Below, in pieces: positions 1 to 64,000 of a DNA stretch of 64,000 nt (position 1 is its first letter; every line of letters starts with the position of its first letter). Made by a program: the position numbers and the translations under genes. Under the pieces are notes generated by a model. It did not search any database and was not told where the DNA came from. It saw only the letters and a list, made by a program, of their open reading frames with translations. Origin of the DNA: Daphnia pulex (lineage: Eukaryota; Arthropoda; Branchiopoda; Diplostraca; Daphniidae); assembly GCF_021134715.1 (NCBI RefSeq), contig NC_060026.1, forward strand, positions 12,825,001 to 12,889,000, in the 5' to 3' direction.

Positions 1-1255
1 GTGCGTTTCTGTGATGTTGTTGTTCTGGTTTCTATTATACGCGTCTGGTGCCTGTTGTGTGTATGTGTGTGTGTGTGTGCGCAGAGTCGCTCTCTCTCAT
101 TCGCTCCGTGTGTGTGTGTGTGTACCGATAAATGGAAGCTCACGACAGCTGAACAACAACGCCCCGACCCGGGCGTGTACGATCAACTCAATCAAACCCC
201 CGTCTGACTGCCCTTTTTTTGTTGTTGTTGTTGCTGTTGCCGTTGTTGTGGTTCGGGGAGGTCGGCTCAGCGTTTGTGTTGATTGCCCTTTTATAGGATC
301 TGGCAGGGTGGGGAGAGTTAACGGTGAGAGTACGAGAGAGAAAACCATCAATTTAGAATTAAGTGTTACGTAGTTTCCTTTTAAAACATTTAAACTAAAA
401 AACACCAAATCCTCCAAAAGCTAAAAAACCAAAACAAAACCAAAAAAACCCCAACGTAAAAATTCGTGAAATAAACAATCAAACACGCACGAAATTAGAC
501 AGCAATTTGTCGACGCGGAACAATCTTTATCCGGATTGGTGGTGGCCGTGCCAGCACGGACCGACCGATCAGTGCCACTACTGCCGGCCGTCTTACGCCA
601 CCTTATGGAGCCACCATGCTCACCGGCAGCAGCAAAAGCACAGACACCACCAACACCAGTGTCACCAACACACGGCCGATTCCGATGTGATGGAGCAAGG
701 GAAATCCGGTAACATGCACCAACAGGATCCACGTACTACTACACTTGAGTTTGTCCGTCCATCTTCTTCTCTTTTTCATAATTTTTTTTTTTTTGTTCGT
801 TCGCTCGTTCGTTCGTTCGTCCGATTCATCTCGTCACTGTTTCAATTTCCTTCTCTTTTAGATTTTAGATTTCGTTTTCACGATTTGGCGATGCGATTTT
901 ATTTTTCTGAATTGAAATTTGAATTGAGTTATTTCTTTTCCGTGGGTTTATTTCATTTGGTTTCATTTCCGTTCGGTCTGATTGGAGAATGTTGGCCGCA
1001 GATAGGACGCACTGATAGGCCGCCCCGACATTTTATTTGAGTCATTTAATTTAATTAGCGTCGGGGGAAAACAAAAGAAAAAAAAAAACATTTCAGCACG
1101 AATCGATTTCAGTTGGTTTTTTCCTTCTACCTTAGTTTTATCTAGTCTCTTGTGAATTCATACGCAAATATTTGAATGAATTAAAAAAATTGTACAACAT
1201 TTATCGGTTGGCAATTCAGCTCAAGATGATCAAACATTGAAATGTCTGTGTGCAG
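1..1255 (+). other. Upstream/intron region of Patronin with GT microsatellites
   Basis: GT/TG microsatellite tracts near 57-125 and a run of GTT repeats near 220-250. The stretch around 500-740 is open in more than one frame, with His/Gln-rich or Pro-rich conceptual products, and could be an alternative first exon or leader. No Patronin domain is recognisable in it. The interval from 740 to 1255 is T-rich with TTCG repeats near 800-820 and looks like an intron. Confidence 0.4.
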
Positions 1256-3670
1256 CCAACAGTCCGCAAATTGGGACGCCGCAAATGAGCGGATCGCCCC
1301 GGAGGCGGATGGATCAACTCGAACAAAGCCAACAGCAGTTGCAGCAGCAGCAGCAGCAGCCGGACGGAGGAGACGAGTCGTTTGTCGTCCACCGAGGCAA
1401 AACGGTCCCGACGCTTTACAATGTGGTGACGGGCGGAGAGGGAGCCACGCCCAGGGGCTCGCGGGTGGCCGCCATCAAGGAGCGGTTCAACATGGACACG
1501 AAAGCGGAAGAAAGAGGCGAAGATCGCTCCTCGTCATCATCCGGTCCGGCCGGCGTCCCCTCCAACTGGGAGGATCGCAAATCGGGCACCAGCTACGCCG
1601 GACGCCGCTCCCGACGCAATTCCATCACGGACGACTCGCATTTGACGATCGAGAACTTTGGCGGAAGTCAGGACAACTTGTCCATGTTCGGCCGCAATCC
1701 GGACAAGGAGCCGGCGACTGTGCAGCAGTCGGGTCGGCGGCCTTCGATCGACGCCTTCACCCCCGATTCGATCCCGCCAACCGCCGGAACGCCGTCCACG
1801 CCCGCCGGAGTCAATTATTGGAGGCGGAACAATGATCGCACCCGCTCGCAGGTATAAAATTTGTTTTTCCGTTTTGTTTTATTTTGTTCTCCTTTTTGTG
1901 TTTCTGTCCTGATATCTCGGTCAGGAAAAACAAAACAAAGTAGAAAAGTAGAAAAGTCTTTACCGCATCCGCCATCTGGATCAGTGGTTTTCCCGCCATT
2001 CTTGGGCTGTTGTGTAATTGTCGACGACACAGAGACACAAAACGGCGGCCGTTCGTTTTCTCTTGACGGGAAACGACAACGGCGGAAAATGGCCGTCGTC
2101 GTCGTCGTGTGTAAATCAAGACGAATGGGGTTGTTGTTCACATTGGGTTGTTGGCTCCTCGCAGGAAAACCTGTCGGACTACTTAATGGACAACCGTGAC
2201 GTCGAGGAACAGCTGGACAGGCGCTCGCGGGCCAGCAGCCCTACTTACAGCAGCATCAGCAGCACGGCCAAGAGCGGCAGCCACAATGGCAACAAGCAGT
2301 TTGTCATCATTGCGTCCAATCCGTCGGAGCCGGCCGATCTTTACGAGGACCCCAGAGTCAATTTGGCCAGGGCCACCAATTTCGCCGAACTTTCCAAACT
2401 GCGGGAGAGTCTCGGCTCCAACTCGGCCATCAACATCGTCTACATGCAGCAGGACAAGGATCCCATCCAAAGTGGTGAGCTCCTAACTGATTATCCACTG
2501 TCCAGTCACGCCATTCTAATCCATTTTGGTCCAATAATTTAGCTAAAGGCAGCGCGGTGGGATCGCCAGTGTCTCAGCACGGCCGTCGGATCAGCGAGAA
2601 CCAGCGGAAGCTGGGCGGAGGGATCACGATCGCCGAGGCCATGTCGTCGACGTCGTGGGAGCCACAGACGCCGGTCGTCGACAAAATGGACGGTCGGCTG
2701 GAAGCGCTGATGCCCGACGACATGAACTCGACCACCGACCTCTACAGCATCCGCCTCAAGATGGAGGAGAAGCGCAAGCGGATCGAATCCGACAAGCGCC
2801 AGCAGGAGCTTTTGGCCAACCGCCAACGCGAAAAGGTCGGCAAGGCCGCCTTCCTCCAGGTAACCGATTCCGTTTAGCCTTCCATTGCTCTGTCCGCTCT
2901 CTCTCCCACCTTTTGCCTATTACTACTATTACTCACCAGCAGCTGGACATTCATAACTGGCCCATCACGTTTGTTACTTTAGATGAAATAGTTGAATGTG
3001 TTGCACAACACAAAGAGTCAATCAAGCCAAAGTATTTGCGGTAGTTGTTATTTTTCCCGGTAGCTTTTTCGGTTCTTTTTGTTGTTGTTTTTTTCAATGA
3101 TCATTTACCAAACAAACATTTTTCACCGCTGCTCTGCACCTTGCTGCCCCTCTCTCTCTAACACTGTGCTGGCATGTTGATCAGGCGGTGGCCAAAGGCA
3201 AAGGAAATGCAGACGGACGGGACGGCGGTCACGCCAGTCCTGTCGACTATTACTCCGCCATGGAGTCGCCCTCGCGTTCTCACCACCCCGCCATGCCGCC
3301 CCCGCAACAGCAGCAGCAGCAACACCAGCCCCATCAGCTCCCCACGCCGGATTACGAGATGCCGGATTACGATTTCCTTCAGCGTCACCAGCAGCAACAA
3401 CACCATCAACAACAACAGCAACAACAACAGCATCACGGCATGCCTTACGATCCTTACCGCATGGGTCATCCGATCCAGCAGCAGCAGTCGCCGATGAACG
3501 GTGGAGGAGCTGGCGGGATGGATCCCAACCAGCCCGGCCAGTTTTATTTGCACGAACCGTCGCCAACGTCTCGTAGGACTTGGGGCCAACCACAGCCCAT
3601 CAGTCCGGCACCTCCTCCGCCTTCTATGGTTTACCGGCCGGACGACATGCTCGGTTACGGTATACCACCA

Positions 3671-3701
<31 letters not shown>

Positions 3702-6700
3702 AACCCAGACGGGCTCAATGGGGTACACCCCAACCGGTAGGTTCTGCCTCATTTCATTCAAGCTTTGCCAGCTTTTTTGTTTTGTTTTTTTCACTAACGT
3801 TAATGCACGGCCTGTGCGTCAATTTGTGTGTGTGGCCTTAACTCAAATAAAACAAAACACGCACGGCATGACCATGGTCCCTTTTCCCCCTTCTTTGTCC
3901 CTGTTGTCCGGATAGCCATAACAGCGAAAACCTTGATCCATGTCTGCCATTGTTTTATTTGATCAACAGGTCCGGGCCATGATGGGTCACCATGGTTACA
4001 TGATGAATCCCAATACGGGCAATTACATGGATGCCCACGGGCCACCGCAGGGGGGTTACATGATGCAGACTCCGCCCCGTCACCCGATGGACAACCCGTA
4101 CGATGCCCAGCAGCATTATTACGCCAATGGATCGCAGTTTAACCAGCCCGATCCGCAGGATCCTTATTATTACAGTCCGGCGCGGACGCAGCAGCCTCAT
4201 CCCATGCAACAGCAGCAGCCCCAGCAACAGCAACCGCCTCCTCAACCGCATTATCAACAACAGCAACAAGGTTACGGTGGTCCTCCGGCTGCTGGATCGC
4301 CTCACGGTTATCCGGCTCCGTCTCCTCAGCATAATTATCCGTCGGCGGCCGACCAGAGAGCGCCATTCCGGCTCCACGCCCCCAACGACCTGGCGGCCGA
4401 GCCCGTAGTTCTTCGTTCTCCAGCCAATCCCAAGCAGCAAGCGGAAATTCCGGAATTGCATCGAGGATCCGTCCACAACCAGCAGCAGCCGCCGAAAGTG
4501 CAGCAGCCGGAGCAGCGGCCGCAGTCGGCCACCATCACTAGACCCGTTCCGGCCACTAGAACCATCACCCCGATCCGCAGCAGTGTGCCCAGCAACGGCG
4601 GCGGCCAGTCTTCGTCGTCGACTTCCGCCGCCGGCTCGCCCATCGGCAGCGGAGGCGTTTTCCACGCGGCCATGCCCACGCCATCTATCGACGACATGGA
4701 GCCGCAAAATGTTTCCTTCATCGAGACGCCGTCGGCGACCGGCGCCGACGGTGTGGATGAAGCGGATCTTCAACTGCCCCGCCGCCTGCGCAATTTGAAT
4801 ATCACCTCCGGCAACCGGACGTACAGGATTCCGCACGAGGCCACCCAGTCTTCCCCGCCTCGTCCGGCTCTGTTGAAAACGTTCCGGGCCAGCCCGAGTC
4901 CCAGCAGCAGCAGTCCCGTTTCGCCTTCGCCCAGCTCTGTCTATCTGGCCCCCCAGCCCAACTCTTCCGGCTCGGAATCGCCCGACGAAGCCGTCTTGGA
5001 CGAAGGAGTCAAAACGGCTAAGCTCAAGGAGAACGTTGAGGCCGATCGGGGCTTCATCATCACCTTCGACGACGTGGCCACCGGCCCCAAGAGACCCAAA
5101 CCTCAGCTGGGCGCCAAACGCCAACCGTCTCCCAAGAAACTGTCGACCTATTCCGCCCCGTCCGAGACGACGCCAGTGTCCAGCTCGCCGGCCTATAATC
5201 ACAACAACAAGTCGGGAAGCAGCAGGGTAAGATTGTTGTTCCGCCGGATGCGACCTTGGCGGCTAGGCATTAAAAAGAAATTCCGCTCGATCAGTTTCTC
5301 ACGCCCGATGTGAATTCGATTTTTATTTTTTTGTTTTGTTTTTTATTGTTTTCAACAGGAAGGAAGTCCGAGACGATCGCTGTCGTCAATGGCCCGTGAA
5401 AACCGCGACGACTACTCGCCCTTCACGCCCGATTCGCGCGATTCCGGATTCGGTCAGAACAGCCAGGAGGAGCTGAAGCTGTTCAACATGGCGACGGCCA
5501 TTCCGGGAACATTGCCCGGCAGTGACCGTACCCTACGCGACTACGACTCTCAAGACGATGAGAATCCCACCGGCCTGGTTATCGGCGACGAACTCGTCAA
5601 TCCCGATCCCGTAAGGATTTTAAAATCAAATCAATAATCGTCTGAAAAATTATGATTTTGTGGCTTGTGCAGGACGCCATGGACGAGATGGAGCGCAAAA
5701 AGGAAAAGATCCTAATGCAGTCGTTGAGGCGCAAGCAGCAACAAGAGGAGGCCCGCCAGCGCAAGGAGCAGGATGCGCTCCAGCGCAAGGAAGAGGAACG
5801 TTCCAAGGAGGAGGAAAAGCAGCGCAAAAAGGAGGACGAAAAAGCCCGTCGGGCCATCATTTTCGAACAATACAAGATCAAAAAGGCCATGGAAGAAGCT
5901 GAAAAAGAGGTAAACACATTCCCCGGGAAATTTGAATTTTAGAACGTGATTTTTTAATTTCCACTTCTTGAATGGTACAGGGTCGTCCGTACGAGATGCC
6001 GGATCAGATGGGATCGAAATCCGGGCCGAAAATGCGGTCCAAAAACAACAACAGCACGCCATCCCGGCCCCGTCCCAAGACCATCCACGTGGAATCCGGA
6101 CCGCCGGAATCTTACACTCCTCATTCTCGCGCCGTGTCCACCATGTCTGCCATGTCCAGTAAAGGCAAGCGTGGCTCCGGCAACAATCTAACAGGTTTGT
6201 CCATTTTGATTGATTGGTTTACCAATTTGAAATTCACTTCAACTTAACCCGTGTAATAAATTTTGTAGAAAACCGGAACGATTCTCGAGGAGATGGAGTC
6301 CGTGGATCTAATCCGACTCTCAGCCGACGTGGTTCCAATTCGAGTCTGCACGGTGGTGAGTCATTGGTTTTTGTTTTTCTTTCTTGTTCTTGCTTCGATC
6401 CTGTTTTGTGTTCCACTTTTGATGTTCGTGTTTGATGTTTAACGTCAAGCACGGGAAACTTTGATGTCTTCTACTTTAATTCAATTACCCCCTTTTATTA
6501 TAATGTTCATTTTCGTTTCGTATATATTTTTGGTTGTTGCTGTTTTTTTAAACGCCCCGCCCTTCGCTGTTGTATTCGCTTTACCTAGACTCTCAAACCC
6601 CTAATCGGTATCGGACGATGGAACGAGGACATTCGGGCCGCAAGGATCTATCGGTCCCGAGATACGGACGTAAGTTGTTCATTCCTTCAAAATTCCTAAT

Positions 6701-9176
6701 ATAGCTGCTACACACGTCAATTTCTCCCTTATCGGCCTGATTTCCATCTGCTCTCTGCTCGTGTGTGAATGACTTGATTTTAAAATGAAATCACATTTCG
6801 GTGAATGTGAGTCAGACAGTAGTCAGCCGACCGAATATTCCAATTACGTTTGCGACTTTATCATTTTTGCTAGAAATTCAATTGTGACTTACGACTTGAA
6901 TTGTGTGTGTGTAGCGCGTCTGTCGTTTGCTTGTGTTGTTGTTGTTTCGATTGGCTTTGAATTTGTTTTGATACGAATGTGTTTGGGCATGTGTGTGGAC
7001 GCGCTGTAGAATCCGGAGGCAGCACCCGCAATTCTCGTGAGGACTTGTACGGCTCCCGCAATTATCGCGGCTCTAATTCGTCCCTCAATGACGGTAGGTT
7101 TCCACCTTTTTTTTTTTATTTTTTAGTTTTTCGCAGCAACTTGTTCGTATTCTCTCGCTTTGCCCGTTTGAATTTTTGTTGAATCACCCACAAACTTTTC
7201 CACCTTTTTTATGTTCGAATTTGAATTTTTGGTTTGATGTCTTGTCTTTGGGTTGTTTATTTATTTATTTTTATTTTTTATTTGTTTCTTTCAATGTGAC
7301 AGCTGACTCGTACGAGGCGTATCATACACCGTTGGTGCATTCCGGGCGGAAGGGTAGTGGTTTCATGACAGGTATGACGACATTTTTCGACCATCACTCT
7401 CGACTCACTTTTTTGAATTACGGACGTGGAAAATCGATCAACTACTTAAATGAGACCAGGAAAAAAACTAAATTTTAGAAAATAATTAGAACGAGAAGAT
7501 TGCATTGCTGCTTCAGTCGCTTTTTTTAAAAACTATTTCCGATTTCTAGATCTTTATAACTTATTCTTCTTCCTCCTTTTTCTCTGATTGGCTTTCTTGT
7601 CATTTTTGTTTTTGGCTTTCGTCTATTTTTCTATCATGAAAACGCTTCTCTTTTCGGTGGCTGGCTGGTGATTGTAGGCGGGCGACAGGCGGACGCGACG
7701 GTAATGGCGGCCACTGCGGCGGCGGCTTCGGCAAGGCCGGCCGTCCGCTCCAGCAACAACTTGATTTTACGTCGTAGCGGATCTCTTATGGATTTCAGCG
7801 GTGAGGCTTTTTTCTTTCCAACTAACAAAACGACAAATTCTTTCACTGTCCTCTCTCTCTCTGCAATGTCCGTCTGTGTGTACATTTTGGCACTTGACGC
7901 TTCTCAATGGTTTTGGCTTTTCGATGGGCAAAGGGATTCGATTTGTTGACTTGTCCTGGTGGAGTGGAACGTTTCACGGAAGGAATTTCTAGAATCAATC
8001 AACTTTGTGGGTGTTGTATTTTGATGAAACGAATCTGTTTTTGTCTCTTCTCACCTTTTTCCCGCCTTGTGTGCCCTAATTCACCTGTCATTTCTTCACC
8101 TGGTCTGTTCCTTCCATCCTTCCTCGCCTTGTGTTGCTTCTAGATGGGGATGCAGGTGTGGGCGGAAGGGCCAATCCGCCGTCACGGAGAATCTCTCCGG
8201 CTGTCACGCCCACTTCCACCCCTTTCAGACGATTCCCGTCGCCATCTGGTACACGTTTGCTGATGTTGTTGTCGTTGTCCTTCACACACACACACACACA
8301 CAAACAGACAAACGTCGTTCATTAAAAAAAACAAACAATCAATATGGACTCTTATTTTTTTATTATTTGTTCGCTTTTTCGTTTGGGAAACACGGATTGA
8401 TTTTCTAAGCACAACACGAACATTTAGTTAATTTTTATTTCTTTACCATAAAAATATGATCAACTGTGAATTCGTTTGTGTGTTTCTTTCAACAGGTCCT
8501 GGATCCTTGCCACCCGGTTTAGTTAGTAAGCGTCGCGGTTTTGACGATGGCGCTAGTGATGTTAGCTCAAATCAAGATTATATCGGTAGGAATTTCTAAT
8601 CAATGATTGAGGTGCAAATGTTTTTTAAAAATCGACCCATTTGATTTTTGAATTGCCATTCAGGTCCTCGACTGTACAAGCAGCCAGCCGCTCGTTCCAA
8701 CCGTTCCATCATTTTGAACGCGGTCGAGTACTGCGTCTTCCCCGGCGTCGTGAATCGGGAAGCCAAGCAGCGCGTACTGGAGGAGATCACCCGATCGGAG
8801 AGTAAAAACTTTTTGGTTTTGTTCCGGGACGGCGGACTGACCTTCCGCGCCCTCTACTCATTCAATCCCGAAAAAGAAGAGATCATCAAGATGTACGGCA
8901 CCGGACCGAAATTGGTCAACGACACCATGTTCGAGAAATTCTTCAAGTAAGACTTGGCACCTTCTTTTCATCTTTAATTGATTTAAATTTTTAACATTTG
9001 TGTGCACACTTTGTTCCTTTCCTTCCAACAGATACAATTCCGGGGGCAAGTGTTTCTCACAAGTTCACACCAAACACTTGACTGTCACGATTGACGCGTT
9101 CACGATTCACGCCGGACTTTGGCAGGGAAAGAAGCAGAGCCTACCCAACAAAAAAGATATGACGTTGGTCATTTAA
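1256..9176 (+). CDS. Patronin: Patronin/CAMSAP microtubule minus-end-binding protein, 5' part outside or unresolved
   Basis: Binds and protects microtubule minus ends in the cytoplasm. Seventeen exons join in frame (about 1599 residues): 1256-1851, 2165-2474, 2543-2859, 3185-3736, 3970-5226, 5359-5610, 5673-5909, 5981-6194, 6269-6355, 6589-6669, 7010-7093, 7303-7371, 7678-7800, 8144-8248, 8496-8585, 8664-8946, 9032-9176. Seen: a Ser-rich segment with LTIENFGGSQDNLS; a CAMSAP-type coiled coil ending in REKVGKAAFLQ (exon 3); long Gln/Pro-rich tracts (exons 4-5); a charged helix rich in K/E/R (exon 7); and a complete C-terminal CKK domain (exons 16-17) with LFRDGGLTFRALYSF and GTGPK, ending in TAA. 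The N-terminal calponin-homology domain expected for the family was not found, so the start lies upstream or in an unrecognised exon. Exons 9-15 are small and each divisible by three, which suits alternative splicing. Identification is firm; the first exon is uncertain. Confidence 0.93.
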
Positions 9177-11800
9177 AAAGCGAACAAATTGGGGGAATTA
9201 CATAAATTGGATTTCGAAAAGGAAACCGGTTAGAATTTCTTCCCCCTCCAAAAAATTTGGATGATCCGATATTATTCATCCGTGTTTCACTTCATGAGAG
9301 CTGTTCGGATTGGCCTTTAGTTTTGACACCGACTTGAAATATAAAACAAAAAATTAAGAAAAAGGGAAGAGGGAATTGAAATAATCAGATGACCCAACAT
9401 AATCAATCGGCGCATTTTTTTGTTGTTTTTTTTTTTCATTTCCGTTTGTTTTTACATTGTGTGTTTTTTTTTCTTCCGGCTAACCCCTCTTTGACATTCC
9501 TATTGGCTAACGTGATAACCTTGCTGTATAGGGATCGCCAAAGTTGAATTACCGTCACGTTCGGGAATTAATTTGATGAGATTGAGGAATTTCTTTTCTT
9601 TTTTGGTATTTTTGCTCCATCCACTTTTAATTGGTCCGCCCCCCCCCCCTTCATCTTGACCACTTGAAGAGATTAACCCGCTTACCTGGCGACATTCAAA
9701 AAATAATAATAAAAAAAAAGTCGATCGTTTTTTCTTTCCACATCAATTGTTAGTTTTTTTTTGTTCCCCTCCAATATTATTTCAGCGTCCTCCTCTACAT
9801 AGTGTACTCCGTTTTTAAGAAAAAAAAGTAACCCTCCATTCGCGCGCTCTCCTATAACCGCGACTGCTAACTGATGTGTCAATTGATCACTTATTTTGCC
9901 CTCACACAGCCCGCCCTCACATTTGATCCAGTGCCGTTTTTTCGTTTCTTTCAAGCAATTATTAAAAGGAGAGCCAAGGGCATTCCTCATCCATTTGTTT
10001 GTTTTTTCTTTCTTTGCGTACGTGTTGTGTAGCGGTGAAGCTGCTCATTGAAAAAAAAGAAGAGGAATTGAACAGCAGAAACAATACAAACAAAAAAATG
10101 CGGCTGCAAAACAGAATGTTGGAAATTTAGTTTGACGATCGCGTTTGCTGTCACCTGTAAATAGCGTTGTGTAGTTGATAAGCGTTGGCCAGCAAACCAA
10201 CCGTCAAACATTGTAACAGCTTGAGCCATCAATTTTTTTTTTTTTATTTCTTTATTTGTACCCCTATTTTATTGTGTTGCCTCTACTCTTTTTTTCTCTT
10301 CTTCCTCGATTATGTTCTTGTTTAATTCCTACCACTTCGTTTGTTCCAACTTTTGTTTCTTTTTTTTTTGCCCGTTCCTTCCTCCCTTTTTGTAGTTCAT
10401 CACGCGAGTTAATATTTTTTTTCCTGTCTTTCCTAACGAACTTACCCGCCTGCCCGTCACGGGCGTTATTCTCTATCCTCTACATTCATATGTGCAGCAG
10501 CTGCCAAGTTCAATACAATAACCAACATGAACCAGAGTTTGATTTTTCATTTTCATTATTCATTAGGTTATTGTTGCAAATTATTGTCAGCTGTTATTTG
10601 TTTTATCGAAATTTAACAAGGATAATAAAAATCAGCGTCTTTTCGACCTTATTCGATCAAAAGTTACCATAACTATTTAAAAACCTTAAGTACAGAAATC
10701 ATCAATGGATTAGGGAAATGGGTCGAATTGTAACTTTTTTGAAAAATGAGCTCTATTCCTACACTAATACAGATCAACTTTCTTACAAAAACCATCTTCG
10801 TCTGAGCTAGGTTTTTACGGCAATAATTCGCAATGAAGCTGGATGCACTCAATCCTTCAGCAGCAGTGATCTGCCGAATCGATCATAAATGTGAACGGAT
10901 TCAAACCTGAATAGAATCAAAGAATCAAAAATCACAATCATTCAGTGATGTTTGATTCAGAATCAAGAATCAAAAAGAATTTAGAATCAGACTCTAAATT
11001 TTTGATTCTACGTAATTCGTTTTACATGTGCTTGTGGTATTTATGCCATTGTCAAGCGAGTATAGCTATGTTAAATTTTAAACGAACAGTTTCTCGTACA
11101 ATCATTGTTTGCATTCCCAGTTTGCAACAAGTTCCTGAATATTTCGGATGTAATAGGCCTATACCGGCCTATACCTCCGAAGTATTGTAAGCTTTAATAG
11201 ATTTGGAAAGTTACGTTGCTTCGCATGATCTCATCAATGATTGATTTACATCGCACTTATATATCCCTATTGCGTGTTGAGCTGGATCCATGCACCTAAA
11301 ATTTCACCTGTTGCCTACAAATTGGGTACATTTTAAGAGATAGCAAATTAAGTAGCCAGTGTCGGGTAGCCATTGTCGAAGATAGCAGGTGTCGTTTTTG
11401 CTCATTTACAAATAAAAAGTTACTTTCACTTTGGTTACTCAACATGCAATGATACATTAGAAAGGATCGTAAAAATGTGGAAAATGGAGAATAACTTTGT
11501 AGCAAATTATATCGTATCTTATTTTGTGGAATGCCTCAGAGAAAACTGCAATGTAAGCAAACATGAGAAATGGATGAATTTTTAACTTTGTAGTGAATTT
11601 TACGAAGACTCTGGAATTCAACACAGGAATGGCTAAGACCTGAGATGTCTTACATCTTACATTGATATAAACTTTCCAAAAGAACTTGAATTGACAAGAT
11701 TTTACAACAATTAAAAGGGGATCTGAAAACAGTAAGTTAAACGTTGTGCACAGCTGAACACAAATTCGCGTGTTTTATCTGTAAAATAAGGGCGAGGGTT
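9177..11800. other. Patronin 3' flank and AT-rich intergenic DNA
   Basis: Immediately after the Patronin stop the DNA is rich in T and A runs, with a poly-C run near 9640-9650 and several AATAAA-like strings, which fits a long 3' untranslated region. Around 10900-11010 there is a short degenerate repeat of GAATCA/TGATTC units. No protein with recognisable similarity was found on either strand. Confidence 0.5.
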
Positions 11801-11810
11801 ATTTGTGTTA

Positions 11811-12870
11811 GGTTTGTGGGGAAGGTGCTGAGTGCCGCTTCCTTAAGGGCCGCTTCTTCCGCCCGCCAACTGTAGCTCAGGCTCAGTGTCGCAACCTGAG
11901 TCGATTAGTTGCCCCGATCGTTTTGGGACCGGGCGCGGTGGTTGGTCGTCTTCCGCCTGGGCTGTCGTGGCAGCTGCTGGTGTGACGGCCTGGTCGAAGC
12001 CGGGATCTGGACTGGGGTCTTTTTGAGGAGCTCGTCTTCTTTATCACTCGGCAGCTCGTCTTAATCGTCTCCAAAGAGTAATTTGGACGAGTCTGACAGG
12101 TTGATTATCTCAGAATCTTTCGACGATCTGAGGCGCTTTCGCTGGGTCGCCTGTTTCGCAGCTGCCTCTACTAACTCCTTTGACGGAGGTCGGAACGTTG
12201 GCTTTGGAGTCTTTGGAGTTTTGGCTGGCGTGGCTCCAGCTTTTTCCTCGTCGCACCTTTCAAGAATGACTTTCAGTGTCTTTTCTGTTTCGGCAGCCGC
12301 TACTTCTTCGTATCCCAGCGAATGAAACTTCGGCCGGACTAGTGCCTTGCTTTTCGACGGCTTCGGCGGTATCGACTGCCCTGTACCCAATACAGTGCCA
12401 AAACTAATTGGAATTTTTTACAATTCCTTGTTTTCACTTATCGGCATCGAGAAATAGGTCGAAGCAGCATGTGCCCATACGTGGTGGCTGACCTAAAATA
12501 ATATTAACCTGCATGATAAAGTTCGGCTTTTATATTTTAACTGACGTTTCTAGCAAAACAAATGACGAGTTTCTTCCGGCTAGTGGCTACTGGAATCGAG
12601 GCGGTCTGCCGTGCAATACTACTAACCCCTGCGTAGGCTCGTGGGACCTGAGTCCAGTTACAGTGAACTGGGGTCTCCTCGGTTCTGCGGCGTTTAATCT
12701 CGAGCGCCTGGCGTTCGCGCTCAAGCTTAGCCTCCTTAACCGCGAACTCGGCTTGCTGGAATGCCAACAGCTTCCTTTTGAAGCGAGTCACCTCACTGGA
12801 CGAGTTCTTGCATCTTTTCAATGTTGAATTGAGTGACGATTTCAGCTTGGTCACGCAGATTGGGGTCAGG
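11811..12870 (-). pseudogene. Charged, disordered coding fragments of unknown element mixed with RPB1 pieces
   Basis: Minus-strand open stretches (12061-12390 and 12537-12854) give Lys/Arg/Pro-rich or coiled-coil products with segments such as TPAKTPKTPKP and KLERERQALEIKRRR. They resemble gag-like or other low-complexity proteins, but no family is recognised. Between them, 12446-12505 reads on the minus strand as RPB1-like sequence (PRMGT, then CCFDLFLDADK), matching the end of the RPB1 body followed by canonical linker. The pieces are not joined by plausible splice sites and look like debris of rearrangement. Confidence 0.45.
12446..12505 (-). pseudogene. RPB1 fragment (end of polymerase body, canonical type)
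   Basis: Minus-strand translation gives NIILGQ, PRMGT and CFDLFLDADK. The last part corresponds to canonical RPB1 GTGCFDLLLDAEK and differs from the intact RPB1-like gene at 28.9-33.7 kb, which reads [12 protein letters not shown] and then stops. It is therefore derived from a gene that continued towards a CTD linker. Only about 60 bases remain. Confidence 0.65.
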
Positions 12871-13135
12871 CGTAATTACGGTACGAGCAGCAAAATCCAC
12901 ATGCTTTCCCATCAAGTTACCTTGAATACGCCCTTTCTTGCCTGTTGATAAAAAGAACATAAGTAAGATTATAAAAACAAAAAAATTCTAAAATGTATTA
13001 CCTTCTAGTCGGTTTTTTATTGATTGATTGATTTATTTATTTTATTTAACGAGCAGCAAAATCCACTATAGAAGGAAATTCGTTAGATATCAATAACAAA
13101 ACAATTCTCAAATGTATTACCTTCAAGGCGGTTCT
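12845..13135 (-). pseudogene. RPB1 fragment (start of exon 3 plus intron 2 remnants)
   Basis: Minus-strand reading of 12845-12945 gives [19 protein letters not shown] and ITPDPNLR, matching canonical RPB1 ([22 protein letters not shown]). The flanks 12946-13015 and 13050-13130 resemble intron 2 of the intact RPB1-like gene (32535-32603), including its donor region. Retained intron sequence shows DNA-level duplication rather than a retrocopy. Short segments are repeated and out of order. Confidence 0.7.
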
Positions 13136-13238
13136 TCCATGTGAAATGCCGAGTTACCCTGACAAACTTGAGGGTTAACCCTACGACGCTTAGAGCGTTC
13201 GTACTCCTCGCGCTTGTCTTTTGCTTCTTTTTCTACCA

Positions 13239-13437
13239 GGCGTATCTTAGCCTCTTCCACCTCGTCTCGTTTCCTCTTTTTTGCTGCGCGAACCTCTCCT
13301 CTTAGAGCGTTCTGTGCCTCTCTATTATCCCGACGTATGAGGGCTTCGTCCTCGTCGAACTGAGCTCTCTGCGCCGGGGTTAGGAGAGTCAAGGCTTCTT
13401 TCTCAAGCCTTTCCGCCTTTAAGATTTCCCACTCAGG
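13239..13437 (-). repeat. K/R/E-rich coding repeat, copy 1
   Basis: This stretch recurs almost unchanged at 13936-14134. On the minus strand it encodes a charged helix with PAQRAQFDEDEALIRRDNRE and AAKKRKRDEVEEAKIRLVEK. The family is not recognised. The two copies bracket a fucosyltransferase gene fragment, so the repeat or the insertion between its copies marks a rearrangement. Confidence 0.7.
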
Positions 13438-13440
13438 AAA

Positions 13441-13935
13441 AGTTTTTCGACAGGACGCAATTTGTGACCTTGCACCCCATACGACTGATATGAGATAAGA
13501 AAATATGTCATTAGATCTTAACAGTTTTTTTTCTCTTATTATAATGTCAAAATAAACAAATCAGCTGAGCCTTTAGTAGATTTACAATCTCTAAAATAAA
13601 TTCTAAATGTTTTAACTTAATTTGACAAATAAATCAATTAAAATTACCTGAAAGAAGAGTCGTCATCCAACGTGAAACCAAAGTCGCCGTACCACGGATT
13701 CCACATGAGAATTGTTTTCACTTTTTAAGATTCCTGAAAACTAGCCGATGATTGATGCTCAATGATGTGCTTAACAATATCCAATTCTTTAACTTCAGCA
13801 TTTTCCGTTTCATCGATTGTCAGCTGTTTCAGAGTGAAGACGTTGAACAAAAAGAAGAGCCACAGCGGGTAAAGAACACGATGTCGATTGAGTTTGTAAA
13901 ACACGTTCTGAAATCTACGTCTATTATCTACAGGC
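13441..13935 (-). pseudogene. Alpha-1,3-fucosyltransferase 5' fragment
   Basis: Nearly identical to 40945-41424 of the intact fucosyltransferase gene, covering the start of exon 2, the whole intron 1 and exon 1 up to its start codon. The match ends at CTATT just before the CAT that carries the initiator ATG, so the start codon is lost. This is the part missing from the truncated downstream copy at 27.0-28.1 kb. It sits between two copies of a K/R-rich repeat. Confidence 0.85.
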
Positions 13936-14134
13936 GTATCTTAGCCTCTTCCACCGCGTCTCGTTTCCTCTTTTTTGCTGCGCGAACCTCTCCTCTTAGA
14001 GCGTTCTGCGCCTCTCTATCCCGACGTATGAGGGCTTCCTCCTCGTCGAACTGAGCTCTCTGCGCCGGGGTTAGGAGAGTCGAGGGGTTAGGAGGCTTCT
14101 TTCTCAAGCCTTTCCGCCTTTAAGATTTCCCACT
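13936..14134 (-). repeat. K/R/E-rich coding repeat, copy 2
   Basis: Second copy of the repeat at 13239-13437, with a few substitutions, loss of three bases in the CTATTATCCCG region and a short insertion near its end. It begins exactly where the fucosyltransferase fragment loses its start codon. Downstream it abuts a stretch (14157-14234) that recurs at 28109-28187. Confidence 0.7.
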
Positions 14135-14156
14135 TCGTCTTGGGCTTCTTGTCCTC

Positions 14157-14234
14157 GGCCAAGACAATTGGCACAATAAAAACGAGTGAAATAGGAAACA
14201 GAATTTTCATGTATCAAATCGTACATACACATAC
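14157..14234. repeat. Intergenic repeat shared with 28109-28187
   Basis: The sequence beginning CCAAGACAATTGGCACAATA is shared, with small differences, with the DNA lying just past the truncated fucosyltransferase copy at 28.1 kb. No coding potential is evident. It ties the mosaic region to the junction of the right-hand duplication. Confidence 0.75.
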
Positions 14235-14238
14235 AAGC

Positions 14239-14411
14239 TTGTAATAGTTGGGGATTTCAATTTTCACGTTGATTCCACACTGAATCCATCGGCCTGCAGT
14301 TTTCTCGACCTGATCGACTCGTTCGGTCTTGTGCAACTAGTCAACGTGGCGACACATGACAAAGGGCATACTCTAGATCTAGTTCTTACTCGTGCCTCCG
14401 ACGATCTCAGG
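14239..14411 (+). mobile_element. LINE endonuclease fragment
   Basis: Plus-strand translation gives VIVGDFNFHVD, then SFGLVQLVNVATHDKGHTLD and LVLTRASDDL. This is the conserved core of a non-LTR retrotransposon apurinic-type endonuclease and parallels VVITGDFNIHVGS and YTLDLILTRESSN in the LINE at the right end of the window. Only about 57 codons remain. It lies against an RPB1 fragment. Confidence 0.8.
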
Positions 14412-14560
14412 AATGATCAGAGTGAACAGCTGCTTGCCTATAATCATTAAAATTTATGTTATTTGCGATTTCGTTTAGACGTTATTATTAATCACTGAAT
14501 TACCTGTCCACAGAAGTCTCGGTTTGAGAATGGCTGGCTTAGGCATCCCTACAAGCTGTC
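14412..14560 (-). pseudogene. RPB1 fragment (end of exon 3, intron 3, start of exon 4)
   Basis: Matches 31705-31860 of the intact RPB1-like gene, including the whole intron 3 with its GTAATT donor and ATAG acceptor. The minus-strand coding ends read KPAILKPRLLWTG and [12 protein letters not shown] agrees with canonical RPB1 (PLWTG), where the intact paralogue has PQWTG. The retained intron again indicates segmental DNA duplication. Confidence 0.8.
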
Positions 14561-15059
14561 TACCGTAAATAAAGTTGTTTCAATACAGTTTGTAAAACCC
14601 GTTTGTTGTCTTGTATCTGGTTTTGCAAACCCGTTTAGATACGCCTATAAAGCGCAATTAAACTGTCTTGAATGAAGTTCTAAAACGGATCCAAATGCGT
14701 TTGACCAACCCCTAAATAAAACTAGGTACAAATAGGTTTTAAAACGGCAAACGTAAACGGAATTTTTTAGCGCTTAAGGTTAGTATTTCCAACGATATAT
14801 TACCGTATTTAAAACTGCTAATAAACTTCTATTCAAATTCCTACCAGCTCGCGCTAATTTTCCGACGCAATAATAAAAAAGCATGAAATTTATTGTTACA
14901 TTGTATTTGTTAGATAAGACAATTTCAATAACATGGTAAACCTTTTAACAAAATAAGTGAACGATAGTCAATTAAGGGAATTCAGAGACAACAGAGAGTT
15001 GGTTTTGATTCACATGGGATAAATGAAACATTTTTTCCTTCCACATTTACTGATTCGAA

Positions 15060-15200
15060 ATACTCTCTAAGAAAAATGTTCGCGTTTTAGCGAACATATA
15101 TGTTCGTAAAATGGCATCGGAACATATATGTTCGCAAATTTCGTGAAAATATTTTATCGTTTCAGGAGTGAAAAATAAAGTTCATTTAAGACTGCAGCAG
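15060..15200. mobile_element. Miniature inverted-repeat-like element end
   Basis: Begins ACTCTCTAAGAAAAATGTTC, followed by nested palindromes of GAACATATATGTTC. The same terminal sequence appears in inverted orientation at 17251-17274 (ACTCTCTTAGAAAAATGTTC on the minus strand). The two ends could bound one element of about 2.2 kb, or each could belong to a short foldback element. Confidence 0.5.
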
Positions 15201-15694
15201 TGTGAACAATAATATTCATTTCGTCAAGCATTTGTTTCTAAGATGCAAAAACCTTGGATCCAAGGTTAAGGACCTGGATTAAGTTTTTCGGAATAATTCA
15301 AGGTCGTCTACAGGAACAATTCAAGGTTTTCACGATGAACAATTCAAGGTCATCGGAAAGAAAAGTTTTAAATAACAAAACTGTTACCGATACTGCATTG
15401 TTATGTTATCAAGATAATGATATAACAATATATGCAATATTAATATTAGAATTCATAAACATATTCTGATAGAATAGTAGACAGTAACATGCTATATTCA
15501 TCGATTCAATTGTTTGTAGTACTATTGCATAAGGTTTAATTAAAAAACGATAAAAAATGAATTTACTCAAAGACATTGTATTTTCCCAGTTCCAACTTAA
15601 TACATTGCTAACTAATTAGATACTTTGGAAAGTTTTGACACGAAATTTCTAATGGTGATTGAAGATATTACGCTCCTAAGTTCTTTAGGAATAT

Positions 15695-17642
15695 TTACAA
15701 CTTCTTCCAAAAAAAACAAAAAACCATGTGCCACAGAGGCGGATATGAGCAATTAAACACAAAATAAGCCCCCAAAACATATCCCATGGCCTCTGACACG
15801 CAACCAACTCCAAGTTTGACTGCATGCTCATCTAATTTAAGGTAGAATTGGTCCACTCCAAGTATAATCAGTCCTGGTTGTTTCATCCCGCGGGATGCAT
15901 CGGCTACAATGGCAGAATTCAAATTTGTGTCCTCCTTTAAACAAAATTAGAAATAATTATTTAAGAGACATGGACAACTAAGCTGAAATGAAACCAACCG
16001 GAAAAAATTGAATATGTTGCAACTCCCGTTCTTTCCGTTGAGGGCCTTCCTGACGTTTCGATTATTTTTCTCAAGTCGTCAAATAGGCCCTAAAAATATG
16101 AAAGGAACAGCCAATGAAATACAAATCAGAAAATACCGAATGACATTAATCGTTATTCATAAATGTTGTATAACCTTCTCCTTGGCTCCATCCGACGGAG
16201 AATTTTCGACACTTGGTGTTGGATGTGGCTCTGTTATATCACATTTTTTTTTTACAAAGAAAGAAGGTTCCTCAGTGTTACTCACATAGACACTGAAAGA
16301 GAGTTCGTCTTCAACTTCAAATCCATCAGCCATCTCCAAAATCAACAGAACTTTATCGACGAGACACTTCGACGAAGCTATCGATAGAATTCAACAATAT
16401 TACTGGCAGTAAATAAATTTAAGAATGTGTTACATACCTTGATCAAGCATATGTCATCCATAGACGAACACTCGCACAAACTCTTTTTACGAGTCATCAA
16501 ATAAGAAACACGACACAATACCATTTTTGAAATGTGGAAAACTATAAGAATGAAGCTCAACTGTGTCTGACAAGATTTTACTGGAATGAAATTCGGGGGA
16601 AATTCAATGTAGACAAAGGGGTGTTTTCAAGGTCTTGGAGCTATACTGCCGACGGGTAGGGGAAATAAGATAATTTTTAAAATAAGATAAGATAATTTTT
16701 ACAAATAAGGTAGGGAAATATATGTAGTGCTAACATTTGACAGCTTCGCGATGCATACCTTTGAAATAACGAATTTGAACATCTTGCTTTCAAGCGATTT
16801 TCAAACGCTGTAGCAATATGAGGGTTGTTTTCGGGTTTATTTCTTTGTTAACATTTGACTTTGCCTCTTTTGATTACAAAGGCTTACTGACGGCAGCGGG
16901 CATATAGAAATAATGGAATATAGCATAAGGAAAAGAAAGAAAGATAAAGAAATATAAGAAGAAAGAAGAAAAGAAAGAGACGCCCTTCATTTTTTTAAAT
17001 TTTTCGTGGTGGGATTGCGCAGGGTGGGAAGAGTGGGAAGAGATTGCGCCAACATAGACAAAGTGTTTCGTCCATCCCATATAAAAACGCTCCTTTAGTG
17101 TGAAATATATGTTCACACTTCATCAAATGTGAAATAAAACTTCACTTGCAATTTTTACGAAGACTTATATTCAAAAATTGTGAAAAATTTGTACACGATT
17201 TCATGAAATATATTTTCGATTTCGTGACGAAAATATATGTTCATAGTCCAGTGTGAACATTTTTCTAAGAGAGTACTTGTGCCAATTCTTGAAATTAAAT
17301 CGACCGTCGTCGTCACAAAAGACTTCCGTAGTCCTCCTAGTCCTTCTTTTTGAACAAGGTGTGGCAGTTGACACGTCAGAATCAACTTCCATTTGCTTCG
17401 GAATAACCAGCATTGAAACCTGAAAATAAAATTGAAATTCATGAACAGTTGTTCATGAACAATTATATTCATGAACAATTATATATGCTTTAAAATAATC
17501 TTTGCATTACCTTTCCTGTAATCACCAGAAGAAAATTGCACTTCCCATTTCGATTTTACTGAGGATGATTGGTCATCATTCAAGATGTTCCCACAATAAG
17601 CTGAGATTTGCTGTGAAGTGTCTAACCCTAATAAGAGCTTTT
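15695..17642 (-). pseudogene. Broken multi-exon gene of unknown function, possibly transposon-associated
   Basis: Minus-strand exon-like stretches lie at about 17642-17520 (LLLGLDTSQQISAYCGNIL), 17415-17280 (TPCSKRRTRRTTEVFCDDD), 16560-16441, 16360-16110 and 15950-15700 (GLGAYFVFNCSYPP-like context: YVLGAYFVFNCSYPPLWHM). The last resembles the C-terminus of uncharacterised repeat-associated proteins common in invertebrates. The second exon breaks at the inverted-repeat element at 17.27 kb, and phases of the first two exons do not agree, so the gene appears disrupted. Function unknown. Confidence 0.35.
17085..17275. mobile_element. Foldback/MITE-like element interrupting an exon
   Basis: Contains paired arms such as GAACATATATTT and TGTGAACATATATTTCACAC, and ends on the minus strand with ACTCTCTTAGAAAAATGTTC, the inverted mate of the element end at 15060. 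Minus-strand coding sequence (RFNFKNWHKY) runs directly into its edge. The inner border is uncertain. Confidence 0.5.
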
Positions 17643-17754
17643 CAATAAGACTCTAAATAAAGCATAGAATATTATTACATTTCACTGCACGTTTAAAATA
17701 TAAAAAAAAACAATACTTTTGTCTTGTAGATTTCAAACTTTTTCCAGTTTCCAC

Positions 17755-18720
17755 TCAAGGTTGTGGTCGAATTTCGTATTCTAGATTAATGTTCAATATC
17801 AAGGTAGCAGCCATGGTAGCAACCTTTCTTTCGTTGATTTCATCAAATTTCATTAAAAATAAGTAACACAAATAAAATAGTGTGTTACCGTAGGAAAGGG
17901 AGAGTGCAGTGAAAATCAAGAAACAAATGCACTTGCCAACAGAATAAAAAAAAAACAAAAAAAAAACGGATATTTTTGGAAATGTACAGTATCCTGCAAA
18001 AAAATCCGAACAGCGATTTTTTTCAAAACAGCCACCTATCTATATTGCGGAGAACTGTGTTTGGCTTCTAGCCCAAATTTAGGGGGCAAGGAAGAAAGCG
18101 AAAGGTGGGAAGAAAGAGACCCCCTCCCTCCGAAATAAAAAATATGATATGAAACCAGACAGGCTGTCTGGAATAGCCTTAGGCTAACTGTCAATTTTTG
18201 GACAAGTGACAAGAAAAGCAAAAAGCTACCAAATCTTGCATCAAAGCGGGAAAAATTGAATGGAATCGCTTTAAGTCACTTGTCTAATAATCGGCAATGA
18301 GCTTAAGTTGGTTGAATCAATTTTTCGCGCCATGAAAATTTCAGACAGCCTGTCTGTTCATTCATATATTTTTTGGAGGGGGGAGGAAGAAGACATGCCC
18401 AATGGCTAATTATTCCTTTTTGTTTCTTCCCACCTTTCGCTTTCCTCCTTGCCCCCCCCCCCCAATTTGGGCTAAAAGCCAAACACAGTTCTCCGTAATA
18501 TTGATAGGTGGCTTTTTGAAAAAAATCGCCGTTCGGATTTTTTTGCAGGATACTGTACGATGCTTCCAAGCTTGCACCTGTCGTGTGTGAAGCCTCCTAT
18601 GAATAACAATTGCGGCGACACTCGAAACGTTTTGATTTTTGAACGTATTTTCCCTCCACCTTTCTTAAAAAACGTTGCCATGTTTCTATTACTGTCTAGC
18701 GAAGCGGTTGAGGGTTTTTA
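17755..18720 (-). repeat. Copy of the RPB1-like gene 5' flank (with an insertion)
   Basis: After removing the inverted-repeat element at 17985-18557, this stretch aligns with 33718-34075, the DNA just upstream of the intact RPB1-like gene. Shared strings include TTAAAAATAAGTAACA, ACCGTAGGAA, ACGATGCTTCC and GAACGTTGCCATGTTTCTAT. No exon 1 follows it here; a piece of exon 1 lies separately at 20.4 kb. Confidence 0.75.
17985..18557. mobile_element. Tc1/mariner-like miniature inverted-repeat element (573 bp)
   Basis: Starts TACAGTATCCTGCAAAAAAA and ends with its reverse complement. The arms of about 200 bases remain complementary across most of their length, including a poly-purine/poly-pyrimidine block, and a central spacer of roughly 130 bases separates them. 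It is flanked by TA on both sides. The homologous position near 33884 lacks the insert and has a single TA before CGATGCTTCC, giving an empty site. It has no coding capacity, so it would need a transposase in trans. Confidence 0.88.
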
Positions 18721-19049
18721 ATCGTTTGGGTTTTTATTTTTTAATTGTACCTTGTACGTTTTATACGGTGTGTGTGTGTCCGTTCAGGTATATTCACACG
18801 ACCGTGTTATTCACAAAACATGTATCACTTCTTTTATTCAAACAATCAAGTTTGCTACACTTGATTTTTTAATAGTGCAACGACGACCCATTGCACCAAC
18901 AAAAGCCGATTTGCAGATGTAGCAAGACATAATAGCAGAGTAAAGTTTCACGATGATGATGACAGGAGAACCAGGTATCAACTAGAGAAAAAACAACATT
19001 CGAGTTTCCCAACCTTTTTTAACCAGCGCTGCCAATTGCATATTTTTAT

Positions 19050-19272
19050 GTTTTGGCCGAATTACATATTTTTTTGTTTTTGCCGAATCATACAAAAAAA
19101 ATACCGTGGCCGAATAAATAAAATACAAAAGTTTTTAGCCGAATGCGATTTTATTTCATTGTTTGATTCGGCCTTTGGCCGAATACAACATAAAAAAATG
19201 TAGAATTCGGCCAACGGCCGAATCATATAAAAATAATTACATGATTCGGCTAGAATTATTGGCCGAATCGTA
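19050..19272. repeat. Array of GCCGAAT/ATTCGGC motifs
   Basis: About ten copies of the 7-mer GCCGAAT or its complement occur in roughly 220 AT-rich bases. Three are arranged as inverted pairs, for example GATTCGGCCTTTGGCCGAAT and AATTCGGCCAACGGCCGAAT. No coding frame explains the conservation. Confidence 0.7.
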
Positions 19273-20428
19273 CGGATACCTTATTTGTACCCCAAGCCGC
19301 ATAAATGGCCATCTCTTCTGATCGGGTTTCAACCGACAGCAGCAACTTCATTTGGTTATCGTTACAATATGTCATCTGGGACGCATGATTTCTCTATTAC
19401 AAAATGAAAGAAGAATCATAACAGTTTACAGTGGATATAGACGCACATTATTTTGATTATTTGATGGACTCACTGTTATTGTGTTTATAACGCAATAGCA
19501 AGAGACTGCGTCTACAACTCGGCTACAGCTACAGCCATACAAAATGTAAAAAAAAAATGTGAAAAACGGTCATTCCACGATAAATTACATTCATCTTATA
19601 CTTTTTGAATTTTGAGCCTTAAAGGAGAAGTTGGCGTCTTCTTAAAATCGCACGATGGCCGTCGAATGTGTTGAGTAGAGAGCCTGTGATGACAATAGAG
19701 GCAAATAGAGGAGAATGGGAGAATATTCGTCTAGTCCGTCGTGAATCTGCAAGTATTTTCTTTTGAGTGAAAACGGGAAACAATTTTTTTTTCGTTCTTC
19801 GTAACAAAATCTTGCGCCTGTTTGAAATTTCCATCGCCAATCTGAAGTGTAAACACGAGAAAATAATTTTCATATAATTTTCATGAGTTTTGACTCGCCA
19901 GATGCAATTTGCTTGTTGCGCAGCGTCAACCTTAAAAATAAACGAAGAATGAGCGAAATAGTTGACATTGGTCGCATGCCAACCTCCAGTACAGACCTGC
20001 GGCGAATGGGGCATAAACTGAACGGATTCTTTTTGGTGAAAGTATCGAAGAAGGTGGAGTGGCGGTTTACTGTAAGTTTTATTCTAATGGAAAAGCTACG
20101 ACATCTTCACGTGCAGTTACTGATTATATTGATTGTCTCAGATATTGTCTGATTCTTTTATTTGCAGCTTTGCAGAGAAGGATCGGATATGCCGACGGCA
20201 AAACAGCGCCCACCCATTTCTACGTACAAACAAGTTCTTTATTCAACTGACTTGACACTCCAATTCCGTTCAATTTGGCGGTAGTGGCCAATCATGAATT
20301 TAACATCAGGAATATTCACGGCTAAGCGACGGGAACTTATTACTTCTCCTTCACGGGAGTGGCTATTCATTTGATCGTATGCTATTCATAACCCGTGCTC
20401 GTGACATTAATTAAGATAATAATTACTC

Positions 20429-20540
20429 CCTGTCTGGGATCCATGAGCCCACCCAATTTGGGCTTACCAGCATATTCATAAATTTCTGTGATATGTAATG
20501 CCATCTTCTGTGACAGACATCCTTCGGATTTCATCTGGTC
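20429..20540 (-). pseudogene. RPB1 exon 1 fragment (canonical type)
   Basis: Minus-strand pieces read MSVTEDGITY and then KPKLGGLMDPRQG, with frame breaks between them. Canonical RPB1 has KLGGLMDPRQG; the intact gene at 33.3-33.66 kb has [11 protein letters not shown]. It is a remnant of a conventional RPB1-type gene. Confidence 0.75.
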
Positions 20541-21763
20541 AAAAGAAGAGTTAAAACACAAAATAGGAAAGCGGAAAAGAAAAATTGCTGGTATTCTTAC
20601 TGATGCAACAAATGTTGCCTAAAGGGCAAGACCCGCTTGGCCGACCACTAAAAAGGGAACAAACGGATCCTGATACACAGATTCCCGCATCACCACCGGG
20701 ACTCGGCGACGTATACAGGAATCAAAGGTCTCGAAAGAATTTTCCATATTAGGGTTGTAGGTAATTGAAATTCGATTAGCGAGGCCGCCGAAGGGTCTCT
20801 ATGTACTTCCGGGTAAAAATCGATTATTGAAAATACTTGTACTAAAACGTACTAAACCTTAAACGTCCCCAAACTACCGAGGGACAAACGGCCTTCTGAT
20901 GACTGAGCATTTTCTTCTTTAGATCAACATCTTAGGCCTATAATACAGAAACACAATTATTATTAGCTTAATATTCTATATAACTTCGTGAAATGGTGCC
21001 GAATGGTACATATTAAATAAACTCTACTCCCTTTCATTGGGTTTTGACACAGCCGGACACGCATTGTTCAAATTGGATATTTAATTCGTCCATTAAAATC
21101 TTGAATTTAAAATTGACATTTACACTTTGTTATTTTAAATTTTAACCTCATCAACCTGAATTCAGATTCATCTGAGGTCTGTTGTGTAGAAATAGATATA
21201 TTGATGTGAATCAAATGATACCCAACGTTCAATAGGCCTGCATTAGACAGTTTTAAATATGACGGACATATTATGCCCTAAAACTATTAAATATTTCGTT
21301 ATCGTTATGTTACAATAAATTCCCGGAATAAAAAAAAGACGTGAGAGGGAAAACTCAGAATGTCACGGATCGGGGAATTAGATCCAATATTTTATAACTG
21401 CTACGAATTAAATGACTACTATTGAAAAACCTAATTATGTTGACGCTGATAGGGTAGTGGATAGAGCGTCTGATATATCCATTGATATACCATGACCGAA
21501 AGCACCTCACGGACTCATTGTACCATGAAATGTAACTGGATCAAACCAATGATGTTCAGAGCAGTCTGTAACGAGCTCGAAATGTTAAGTCATTAGAAGC
21601 GAAGGCACGGCAGTGTGCATGTGTCTCTCCATAGGCCTACCCGTTAAATTTTGTGGTAATTCTAGTTTACTTAAATATTTATTTTTTATTAATTTAAACT
21701 TGGGCCATGGTCTATCACCATCCGCTCCCATCCCCTTTGCTTTTTCGTTGGCGCGAGAGTCAA
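20541..21763. other. Non-coding DNA with a tRNA-like tandem segment
   Basis: No supported gene. The stretch from about 21345 to 21520 resembles 34272-34435, including AGGGTAGTGGATAGAGCGTC, and is a diverged extra copy of the left edge of the large duplication. AGTGG..AGAGCG resembles a tRNA A box. Confidence 0.45.
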
Positions 21764-22076
21764 ATGTCTACCTTTGAAAAACGAATAATTATGTTGACGA
21801 TCATAGGGTAGTGGTTAGAGCGTCAGATATATCCATTGATGTATCGGCCGGGATGTTCCAACGCACCTCTTGATTCTTTGTAGCTTTAACTAGTCACGCA
21901 TTGTTTGTTAGAGTAGTCGTTTCGAGTTTGAACATGTCATGTCATGTTTAAATGAAGGGACGCCAGTGTGCAAGTGTCTTTCTATACCCGATTAGTCTAT
22001 ATTGTTGTTTTTTTTTCAGTTTCCTTAAATATTTATTTATTAGTAGATTAAAGTTGGGCTCCGTACTCTTACATAA

Positions 22077-22142
22077 GCTGATTGGGTAATCGACTGGCCA
22101 GCGTTAAGCTGTGTTGTCAGCGGTTCAAGTCCTTGCACATTG
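22077..22142 (+). repeat. tRNA-like sequence, left copy
   Basis: Contains an A-box-like GGGTAATCGACTGGCC and a B-box GGTTCAAGTCC about 35 bases apart. A convincing cloverleaf with a complementary acceptor stem is not visible, so it is more likely a tRNA-derived relic or short interspersed element. The same sequence occurs at 34673-34738. Confidence 0.4.
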
Positions 22143-22637
22143 AAAACATTTTTTTAAACTCTGAATTAGTTTACAATTCAAATATTTTAACTTTATACGT
22201 TTTTAGTGTTTCTTGGCTGAATAATTAAATCTAATACATGAAAAAGTTAACTGAAATTTTGGGTGAACAGTTTTGAAGGAGGCAATTAATAATTCGGTTA
22301 AAATCTTGGATGTAAAATCGGGTTTTCAACTTTCTGATTTTAGCTGGCTCTACCATCTCTTCTTATTATACCATGGCTTTATCCTTTATCATATCCCTAT
22401 CAATATCTGCTCGTCCTAAGAAAGCATATAGCTTGTGAAACCATTGCCGAGATGACCATCAAATTTTGTAAATTTCTTAACTTTATTTTTGATGATAATA
22501 AAATCGTATTAAATAAATTTAAAAAAAAGATAGCAAAGGGAATTTATTTATTTTTAGAATTGTATTATTCATACTGACATTTCAAAGAAAAAAGCCTGCA
22601 GGCCAGAGGGGTGGTTTCAAATATTTGTTTGCTTTTT

Positions 22638-25016
22638 TCAAACATGAAAAATTATACCATCTTGACAGGCATCACTGCCGCAAGGGCAGCAAGTCAATTG
22701 ACATTGACACTCTTCGCAAAACAGCAGAGTCTTGCACCTGAATCTTCCCGTGATGATATCCTGTCCGCAAATCTGGCACAAAATGCTATCGACGCCCAAT
22801 TTCCAGTGAGCGATGAGAGACAAGATGAGCGTCGGCATGAAGCGATGGTACCACCGTCTTGGCTGATAAAAGGATATAATGGCATCATTTTGACCGCGAT
22901 CGAAACACGGATGCTTAATTTCTTCTTCGGCTAATTTTTCTACCACAACGCTCCTCTTACGACGTTCTTCGTTGATTTCCTCCAGTGTCACTTCAGTTCT
23001 TTCCTCGCCTCTTTTGGGTATAAGAAAATCGCATATGCGACACATGATGTAGTCCGACTTGCTCTGGTACAGTCCAATCAAGAAATAGAAAAAGGCCAGT
23101 AGAAACAACATGACCCACGTCCGCCAATCGACCGGAATGAAGGCCGTATTGCAGGCTGAAGTATCGGCGATCTTGCAGTATTTACTCTCGAGGCTGAAGC
23201 CGCCCAGGACGGCCCGCATCAGAACGGCGAACATTCCATCGCCCTGGACGTTGAAGACGAACCGGGCCGATCCGTAGTTGGGCACGACGAATTGGATATT
23301 CATCAGCAAATGATGCAAGTATTTGGCCGACTGCTCGAACCAGAAACAAAACATGACTTTGACAATCAAGCGGACCGATTCGGCGAATCGCGATGGATAG
23401 TTGTACATGATGTAAATGTAGTCGAACATGACACGGGTGAATGACGTGTAGTATCGTCCTTTTTCTCGTCGTGTCAGATGGACGTTCCAGCGTTCCATGA
23501 TGGCTCTGCTCAGGTAATTGTTGCAAAAGTAGAGATTGCGTCGGTATTTCAGCAGGAAAACGGTGGCGTAGATCAGAGATAACAGGACGAGTGACAGACA
23601 CAAACCGGCCAGTCCCCAGCTGATGAAATGACGCAACCACCAAGTCCATTTGGAGGTGAACAAATCGAAACCGGCCGTCATCTCCAGCAGGTCGTTGTTG
23701 ACTTTAGGTGTCAGCGGGTCGATGATGATTTCACGGGCCAGAGTATCCAGAGCTTCTTGATAATGGGCGAATGCTGCGCCAAATGCAGTGGTCTCATCAA
23801 AGTTCATGGAACAGAATTTCTCCACATCTAGCGAATCCAATCGTAGACACGAATAGTGTCCCAATTTGAAGCAAGTGTCGGTGACCAGGGCGACGAAATC
23901 GACTAAAGGGCCGAGGTTGAAAGTCTCCGTTCTGCAAGTGCCGTAAATGAAGTGAAAACATTCACCTTTCCACTGATTCTGTTTGATCTGACAAGCTGTC
24001 TGGAGAACGTTGGTGAATGCTTGATCCCACTGGGCGAAAGTGCTCATCGGTGAACGTGCCACTTGGCCAAACGTCTCGAAGATTTCCCTGTTCAACAGGT
24101 GAGCGCTTTCTTTCATAAATTCAATTTCTTGACGGTTCTGGTCGCTGAGTCCAAAGACCTTCTGGAACATTCGGAAAAACGGCAAGAGAAACACTTTGAC
24201 GAGGATCAGCTTCTCGTCGATGTAGAGGCCCATCAGGCAGATAATGTGGATCACAATCGAGCCGCAGTTGATGAAGATGCTTAGGATAGGTCCGAAAAAC
24301 AATTGGGTTTCAAAGACGTGCATAATGCAGAAACCGAAGAGCGGGATCAGCAGTTCCATGGAGGTGAGGACGCCGATGGCCGACAGGTAGAATTTCGGGT
24401 ACCACGGAGTTAGTGCGAATAAGCCGATAGCCACAAAAACAGCCATGACGTAAATGTTTTCAAAGTAGAGGTGGATCATGTAAAAGGCAGCCGACGCAGC
24501 GAATCCTATGAGCACGTTCAAAATGATGTTGTAGATGAGCTTACCTGCTCGGCTGAGGTATAGCCCTTGAACGAAAAACAGTAGAGAACACGCCAAACTG
24601 CCCACGAGAAACCAGTAAACATTCCATCGACGAGTGATGAGCGATAGACGACTGACATCTTCGATGGCGAGAACCAGGAGGTTGCCCAGTGATCTGATTT
24701 TATCCTGGACACCTTCGAGTAACCAATGGAGGGCTCTGATGGATCTGTCCCAGATGGTCGGGCGGCGGTTGATGGGTTCGTCGTCGCTGGTTTCATCGCA
24801 CGGCATTTCCCAGACGGTGCGAGATGAAACTGAGAAAAAGTCGCCGGGCGGTGGTAATTCGTCGCAGTGGGGCACCGGTTCTCCTTTGCTGGTGATGGAG
24901 ATGCGGTTGATGTCGCAGACGGTCATAATCGTTTCTCGTTCGAATGAGAAATTCGACGATGAAGCCATCGTCGCTGGTAGAAAGGCAATCAGCATGCAGT
25001 AAATGATTGGTAACAT
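22638..25016 (-). CDS. DC-STAMP domain membrane protein (Sneaky/DCST/SPE-42 family), copy A
   Basis: Single-exon gene of 792 residues. Hydrophobic segments lie near 133-154, 161-181, 187-204, 212-233, 241-264, 464-489, 545-560 and 633-650. Between the fifth and sixth is a Cys-containing loop (about 340-405) followed by the DC-STAMP core. The C-terminus (747-784) is a Cys-rich RING-like end with CQICG, CEECQC and CPCG. DCST1/2, fly Sneaky and worm SPE-42/49 share this layout and act in sperm at fertilisation, so a gamete role is inferred here, not shown. Start chosen at the first ATG; Met17 is an alternative. It differs from copy B at residues 11, 321, 514, 619 and 686 only. A TATATAA box lies upstream. 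Confidence 0.88.
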   Translation of the reverse strand: MLPIIYCMLIAFLPATMASSSNFSFERETIMTVCDINRISITSKGEPVPHCDELPPPGDFFSVSSRTVWEMPCDETSDDEPINRRPTIWDRSIRALHWLLEGVQDKIRSLGNLLVLAIEDVSRLSLITRRWNVYWFLVGSLACSLLFFVQGLYLSRAGKLIYNIILNVLIGFAASAAFYMIHLYFENIYVMAVFVAIGLFALTPWYPKFYLSAIGVLTSMELLIPLFGFCIMHVFETQLFFGPILSIFINCGSIVIHIICLMGLYIDEKLILVKVFLLPFFRMFQKVFGLSDQNRQEIEFMKESAHLLNREIFETFGQVARSPMSTFAQWDQAFTNVLQTACQIKQNQWKGECFHFIYGTCRTETFNLGPLVDFVALVTDTCFKLGHYSCLRLDSLDVEKFCSMNFDETTAFGAAFAHYQEALDTLAREIIIDPLTPKVNNDLLEMTAGFDLFTSKWTWWLRHFISWGLAGLCLSLVLLSLIYATVFLLKYRRNLYFCNNYLSRAIMERWNVHLTRREKGRYYTSFTRVMFDYIYIMYNYPSRFAESVRLIVKVMFCFWFEQSAKYLHHLLMNIQFVVPNYGSARFVFNVQGDGMFAVLMRAVLGGFSLESKYCKIADTSACNTAFIPVDWRTWVMLFLLAFFYFLIGLYQSKSDYIMCRICDFLIPKRGEERTEVTLEEINEERRKRSVVVEKLAEEEIKHPCFDRGQNDAIISFYQPRRWYHRFMPTLILSLIAHWKLGVDSILCQICGQDIITGRFRCKTLLFCEECQCQLTCCPCGSDACQDGIIFHV

Positions 25017-25103
25017 TATGCTGGTTTTAGTTGCTTTAAGAATGAGTCAACAACTAGTAGACAACAGCGTGAACTGAATTACTTTAAGATGGGTCGGCTG
25101 TAG

Positions 25104-25111
25104 TTTATATA
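25104..25111 (-). promoter_or_regulatory. TATA box of DC-STAMP copy A
   Basis: TATATAAA on the minus strand, about 90 bases before the ATG. The element and its flanks are identical in copy B, so both copies probably keep a functional promoter. Confidence 0.6.
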
Positions 25112-25388
25112 GACGGTGCTGGGTCTCCCGGTGTTGGCAACGATAACTGGCAACAATTATTTTCGATTTTTAGTATTGCAAATAATATTTGAATGATTTT
25201 TATTAGTGATTTCAGTCATTAAATTTTATTTCCAATATTGTTCTGCTATAATAGTCGCAAATATTTGCAATGATTTATTTATTATTACTTCTTTAATCTC
25301 TGTCGGTCAGTGCGTCACCATTCTTGACTAAAGAACAACGAAAACCTACTAGCAAAATTATAAAACACTACAGCTCTGCTTATGATAA

Positions 25389-25461
25389 GCACTTGTAGTG
25401 TAGTGGTTATCACGGCTGTCTCACACACAGCAGGTCCTCAGTTCGAACCTGGGCAAGTGCA
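25389..25461 (+). tRNA. tRNA-Val (CAC), copy A
   Basis: Acceptor stem GCACTTG pairs perfectly with CAAGTGC, followed by discriminator A. The D arm is GTGTAGTGGTTATCAC, the anticodon stem GCTGT/ACAGC holds loop CTCACAC with anticodon CAC, and the T arm is CTCAG-TTCGAAC-CTGGG. No intron. Identical gene in the right-hand duplicate at 37986. Confidence 0.93.
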
Positions 25462-26737
25462 TAAAGTATCACCTTTTTCCAAAATACGAATTCGAATTTT
25501 TAATTCAGAAAAATTCAAGTTCAAGTTTAAGTTGATTAATAGTTTGATTAAAATTCGAAAGCTTAGGAAATAGTATCTCATGGCCTATCCTATTGTTTGA
25601 ACCACGGGAATAACCAAATCAGCTATACTTTTATTTTAGGGGGCTATCTTTTCCTTCCAAATAGGTACGGCATGTTAAAAAAAAGAGAAATTTGATCTTT
25701 TTTGTCAAGTTTTTCCTTTATGGAAAATGTCTCGGGAAAATATTGCTCAAGACGACAAAAGAATTTTTGTATGGAAATCGGAAAAAGCGAATCAGTTACT
25801 AAATTAATGAAAACCGAACTAAAAAATATTTTTCTGTCGGCTAATGCTTTCTTAGTAATAGCTTTATTTTGTAAAGCTTTTCTTTTCACTTAAGGGTAGA
25901 CGACAAGGGGATAGGTGAGAAAAAAAAACATAATGGCTGACGCAGGTGAAAGTTAGAGAATGAAAAATATTCCGTTTCCTCACCCATCCCTCTCAGTCCG
26001 ACAATAATCGAAATTTCAGCACGTTACTTTTGTATTCAAGGCGATTTTATACATGTATCCGTGTTCCGTGCTACAGACATAACACAATGTCAGGAATTCG
26101 AACTCGGTGGAATCTGGAATTTGAATAAAGTCTACGTGTGACCGTGAGTCTTCTTAAAACGGTAGTAAGGGCTCCATATTTAGATCCACCTTTAGGCTGT
26201 TGAGCAACGACAAATGCTTTTGAATTGATTTGTGAATTGATTTCTGTTTCCCGATTAATGCACACTCCGCAAGAAACCTAATGAAGTTTAAATGCCGTAT
26301 AGGAAACACGCTAACAGTAGTTTACGTTCCAGGCTATACTCTCAGCAGCGTCTACGTTTGAATGGTGTCATAATATTATATAATTATTGCCAACAGGCGG
26401 TATCATTAGGTATTGCCAAAATAAATATTACCCAACATATCTTGTCAAAAGCAAAAATTAAAATATTGCAAGTCAGCCCAAGTTATTTCTCAGCCTTTAT
26501 TGACAACCATATCCTGTTCGTCTAGCTGCCACCTGTTACCTGTGCGTTTTGCGTGCGATATTGAGACCCGAGTGATTGTCTTTGTGCGACATTTTGCGCG
26601 TTTCTCTGCTCAACGAGGCGATGGTGGTATTTATTTCAGTCCATCAAGTTCCCACTTCATTAACTAGCACATTAACTTTCACTTTCAGTCGTTATCTTGG
26701 TCAAGTATACAATGGGACAGAGCACTATTTAACTGTC

Positions 26738-26805
26738 GCACCTATAGTGTAGCGATTATCACGGTTGACATACAACAGGTCCTCAATTCGACCATGGGCA
26801 GGTGC
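26738..26805 (+). pseudogene. tRNA-Val-derived pseudogene, copy A
   Basis: Aligns along its length with the intact tRNA-Val 1.3 kb away, keeping the acceptor pairing GCACCT/AGGTGC and the D-arm. The anticodon arm is shortened and its CAC anticodon lost, and the T-loop reads TTCGACC. It is unlikely to encode a working tRNA. Duplicated at 39316. Confidence 0.75.
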
Positions 26806-26996
26806 AGTTAACTCAACTTTTTGATTCAGTCATAAAATATTAACAGGATAATAAATGAATTACGAACGTTGATTCAAAACTAAGGAGAATTGAAACACAA
26901 AAAAGAGATTCATCGTTAATAAGAATTTTTTTAAATTTTAACTTAAGCTTAGATGAGTACACGATAATAAAATTAAAATCATAGGTGAGCACGAAT

Positions 26997-28077
26997 CTAA
27001 TCATCAAAAGACCAGGGAATTTGAATGCTGTGCAGGTCATCGACAGTTCCATTATGCCGGATCACAATGCCACGGTCTTCTGGAGCGCTGCATTTGGTGT
27101 TGTTGTACCACCAATCGTCAAGATTTCTAAACAGGATTTTTTTTAAAATGCTCTAGTTATGTAATTAAATTTTATTACACTACCGATAAATTTTGCGAGG
27201 AAGATTGCTATTCAGTTTCTCGCACAAATCACAAAACGGTCGAGAAGCCAATTCTCCATATCCCGAATGCACCTGAAAATTAATTTTCGTACGGAAAAAT
27301 GTAAACACTCAACTTAATTGTAATTAATTTGGTGTAAATTACCTTGTAAACGTCTTTCCACCAAAAATGACGGAAATAATGTTTTTCATCTTTTTCAAGT
27401 TTCAGTAAGTGATCAGCTAACTCTTTCGGGTTGAACGACAGAGCATCAATGAACGAATGTGGTGGTGCAATCAGTTTATAATCAGCTCCCCTGTTAAAAA
27501 AAAAATAATTCAAATTTTTAAAAAGGTTATCCAAATAAATGTCTTGTCCAACGTAATTAAATTAATACCAGAATTAAATTAACTATTGAAATTACCCGAA
27601 AACGATAGGCACAGTATTACGACTGAGCAGATCGAAAAATCTTTTCGTGACAAAGTCGTCACAAATGAAACGTTCGAATGCTAGAACGAATTTGTAATTC
27701 TCGGCCAACATGTCCAGACAAGGTAGAATAGCAGCAGTGGGTGTTCCGTTCGTTTCCGGACAACTTTGAGTGCCACAGGGTCCGTAGCTATCTACTTCAA
27801 TGTACTCCTGCACATAAAAAATGAAATAATGGTATTGCACGCTACTTAAAAGACTTTATTGTTGAGGTAATAAAATATTATTTGGAAAATACTACTCTCA
27901 ACTCGTTGATGTATCCTTCCCTTCCCGTTTGCTCTTGGATCCACAGCGAGCTACGTACCAGCCGACTAGCTTCTTCTTTTTCCAATTTTCTCGCATTCCA
28001 ATTCTTGTGCAAAAATTAATTCATTAGTTTAAAAGTAATTAAACGACTTGATGAGAAATTTTTACGTCTTACTGGGA
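26997..28077 (-). pseudogene. Alpha-1,3-fucosyltransferase, 5'-truncated and frameshifted copy
   Basis: Exons 28003-27896, 27807-27596, 27490-27343, 27272-27184 and 27126-26997 match exons 3-7 of the intact gene at 39.6-41.4 kb. Exons 1-2 are missing because the homology stops at 28077. Exon 3 also carries a five-base insertion (CTTCC duplicated in TATCCTTCCCTTCCCG), which shifts the frame. Later exons remain well preserved, consistent with recent inactivation. Part of the missing 5' end is found at 13441-13935. Confidence 0.9.
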
Positions 28078-28928
28078 AAAAGTATTTTTAAAAAGACTCT
28101 TGTCCCCCGCCAAGACAATTGGCACAATAAAAACGAGTGAAATAGGAGATTTTTCATGTATCAAATCGTACACACACATACACTCTCACATATATGCGCA
28201 TATTTTTGGACCAACAAAGAAAACACACGGGAGAAATAAACGAGGGGCAGGGAAACATAGGGGCGGCAGTTTTCCCATCATTACTTATCACATTCTCGAG
28301 ATGAATAAGCCGGGACAAAAAAATAACGAAAAATGGTTTAACGAATTTTAAATGCCCAGTCGGTTGCTTGCAAAATAAAGGGTTGTGTGGATTTTACTTT
28401 TGATAACGAAATATTGTGGGGACAAGATAAAGTAGGGGTGTAGGAGAATTAAGAGAATTCTCATAGTCGGAAATATTTTAAATGCGTGCAAAAAGTGAAT
28501 AATAAAGTTCTAGTAGTTTTGTTAAGATTTTTACTTTTGGGGGGAGATGGGGAGGGAAAATCTAATAAAGAGAAAAAAAAACTGCGCACTTTGTGCCACT
28601 GGCCCCGTTCATGAACGAAGAACGACAAAATGGGGGGGGGGGGGGGGGTTGGAGATAGAGAGGGCTTGTCCATGCCCGCCTTAGCTCACAGCTGAGAGAT
28701 CAAAGAGGGACGATCCTTCCGCGAAATGCCAAAAAACAAAACTTTAACAATCAAAAAGGAGGGAGAGATAAAGAGAAACAGGGAGGGCGGATGGGGGGAG
28801 AATTTTCCGAAAAGAATCGGTCGCAAGTTGCGCAATCTACGTTCGTTTTTCTTCTTGTTGTCGAGTTTGTTGGGGATGGGGAATACATTTGAAAGTAGTG
28901 GGACACTCTCTCGGTACAGGAATTGCGA
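28078..28928. other. Spacer between broken fucosyltransferase and RPB1-like gene
   Basis: No gene recognised. It contains the shared repeat at 28109-28187, AT-rich DNA and a run of 18 G near 28632-28649. No heptad-like (YSPTSPS) coding sequence is present on either strand, which matters because an RPB1 C-terminal domain would be expected here. Confidence 0.6.
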
Positions 28929-31900
28929 TTAGTTGATAATAATCTGCTCCGGATCAACATCGATAACATCAAAGCACCCTGTGCCCATACGTGGTAGCTG
29001 GCCTAAAATGATATTTTCGGACACACCGCGTAAAGGGTCAACTTCAGCATGTGCAGCTGCTTCCAGTAGCACATCTACCGTTTCTCGGACGGTACATCTC
29101 ATCAACGCACCAGTGTCCTAGAAAAACAAACACAAAACAAAACAAAACAAACACAAAACAAAACAAAACAAACCAAAACAAAACAAAACAGATTAGGGAA
29201 ATTGATTAGAGAACTACAATAAAACAAATTGTATTTACCTCTCTGTTAATTTCGCGAGGAGTGATGGCCATCGAATCACCCTCGGAAGTAATGACGTCAC
29301 AAAGAAGAGCCAGATGACGACGGTTGACGTCAAGGCCGTAGAATTGTAAAAGAGTTTTCATTTCTTTCTCTATGGATTTTCGAGCAGCCTCGATACCAAG
29401 AACAGCAATAATTTCACAAATGTCGTTTGAATAGGTACGAACAGGGTCGACATCACGTTCGCTCAACACTCTCATCAACTGCGTACCGTCCGTTTCGAGG
29501 ATCCATTCGGGGATTGCCTCAAACTCGCCGGCCTCTGTGACGACAATTCGCTTCTTCTGATCAGTTTGTGGCAAATGCATGTACACTTTGTTGATAGATT
29601 CAATGCCCTGTAATGTCATGTCAGACAGCATGTTGGCTTCGATGCAGCGCAAAAACACATCATCTTCCATCTTGTCAACTTGTTCTTCTTCGTCGCTACT
29701 GTCGCTGCTGCCGTCGCTATCCATGATGAAATGGATCCGAAGGACCAACTTTTCGGCGTTGTCATCGCTGAAGATTAGTTTGAGAGAGTTGCCGAACTCG
29801 GCATTGACTTTTTCAGCAATCTGCTTCATGGTCAACCGCTTGTCCGTCATACGCTTTCGATCAAGTTCGATACGCAACAACCAAGGCGAGAGTTGATTAG
29901 GATCAAAATCGGGCATTTCGTAGTAGACATTGACGAATTCCTGATCTTCCAGGATGACCGTGTTTCGAGGATCTGGGTCGTAGTAGATGGCTGTGTTCGC
30001 CTTTACCATTCGCAACGTCGTGTGCTCAAGCCGACACAAAACAATTTTAGCTTTTTCGGCATCACGTGCTGCTGCTCCCGTCAAGAAGACCGTCATAGAC
30101 GGGGCTTTCGGATTCTTACTGATGTTGATAATTTCATTAAGACGGGCGACACCGAGTGTTGCGTTCTTGGATGACACACCAGCAAAATGGAAAGTGTTGA
30201 GCGTCATTTGAGTGGCAGGTTCACCGATAGACTGGGCTGCGAGTGCTCCCACCATTTCACCAGGTTGAGCTTGCGCTTGCCGGAAACGGGTTTCGATCTC
30301 GCCGATGAGCCATTCAAAGGCTTCCGATGAAAGACGATATTCTTCAGCTAGTCGCTTGGAACACAATGTAGAGCGAACTAGGCACTGGAACAAGAGCGTG
30401 GCGTTCTGATTGGCTTGGATGCTCAATTTGTCTTCGCCAACGACGATGACGCATTTGGCTAGCAGGTCTCTAACGCCTTGGATAACACGAAGTGGACTCA
30501 AATCTGTCGGTGCTCGTTTGTTGATGCGGAACTTCTTCTGGACGTTCCAAATCATGCGCTGCAGGTTACAAGGCAACACCACTTTGTTCTCGCCGGTAGG
30601 GAAAATTTGACGTAGAGCCTCGCGATCTTTGTATAACTGCTCCCATTCGTGTTCGATTTCGGTGATGACTTCCGCGCTACTGGTCAATTCACGCGTGATT
30701 TCTTCATTAAACATGCGTCGAACATAGGGCTCGTTGCTTGGTTCAAACTTGAAATTCTTTTCGAATTCTGTATTCGAAAGCTTTACGGTTGGCAATGTCT
30801 GAAATTCGACGGATTCGCCAGAAAGCCCGTCTTCTCCATAGGAAAGCTGAAGAAGCTGGCCGGCAGAGTTCCGTACCGTTCCGTCGTAGTGGACCATCAC
30901 AGACTCCATAGCTTTGATGAGACGTCGCTGAATGTAACCAGAATTGACGGATGTATCGATGAGACGTTCACGACCAGCCATAGCGTGGAAGTAAAACTCG
31001 GAAGGTGTCAAACCTGACACGTATGAATTTTCGACGAAACCTCTAGATTCGGGACCGGAATCGTCTTTGATGAAGTGGGGCAAAGTCCTCTTGCGGAATC
31101 CAAAGGGAATTCGTTTACCCTCGACGTTCTGCTGACCGACGCAGGCAATGACCCGAGAGATGTTGAAATAAGATCCTCCGGAACCAGCTTCCACCATAGC
31201 CTTGAGGTTATTGTACTCTGTCAGAGAGTTCTTAGCTGAAGCACCAGTTTCGTCTCGGGTGTCGATTAGAATACGGTTTACTTGATTTTCGAAAGTCTCT
31301 CGTAGAGTGTTACCAGGTGTGGGTTCAAGCTCATCATTGTGAGACTTTTGAATGACCTCTATCACGTCTTCTTTAGCCTTTTGGATGGTAGCCTGAATTT
31401 CCATATACGTTTGATGATAAGCTATTAACGTGTCTGCAATGCCGATGCTGTGACCCTCGTACAGCAACCAGTTGTTGATGACCGTTTGAATGTTGCCGTA
31501 GAATCGACCGCATACTTCGTGACCCAATTCCATGAAAATAATGTGCAGCAGAGAGGCGGCAGAGTCACCGAGCGTCTTTTTACATAGAATGCCCATGACC
31601 AACTCGCCATTTTCGACCATGACTTTGGTGTCACCAGGAGAGATCCACTTGTAGGGCCCTTCGTCTTCATCATCAGGATGGGTAGAATGCGTTCGCATCA
31701 TGTTGACGTTTCCAGGGATGATGAGAGTGAACAACTGCTTGCCTATAATCATTAAAATAAATGTTATTTGCCATTTAGCTTAGACGTCATAATTAATCAT
31801 TGAATTACCTGTCCACTGAGGTCTCGGTTTGAGAATGGCTGGCTGAGGCATCTTGCCATTCCAAGTGGGGAGAAACATGAGTAAATTCATCATCTGGTCT

Positions 31901-33661
31901 TTCTCGAGGAACACGTCGCGCTTCGTCATCTTACTCGCACCTAGAAGTGCGTCTTGGACGATTCCCATAACAGGTTTATTGGCCTGGGGTGTGATGATTT
32001 GGCGTGAAGTGAGGAGAAGGTTTTCAGTTTCAGCACGCGTCTCCATACTTTGAGGAACATGCATGTTCATTTCGTCACCATCAAAATAGGCGTCGTAGGC
32101 GGCAGCAACGCTAGGATTCATACGAAACGTCGAAAAGGGGAGCACTTTAACACGATGTCCCATCATAGATTCTTTTCGCAACGACGGTTGCCGATTAAGA
32201 ACGACAAGATCGTCATCCCGAATATGACGTTCTATCCTATCACCACATTCCAGACCACGAACGTGCTTGGGGCGAAATCTCGGACCTATACGTCTGCCGT
32301 TTTTTTTAATTATGTACTTGGCTCCAGGATGCTGCCAGTCACCTCGCTGGACCAATTCTCGCATCTCGTCGATGTTGAAAGACGTCACGAATTCAGGGAA
32401 GGTAATTTTTTGTGCGATACTTGGTGGCACGCCGACTTGGTCGATACGCAGATTGGGATCAGGCGTAATTACTGTACGAGCCGAAAAGTTTACACGCTTT
32501 CCCATCAAGTTACTTCGAATACGCCCGTATCTCCCTGCAAATAGAAAGAAGAAAATACGTTAGATATTATTTAAAAAAAAACAAAAAATCTAAAATGTTT
32601 TACCTTCCAAACGTTGTTTGAATGACACGATCGGAAGTCCCGATTTCAACTTTGCAACCGGAAGGCCTTCAAGGACGTCATTCTTCATCATTGTGGCAAC
32701 ATGATTCTGAAGCATTCTTATATTTTCGGCAATGATGTGGGCCGCAGCACCAGATTGCACGTTGCTTTGCAGCTCATTGTTTGTTTTTATCACATCGGCC
32801 AATTTAAGTGTAATGTCTTCTTGGGTTGCCCCATTCTCAACTGCAGGTCGAACAGCAAGTGGGGGTACAGGCAAGCAAGTGACGATCATCCAATCTGGAC
32901 GAGCGCATGTAGGATCCATACCGAGGATTGCACACTCTTCGTCAGAAATGTGTTTGAAAATCTCCCAAACACGTTCAGCTGTCAAAACTATTTTCTTTTC
33001 TTGAGAGTCTTCATTGACGTGTTTCCACACGCCAATCATCCCCAATCCTTGACGACGAATTATAGGCTGATACCGACCACATCCAACATGACATGTTTTT
33101 TCTTCTTCTGATTTGTCCTCGTCTTCTCCAATATAAATTTTGCAGATGTTTATGCCTTTGCAGAGATCATATACATGGGCCAAACGTTTTCGAGGTTGCC
33201 CTTCGGAGTTCACCAAAATCTTCTGGATTCTTGGATTGTTGGGGCTCACCTAGGGAATCACGAAGTAAATCTTAAATTAGAACTTAAGATACATGTTGTA
33301 TGCAGATGTTAGACTTTACCAGTAGTTTTGAGCAGTAGAAACACACGCAGTGTAAGATTTTTATTGTCTTCATAAGAAACCCAATATGAAAGACTGGTTT
33401 AGCAAGATCGATATGACCAAAATGTCCTGGGCATTCTTTCCGTGTTCCCTTACAAGTTACACACCTTCCTGACTGATCAATTACTCCTAGTCTGGGATCT
33501 GTGAGCCCACCCAAATATTTGGGCTTTCTTTCATATTCTGGAAAAACTACGCCGCCATCTGTAACAGACATCCTTCGGATTTCATCTGGGCTCAAAATGC
33601 CAAATTGAACCCGTTTCACCAGCCGGATGGTGGCTTGCGAGTCTGATCCTAAAGTATCCAT
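28929..33661 (-). CDS. RPB1-like RNA polymerase II largest-subunit paralogue lacking the CTD
   Basis: Five exons, 33661-33320, 33249-32604, 32534-31809, 31742-29239 and 29117-28929, all with GT/AG ends and consistent phase, give 1468 residues and a TAA stop. The protein follows RPB1 throughout: zinc-binding clamp (CVTC, CPGHFGH), [42 protein letters not shown], trigger loop with [11 protein letters not shown], and the cleft and clamp end. Oddities: the metal-A motif NADFDGD reads DAYFDGD (Tyr479 replaces a catalytic Asp); the bridge helix VKTAETGY reads VNSGY, three residues short; VPRL after the trigger loop is VARL; the protein ends shortly after MGTGCFDV with no linker or heptads. The intact frame over 4.4 kb suggests it is kept by selection, but catalysis should be impaired. 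A recent pseudogene without stops is possible. Confidence 0.92.
29118..29195. repeat. AAAAC simple repeat in the last intron of the RPB1-like gene
   Basis: Units of AAAAC with occasional AAAC or AACAC interruptions fill most of the last intron. It does not disturb the splice sites on either side. Confidence 0.8.
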
Positions 33662-33717
33662 GTCAGCAGCAATCTCACCCTAGAATGAGATCAATAAAAA
33701 GATTAGGGTTCCATCTT

Positions 33718-34345
33718 CAGGGGCCACTATCAAGAACGCTTTCAATGATTTCTTTAAATTTCGTTAAAAATAAGTAACAGAATAAAATGTAGTACCGTAG
33801 GAATGGGAAAGTACGGTGGATATCAACAAAAACAATACAATGCCAACAGAATGAGAAAAAAAAAACAGATATTTTCGGAAACAAGTGTACGATGCTTCCC
33901 CTGAACAATGGCGGTCTACGTCCGACTCGAAACTGAAACGTTTGAACGTATTTTGACTATTTTCCCTCCCCCTTTCCTAAAGAACGTTGCCATGTTTCTA
34001 TTTTTGTCTAGAGGTTGAGGATGTGAGGACAGAGCCGGTGAGGATGTGAGGATGAGGGTTTTCGGGGTTTTTAATCGTTTTTAACCCCAAACAAAATGCA
34101 AGAAGCGATTTTGTCATCATTGTTCATATCAACTCTTTTGATATGATTCGGTCCCGATAGACGAGATACGATACGAGATGTATGAAGGATCGAGCGGAGG
34201 TCATGCTCCTGCTCCAATGGCCCAAGCTATCATGAAATATATCGTGGTAATTATATTACAAATTACCGGTTTCAAAAATGAGAGGGAATACTCAAAATGT
34301 CGCCGGCCAGAGAATTAGATCCAAGATTTTACGACTGGGCGAATT
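33718..34345 (-). promoter_or_regulatory. Probable 5' flank of the RPB1-like gene
   Basis: Upstream of the ATG at 33661. An AG preceded by pyrimidines at about 33680 could mark an untranslated first exon boundary. The stretch 33718-34075 is shared with 17755-18720. No TATA box is evident, and the TTC-rich segments could be initiator or pyrimidine-rich elements. Promoter activity is inferred from position only. Confidence 0.35.
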
Positions 34346-34384
34346 AAATGTCAACCTTTGAAAAACGTAATTATCATGACGCTC

Positions 34385-34450
34385 ATAGGGTAGTGGTTAG
34401 AGCGTCTGATATATCCATTGATGTATCGGCCGGGATGTTCCAACGCACCT
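34385..34450 (+). repeat. tRNA-like A-box module, right copy
   Basis: GGGTAGTGGTTAGAGCGTC resembles a tRNA D-arm/A box, but the expected B box downstream is poor and no acceptor pairing is seen. Related copies are at 21455-21520 and 21805-21870, suggesting a tRNA-derived short repeat. Confidence 0.35.
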
Positions 34451-34672
34451 CTTGATTCTTTGTAGCTTTAACTAGTCACGCATTGTTTGTTAGAGTAGTC
34501 GTTTCGAGTTTGAACATGTCATGTCATGTTTAAATGAAGGGACGCCAGTGTGCAAGTTGTCTTTCTATACCCGAATAGTATATTGTTGTTTTTTTTTTTT
34601 TGTTTTTTTTTTCAGTTTCCTTAAATATTTATTTATTAGTAGATTAAAGTTGGGCTCCGTACTCTTACATAA

Positions 34673-34738
34673 GCTGATTGGGTAATCGACTGGCCAGCGT
34701 TAAGCTGTGTTGTCAGCGGTTCAAGTCCTTGCACATTG
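34673..34738 (+). repeat. tRNA-like sequence, right copy
   Basis: Duplicate of 22077-22142, with the same A-box-like and B-box motifs. Both copies are fully conserved, as expected from the recent segmental duplication, so this does not itself prove function. Confidence 0.4.
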
Positions 34739-35234
34739 AAAACATTTTTTAAAACTCTGAATTAGTTTTCAATCCAGATATTTTAACTTTATACGTTTTT
34801 AGTGTTTCTTGGCTGAATAATTAAATCTAATACATGAAAAAGTTAACTGAAATTTTGGGTGAACAGTTTTGAAGGAGGCAATTAATAATTCGGTTAAAAT
34901 CTTGGATGTAAAATCGGGTTTTCAACTTTCTGATTTTAGCTGGCTCTACCATCTCTTCTTATTAAACCATGGCTTTATCCTTTATCATATCCCTATCAAT
35001 ATCTGCTCGTCCCAAGAAAGCATATAGCTTGTAAAACCATTGACGAGATAACCATCAAATTTTGTCATTTTCTTAACTTTATTTTTGATATAATAATAAA
35101 ATCGTATTAAATAAATTAAAAAAAAAGATAGCAAAGGGAATTTATTAATTTTTAGAATTGTATTATATACTGACATTTCAAAGAAAAAAGCCTGGCAGGC
35201 CAGAGGGGTGGTTTCAAATATTTGTTTGCTTTTT

Positions 35235-37613
35235 TCAAACATGAAAAATTATACCATCTTGACAGGCATCACTGCCGCAAGGGCAGCAAGTCAATTGACA
35301 TTGACACTCTTCGCAAAACAGCAGAGTCTTGCACCTGAATCTTCCCGTGATGATATCCTGTCCGCAAATCTGGCACAAAATGCTATCGACGCCCAATTTC
35401 CAGTGAGCGATGAGAGACAAGATGAGCGTCGGCATGAAGCGATGGTACCATCGTCTTGGCTGATAAAAGGAAATGATTGCATCATTTTGACCGCGATCGA
35501 AACACGGATGCTTAATTTCTTCTTCGGCTAATTTTTCTACCACAACGCTCCTCTTACTACGTTCTTCGTTGATTTCCTCCAGTGTCACTTCAGTTCTTTC
35601 CTCGCCTCTTTTGGGTATAAGAAAATCGCATATGCGACACATGATGTAGTCCGACTTGCTCTGGTACAGTCCAATCAAGAAATAGAAAAAGGCCAGTAGA
35701 AACAACATGACCCACGTCCGCCAATCGACCGGAATGAAGGCCGTATTGCAGGCTGAAGAATCGGCGATCTTGCAGTATTTACTCTCGAGGCTGAAGCCGC
35801 CCAGGACGGCCCGCATCAGAACGGCGAACATTCCATCGCCCTGGACGTTGAAGACGAACCGGGCCGATCCGTAGTTGGGCACGACGAATTGGATATTCAT
35901 CAGCAAATGATGCAAGTATTTGGCCGACTGCTCGAACCAAAAACAAAACATGACTTTGACAATCAAGCGGACCGATTCGGCGAATCGCGATGGATAGTTG
36001 TACATGATGTAAATGTAGTCGAACATGACACGGGTGAATGACGTGTAGTATCGTCCTTTTTCTCGTCGTGTCACATGGACGTTCCAGCGTTCCATGATGG
36101 CTCTGCTCAGGTAATTGTTGCAAAAGTAGAGATTGCGTCGGTATTTCAGCAGGAAAACGGTGGCGTAGATCAGAGATAACAGGACGAGTGACAGACACAA
36201 ACCGGCCAGTCCCCAGCTGATGAAATGACGCAACCACCAAGTCCATTTGGAGGTGAACAAATCGAAACCGGCCGTCATCTCCAGCAGGTCGTTGTTGACT
36301 TTAGGTGTCAGCGGGTCGATGATGATTTCACGGGCCAGAGTATCCAGAGCTTCTTGATAATGGGCGAATGCTGCGCCAAATGCAGTGGTCTCATCAAAGT
36401 TCATGGAACAGAATTTCTCCACATCTAGCGAATCCAATCGTAGACACGAATAGTGTCCCAATTTGAAGCAAGTGTCGGTGACCAGGGCGACGAAATCGAC
36501 TAAAGGGCCGAGGTTGAAAGTCTCCGTTCTGCAAGTGCCGTAAATGAAGTGAAAACATTCACCTTTCCACTGATTCTGTTTGATCTGACAAGCTGTCTGG
36601 AGAACGTTGGTGAATGCTTGATCCCACTGGGCGAAAGTGCTCATCGGTGAAGGTGCCACTTGGCCAAACGTCTCGAAGATTTCCCTGTTCAACAGGTGAG
36701 CGCTTTCTTTCATAAATTCAATTTCTTGACGGTTCTGGTCGCTGAGTCCAAAGACCTTCTGGAACATTCGGAAAAACGGCAAGAGAAACACTTTGACGAG
36801 GATCAGCTTCTCGTCGATGTAGAGGCCCATCAGGCAGATAATGTGGATCACAATCGAGCCGCAGTTGATGAAGATGCTTAGGATAGGTCCGAAAAACAAT
36901 TGGGTTTCAAAGACGTGCATAATGCAGAAACCGAAGAGCGGGATCAGCAGTTCCATGGAGGTGAGGACGCCGATGGCCGACAGGTAGAATTTCGGGTACC
37001 ACGGAGTTAGTGCGAATAAGCCGATAGCCACAAAAACAGCCATGACGTAAATGTTTTCAAAGTAGAGGTGGATCATGTAAAAGGCAGCCGACGCAGCGAA
37101 TCCTATGAGCACGTTCAAAATGATGTTGTAGATGAGCTTACCTGCTCGGCTGAGGTATAGCCCTTGAACGAAAAACAGTAGAGAACACGCCAAACTGCCC
37201 ACGAGAAACCAGTAAACATTCCATCGACGAGTGATGAGCGATAGACGACTGACATCTTCGATGGCGAGAACCAGGAGGTTGCCCAGTGATCTGATTTTAT
37301 CCTGGACACCTTCGAGTAACCAATGGAGGGCTCTGATGGATCTGTCCCAGATGGTCGGGCGGCGGTTGATGGGTTCGTCGTCGCTGGTTTCATCGCACGG
37401 CATTTCCCAGACGGTGCGAGATGAAACTGAGAAAAAGTCGCCGGGCGGTGGTAATTCGTCGCAGTGGGGCACCGGTTCTCCTTTGCTGGTGATGGAGATG
37501 CGGTTGATGTCGCAGACGGTCATAATCGTTTCTCGTTCGAATGAGAAATTCGACGATGAAGCCATCGTCGCTGGTAGAAAGACAATCAGCATGCAGTAAA
37601 TGATTGGTAACAT
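35235..37613 (-). CDS. DC-STAMP domain membrane protein (Sneaky/DCST/SPE-42 family), copy B
   Basis: Same length (792 residues) and architecture as copy A: an N-terminal block of five hydrophobic segments, a Cys-containing loop, the DC-STAMP core, two or more further membrane segments and a C-terminal RING-like Cys cluster. Relative to copy A it has Val11, Pro321, Val514, Ser619 and Ser686. Both frames are intact, so two functional copies are likely, giving increased dosage or allele-like variants. The near identity could reflect recent duplication or gene conversion. Known relatives act in gamete fusion; expression here is unknown. Confidence 0.88.
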   Translation of the reverse strand: MLPIIYCMLIVFLPATMASSSNFSFERETIMTVCDINRISITSKGEPVPHCDELPPPGDFFSVSSRTVWEMPCDETSDDEPINRRPTIWDRSIRALHWLLEGVQDKIRSLGNLLVLAIEDVSRLSLITRRWNVYWFLVGSLACSLLFFVQGLYLSRAGKLIYNIILNVLIGFAASAAFYMIHLYFENIYVMAVFVAIGLFALTPWYPKFYLSAIGVLTSMELLIPLFGFCIMHVFETQLFFGPILSIFINCGSIVIHIICLMGLYIDEKLILVKVFLLPFFRMFQKVFGLSDQNRQEIEFMKESAHLLNREIFETFGQVAPSPMSTFAQWDQAFTNVLQTACQIKQNQWKGECFHFIYGTCRTETFNLGPLVDFVALVTDTCFKLGHYSCLRLDSLDVEKFCSMNFDETTAFGAAFAHYQEALDTLAREIIIDPLTPKVNNDLLEMTAGFDLFTSKWTWWLRHFISWGLAGLCLSLVLLSLIYATVFLLKYRRNLYFCNNYLSRAIMERWNVHVTRREKGRYYTSFTRVMFDYIYIMYNYPSRFAESVRLIVKVMFCFWFEQSAKYLHHLLMNIQFVVPNYGSARFVFNVQGDGMFAVLMRAVLGGFSLESKYCKIADSSACNTAFIPVDWRTWVMLFLLAFFYFLIGLYQSKSDYIMCRICDFLIPKRGEERTEVTLEEINEERSKRSVVVEKLAEEEIKHPCFDRGQNDAIISFYQPRRWYHRFMPTLILSLIAHWKLGVDSILCQICGQDIITGRFRCKTLLFCEECQCQLTCCPCGSDACQDGIIFHV

Positions 37614-37700
37614 TATGCTGGTTTTAGTTGCTTTAAGAATGAGTCAACAACTAGTAGACAACAGCGTGAACTGAATTACTTTAAGATGGGTCGGCTGTAG

Positions 37701-37708
37701 TTTATATA
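37701..37708 (-). promoter_or_regulatory. TATA box of DC-STAMP copy B
   Basis: TATATAAA on the minus strand about 90 bases before the ATG, identical in sequence and placement to copy A. Confidence 0.6.
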
Positions 37709-37985
37709 GACGGTGCTGGGTCTCCCGGTGTTGGCAACGATAACTGGCAACAATTATTTTCGATTTTTAGTATTGCAAATTATATTTGAATGATTTTTAT
37801 TAGTGATTTCAGTCATTAAATTTTATTTCCAATATTGTTCTGTATATAAAAGTCGTAAATATTTGCAATGATTTATTTATTATTACTTCTTTAATCTCTG
37901 TCGGTCAGTGTGTCACCATTCTTGACTAAAAAACAACGAAAACCGACTAGCAAAATGATAAAACACTACAGCACGAGAATTATAA

Positions 37986-38058
37986 GCACTTGTAGTGTAG
38001 TGGTTATCACGGCTGTCTCACACACAGCAGGTCCTCAGTTCGAACCTGGGCAAGTGCA
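37986..38058 (+). tRNA. tRNA-Val (CAC), copy B
   Basis: Identical to the tRNA at 25389-25461: complete acceptor pairing, anticodon CAC in loop CTCACAC, and T-loop TTCGAAC. The flanks differ slightly while the gene itself is unchanged. Confidence 0.93.
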
Positions 38059-39315
38059 TTAAGCTTTATCTTTTTCCAAAAATACGACTTCGAATTTTTA
38101 ATTCAGAAAAATTCGAGTCCAAGTTTAAGTTGATTAATAGTTTGATTAAAATTGGAAAGCTTAGGAAATAGTATCTCATGGCCTATCCTATTGTTTGAAC
38201 CACGGGAATAACCAAATCAGCTATACTTTTATTTTAGGGGGCTATCTTTTCCTTCCAAATAGGTACGGCATGTTAAAAAAAAAATACGAAGAGAAATTTG
38301 AACTTTTTTGTCAAGTTTTTTCCTTTATGGAAATTGTCTCGGAAAAAGATTTTTTGGAGGGGAATAAGCTAATCAGTTACTGTAAAAATGAAAACCGAAC
38401 TAAAAAATATTTTTCTGTCGGCTAATGCTTTCTTTTGTAAGTAATAGCTTTCTTTTGTAAAGCTTTTCTTTTCACTCTAGGGCAGACGACAAGGGGATAG
38501 GTGAGAAAAAAAACATAATGGCTGACGCAGGTGAAAGTTAGAGAATGAAAAATATTCCGTTTCCTCACCCATCCCTCTCAGTCCGACAATAATCGAAATT
38601 TCAGCACGTTACTTTTGTATTCAAGGCGATTTTATACATGTATCCGTGTTCCGTGCTACAACAGACATAACACAATGTCAGGAATTCGAACTCGGTGGAA
38701 TCTTGAATTTGAATAAAGTCTACGTGTGACCGTGAATCTTCTTAAAACGGTAGTAAGGGCTCCATATTTAGATCCACCTTTAGGCTGTTGAGCAACGACA
38801 AATGCTTTTGAATTGATTTGTGAATTGATTTCTGTTTCCCGATTAATGAACACTCCGCAAGAAACCTAATGAAGTTTAAATGCCGTAATAGGAAACAGGC
38901 TAACAGTAGTTTACGTTCCAGGCTATACTCTCACCAGCGTCTACGTTTGAATGGTGTCATAATATTTTATAATTATTGCCAACAGGCGGTATCATTAGGT
39001 ATTGCCAAAATAAATATTACCCAACATATCTTGTCAAAAGCAAAAATAAAAATATTGCAAGTCAGCCCAAGTTATTCCTCAGCCTTTATTGACAACCATA
39101 TCCTGTTCGTCTAGCTGCCACCTGTTACCTGTGCGTTTTGAGTGCGATATTGAGACCCGAGTGATTGTCTTTGTGCGACATTTTTGCGCGTTTCTCTGCT
39201 CAACGAGGCGATGGTGGTATTTATTTCAGTCCATCAAGTTCCCCCTTCATTAATTTTCACTTTCAGTCGTTATCTTGGTCAAGTATACAATGGGACCGAG
39301 CACTATTTAACTGTC

Positions 39316-39383
39316 GCACCTATAGTGTAGCGATTATCACGGTTGACATACAACAGGTCCTCAATTCGACCATGGGCAGGTGC
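39316..39383 (+). pseudogene. tRNA-Val-derived pseudogene, copy B
   Basis: Duplicate of 26738-26805, identical over the tRNA-like part. The anticodon arm is degraded as in copy A, so the decay predates the segmental duplication. Confidence 0.75.
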
Positions 39384-39585
39384 AGCTAACTCGACTTTTT
39401 GATTCAGTCATAAAATACTAAAATATTAACAGCTCATAATAAATGAATTATTACGAACGTTGATTCAAAATTAAGGAGAATGGAAACACAAAAAAGAGAT
39501 TCGTCGTTAATAAGAATTTTTTAATTTTAACTTAAGCTTAAATGAGTACACGATAATCAAATTAAAATCATAGGAGAGCACGAAT

Positions 39586-41429
39586 CTAATCATCAAAAGA
39601 CCAGGGAATTTGAATGCTGTGCAGGTCATCGACAGTTCCATTATGCCGGATCACAATGCCACGGTCTTCTGGAGCGCTGCATTTGGTGTTGTTGTACCAC
39701 CAATCGTCAAGATTTCTAAACAGGATTTTTTTTTAAATGCTCTAGTTATGTAATTAAATTTATTACACTACCGATAAATTTTGCGAGGAAGGTTGCTATT
39801 CAGTTTCTCGCACAAATCACAAAACGGTCGAGAAGCCAATTCTCCATATCCCGAATGCACCTGAAAATTAATTTTCGTACGCAATAAATGTAAGCACTCA
39901 ACTTAATTGTAATTAATTTGGTGTAAATTACCTTGTAAACGTCTTTCCACCAAAAATGACGGAAATAATGTTTTTCATCTTTTTCAAGTTTTAGTAAGTG
40001 ATCAGCTAACTCTTTCGGGTTGAACGACAGAGCATCAATGAACGAATGTGGTGGTGCAATCAGTTTGTAATCAGCTCCCCTGTTTAAAAAAAAATAATTA
40101 AAATTTTTAAAAAGCTTATCCAAATAAATGTCTTGTCCAACGTAATTAAATTAATACTAGAATTAAATTAACTATTGAAATTACCCGAAAACGATAGGCA
40201 CAGTATCACGACTGAGCAGATCGAAAAATCTTTTCGTGACAAAGTCGTCACAAATGAAACGTTCGAATGCCAGAACGAATTTGTAATTCTCGGCCAGCAT
40301 GTCCAGACAAGGTAGAATAGCAGCAGTGGGTGTTCCGTTCGTTTCCGGACAACTTTTAGTGCCACAGGGTCCGTAGCTATCTACTTCAATGTACTCCTGC
40401 ACATAAAAAATGAAATAATGGTATTGCACGCTACTCAAAAGACTTGATTGTTGAGGTAATAAAATATTATTTGGAAAACACTACTCTCAACTCGTTGATG
40501 TATCCTTCCCGTTTGCTCTTGGATCCACAGCGAGCCACGTACCAGCCGACTAGCTTCTTCTTTTTCCAATTTTCTCGCATTCCAATTCTTGTGTAAAAAT
40601 TAATTCATTAGTTTAAAAGTAATTAAACGTTTTGATGAGATATTTTTAAAACGTCTTACTGGGGAAACGAATGTCTTATTTTCAACGGCTGGTCCAGCAG
40701 CTTCTCGATCCAGCCCCTCTTCCAGGTGATGTCGGCATTCTCCCGGTAAGAGATTGTCCAGTTGAAGAAACTCCCGAAATGGTTGTCACGCTCAAAGTAA
40801 TTGCGAGGGTAGCACATGGGGGGATCGTCGGTGAGCAAAACGAATCGCTGAAATCCTTGGCGGCCGTGAATTTTCGGTAGTTCGCACAAGTTGGTGTAGA
40901 GGAACACGATGGCATCCGCTTGTTCAGGAATCACTTTGGTTTTGTTTTTCGACAGGACGCAATTTGTGACCTTGCACCCCATACGACTGATATGAGATAA
41001 GAAAATATGTCATTAGATCTTAACAGTTTTTTTTCTCTTATATAATAATGTCAAAATAAACAAATCAGCTGAGCTTTTAGTAGATTTACAATCTCCAAAA
41101 TAAATTCTAAATGTTTTAACTTAATTTGACAAATAAATCAATAAAAATTACCTGAAAGAAGAGTCGTCATCCAACGTGAAACCAAAGTCGCCGTACCACG
41201 GATTCCACATGAGAATTGTTTTCACTTTTTCAGATTCCTGAAAACTAACCGATGATTGATGCTCAATGTACTTAACAATATCCAATTCTTTAACTTCAAC
41301 ATTTTCCGTTTCATCGATTGTCAGCTGTTTCAGAGTGAAGACGTTGAATAAAAAGAAGAGCCACAGCGGGTAGAGAATACGATGTCGATTGAGTTTATAA
41401 AACACGTTCTGAAATCTACGTCTATTCAT
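39586..41429 (-). CDS. Alpha-1,3-fucosyltransferase (GT10 family)
   Basis: Transfers fucose from GDP-fucose to glycans in the Golgi. Seven exons, 41429-41152, 40986-40660, 40587-40485, 40396-40185, 40079-39932, 39860-39772 and 39715-39586, join in frame to 428 residues. Seen: a short basic N-terminus and a membrane anchor (about 17-33, LYPLWLFFLFNVF), giving type II topology; the NWKKKKLVGWYVARCGSK block (exon 3); the donor-site region with FVLAFERFICDDFVTKRFFD; VPIVFGGADYKLIAPPHSFI across the exon 4/5 junction; and a C-terminal Cys-containing tail. These are GT10 hallmarks. Which linkage it makes (core alpha-1,3 or Lewis type) cannot be told. The sulfotransferase gene downstream is another Golgi glycan enzyme. 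A truncated copy lies at 27.0-28.1 kb. Confidence 0.92.
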
Positions 41430-41613
41430 TGCGAATCAGCATGTAGCTCACCTATCGGTATACATTTACTGCCGCACTTGCTTGGCCGGTTGTGTTGGAT
41501 GGACACTTGACTATACGACAACTGACAGCCATAGACGCTGGCCGTCGACTAAAAAAGGGCGCTGTCAACTTTTGGTGCTCCGCACGTATACATCCTATTG
41601 CTATACAGTTCCG

Positions 41614-41624
41614 GCCATATATAG
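41614..41624 (-). promoter_or_regulatory. Possible TATA box of the fucosyltransferase gene
   Basis: CTATATATGG on the minus strand, roughly 190 bases before the ATG. The distance allows a leader of about 160 bases. Weak evidence, from sequence and position only. Confidence 0.35.
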
Positions 41625-41682
41625 TTACCGTGAAAAAGTGATCCACGTGTGCCCCAGAGCAAAGATAAGAAAGTAGCACCAA

Positions 41683-42874
41683 TGAAGGGCACCAGATTTT
41701 AGTATGCGAGTAAATATTTCATAATAATTTACATATGAATTTTGGACCTAAGCTAATATTGTTCTTTTAACAACTATTATAGATATCTCGAGTTAATTTA
41801 ATTAAAGTAGAGTTTAGATTATATGACAAAGGGACATTGGGGCCTTGAACCCTTGAACCAATGTTAATTAAACCAATTATGCGTTTCTCGTCTTCTAACT
41901 GCGTCCTCTCATCAGTCTAACGGTCTCTTCGATTTTTGCAGTTATTTATAGACAAAAAACCTGTTTGAGTAAACGACATTTTTTTTGCTTGTTTAGTCCA
42001 AGTTTTCAGACGTAGAAGTTGCATTTGTTTATATAAGAATAGAGCTAGAAGCACTTGCCGCGTTAATTATTTCACGCTCTAGGCTATACTAGACGCACGT
42101 CTTTCAGTTTGAAAATGACATGACGAAGCCTGTATAACTGAGTATAATTTCCAGCAGGAAGTAGTACAGATCGTACCGAAAAGTCTCTATAATTACCAAA
42201 GGAGCATGAAACACCGGAAAGGATGTTTTTGTAAGAACTATTTAAAATTTGGGGTTATACAGCACGCGCCTGATTTTGATGGGACAATTTGCACATTCTG
42301 TGGTTTATGTTGGTTACTGGTCACTGATGGGTACCAAGCTGGGTACCCACTACCCACGCAGTGACCATGAATGAGGCATTCAGTGGTGAATATTCTAAAA
42401 CCTATCTGGGGATTTCGATCTGAGTTATTCATTTGTGTTTAGCAAGAATAAAATTGCATCGATTAATCAATCAAGTTACTGTTTCTGGGTATAGTCTTCT
42501 GACTATTCATTTTTATTTGAATGCAGATAATTTTATTATTACAATTTAAAAAATTATGTAAAATTGCACAGCAAGTCTCAGCAAATAGTCGGTGAAAACT
42601 TGAAAATCAAGCGTATTACAGACTTGCTTGTACATACAACTATGGAACACCGGAAGACCTTGTGGCTATCCAATTAAAAAAAAACTATTCGTGTTTAACA
42701 CTGAAAGAAAAAGTTTGGAGAAAAATATGAAACACAAGTTAAATTCATGTTACCATTTTAAAAAGATGGGAAGGAGCTAGTTGAGAATGAAAAGAACTCT
42801 TTCCGAATATAATAAATTTTAGTTTTGTTACAAAATTATTTGGCTAAAATGAATTAACTTTGAACAAGCTCCTA
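41683..42874. other. Intergenic, AT-rich
   Basis: No supported gene on either strand. Short open stretches lack recognisable domains. A GGGTACC-type imperfect repeat occurs near 42325-42355. Confidence 0.5.
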
Positions 42875-44083
42875 TTACAGAAAGCCAAGCATTTTCAAAG
42901 TTGGCGCGCAAACGTCTGAAATTTTGGCTATAGTTTCGTTAGACAATTTCGATTTCCAACCTAAAGCTACGGTGTTCGAATGCCGGATTGTTGAAAAAGG
43001 ATTATCTCTGGTCTCATTTGATTGCGTATGTTTACTCAAAAAGACTTTCACCGAATCAGTGACGGGCATACCCAAGAACTTGTACAATTTCTCTGTCTCC
43101 AACTCAACGCTAGCGGCCAAGTCTTCAAACTTGATAAGGTAAAAGCGATCGGGAAACTGACTTTGCAGTTGACTTATTCGCTCTAGATCGTCTTTGACTT
43201 CGCCACATAGACGAGCTGCATCATTGCAAGCCGGATCTGGATCACACCAAGGCAAATTGATCCTGGATGCCATAACACCGCGAGGGTCGCGAACCAAGTA
43301 AATAATTTTCCACTCTTTAGTCAACTGATGGTCCGTTAGTAGTGACGAAAGCTCTTCAACTCGTAATCGAACCGTTTTCATTAGATGGACAGGAAAGAAG
43401 GAACAAAGCTGGCCAACAAATTCCGGTTGGATGCACAGAGATTGGTTGTGTTGACAAGAGTTCCAGACTCGGTGATTCATTACCATGAAATTTTGACTGC
43501 CTTCTACCAGCCCGTTCATGTCACGAAGATATTCAGTGGGAAACTGGCACTGGGAAAGGGATCGGATGAGTTCCGCCTTCGATCCGTTGTGTCGCTCGAA
43601 GTAGTACATCGGTTCGTACGAATAGAAAACGCCCGGTGAACTGCTGATGATTTCGCCGAGAAAAGTCGAACCCGATCTCCACGTCGTAACAATCAAAATC
43701 GGCTTGATTGGCGGGACGTTGCCATTTGAAATTCGGGTGTAAAAATCGGCTGCTGATTGGTCCGGTGGCAGAAGAATTCTGTGTTCTGCCAAAAGTTGTT
43801 CGATCCGAATGGCCCCAATTGCTTCCGCAATGCCAAAATTGAAAGAGACATCTTTAATAGCATTCAATATTTCTTGATTTCCTGTAAATTAATCAAATCA
43901 ATTTATTAATTTATTTCGATTTTCTTAAACATTCTTTCTTTTGTTACCCAAAGATACTGGTCCCAAATCAAAGGGATTAAAATTTGAATTGTTTAAAGAT
44001 ATCAAATGAATCACGACAACGAAAGTCAACACCACCACCAAAAGAGCGCCGAGGGAAACTGAATATTTCTTTACGTATTTCAT
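42875..44083 (-). CDS. Carbohydrate sulfotransferase (CHST1/3/5-like, galactose/GlcNAc 6-O type)
   Basis: Moves sulfate from PAPS to the 6-OH of a sugar in Golgi glycans. Two exons, 44083-43948 and 43881-42875, give 380 residues. The N-terminus has a signal anchor (about 10-30, VSLGALLVVVLTFVVVIHL). The 5'-phosphosulfate-binding motif is TTWRSGSTFLGE (from residue 111) and the 3'-phosphate-binding motif is LVRDPRGVMASR (from residue 241), both intact. FYSYEPMYYF after the first motif matches the CHST1/3/5 type. The exon 1 splice adds the anchor that the main open frame lacks. Substrate cannot be assigned. The fucosyltransferase gene lies about 1.4 kb away on the same strand. Confidence 0.9.
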
Positions 44084-44205
44084 TTTGATGTCTAATAGTA
44101 TATACTCCTAAACTGTTATAGGGATACTGTAACAGCGTGTAACAGCAATCTTCCTCGATGGATGACTGGAAATACACTGTGATAGCAGATGGCTTTTATC
44201 AACGA

Positions 44206-44214
44206 CTATATAAG
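44206..44214 (-). promoter_or_regulatory. TATA box of the sulfotransferase gene
   Basis: CTTATATAG on the minus strand about 125 bases upstream of the ATG, in a suitable position for a leader of about 90 bases. Confidence 0.5.
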
Positions 44215-44594
44215 ATGAGTGGCCTTAGGCGCAGATATACGAGTATGAGCGTGATATAGTGAAATGACCATGAGAAAATTGTCATGCCCAATTGATTTGA
44301 AGCGACACTTTGAGTCTTCGCAAGGGCCGCCTATTTTGAGCTACGGCTTTCCTTATGTGAATATTCCTACACCGGAAAAAATATCACTTAACCTACGCTG
44401 ATCAAATGTACCCACAAATCTTTCTTAGGTGGGCTTCGAGAGCCTTCGACCACGCGTGTAATGGTGTCCTAGTCCGCTATTATTTCAGAAGCCCATTGAC
44501 AAGAAAGGAGGTTACAATACATTAATGGTCCATCGCACTTATATTCTTGCTGGCTTGAGCTGAACAGCAGGAAAAGTACTCCAAACCACTTCTA

Positions 44595-44674
44595 GCACCT
44601 GTAATAGTGTAGCGGTTTTCAAGGTAGCTGGAAGCCTCACACCCAACGCTCTTAGTCCCATCATGGACAGGCGC
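44595..44674 (+). pseudogene. Degenerate tRNA-Val-like relic
   Basis: Starts GCACCTGTAATAGTGTAGCGG and ends GGACAGGCGC, so it keeps the outline of the tRNA-Val pseudogenes at 26738 and 39316, with extra bases in the middle and a broken T-arm. Too degraded to fold as a tRNA. Confidence 0.5.
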
Positions 44675-45676
44675 AATTAAATTACAGGCGAAAAACATTG
44701 GCTGGCTTTTGCTGCTGAGTCATCCTGTAGTTTACTATTTTTCGGCTATTTTTTTTCGAAAGACGAAACATTGTTTTGGGCTAAACATTTCATGAAGTTA
44801 CTTATGAAGTTACTTATTACTTCGTATGTGTATTTGGTTGACTTTAGGATGGGTCGATGTATTGTAGGGTCGACTTTGGGGGAGGATCGAGTTTGAATTT
44901 CTAGGTAACGAATTTTAAAAATTATTGCTTTTATTTCAATTTTCATTATACTCTAGTTTATTATCGTTGGTCTGTTTGGCTATCGTCTCATCATGCGTTG
45001 CTGCGTCTTTAAAAATCTAATTATAAGAAGATCCCAAACAATATTTTTTTTCAAATCTTTACATTTTCTTTGGTATAGGTATAGCTGACAGCGCGCCAAA
45101 GTACACGCCTATGTGTTGCACCGTGTTGCACTTGCAGTCTATGTATTTATTCTTTATTCGACCGTTTACAGGCCATCACTTCTAGTTACCTTTATTGCCC
45201 ATTATATACAGCTGTTCTGTGCTCTCGGACCATTCTCTATCAGTTGTGCAAGAAAAGGAAAGTCAGTAACCTGAACCAAAAGACGCCAAAAGATACGTGT
45301 TAGAAAAAGTTATATAAGGAAGCTTATATAACTACGTTACGTTTCGCTTCCTACCGTTTTACAGTTCAGACAGATCGAAAAAGATATTACTGTTGGCAAG
45401 TCTCACTTGTTACAACATTTTTCCAACCAAGTCAATAATTCCGTTTATTTTTACAAATTAAATTAGTCGTGGAATTACGTGTCGTCTGTTAATTCCTAAT
45501 AATATCAAAATTATCACCAAAAAATCAAAAAATTGAAATCTCACTGTTTCAGCAACCAGAATTAGTTGTACTCAAATAGTCAAACTAAAAGACACCTGAG
45601 TTTGAATGAGATAACATATAGATTTAACACATGAAATCACATACATTTATAACAAATTCGGGAAAGTGGAATTATA
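44675..45676. other. Intergenic, no gene seen
   Basis: AT-rich DNA lacking coding similarity on either strand. A CAGTCTATG-type segment and short direct repeats such as CACCGTGTTGCAC occur near 45105-45130. Confidence 0.5.
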
Positions 45677-45748
45677 TCCCATATTGTCTAGTGGTTAGGA
45701 TACCCGGCTCTCACCCGGGAGGCCCGGGTTCAATTCCCGGTATGGGAA
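45677..45748 (+). tRNA. tRNA-Glu (CTC), first copy
   Basis: Acceptor TCCCATA pairs with TATGGGA, followed by discriminator A. The D-arm is GTCTAGTGGTTAGGAT, the anticodon loop CTCTCAC carries CTC, and the T-arm is CCGGG-TTCAATT-CCCGG. Standard 72-base eukaryotic tRNA-Glu without intron. A T-run (CCTTTTTT) just downstream can terminate RNA polymerase III. Confidence 0.96.
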
Positions 45749-45997
45749 ACCTTTTTTCATTACAAAAATGTGTTACCACTTCATGCAATCCTTTTAAAGA
45801 AATAACTAATATTTGAAAGATACATTTTTGCCCTACGTAATTAGAAAAATTAATCCCGTTAAATATATTTAACAATTACAAATTGCATGTAATACACAAG
45901 TATTATAGGTTTACCCGCCTACCTAATCGCGCAAAGCGAATAGCTCATAACAACACAGTTACTATAATTAGTTGACAAAAATATTACGGATGTAATA

Positions 45998-46069
45998 TCC
46001 CATATTGTCTAGTGGTTAGGATACCCGGCTCTCACCCGGGAGGCCCGGGTTCAATTCCCGGTATGGGAA
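45998..46069 (+). tRNA. tRNA-Glu (CTC), second copy
   Basis: Identical to the first copy 250 bases upstream, with the same orientation and a CCTTTTT terminator. The flanks differ, so the pair is a tandem duplication of the gene with diverged surroundings. Confidence 0.96.
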
Positions 46070-46871
46070 ACCTTTTTGCATTATTTTAAATATGTTTTGA
46101 TGTTACCAAGTTAATGGAATGTTATCCCGATTTCCTTCCGTGATAGACACTACTAAACTTATATAAATCTTTTCCCATGCAAGATGTATGGATTTCCGCC
46201 ATACGTTCAGAATTTCCCAAGCTGCAATTTGTAAACAGGAAAAACGATCAAATTTATGTTTAATGTCCGTGTAATGAAAAAAAAATACGACATATTGGTC
46301 TCTCACGGACTCTCCGACCCGCTCCTGCCGCTCACGCATTTGTCTTAGGCTGTTCTACACATATTTCATATCCCACAATTCGTCAGTTTGTCTGCTTTTT
46401 ATAACAATTTTTTAAGGAATTAAATTGTCCTATATTTTTTACTAACTTCTCGACATGTCCTTTCATGGCTAATTTGGCTATAATTCTTTCTTAGCATGTA
46501 TGTGTCGTGCGTGTCGTGTGTGTGTCGTCTGTCGTGACTCGTGAGTCACCTAGAGAGTAGAGAGCACAGAGATCACTTCAGAGTTCAGAAGTTCAGAGAG
46601 TTTAGAACAGCGTAACTGCTTAAGCCGTCGTCCGTAAGACTTATATAGATTTCAGATTCTGATTCAGGTTGCACTTAGTCATTAACTATTTTTATGAATT
46701 TGCTTAACGTGAAAAAAATACCGCAAAAAAAACCAGCCTAAGTTCCGGCATCAAGAACAGGCTTCCCGTGTTTCCCCTTCTTCCAATTCAATTTCGTCTG
46801 CTCTTATTTACAATTATTTTTTCACCGTCAGTCATTTACTTAAAAAATTGTCTTTTTCTGCAATAAATACA
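46070..46871. other. Intergenic with GTGTC-rich repeat
   Basis: Contains a GT/GTGTC-rich stretch near 46497-46550 and an AGAG/TTCAGAG stretch near 46555-46605. No gene recognised. The promoter of the mitochondrial ribosomal protein gene must lie in its right part. Confidence 0.5.
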
Positions 46872-47670
46872 ATGTTCAAGCTTCCGGTATTTATACATAA
46901 ACATCTTTTTAATAAATAATGATTATAATGGTTGACTTTTTTCAGATTCTCGGTCGACTAATAAGGACAGTAGGGGTTGCACATACTGAGTTAGTAAATG
47001 TCATGTTCTCAAGAGGTTTACGAAGCAACTTTCCGGCCGAACCAGAGTATCTTGATGTAAGTTTTATCTGAACAAGATCTATATTTCAGAGATATAATTT
47101 CTTCTTTTAAAGATTCAAGGTCCACAAGTACCCCTGTATGAGCCTCTAAATGTCCAAATAAAATCGTATGACTATACAGTTTTGGAAACATTTTCAAGCT
47201 ACATACATAAAACGGCAGAAAATTTGGAAATTGAAGTCGAAGATTGGTATTTAGTAAAAAAATTGTAATAACTTCTGTTGGGTTAATAACAAATCATTTG
47301 TGTGACAGCTGGGCAACTCCTTGTCAAAAGTATAAAATCCAAACCTTTAAACCATTCAGTACTCAGGTTGACAACCAATACAATTTGAACTTGTATGAGA
47401 GAAATGTTCAAGTAAGGGAAAAAATTAAATTGTTAATTCACATTCTTATTATAATCATAATTTTATTCTCAATAGGTTGTTGACTTACCTACAACGAAAG
47501 CACCTCTATTTTTCCACGTAATTCAAGCTGCGTTACCCGAAGGAGTAAGAATGAACGTCAAGTTGCATGACGACACTGACGAACTGCTTCGTTACGTCCC
47601 AGATTTGGAATTAACACAACTCAAGAGTGAACTCGATGCTTTGGGCGGGCCATCAAAAAGCAAGCGATAA
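46872..47670 (+). CDS. mRpL48: Mitochondrial large-subunit ribosomal protein mL48
   Basis: Component of the mitochondrial 39S/54S ribosomal subunit. Five exons, 46872-46886, 46946-47056, 47113-47246, 47309-47411 and 47476-47670, join in frame to 185 residues. The N-terminal part (MFKLPILGRLIRTVGVAHTE) is Arg-rich and non-acidic, like a mitochondrial presequence. The remainder has the S10-like fold typical of mL48: YDYTVLETFSSYIHKTAENL, then EVEDCWATPCQ, NLYERNVQ, and IQAALPEGVRMNVK with the C-terminal LDALGG. The short first exon is inferred because the second exon has an acceptor and stays open upstream of its first ATG; a start inside exon 2 is possible. mS10 is a weaker alternative. Confidence 0.85.
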
Positions 47671-48344
47671 TGTCTTTTAGTTTATTTTTGATGTAGGAAT
47701 TAAAGGAATACATTGTAAAAAATAACTTAAATGTGGAATAGGAGCATTAAGTTAATTAGAAGAAAACTTTTGATAAAATCATATTACCAAGATGGGTTAA
47801 CAAGCAGTCGACCACGAAGCGAATTTAATTCTCATTAAAAAAAACCCACTGTTCTGTTCTCCATAATTAATGGTAGAGTGACAGTTTAAAATGTCAATGC
47901 AAGAAAAACTCCAAAAAGATGTCGTTTCCTCGATAAGTGGTAAATATTCGATTTTAAAATGCTTTCTTTAAACATCGATCTAAACATTCCCAAAGAACGA
48001 ACAGGTAAAATGTGTAATTCTTTTAGAACATTTCCGCATTTTTAAGCTTGTTATCTTAAAAGAAAAAGACAATTGCAACTTATATCAGTAGGCTATGCGG
48101 CTACCTTAAGTTATGTAGGGTGAGAGTAATAAAGAGTTGCCATATTTTAAGTAATTTGAAAATAAGATCGAAAAAGGTAACAAGCAAAATTTTAACAAAT
48201 CACGCACCTATGTTTGTTCATTGTTAATTGTTTAAGCGCCAAATGCTTAGGTCAGAGACAAGTTTCATACATCGTCTTATTAAAGAGGCGTGATTGTTCG
48301 ACCCAAGTAGGTCAATCTTTTGTTACTCTGTTATATCTTTCAAA

Positions 48345-49796
48345 ATGAACTCCGGATTTTTAAAAAGGTGAGTCTGATAGTCTGTAAAAAAATGGTAAAG
48401 TTATACATTGACATTCCAATTTTGTCATCTCTTACAGCCCAAAGTCTTCGAAAAAGAACATGAATAACTCGAGATTGAAACTTGACTCGCCCAAGTCAGT
48501 GATGAAACCAAAACTTCAAGAGGGCGGCAAAACGAGTGGAAAACAAAAAACGAACAACACTAACAGCTTTCATCTCACAGTCTCCGAGAAGAGCCATGCA
48601 CTGAAAATCAAGATTGGCGGCGCCAGTGAACGAGTCGACAGTGATTCCATAATCAAGCGACCTTTAGTGGACCGCCAACGTTTGTCTAGCATTCAGTCGC
48701 ACAGGTATAAACCGTACGAAAGATTGAGGCGAGACTACCATTCAATTTCTCATCCAACTACTCCGACTTCGGGCGTGTCGGAAGGAAATTCGTTTTGTAA
48801 TAAAAATTTGAATCGTGGTTCTCCACCAAGATCGCGGGGCGTCATTCCAACCCCTATTAGTAAAGGTGGTTCGCTTAGTCCCGCAGCCATTCTTATGCCA
48901 CCGCCTTCAAGACCTTCTTCGCCGATTCTCTCAGCAGCAGGAAGGAGGACTTTTACTCAGAGACCAAAATCTACATCAACTCCCCTTCAATCCTCTTCAT
49001 TCACTAATCAAAAGAAAATTTACCCTTTGGCAGGCAAAGAAGTGCTAAATGCTACCCTTCAGATGGTGGGTTCGGTCGGAGTTTCAATTGAAACACAAAT
49101 TGGCCGGCCAAATCCTACCGCAATCAACAGGGGAAGCAGCAGAGACAGTCTTGTTGCTGGAACCCAAAAATTGTCTCAGCAACAAGACCTTAATCTCAGC
49201 ACAGCAAGCTGTCTTTCCATTATTAGAGCCAGGCAAAGTGTTTCGAAAAAGAGAGCAAAGGATCAAATATATCATCATTTAAATGAAGTCGTTGATGTAC
49301 AGGTAAAAGAAATTCCATACTGAGTTACTAAAGTAAACAATAATGATTATTTGAATGATTTAGGAAATCCTTTATTCTTTAAGCACTGAAAGCCAAGCAC
49401 GTAAAGATTTTCTTGATGGTGTAAGAGGCGCTCCTCGCCTTGCTACGGCAGACGTCAATGCAATTGAAACCATTCATCGTTTAACTTCTTTCAAACGTCC
49501 GAAGTCAGTGAGTGAGTTCCTTTTGAATCAGGTATGATGCCGGTAATCTTTGAACCTCCATAATTTCATGTACTTGTTATAATTTACATTTGGTCGTCTT
49601 CACCGTGTAGGAAGCCTCTCAACAACAGGCGTCCAAGCATTTTAAATTGTTAATGGAAGGCCGCGATGAAATCCCCGATGGCGCCAACGTCTCTTACTTG
49701 GAATCCAAATTGATCATCCAGCGGGTTCAAAGTAGTGGCTACTTTCAAATGAAGCGAACTATTAATGCTAACGTGAAACTGGAAACTGAAAAATGA
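48345..49796 (+). CDS. Uncharacterised disordered protein
   Basis: Four exons, 48345-48367, 48438-49302, 49364-49531 and 49611-49796, keep one frame for 413 residues. The first two thirds are rich in Ser, Pro, Lys and Arg, with SP/TP motifs (SPKS, RGSPPRS, SRPSSPILS) and basic clusters. This suggests a phosphorylated nuclear or cytoskeletal protein. The last exons are predicted more structured: SLSTESQARKDFLDGVRG, ETIHRLTSFKRPKSVSEFLL and DGANVSYLESKLIIQRVQSS. I do not recognise a family. The MNSGFLKS start sits next to a good donor, and codon usage fits the neighbours. Confidence 0.75.
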
Positions 49797-52353
49797 AATA
49801 AGTTTTTTTTTCTTTTTACATTTTGAAACATTTTACTCAATATTTGAATTGTTTCGTTTTTAAGTTTGTTTTTCAATTTTTGTTCCATTCATTAACCAAG
49901 AATTACTTTTTAAAACAGCGTATGTATACGTGTGTAATGTGTTAGTGTCACATCCGTTGCGTGTGAAAATAATCTATGCATTACTACTAGCTTGTGTGAG
50001 GTAATAGTTAATAGAGAAAATACATTGACCAAATCTGAATCTCTTATTTTCAATGGCTTTCAACTTTCAAGTCTTTAAAAAAGAAATATTTTTTTAGATA
50101 GCCTACAATTCAAATTTCTTCTCTTTTTTCTTTGTCATCTAAACATCTAACTGTGATTTTTTTAATGCGAAACGGAAGTAATTAGAATATTTTCTTATTC
50201 CTAAGAAAATTATTTTAAATTAATTAAAGCATATAAATAAATTGAATCAAAGCAGATCAAAGCTGATCAAAGCATCAAAGCAAAAACCGCATTTTTAGGC
50301 GGCGTCGAGAATCGAGATTCATAAAATCGCAACGCTGCTCTGCTTCCCACTTATTACCTTTCTGCTTTTCCCAGACTCCCAGTGCCAGTGGCCAGTTTTC
50401 AGAATTTCAGTTTTCACAACGTCAGAGCCTCAGAGCCTCAGCGTCCATTGTCCGTGTCACCTGAAATCAAAATCAGACTTCTTAGTTCTTACTTCATAGT
50501 TACAGACTTCCCAGCTACAAGTTACAACTTAGCACTGTTTGTACAAAAGTTCATAGATGTAAATTTTTGGTTCTCGAATGAAAATAACTCGTAATTCCTT
50601 AAATAACAGGTGTCCTTACACGTGGAATTAAAACAATGGTTGAAACAAAAGAGTTAGAAATCATCCTGTTAGAAACATGTCAGGATTCTAAAATTCCATA
50701 GTTACAAGAAATAACATGTAGGCTAAATTATTGGATTGTTTCTAATGTGTTGGATTTCAAAAATCTGCTGAAAACAGAGTGCTATAAAGAATTATTTTTC
50801 TGTTGGCCAATGTTCCCCAGCATTGGTGCCATTTCAAATAGGAAAACCTACATCAAGAAGTCTACAGTAACTGTTAAAGCTGCCTCCACCTCCAATGGAA
50901 AGCAAGAACTTCCTTAAGTGATCAATTTCAAGCATCATTCAAAGTAAACTACAGTTATCTCAACCAAAACTGCTTGAGCTAGTCATATAATTTTGTTTTT
51001 AAAAATTGCAGAGTTTGCAAGTTCCAGTTTATATGTGAATACAACACTAGTTGCAGTTCCATATCAGGAGACGAGTTGAATTCTGCACTGAAAACTGAGG
51101 GATCATCTAACCAATCGAAAAGAACAATCTGTGCCATTAAGAGCCTCCATCTAGATGTTTCAGAGCCGAACTGGATGCGTAAGATCTTATTAAACACCGG
51201 GCCGGAATAGCAACTGACAATATGGTGGTGACGTCCGCCGAAAGAGGTTGAATAATTAATAACTCTCGTCCAGTGATCCACCGGCTACTCACATCTAGCG
51301 ATAACGAAATTCCTGCTTCAATCAAGTACATTTTTAGTTTCATTATTTTGAAATTTCTTAGCTTATCTATCCTGTGGTGATTATCGGTGTTCACATGAGG
51401 ACATAACACTAATAAACTACCTAATTTAGGTAGTTTCTAATTTTGATTGTAATAATTACCAAAAAAAACTAACTATGAACCATCTCTTTCGTGCCGATAT
51501 TTGTTTAATTACCGCGAAATTTTGAAAGAAAATTACAAATTTCATTTCATTTTTACCTTTCTGAGATGTGAACGGCAAAGTCGTGGGCCTAAATTGTTTG
51601 TAGACCCGTAGACTGAGCACGTAAGTTAGTTCCTCTTGCCACCGGTCTAGAAAGTAGTTGTCTTGAACGAAGTGCAGCAGCATGGTTCGATTCGATAGAT
51701 GTTTTACTGTTTTCAGTGTTTTGGTCATGCCGGAGGTTTGCGAGACGCAGGCGAATACTAAAGCATCGAACTACAACCACTTCGCTATCTTTCTTATGGC
51801 TTCTCCCATGCCGTTACATTATTTTAAATGTTCCACCCCTCACCCAACATAAACAATGTGTTTTGCGTGGTTGTAGGGTTTTGTGTTTTATACATTTATG
51901 CATCGGCCAAATTCTATAGTTCCTTCTTCCCTCAGTAGCAACTTGCAAGCATGGCGTGTTTACTCGTATATATAGTGTTAAGATAAGAAGAATTTCATTG
52001 CTTTTTCTCATCCTGATAAGTCACTCTCCTTTCCAATGAGGTCTCTACCTAGAATTCTTATAACTATGCACACAATTTTAATGGCTGGGATGTTGCTTTT
52101 TTATCATGATTTTATGATAAAAAAGTTGCGAGAAAATGCAATACTTCAAAAATCATCGTACCGTCTGTGTCATGTGTGATCGACAGCGACGTATGATAGA
52201 TTATTCCGAAAGGGATTGTCTTATTGTCTAATCTCCAGATAACACGTAATGATTCGTTACGTACAATTTCGAATAAATGAACTCTTTCTGATTTCAGGTC
52301 AGTTTTGAGACGATCCTGCTCGCTGTAGGTCCTATCAGAATTTGGATACAATC
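49797..52353. other. Intergenic, no assignable gene
   Basis: AT-rich flanks and short unassigned open frames. Minus-strand stretches near 51140-51400 and 51590-51780 look weakly coding, but no domain is seen. The right end (about 52200-52353) must contain the leader of the Vta1-like gene. Confidence 0.45.
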
Positions 52354-55300
52354 ATGGCTATTTCTTTGCCCGTTGATTTGCCCGGAAACTTGAAAAGGAT
52401 ACAACCATACCTGGAGATTGCCGATGATTACGAATCCAATGATCCGTGTATCAGTTACTGGTGTAATTTATCTTGAAAATCTGTTTCCACATTTAAGTAG
52501 ATAAACATTTTTATCATTCAAAGGCCGATTATATGCTCTTAAGCAAGGATTTCTCCTGGAAAGAGTAGAAGAGGATCTTTCGTTTTTGCTTGTTTTAATC
52601 GATCTTTTGGAAAAGAACAAACAGGATTTGCAGTCTAAAATAGAGGTATGTCTTGAAAAAAGATTTAGTGTTAATAGTTTGTTCATTCAAGGTAATGTTT
52701 CATACAGACCACTGATATTCCTGTTGCTCGAGCTCACCTTGAAGATGCGATCCAGAAGCTGTTAAGCTGGGCAGAACATGTGCCGCCTTTGAGATCATTA
52801 ACTAAGTATGAAATACTAACGTGGTATACACTAGACTGTATATAATACCTGTTCGTTTTTCAAATCAGAGCTAATTATTTTGTCAACTATTGTTATTGCA
52901 GTGTTGTTGCTGAGGTATTTCAGTCTGCTGGAATGCTGCAAGATGTGTGCTCCGTATTTGGAAATCCAAGTGAAGGCCAATTCGAGAGAAAGAAGTAAAC
53001 TATAATTATTACCATAATTCATTGTCATTGTCCTATAGCTTACGACGATACAGGTATACCAACTTACATGAAGAAAATTGGCATAGTGAACTCCTTTCGG
53101 CATCGACTACAAAAAAATCAAACATTTACCACCAATATAGCAAGAAATTATCGGAAAACTTAGTTGATGGAATTTCCGAAGAACTTCAGAATGATGAGGT
53201 AAAATTGTGTTTTCATAGTTTAAAGGGTTCAATAACTTTCCATCTAACATTTTATTTGAATACTGGATCACCACCAACTACTGCAATGAATGACGTCGAA
53301 AATCAGGCAAAGTCACCCAAAGTTGCGAAACATTACGGTAAAGTTTTCGATCAAATATCAACGGAATCATTTTCTCATTGAATTTGGTTGATATTGACTA
53401 ATGGAGTTTGGTTAATTAGAACGGAAAAAGATTTACGGACGCCTTTTCATTTTACAACTGCTGAATCATCCAGTATCACAGAAAAAGCCGGAAGGCCTGC
53501 CCAGTCTGGAAATTGTTCGAAATAAGGTGTGCAATCAAAATTAAAGTGACATTGTGACTCATACGATAGTGAGTAATGTAAAGCGGCAATCTTTAGATGG
53601 GACGAAATCAAATAATCGCCGATAGACTATTGGGTGTTCATCAGCAGCAGTATCAACTAAGATCCAACTTTAATCCCAAGAAGATCTGCCTGATCTACAA
53701 GATAGTTCGCAAAGATCGTGAAGAGCAAAAGATGGAGTTAAACAACCCACTATCCCAGGAACCTTCTAGTCCCTTGGGTGGCCGTTCTCGTGGTGGTAGA
53801 ATACTAAATTGATTTAGATATTTCGACCAAATTTAATACATTTTTTATTTTTTACCCTCAGGTTCCAGTGACTATCGCTGGAATTCCGATAAGAATAGCA
53901 GTAGTAGAGGCGGCAGCAAGGAACGTTGGATACCTAAGGTATTGCACTTTTATTCTGTCCCTTTTCTACACCAACGGATTGATTTTGATTTCATGTTCAT
54001 GTTCGTTTGTTGTAGGCGTCTAGAGATGCTGATCAAATAGGAGGTAAAGGCGTCACTTCTTGGCGTCGAGTAGCCTCAAGTGATACGACTCAATCGTTGA
54101 TCGGTGGCGTTGGTGGTTGTAAACAAAAACAGAACTCCGGTACGTTCATTGATTTCCACATTCTTCTGTTTTGTAGCGGAAATTATGAAAAATTTTATAT
54201 CATGTTCAAAAGTGATGGTTTACCAAGCTCAGCAGGCTTGAAGCTCTTACAGTTTCAATCGATTATTAGTTTAAATTTTTAGCCAATTAAAGAAAAAAAT
54301 TCTTTTTCTCCAATTTAAAAAATAGGTTTCTTTGGTTTACGTAGTCAACCGCCTTCTTGTGAAAACTCCGTTACTCGTCCCGTCTTTCGCGAAACTGCTC
54401 CACCACCATCGTTATCACGCGAAGGTAATAGCAGTATTGAACTATTGATGAAGGCAATTCTCAAAGGCTTTTAAGTCTTAACTGATTTACTTTACTTTAT
54501 TGTAATTAGATGTACTTGTTGGTAAATCTACCGTGACAGACGACGAGATTGAGCGAAAATCTCGTTCGATTCTAGGTGAATATTTCACGATTGAGAAAAT
54601 TGAAGTAAATATAAATATATATGGGCTTTTCGAAGGTCGTATAAAAATGTGGATTACATAATTGCTTTTTAGGATGCTATTCTCGCCATGAAGGAATGGC
54701 TGCATCCATCGACCATAGCCAGATTTATCAATCAATGCTTGCTGCACGTACTAGAACATAATAAACAAGTACGTAGAGCGACAGGCGCTTTGTTGAAGGA
54801 AATGGTTAAAAGACAACTGTTTAATTCCTCTGACCTTATGGAAGGGTGAGTTTACCTTTTATTATTAATTTTTACGTTGCGGTTTTAAATTTTTCTCTTT
54901 GTTTCAGATTTACTAAACTCTTCCAATCGGCTGAAGACTTCATCGTGGACATTCCCAAGTTGTGGGAATATGTGGCTGAGCTGGTTGAACCTCTGTTCGA
55001 AGAAGGCGTGATGAATTTGAAGTTTCTTCCGCAGTTATCATCGACCCTGAGTTCATCTTTGGTTGTCGATTTTGTAGCTGCAGTTCTGAAGGAATTAGTC
55101 AGAGTACAGGTGTGTTTAGCATTGACCATGTTTTTTTTTCCACCGTTGACGTTCTTTAATCATTGAATGCGTTAGATTAAGTGCCACAGTAATTTGCCTT
55201 TCTGAATGATATTAAGATTGTTCCTAACTTTTCGTTAAACTTTGGCTTACACTGGGCATAGAGTTAATTCTATAGCAATTTTAACTTTCTTCTTTTCAGG

Positions 55301-56231
55301 GTGTGGCTGGAGCTGAAAGAATACTTATCATGTCGAATGCACCATTAACCAGTGTTTTACCATCTGCTGTGGATCTGAATTCGTTCCTCGCCCAACATAC
55401 GGTAATTTTTAATAGTGGTTTAAAATCCATCGTCGAATTCAATTTAATTTCTTACATTTATAATCGTTTCAGGAACTCGAATTCCTTTCCAAAATCAATT
55501 CTACACCAAGGGGCAGTGACAGTGTTGGCAATTCCATCAGTAGTGCAACTTCCGCCAGCCAAGTCAACATCGAATTCCAGCACAGCCTAGAGAAATATTT
55601 GAGAGACGCGACCCATTTGACTACAAACGACATCTGTAGCTGGATTCAGGTATTAGTTTTCTAGTTTCTTTTTTATTCTCTGATTTTCATTGCTCGTTTG
55701 TTTTCCTATTGCAGAAACAATATGTTGGTGAAGTGAATTCCGCTTTCGCTCGTGCCTTGGTCACCGCAGTAACGGAGAATGCTATTGAAGGTGAGAAATT
55801 TATTTATTGATCAATACTAATTTTCAATGACGAATTTTTCACATTTAGGACGTGGTAAGGACAGTAAACTGAACAGCACTGTCTTGAAAAATCGGATGGA
55901 TGTATTGAAGAGGTATGTTGATAACATCGCTGATCGTGAGCTTCAACTGCTTTACGCAGTTCAGGCTTTAGTCACCCAACGACAACACCCCAAAGGTATT
56001 TGCTTCTTTTTTGTTGTGTCAAGAGTCATTTTCTAAACGTTTGTGTTTGTAGGTTTAATGCAAGGCATCTTCGAGACTCTCCATGACAGTAACGTCGTTT
56101 CTGAAGAGGGCTTTGAGTCGTGGGTGTCTGTCGACGATCCTTTGGAACGTGAAGGCAAAGCTGTGGCACTCAAGATGATCACACCTTTTTTTACGTGGCT
56201 GAAGGAAGCTGACTCTGAAAGTGATCAATAG
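52354..56231 (+). CDS. Predicted fusion: Vta1 N-terminal domain plus eIF4G C-terminal MA3 and W2 domains
   Basis: Nineteen exons keep one frame to a TAG at 56231 (about 825 residues): 52354-52462, 52524-52645, 52708-52805, 52902-52994, 53039-53337, 53420-53526, 53597-53795, 53862-53938, 54016-54139, 54326-54424, 54510-54604, 54673-54845, 54908-55109, 55300-55401, 55473-55649, 55715-55790, 55849-55995, 56053-56231 (53039 could start at 53054). Residues 1-140 resemble Vta1/LIP5, an ESCRT-III/Vps4 regulator: LKRIQPYLEIADD, SYWCRLYALKQGFLL, ARAHLEDAIQKLLSWAE, QDVCSVFG. A linker (KKIYGRLFILQLLNHPVSQK, SSDYRWNSDKN) leads to eIF4G MA3 from about 453 (DDEIERKSRSILGEYF, IPKLWEYVAELVEP) and W2 to the end (FFTWLKEADSESDQ). 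The eIF4E- and eIF4A-binding MIF4G part is absent. It might instead be two genes, with a start at Met 53597. Confidence 0.75.
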
Positions 56232-56745
56232 GCGGATGCCTTATTAAAAGCATATAAAGGAGAAATTGTGTGAGTGTGTGTACCGTGTGAGGGTGAGGGT
56301 AAAGGGTGAGGCCAGAGTGTGCAAACGTGTAAGTGGGGACCTTTTTCAACTGAATATTTGGATGGATTTTTTTTAGCCACAAAAAGAAGGGGGAAATTTT
56401 TGATATTGAAGAATCAGTCAGAAAGCGAAAGGTATTATTTGAATAAATTTTTAGTTTGTTTTTTCGATTCGTTTGATCGTCAAATTAAAACAAAAAACAA
56501 GTGAAAATTATTTGAAAAATCATTTTTTGTATTGGTTTTTTGTATGTGTTTTGAAAATTGCATGATCGATTTACGTACGCTGGATAAGAAACAGAAACCA
56601 ATAATTTCATTAATGTACTTTCGCTAGTTGAAACTTGAAATGGACTAGTAATTCCTTTGGAACGTTCTACTCATTCTCGCTCCTTCTCCTCCGCGTGAAA
56701 GACATACATATTACAAATTCTGTGAGTGACGGTTTTTTTATTTAG
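56232..56745. other. 3' flank of the Vta1-eIF4G gene
   Basis: A GTGTGAGGGTGAGGGTAAAG-type repeat stretch follows the stop, then AT-rich DNA with AATAAATTTT near 56444, a possible polyadenylation region. No gene seen. Confidence 0.45.
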
Positions 56746-56747
56746 TA

Positions 56748-57424
56748 GAAAGATAAGCGAATTGAAGGTGTTCAATCCAGCAGTGACCAACTTGTATAAA
56801 GGTAGTTCCAGTGTTCCAGCGTCAACAGATAATAAAACGGAGGCCGTCCTGTACCGACATTGGGTGAGTGCGACGAAACGTTGTTTGCCATTAGGTTACA
56901 ATTGGTGGTTTCTTTTATTGTTTCACTTGTTTCCGTTGTCACGATCAATTGGTATTTTCGTCGTCTTTCAAAAGTTTTAGTATGGTGCTCCTTTACACTG
57001 ATCGACTCCTCTAACGTCAGCCTTGTTTTAGGTTCAAGAAAACTTCACCATAGTCCGGCTGTGTGGCTATGTTCCTCAAATGAAACATCACGCGCATCTC
57101 TGATTGGTTCACAGCGCTCTCTTGCTATACTGCTGTCCGGGTAGATAGGTTCTCCAGGAAAATTGTGGAACTGGATTGCTACTCACGTGAAGGATGATGT
57201 GTGCTGTAGCTGGACGATTTCTTCAAACAGACAGGTTCATTTTACAGTCGATCCTCATCAACATCTTCGGCTTCCTCTTCACTTCCATGGACGATATTTT
57301 AACAGCTGTAGCCAACCGGGCAATCATACTCTGTCTAAAACTGTATTTGAGAGTCCAGTCGAGCCTCTTGGAGAATTGATTGAAACAGAAGGTCTCAAGG
57401 CCAATCAAATGAGATTGCGTTAAT
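56748..57424 (+). other. Unassigned exon-like open stretches
   Basis: An acceptor-bounded open frame at about 56748-56862 (KISELKVFNPAVTNLYKGSS) ends at a good GTGAGT donor. Further stretches at 57033-57141 (HHSPAVWLCSSNETSRASL) and 57163-57423 (KTVFESPVEPLGELIETEGL to a TAA) are open in the same direction, but splice phases between them are ambiguous. No family recognised. They may be the 5' part of the Gln-rich gene that follows, or separate fragments. Confidence 0.35.
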
Positions 57425-57781
57425 CGACCTAACTGCAACCAAGAAGCTTGATTCGATCGGGTTAGCATGTCAACATATCGCTTTAATCTTTTTGAATCGG
57501 AGGATCGGATCGATCGGTGACAAATCTAAATAAGTATGATTAGATTAACTGTATATTATGTATATAGATGTATTGTATATTATAATGTGATCTAATGACT
57601 ACTACTTTAATTAGTAGAAGCATCCGCTAATTTTTTTTTCTGTGTTGTAGTTCGTGCTGGCGAGTGAGGAGCAAATTTTAAATTTACAACTAAAACGGAA
57701 TCTCATAGTATTTAAGGGAAAAGAGTTGTTGTTGCTCTTTTTTGTATGATTTTGGTTTTTGGTTTGAGTTTTCGAGTAACA

Positions 57782-58467
57782 ACCCGATCAATAACCAACG
57801 CTTCTACGCAGAAGACTCTTTCTCCGACGTCGACGATAGATTTAAAGGTTATTCATTTAACTTAATTTGATTACCTTTTAAAAAAATGGATTAATTGATT
57901 TGTGAATTCAAACAGAAAGACCGGATTCGATGGATTATGCCTACAACAACGGAATGGCAGATCCCATGCAACAACAACTACAGGGCATGAACGGACAACA
58001 ACAACAACCGAATTTTAACGGTGGAACGGGTGGGCCCATCCGCAATTTGCCCATGAACAAGACGACGAGAGGCTTGCCGCCCGTCCTCCCCGATCCTTCC
58101 GTCATCCAACAGCAACAGCAGCAACATCCCGGTCAACCGCCCCTCAACAACATGATGATGATGAACGCCGATGCCAACAACCACCTTTACGGTCACGCCA
58201 ACAACGTTGCCGCGCCCCAACAAGCGACGACAGCGCCAACTTCCGCACCCCTGTCTTCTCACTTTTCCTTTTTCGAGATGGGCGGCAACAACAGCAGCAG
58301 CAACAACAATCGACAGGGCCCAGTCTCATCCAGAAGATGATGGGCGGCGGTGGAGGCGCTGCCACCGCGGCCGCTCCGACGACGACGACGTCCGGCACGA
58401 CGGAAAATCCAGTCGAGGGCCTTTTATTCAAAGGAAAAGATTTGATATTCAAGAAATTCGGCCTCTA
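57782..58467 (+). CDS. Gln-rich protein, C-terminal exons, function unknown
   Basis: An exon at about 57782-57847 (QRFYAEDSFSDVDDRFK) splices in phase to one starting at 57915 (ERPDSMDYAYNNGMADPMQQ). The latter continues with poly-Gln, poly-Met and Asn-rich tracts. One frame runs on to a TGA near 58340. Alternatively a strongly pyrimidine-rich acceptor (TTTTCCTTTTTCGAG) at about 58277 switches the frame to QQQQQQQQSTGPSLIQKMMG and ends GLLFKGKDLIFKKFGL at TAA 58467. The second ending looks more protein-like. No domain recognised; the N-terminal part is unresolved. Confidence 0.5.
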
Positions 58468-58529
58468 ATGAAAACATTTAGTAACAATAACCTTTTTGCA
58501 CAACAACAACAACCAACTCTGCCATAATA

Positions 58530-61191
58530 ATCGATTCGAGCTGAAATAATCCCCTTCAAAAATGAAACCAAAAATGGATAGCGCGAAAAACAATTTGAAT
58601 TTTGACGAGCCAAATGGATGAGGTCAAACACTTTTTTTTTTAATTGCAAAGTTTCCCCAAAAGTTTTGTGGATGTAAGATATAAAAATACGCACACACAC
58701 CTCCTGTCTGTCTGTCTGTCTGTCTTGACCCTCTCTCTTTAACTTTCTCCTGTACAGATATAGACAAAAAAAAGGTTTCTTTTTTTGGGTTATTTTCTCC
58801 AGCTAATTAAAATTTGTTTATTCAAATTGAGGAAGAATTTTTGGGTAAATTAAATTTTGTTTCAATTTTGTCCACCCAACATTTTTTAAATGTCTGTGTG
58901 AGCCCTGTACATATGTAAACTTCAACTATATAGGAATTGTCGCCTGGCGGGAAATTTAAAAATTTTCGAATTAATTTTGTTTGTTTTTTTCAAATTTTTG
59001 GGGGGATTTTTCTTTGGACGGCAGTAATTTTGCTTTTCCCCATTAAAAAATTTGAAATTCGTGTTACATTCAACATCAAGCCTCCCCTTTAAAGAAAAAA
59101 GAGCGGTCATTCTCGACCGCCATCTCTCTTTCTCTCTTTATTATTGCATTATTATTACAATGTTCGTTATGGTTATAATCTATATCTTTACATACAATCC
59201 TCCATATTATGTGTAACTGTACAAAAGGCATACAAAAAGGAAACAAAAAAACAAACAAAATGGCAAAGCAAACACATTTTCTTTTCATTTTCAAATCGGA
59301 AAGTTACAAGTAAAAAATATTCTATCATTAATTTAATGACAACCGGATTTTTTTTTATGTTTTAAAAACGACCATCAACTCCCGCTTACCGACCGTCTGG
59401 TTTAAGTTTATGTCTAGCATCGGTTCGGCAACAGAGCCTGAGCTACTGACAAGCTCCATAGATGGCGTAGTTGCCAGTCGGTTCGGATAAGAAAGGGTTG
59501 ACTTCCAGGCCATGTTTCCAGCATGAATGTTTTCACCAAAAATGACACACAAGACACAAACGTTGATTACCAGGACTAATAGTTGAGTGAGAATTGATTG
59601 AAATAGAAAAGTGATCAGTGTAACATCATCTACAAGATAGGTGCATGGAATTTTTCAAGTAAAATGTGGCTTTCTAATGTAAACACTCTATACTTGTAAT
59701 AAGTGATACACCTGTTCAATTACATTGACCATTGATGGTAGCCTACAGAATTAGGAAGCAATCCTTTCGATTCATTGTGTAAGTTATTCAGTGAAATGTT
59801 TTTCTGCATTTTCAAATGTAGCTGGTGTTGTTCTGAAGCCAATTGTTTTTGAGTATGTGGGTTCTAGGATGTGGTTGTAGGGATTTCAATGTCCTAACAT
59901 CATGCTTCCTGATTATCCAGTTAAACTGTAAACTGGAATCAGTAAGATGCTCCGACAATCAGAGGTGACCAAGACAAACATGTGAGTGGCGTTTGAGAAC
60001 ATACATTGATAATCTTAATCCACAATTCCACTGTAGAAGCTTCCAGAATCAGCTTTGTCAAAAGATCTCCAACAATTGGAATATTTATTGGGCTTGGGTT
60101 CTATGATGTACCTTACAGACAAGAACTGGATTTCAAGAACCTGAATTACAGACAAAAGCCACAAGGGTTTATCCGTTTATTTGAAAATGGCTCAGAGATG
60201 GCTCAGTAAAAAAGGTTAAAAAACACAGAGTTGGTACTTGAGGGAAAAGGTTGGAAAGGATAGTGATTCTGCTAATGTATGACTCAAAGTGTTGGATGAC
60301 AAAAATATCATCAACTTCTCGACTCATTTGAGCAACACAACCACAATAAGCACTACCTTTTCATTGGACATATTTCTTGTTGATAATCTTTGTACGACAT
60401 CTATTTGAAGTAAAAATTAACAACCAGACTTTTCTTATCACCAGGTGGTAGCTACCAAGGAATGCGTCGCGTAGTAGAGGCGACAGGAGGCAGGAATGCA
60501 GTAGAGGCAGCTATAGAAGCCGGCGGATTATGAAGCTCACATTTGCGATGTTTTTGGAATTTCGTCCGTCCGTCCGTGACACAACTGCAGTCACTCGCCA
60601 CGGGATTATGCCAAGGTAACCAACAATTCACTTACTTTCGTAGATTATTTACTAATAATCTACTTGCGTTAAACTCTGCGTCTGTGTAATCATTCAAAAA
60701 TCAGGCCCTTCTTGCGCGCCAACAAAGTGTTACTTAGACGTTTCTTTTTTCTAACGCTAGATGGCTTTTCATTTTCAGCTGTCAAAACAGTCAGTTTCAG
60801 TGGGCGTCCCTAAACTGCGAAAGCGAAACGCGAAACGCGAAACGCCTAAAATGCGAAACAGCTGTGCGAAACGGACCAAAATTTTGGGACCGTTTCGCGG
60901 GACCAAATGCCGGAGGGCATACTAAATAGCGAAACATCTTGCGAAACAAAAAGTTTTCCTTTTCCCCACAGAGGTCCAAATTGACGGAGATTGCCGCCAT
61001 TTTTCATTGTCTCCCGCTATGATGAGGCTTTAAAGGAGGAAGGGGGGCAATCAAATTCGATTTCTTCGCCACTACCCCTGTATGTTTTAATGCGCATCTT
61101 ATGATTAAACAAATAAAAGACATAGAGCAGCACGGTATGGTGATATTTATATTTGTAAATAATAATATATTAGATAATGGCACAGGGATTA
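58530..61191. other. Intergenic with simple repeats and weak coding hints
   Basis: Includes a TCTG tetranucleotide repeat near 58702-58725. An acceptor-preceded open stretch at about 60442-60530 (GMRRVVEATGGRNAVEAAIE, or an Arg/Ser-rich product in another frame) lies here, as does a cluster of GCGAAACG motifs at 60815-60960. None is strong enough to call a gene. Confidence 0.45.
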
Positions 61192-64000
61192 CTATTCTAT
61201 TCTATTCTATTCTATTCTATACATTTTTATAGCGCATTTTCCATAGTGAAAGATCAAATGACGCTCTTCCGAAACCACACAGTTGGACATGAAATAATCA
61301 GAGATAAGCAGTGGCATACAAGTGGGTCTTCAGTAGACTCTTAAACACGGAAAAGTTAGGGGCAAGACGAATCGATACAGGAAGATCATTCCACAGTCGA
61401 GGTGCAGCCTGAGAAAAAGCTCTCTGACCATAGTTTACAAGTTTAGGTTTGGGTGGGACACTAATGCGACCAAGGTTATCAGACCGCAAAGAACGACCAG
61501 GTACATATGGAACAATGTGACGAGACAAGTATGGGGGGGCTTGACCATGAAGACAACGATACGTGAGTACAATTAATTTATAATCAATACGTTGAGAGAT
61601 GGGGAGCCAATGCAGCTTCTTCAAAAGAACCGTCGCATCATCAGATGGCTTCTTGCGAAATATGAGACGAGCGGCGGCGTTTTGAATTACTTGAAGGCGA
61701 TGGATGTCTTTTTTGAGAAGGCCAACAAAAAGTGAGTTGCAATAGTCAAGTCTCGACAGAACCAGGGCATGAACAAGGATCTTGGCAGAATCATCAGTAA
61801 GATGACGTCTAATGCGGCCGATGCGGTGTAGTTGGAAAAAGCACTGCCTTCGAAGAGAAGAGATGTGCTGGGAGAGACGAAGATGACGGTCGATGATGAC
61901 ACCCAAGTGAAGGATGGTGTCAGATGGTTGAATCAGGACGTCACCAACCAGAAGGGGCTCACACTCGACCAGATCCCAGCGCTGAGGAGAAGAGGTGTAG
62001 AGAAGGCCGGTTTTACCAGCGTTCGCCATCACCCTGTTGCTCGTGAACCAGTCGTCAGCAATCTGGAAAGATCGCGAAAGTTTGTGACGGGCGGACTCCT
62101 GCTCAGCTGTACCAAGGAGAAGGCGGAGGGTGATGTGGCATCGAGTGTCATCAGAAAATTGACCGACATTAATGTCTCTACAAAGGTGGTCACATCCAAT
62201 AACTGAAGGTAGTGGGTTGGCGTAGATGAGGTAGGCAATAGGGCCCAAAACAGCTCCTTGGGGAACGCCCGTGCGGAGTGCTGAGCTCTCAGACAGTTCA
62301 CCCTTGATGCTGACAACCTGAGTGCGACCGGTGAGGTAGGAGCGAAACCAATTGGCGGCGGTGTCAGTCACGCCGCAGTGATTAGAGAGTCGCTCAAGAA
62401 AAATCTCATGATCGACCGTGTCGAACGCAGCACTAAGGTCAAGAAAAAGCAGAGAAGAACCATCACTAGTGTCAACGGTCATCAATAAATCGTTGAATAG
62501 TGAAAGAAGTGCTGTTTCAGTGGAGTGGCGCGGACGATAAGCAGACTGACCTTCGTCGAGGATGTTGTAAGAGGACAGGTGATTAGAGAGTTGACGCGCG
62601 ACGTGACGTTCCGTTAGTTTAGCAAGGAAAGCAGTGTTGGAAACAGGTCTGTAGTGACTGAAGAGCTTTGGGTCGAGACTAGGTTTTTTGAGAAGTGGTG
62701 TTATAACTGCAGACTTAAGTTGACCTGGGAAAACTCCGGAAGATAACGACAGGTTGATAATTGAAGAAATTGGTTGAGCCATCACACTCGCGACCTTCCT
62801 GAGTAGACGAGTCGGAATCGGATCCAGGAGGCACGATGAGCATGGAGACTGTCTGATGAGTGCCTTCACTTCATCCGGTGAAATTGGAGAGAAAGAAGCC
62901 AAGCAGTTATCGACAGAACGGCTCTCAAGAAAAACAGGATCGCTGGAGGTTGCTGGAGGAAGATCCTTCCCGACACTATCAAGGGATGACCCAATGGTTG
63001 CCACCTTGTCCGAGAAAAACTTGAGAAAGTCGTTGGCCAGCTCACTCTTCGACGAATGATCAGGGAGGGGTGGATCCCCACTTTTACCCATGAGATTGTT
63101 GATCAAGCGAAACAGCTTTTTCTGGTCAGAGCCACACTCCACAATCAAAGCAGATAAATAATGCTTCTTCCCTACCTTGAGGGCGAAATAGTAGTCATCA
63201 ACACAACTGCAATACCACTCATATAGAACATCGACACCCGACCAATCACCTGAGGTAGACGCCCTCAGTTCCCGAGATCTCCAGGTCCTCTCAGCGTGAC
63301 GTGCTTCTCTGTGAAGTAGTCGGACCGACTCATCAAACCATGGAATGGCTAGACGAATAGGGAAAGACTTCGTGCGTACAGGTGCATGCTTGTCTAGGAC
63401 TGAGGCAAGACCGTCATTGTATTGAAGAAGAAGAGAATCCAATTCGTCAGCAGGAGACAGTACGAGAGGAAGAGAATCGAGATCCGCGACAAAGGCGTCC
63501 AAATCAATGGAATTGACGGCACGGAATGTGACTGATTTAAATGGTCTTGGTGGCGTGGTAATATTAAGCGAACATTGAACTGCGTGATGATCGGAGAATC
63601 GAGAAGTTACAGAGGCATCTAACACAAAGTTGCTGGATTCACGAGTCAAAATCAGGTCGAGAGTGTACCATTTCCCTGACTTTGCACACCTCGTCGGGGC
63701 CTTAACGAGCTGAGAGAAGCTAAAAGAAACTAACAGCTCCTCAAAGTCATCAGCATTTGTTTCACCAGACCCGACGTGAATGTTGAAGTCGCCAGTGATA
63801 ACAACGTCTCCGGAGGCTTGATTAAGGGCCTCTAATAGGCAGGTAAACTCAGAGAGAAAAACTGAAAACGGTGGAGTCTTTGATGAAGTTGGTGGACGAT
63901 AGAGAACGATGAGCCTGAATCTCTTGTGACGAATCCGGACAAAAAGATCGAGCCATTCGAAAGAAGTAGGGACAAACAACACTGGAACACTTTGGACAGC
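61192..64000 (-). mobile_element. L2/CR1-like non-LTR retrotransposon (LINE), 5' end outside the window
   Basis: Minus-strand element whose 3' end is a tandem ATAGA repeat (61192-61221), a tail typical of L2/CR1-type elements. The 3' untranslated region is about 75 bases. The element carries an uninterrupted endonuclease-reverse transcriptase reading frame and extends past the window's right edge. A fragment of a related element is at 14.24-14.41 kb. No target-site duplication could be defined. Confidence 0.88.
61298..64000 (-). CDS. LINE endonuclease/reverse transcriptase polyprotein (5' partial)
   Basis: Nicks target DNA and reverse-transcribes the element. The frame is open from the window edge to a stop at 61298 (about 900 residues). 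Order: C-terminal half of the apurinic-like endonuclease (VVITGDFNIHVGS, YTLDLILTRESSN, and SRFSDHHAVQCSL with the catalytic His); a linker; reverse transcriptase with HYRPVSNTAFLAKLTER, GQSAYRPRHSTETALLSLF, FLDLSAAFDTVDHE and GVPQGAVLGPIAYLIYA; then the catalytic box, which reads FSDD rather than FADD; then thumb and C-terminal region with LDYCNSLFVGL. No stop or frameshift is seen, so the copy is young. The start codon lies outside the window. Confidence 0.92.
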   Translation of the reverse strand, partial: AVQSVPVLFVPTSFEWLDLFVRIRHKRFRLIVLYRPPTSSKTPPFSVFLSEFTCLLEALNQASGDVVITGDFNIHVGSGETNADDFEELLVSFSFSQLVKAPTRCAKSGKWYTLDLILTRESSNFVLDASVTSRFSDHHAVQCSLNITTPPRPFKSVTFRAVNSIDLDAFVADLDSLPLVLSPADELDSLLLQYNDGLASVLDKHAPVRTKSFPIRLAIPWFDESVRLLHREARHAERTWRSRELRASTSGDWSGVDVLYEWYCSCVDDYYFALKVGKKHYLSALIVECGSDQKKLFRLINNLMGKSGDPPLPDHSSKSELANDFLKFFSDKVATIGSSLDSVGKDLPPATSSDPVFLESRSVDNCLASFSPISPDEVKALIRQSPCSSCLLDPIPTRLLRKVASVMAQPISSIINLSLSSGVFPGQLKSAVITPLLKKPSLDPKLFSHYRPVSNTAFLAKLTERHVARQLSNHLSSYNILDEGQSAYRPRHSTETALLSLFNDLLMTVDTSDGSSLLFLDLSAAFDTVDHEIFLERLSNHCGVTDTAANWFRSYLTGRTQVVSIKGELSESSALRTGVPQGAVLGPIAYLIYANPLPSVIGCDHLCRDINVGQFSDDTRCHITLRLLLGTAEQESARHKLSRSFQIADDWFTSNRVMANAGKTGLLYTSSPQRWDLVECEPLLVGDVLIQPSDTILHLGVIIDRHLRLSQHISSLRRQCFFQLHRIGRIRRHLTDDSAKILVHALVLSRLDYCNSLFVGLLKKDIHRLQVIQNAAARLIFRKKPSDDATVLLKKLHWLPISQRIDYKLIVLTYRCLHGQAPPYLSRHIVPYVPGRSLRSDNLGRISVPPKPKLVNYGQRAFSQAAPRLWNDLPVSIRLAPNFSVFKSLLKTHLYATAYL

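Follow-up and report, generated by a model that had tools for sequence, protein, structure and literature searches.

Background

RPB1, the largest subunit of RNA polymerase II (Pol II), is among the most conserved of cellular proteins, and plants are known to have duplicates of the largest subunit that took on new roles. The largest subunits of plant Pol IV and Pol V, RNA-producing enzymes of a silencing pathway, are not known to carry the heptad C-terminal domain (CTD). Another relevant precedent is that of the pseudoenzymes (for example pseudokinases), which retain a fold and an open reading frame after a catalytic residue has been lost. The Pol IV and Pol V subunits are fast-evolving duplicates of the Pol II largest subunit in which changes cluster near metal A and in the bridge helix, and they nevertheless keep the DFDGD motif and require it (PMC2605557, PMC2988716). 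Heptad repeats are also absent from the RPB1 of Trypanosoma, Leishmania and Paramecium, which are working genes, that of Paramecium being single-copy (PMC12716044).

We found no PMC paper on a pseudoenzyme form of the RNA polymerase II largest subunit, and no report of an RPB1 duplicate in Daphnia or another animal by title or abstract opening among the PMC matches listed; a Daphnia galeata paper names RPB1 as a network hub (PMC10544471). Here we describe RPB1L, a gene of Daphnia pulex located in a window of 64 kb (the whole stretch of DNA analysed). It shares with canonical RPB1 its colinearity, seven core domains, zinc ligands and trigger-loop residues, and differs from it by the absence of the CTD, a metal-A motif reading DAYFDGD instead of NADFDGD, the loss of three bridge-helix residues and a branch some four times as long as the insect-like chain has. 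We suggest, with a probability of roughly 0.5, that RPB1L has been retained as a paralogue of the Pol II largest subunit without catalytic function, a "pseudo-polymerase" subunit.

Results

RPB1L lies on the minus strand and consists of exon 1 (33320..33661, residues 1-114, with the ATG start), exon 2 (32604..33249, residue 115 to part of residue 330), exon 3 (31809..32534, the active-site domain with the metal-A motif), exon 4 (29239..31742, which encodes the pore, funnel, bridge helix, foot, trigger loop and jaw) and exon 5 (28929..29117, the last clamp segment followed by TAA, without CTD). The introns (70, 69, 66 and 121 nt) are all GT-AG, and the coding sequence of 4407 nt encodes 1468 residues with unbroken splice sites and zero internal stops or frameshifts. 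The coordinates, strand, exon count, terminal residues and stop agree with the original prediction, made from the sequence, of a five-exon gene of 1468 residues with clean splice sites. Missing from that prediction were the losses at the catalytic site, the sister copy decaying in the same window and the flanking 6.4-kb direct duplication.

The seven Pfam domains Rpb1_1 to Rpb1_7 are all above threshold in the protein and are the sole families found at E 0.001. Residues 8-1458 are colinear with PDB chain 9mu7_A, the best PDB match, which we take to be a Drosophila-like (insect-like) RPB1, so that the predicted colinearity with the Pol II largest subunit holds. Identity amounts to 1088/1444 aligned residues with this chain and 985/1446 with 7ega_o, presumably the mammalian RPB1 (1i3q_A being, we assume, that of yeast); piecewise E-values range from 8e-117 to 1.7e-174, so that a chance match is not a concern. 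Animal Pol II chains outscore archaeal, Pol I and Pol III chains wherever the latter passed threshold. All 8 clamp zinc ligands checked are retained, exon 1 keeping C67, C70, C77, H80, C107 and C110 (yeast numbering). A retrocopy origin can be ruled out, since four introns are present, introns 2 and 3 being common to the sister scraps described below; a viral origin can be ruled out as well, the best PDB matches being animal Pol II. Among IMG/VR loci, identity to the insect-like query does not exceed 61%, and the highest values come from short stretches; where residues 1-550 are matched, it is 33-44%.

The protein stops after residue 1468, and both the linker and the CTD are absent. A six-frame search of the whole window revealed no run of heptads: the strict pattern Y[ST]Px[ST]P occurs just once, as an isolated YSPFTPD at 5413 on the plus strand, and relaxing it yields three further solitary matches on the minus strand (57675, 62346 and 62893), all upstream of RPB1L. 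The missing CTD and the lack of downstream heptad coding sequence, both noted in the original prediction, are thus confirmed on the scale of the window. One could still imagine that a heptad exon is joined by unseen splicing, or that the gene is an assembly chimera, since the region is rich in duplications, which assemblers can misjoin, and exon 5 departs, as at a rearrangement point, from a canonical-like scrap shortly past the residues CFD. This scrap of the sister C-terminal exon (12434..12505, minus strand) has 87% identity over 12459-12505, and its reading, CFDLFLDADK-stop, looks like the start of a canonical linker. We consider such an explanation extremely improbable: heptads are absent from the 28.9 kb downstream of the RPB1L stop, and a single assembly error would not produce several catalytic changes unrelated to one another together with an in-frame deletion of 9 nt.

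The loss of the CTD is real, but the main functional lesion of RPB1L lies elsewhere. In exon 3, the metal-A motif is changed from NADFDGD to DAYFDGD (N479D and D481Y in yeast numbering), so that the first of the three aspartates expected of a competent RNA polymerase is gone, and RQPTLHK has become RQPSLRK, with H451 replaced by Arg. In exon 4, an in-frame 9-nt deletion has removed T831-A832-E833 from the bridge helix (VKTAETGY to VNSGY). Several independent codon changes together with this in-frame deletion rule out a sequence error. D481, N479, H451 and T831 are each conserved in 80 out of 80 prokaryotic loci, the best 80 of at least 568 confirmed among at least 584 pattern matches; these were retrieved by LHKMSMM or DFDGDEM, patterns that favour H451 and D481-D485, N479 and T831 lying outside them. 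We term these loci archaeal-type, one of them (L047) being labelled as an Aquificota MAG. D481 is also conserved in the 13 viral-collection loci aligned there, out of 25 (12 to 16 of the 25 are aligned at the various catalytic sites, and 3 are repeat contigs). One best tblastn segment per locus was used for these counts. An AlphaFold model of residues 573-900 computed with 14 of the 17 passing loci was set aside (mean pLDDT 56.9, below 50 in the bridge-helix region).

Could this be a rebuilt active site rather than a lost one? The original prediction had invoked, as one example, a specialised polymerase in the manner of plant Pol IV/V; such a subunit, its active site rebuilt, would be adapted to unusual templates. 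Q1078, L1081, N1082 and H1085 are catalytic residues of the trigger loop, and all are retained in RPB1L, whose QMTLNTFH motif is intact. The hot spots of change coincide with those of the plant enzymes, around metal A and in the bridge helix (PMC2605557), and PMC2988716 reports both that plant Pol IV has a 2-residue bridge-helix deletion and that the C-terminal hinge of an archaeal bridge helix tolerates 2-residue deletions, with a peak at A822/Q823. We place these two residues opposite yeast A832/E833, and the deletion in RPB1L need not be disabling alone, given this tolerance. Metal A is another matter. Pol IV and Pol V keep all three aspartates, and D451N in NRPE1, a single change at another of them, disrupts Pol V (PMC2605557); in RPB1L the first aspartate is a tyrosine and the adjacent asparagine an aspartate, in addition to the three missing bridge-helix residues. 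D481 is invariant in the prokaryotic and aligned viral loci, the former being the best 80 of at least 568 and partly retrieved by DFDGDEM itself. Because Pol IV and Pol V keep DFDGD and RPB1L does not, we regard a working Pol IV/V-like polymerase as very unlikely, and this part of the original prediction is not supported. Presumably, too, NRPD1 and NRPE1 have moved much further from their Pol II parent than RPB1L has from its own.

RPB1L has a sister copy in the same array, reduced to scraps. Sequences similar to the gene and to its 5' flank span about 12.4-21.4 kb of the window. Besides the C-terminal exon already mentioned, they include, all on the minus strand, intron 2 with exon 3 (12783..13023, residues ~325-395, with a premature stop and deletions), a second intron 2 scrap recognised by similarity (13070..13124), a piece across intron 3 (14400..14547, residues ~558-582, 88.5% identical) and part of exon 1 (20421..20544, residues 25-61, with indels); stops or indels are present in the scraps at 12.4-20.5 kb. 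The 5' flank of RPB1L (33739..34337, minus strand) resembles 17828-17982 (77%), 18616-18699 (84%) and 21286-21400 (73%). RPB1L itself is flanked by a 6.4-kb direct duplication. The left copy (21762..28080) carries a DC_STAMP ORF (22638-25046, minus), a tRNA-Val (25389-25461, plus) and a partial fucosyltransferase recognised by similarity to the right copy; the latter (34346..40667) carries the same ORF (35235-37643, minus), tRNA-Val (37986-38058, plus) and fucosyltransferase.

The rate of change in RPB1L appears accelerated, most strongly by count around the active site. In relative-rate comparisons, RPB1L has 198 changes against 59 in the insect-like chain, with 34 against 3 in the active-site/dock region, 6 against 0 in the trigger-loop region and 17 against 15 in the foot; the corresponding branches are 0.279 and 0.071 (about fourfold), and part of this long branch may be that of the species, not of the copy. 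RPB1L differs at 97 of 694 sites identical across insect-like, mammalian and yeast RPB1. Heterogeneity of these changes across 12 regions is not significant (P 0.14), and the catalytic regions are more often changed (29/146) than the rest (68/548), with P 0.03 for regions picked after the fact. Of these sites, 124 are conserved in 95% or more of the prokaryotic loci as well (again the best 80 of at least 568), and RPB1L differs at 11 of them; locus L066 likewise differs at 11 of the 124, G823 and T827 among them, with its metal triad unchanged.

It is here that the most serious alternative must be weighed, namely that RPB1L is a young pseudogene, a tandem copy born without CTD, now under weak or no selection and free of stops by luck or recency. 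The lost catalytic residues and the 97 altered deeply conserved sites are what one would expect of such a gene, the sister copy shows where it would be heading, and over 133 codons shared with the scraps there are 9 RPB1L-specific replacements against 13 scrap-specific ones (one of them a stop), 7 being unassignable. On the other side stand 4407 nt without stop or frameshift. If the 197 replacements at sites identical in insect and mammal were neutral, some 9.9 nonsense changes should have accompanied them, and none is seen (P ~5e-5). The absence of stops and frameshifts leaves room for roughly 14-36 neutral missense changes if the indel:substitution ratio is 0.15-0.03, so that 1.2-3.0 of the 124 universal sites should have been hit; in fact 11 are changed (P 4e-8 to 3e-4). 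The result is P 3e-5 to 0.012 if only 8 of the 11 are counted, and weaker, P 0.014, with nonsense alone and indels ignored. With 11 changes where 1.2-3.0 are expected, catalysis was therefore probably lost while the frame was kept. Constraint is also still graded by conservation, with 97/694 changes at the sites shared with yeast versus 113/437 at animal-only sites (P 9.6e-7), and dN/dS against the scraps is 0.30 (95% CI 0.18-0.49), a value from 133 codons (16 gapped codons dropped) in which two branches are mixed. We are inclined to give the pseudogene a substantial chance, somewhat short of even.

Discussion

We favour the idea that RPB1L is a retained non-catalytic paralogue. A tandem duplication of the gene for the Pol II largest subunit would have given rise to RPB1L. 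The copy has lost its linker and CTD, and its losses at metal A and in the bridge helix would have come while selection still maintained the reading frame. The protein would be made, fold, and still be able to bind subunits of Pol II, RPB2 among them, acting without RNA synthesis, most simply as an assembly competitor or a scaffold tuning the Pol II pool. A catalytically dead largest subunit can assemble, since Pol IV and Pol V subunits with all three metal-A aspartates changed to alanine still co-precipitate the second subunit (PMC2605557). It might not persist, since in human cells excess or defective Pol II largest subunit is degraded (PMC7617427). The suggestion in the original prediction that an intact frame reflects selection for another role survives in part: the absence of stops and frameshifts, the gradient of constraint, the decayed sister copy and, with two branches mixed in it, the dN/dS value speak for it. 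Its idea of a decoy may still hold, and the role like that of Pol IV/V is not supported.

If RPB1L is expressed, its missing CTD and lost metal-binding residue make an inactive partner or decoy more likely than a working enzyme. It resembles the pseudoenzymes in having, as judged from its sequence, a conserved fold, an open frame and a missing catalytic residue. It differs from the heptad-less RPB1 of Trypanosoma, Leishmania and Paramecium, working genes (PMC12716044), by its damaged catalytic centre, and it looks like an extra copy. More tentatively, and with less confidence than we would give even to the pseudogene, we propose that it could be a selected pseudo-RNA polymerase of an animal, in which an RPB1 devoid of CTD and dead at metal A would still join Pol II subunits and regulate transcription without synthesising RNA, because it keeps subunits, promoters or quality-control factors occupied.

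If RPB1L is a young pseudogene, the locus remains a clear case of a tandem pair of RPB1-like copies, of which one is open and the other decayed. If it is retained, nature would have provided a dominant-interfering polymerase subunit, an animal RPB1 copy with neither CTD nor catalytic metal site, and RPB1L could be used to probe what the assembly of Pol II, its quality control and its occupancy of promoters do without RNA synthesis.

Gene structure and descent

The RPB1-like gene (RPB1L) lies where the original prediction had placed it, and its five exons, splice sites and open frame are confirmed. The exons (33661-33320, 33249-32604, 32534-31809, 31742-29239 and 29117-28929, minus strand) are separated by introns of 70, 69, 66 and 121 nt, all GT-AG, and the spliced coding sequence of 4407 nt gives 1468 residues with zero internal stops, in which Pfam recognises seven Rpb1 core domains. 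When the protein was searched against the PDB in five pieces, 9mu7_A, which we take to be a Drosophila-like chain, came first every time, with mammalian chains next and fungal Pol II behind; archaeal, Pol I and Pol III chains, where the threshold admitted them, rank under the animal Pol II chains. Identity is 1088/1444 residues with 9mu7_A and 985/1446 with 7ega_o (presumably mammalian), these two chains sharing 1131/1460.

The claim that the C-terminal heptad domain is missing is also borne out: exon 5 is canonical up to MGTGCFD and the stop comes 12 residues further on. No strict heptad occurs in any minus-strand frame across the 64 kb window, its sole strict match being one isolated YSPFTPD on the plus strand at 5413; a relaxed pattern adds three more isolated minus-strand matches in the window, all upstream of RPB1L. 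A fragment of a decayed sister copy (12505-12434, minus strand) translates as CFDLFLDADK-stop, which resembles the start of the canonical linker. Because this scrap reads so, the linker was probably present in the common ancestor of RPB1L and the sister copy, and a local rearrangement probably removed it from RPB1L.

Catalytic centre and depth of conservation

Damage to the catalytic centre had not been noticed in the original prediction. The metal-A motif NADFDGD reads DAYFDGD (N479D and D481Y in yeast numbering), H451 is Arg and K752 is Gly; the bridge helix has lost T831-E833, and its changes include G823R, A828S, K830N and T834S. The zinc ligands C67, C70, C77, H80, C107, C110, C148 and C167, and the trigger-loop residues Q1078, L1081, N1082 and H1085, are all retained.

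Where 9mu7_A, the mammalian chain and yeast agree (694 sites), RPB1L differs at 97 (94 substitutions, 3 gaps), against 113 of the 437 common to the two animal chains only (104 substitutions, 9 gaps; Fisher P 9.6e-7). At 767 sites shared by mammal and yeast, it differs at 148 and the insect-like chain at 73. We defined 124 universal sites in a 550-residue core as those identical in all three chains and shared by 95% or more of the best 80 of 568 prokaryotic loci, whose retrieval by LHKMSMM or DFDGDEM favours H451 and D481-D485. RPB1L departs at 11 of them (E333Y, F444L, H451R, P477A, N479D, D481Y, L489M, S579T, G823R, A828S and deletion of T831). The best 80 of the 568 loci depart at 1.25 on average and at 11 at most. 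The locus with this maximum (L066), an RNA polymerase segment from a Thermoproteota MAG, has T827K in the bridge helix among its 11/124 changed near-universal sites; its metal triad is intact.

Evolutionary rate and selection

The branch leading to RPB1L is long: 0.279, where the insect-like chain has 0.071. Relative-rate counts are 198 versus 59 with the mammalian outgroup (P 4e-18) and 114 versus 52 with yeast (P 1.5e-6), the control of insect-like against mammalian chain giving 73 versus 69 (P 0.74). The excess is greatest in the active-site/dock region (34 versus 3) and about nil in the foot (17 versus 15), with 21 versus 4 in the jaw, 6 versus 0 in the trigger-loop region and 16 versus 11 in the clamp head. 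Across 12 regions, deeply conserved sites show no significant heterogeneity (P 0.14); comparing the catalytic regions, picked post hoc, with all others gives P 0.03.

Neutrality of the 197 replacements at sites shared by insect and mammal would predict some 9.9 nonsense changes; 0 are observed. The lack of stops and frameshifts allows some 14-36 neutral missense changes (P >= 0.05, with indel:substitution ratios assumed to be 0.15 to 0.03). At the 124 universal sites, 1.2-3.0 neutral changes are expected and 11 are seen (P 4e-8 to 3e-4; 3e-5 to 0.012 if 8 only are counted; 0.014 on nonsense alone). With so few neutral changes allowed, most of the conserved-site damage probably accumulated in a frame that was still being maintained, unless the canonical gene of the species shares this damage. 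Against four sister-copy scraps (133 codons), dN/dS is 0.30 (CI 0.18-0.49). On the same codons, 9 replacements are specific to RPB1L and 13 to the scraps, so that constraint on RPB1L is weak. A young pseudogene is the close rival to our reading of RPB1L as a retained, non-catalytic paralogue.

Genomic setting

Two direct copies of a 6.4-kb block, 96.5% identical, flank RPB1L (21762-28080 and 34346-40667), each with a DC_STAMP ORF, one tRNA-Val (CAC; 25389-25461 and 37986-38058) and fucosyltransferase exons. Both DC_STAMP-like ORFs are intact (802 residues) and differ at 10/2409 coding positions, the remainder of the block at 102/3856. Scraps derived from RPB1L-like exons, introns and flanking DNA, with 73-91% identity to RPB1L, are found at 12.4-21.4 kb. 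Those of upstream DNA stop next to the left block, as the upstream DNA of RPB1L stops next to the right one, which suggests a tandem unit (RPB1-like, DC_STAMP, tRNA, fucosyltransferase) whose left RPB1 copy decayed; since the scraps are out of gene order, a single event does not account for them. In introns 2 and 3, RPB1L and the scraps differ at 20/126 aligned positions. The RPB1 parts therefore seem to predate the blocks, which would have been duplicated later or homogenised. A weak, sub-threshold endonuclease-reverse transcriptase match among the scraps (14190-14447) suggests that retroelement insertions helped to fragment the sister copy.

A 5' fucosyltransferase stretch (13442-13925, 96.5% identical to 40944-41426) lies detached from its gene amid the scraps, and the left block stops short of the corresponding part. 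A sulfotransferase open frame (42878-43888, minus strand) adjoins the fucosyltransferase gene, and a tRNA-Glu (CTC) pair is found at 45677-45748 and 45998-46069.

Discussion

The three aspartates of NADFDGD are reported to hold metal A, and altering them to abolish activity (PMC2605557); a largest subunit that lacks metal A is not expected to synthesise RNA. The idea of a specialised polymerase of the plant Pol IV/V kind is not supported. RPB1L has the same hot spots of change and, like them, a bridge-helix deletion (PMC2988716), but Pol IV/V keep and need DFDGD, which is altered in RPB1L, so that it should not work as they do.

In Arabidopsis, NRPD1 and NRPE1 in which Ala replaces all three Asp are reported still to co-precipitate their second subunit (PMC2605557), so that assembly in the absence of catalysis is possible. 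In human cells, Pol II quality control is described as disposing of excess or defective largest subunit (PMC7617427), and such disposal would be a real obstacle for any competitor or scaffold. RPB1L is an RPB1 by descent which, judged from its residues, fails as a polymerase at the metal site, and its simplest active role, since dead subunits can assemble, would be to compete for Pol II subunits or to act as a scaffold.
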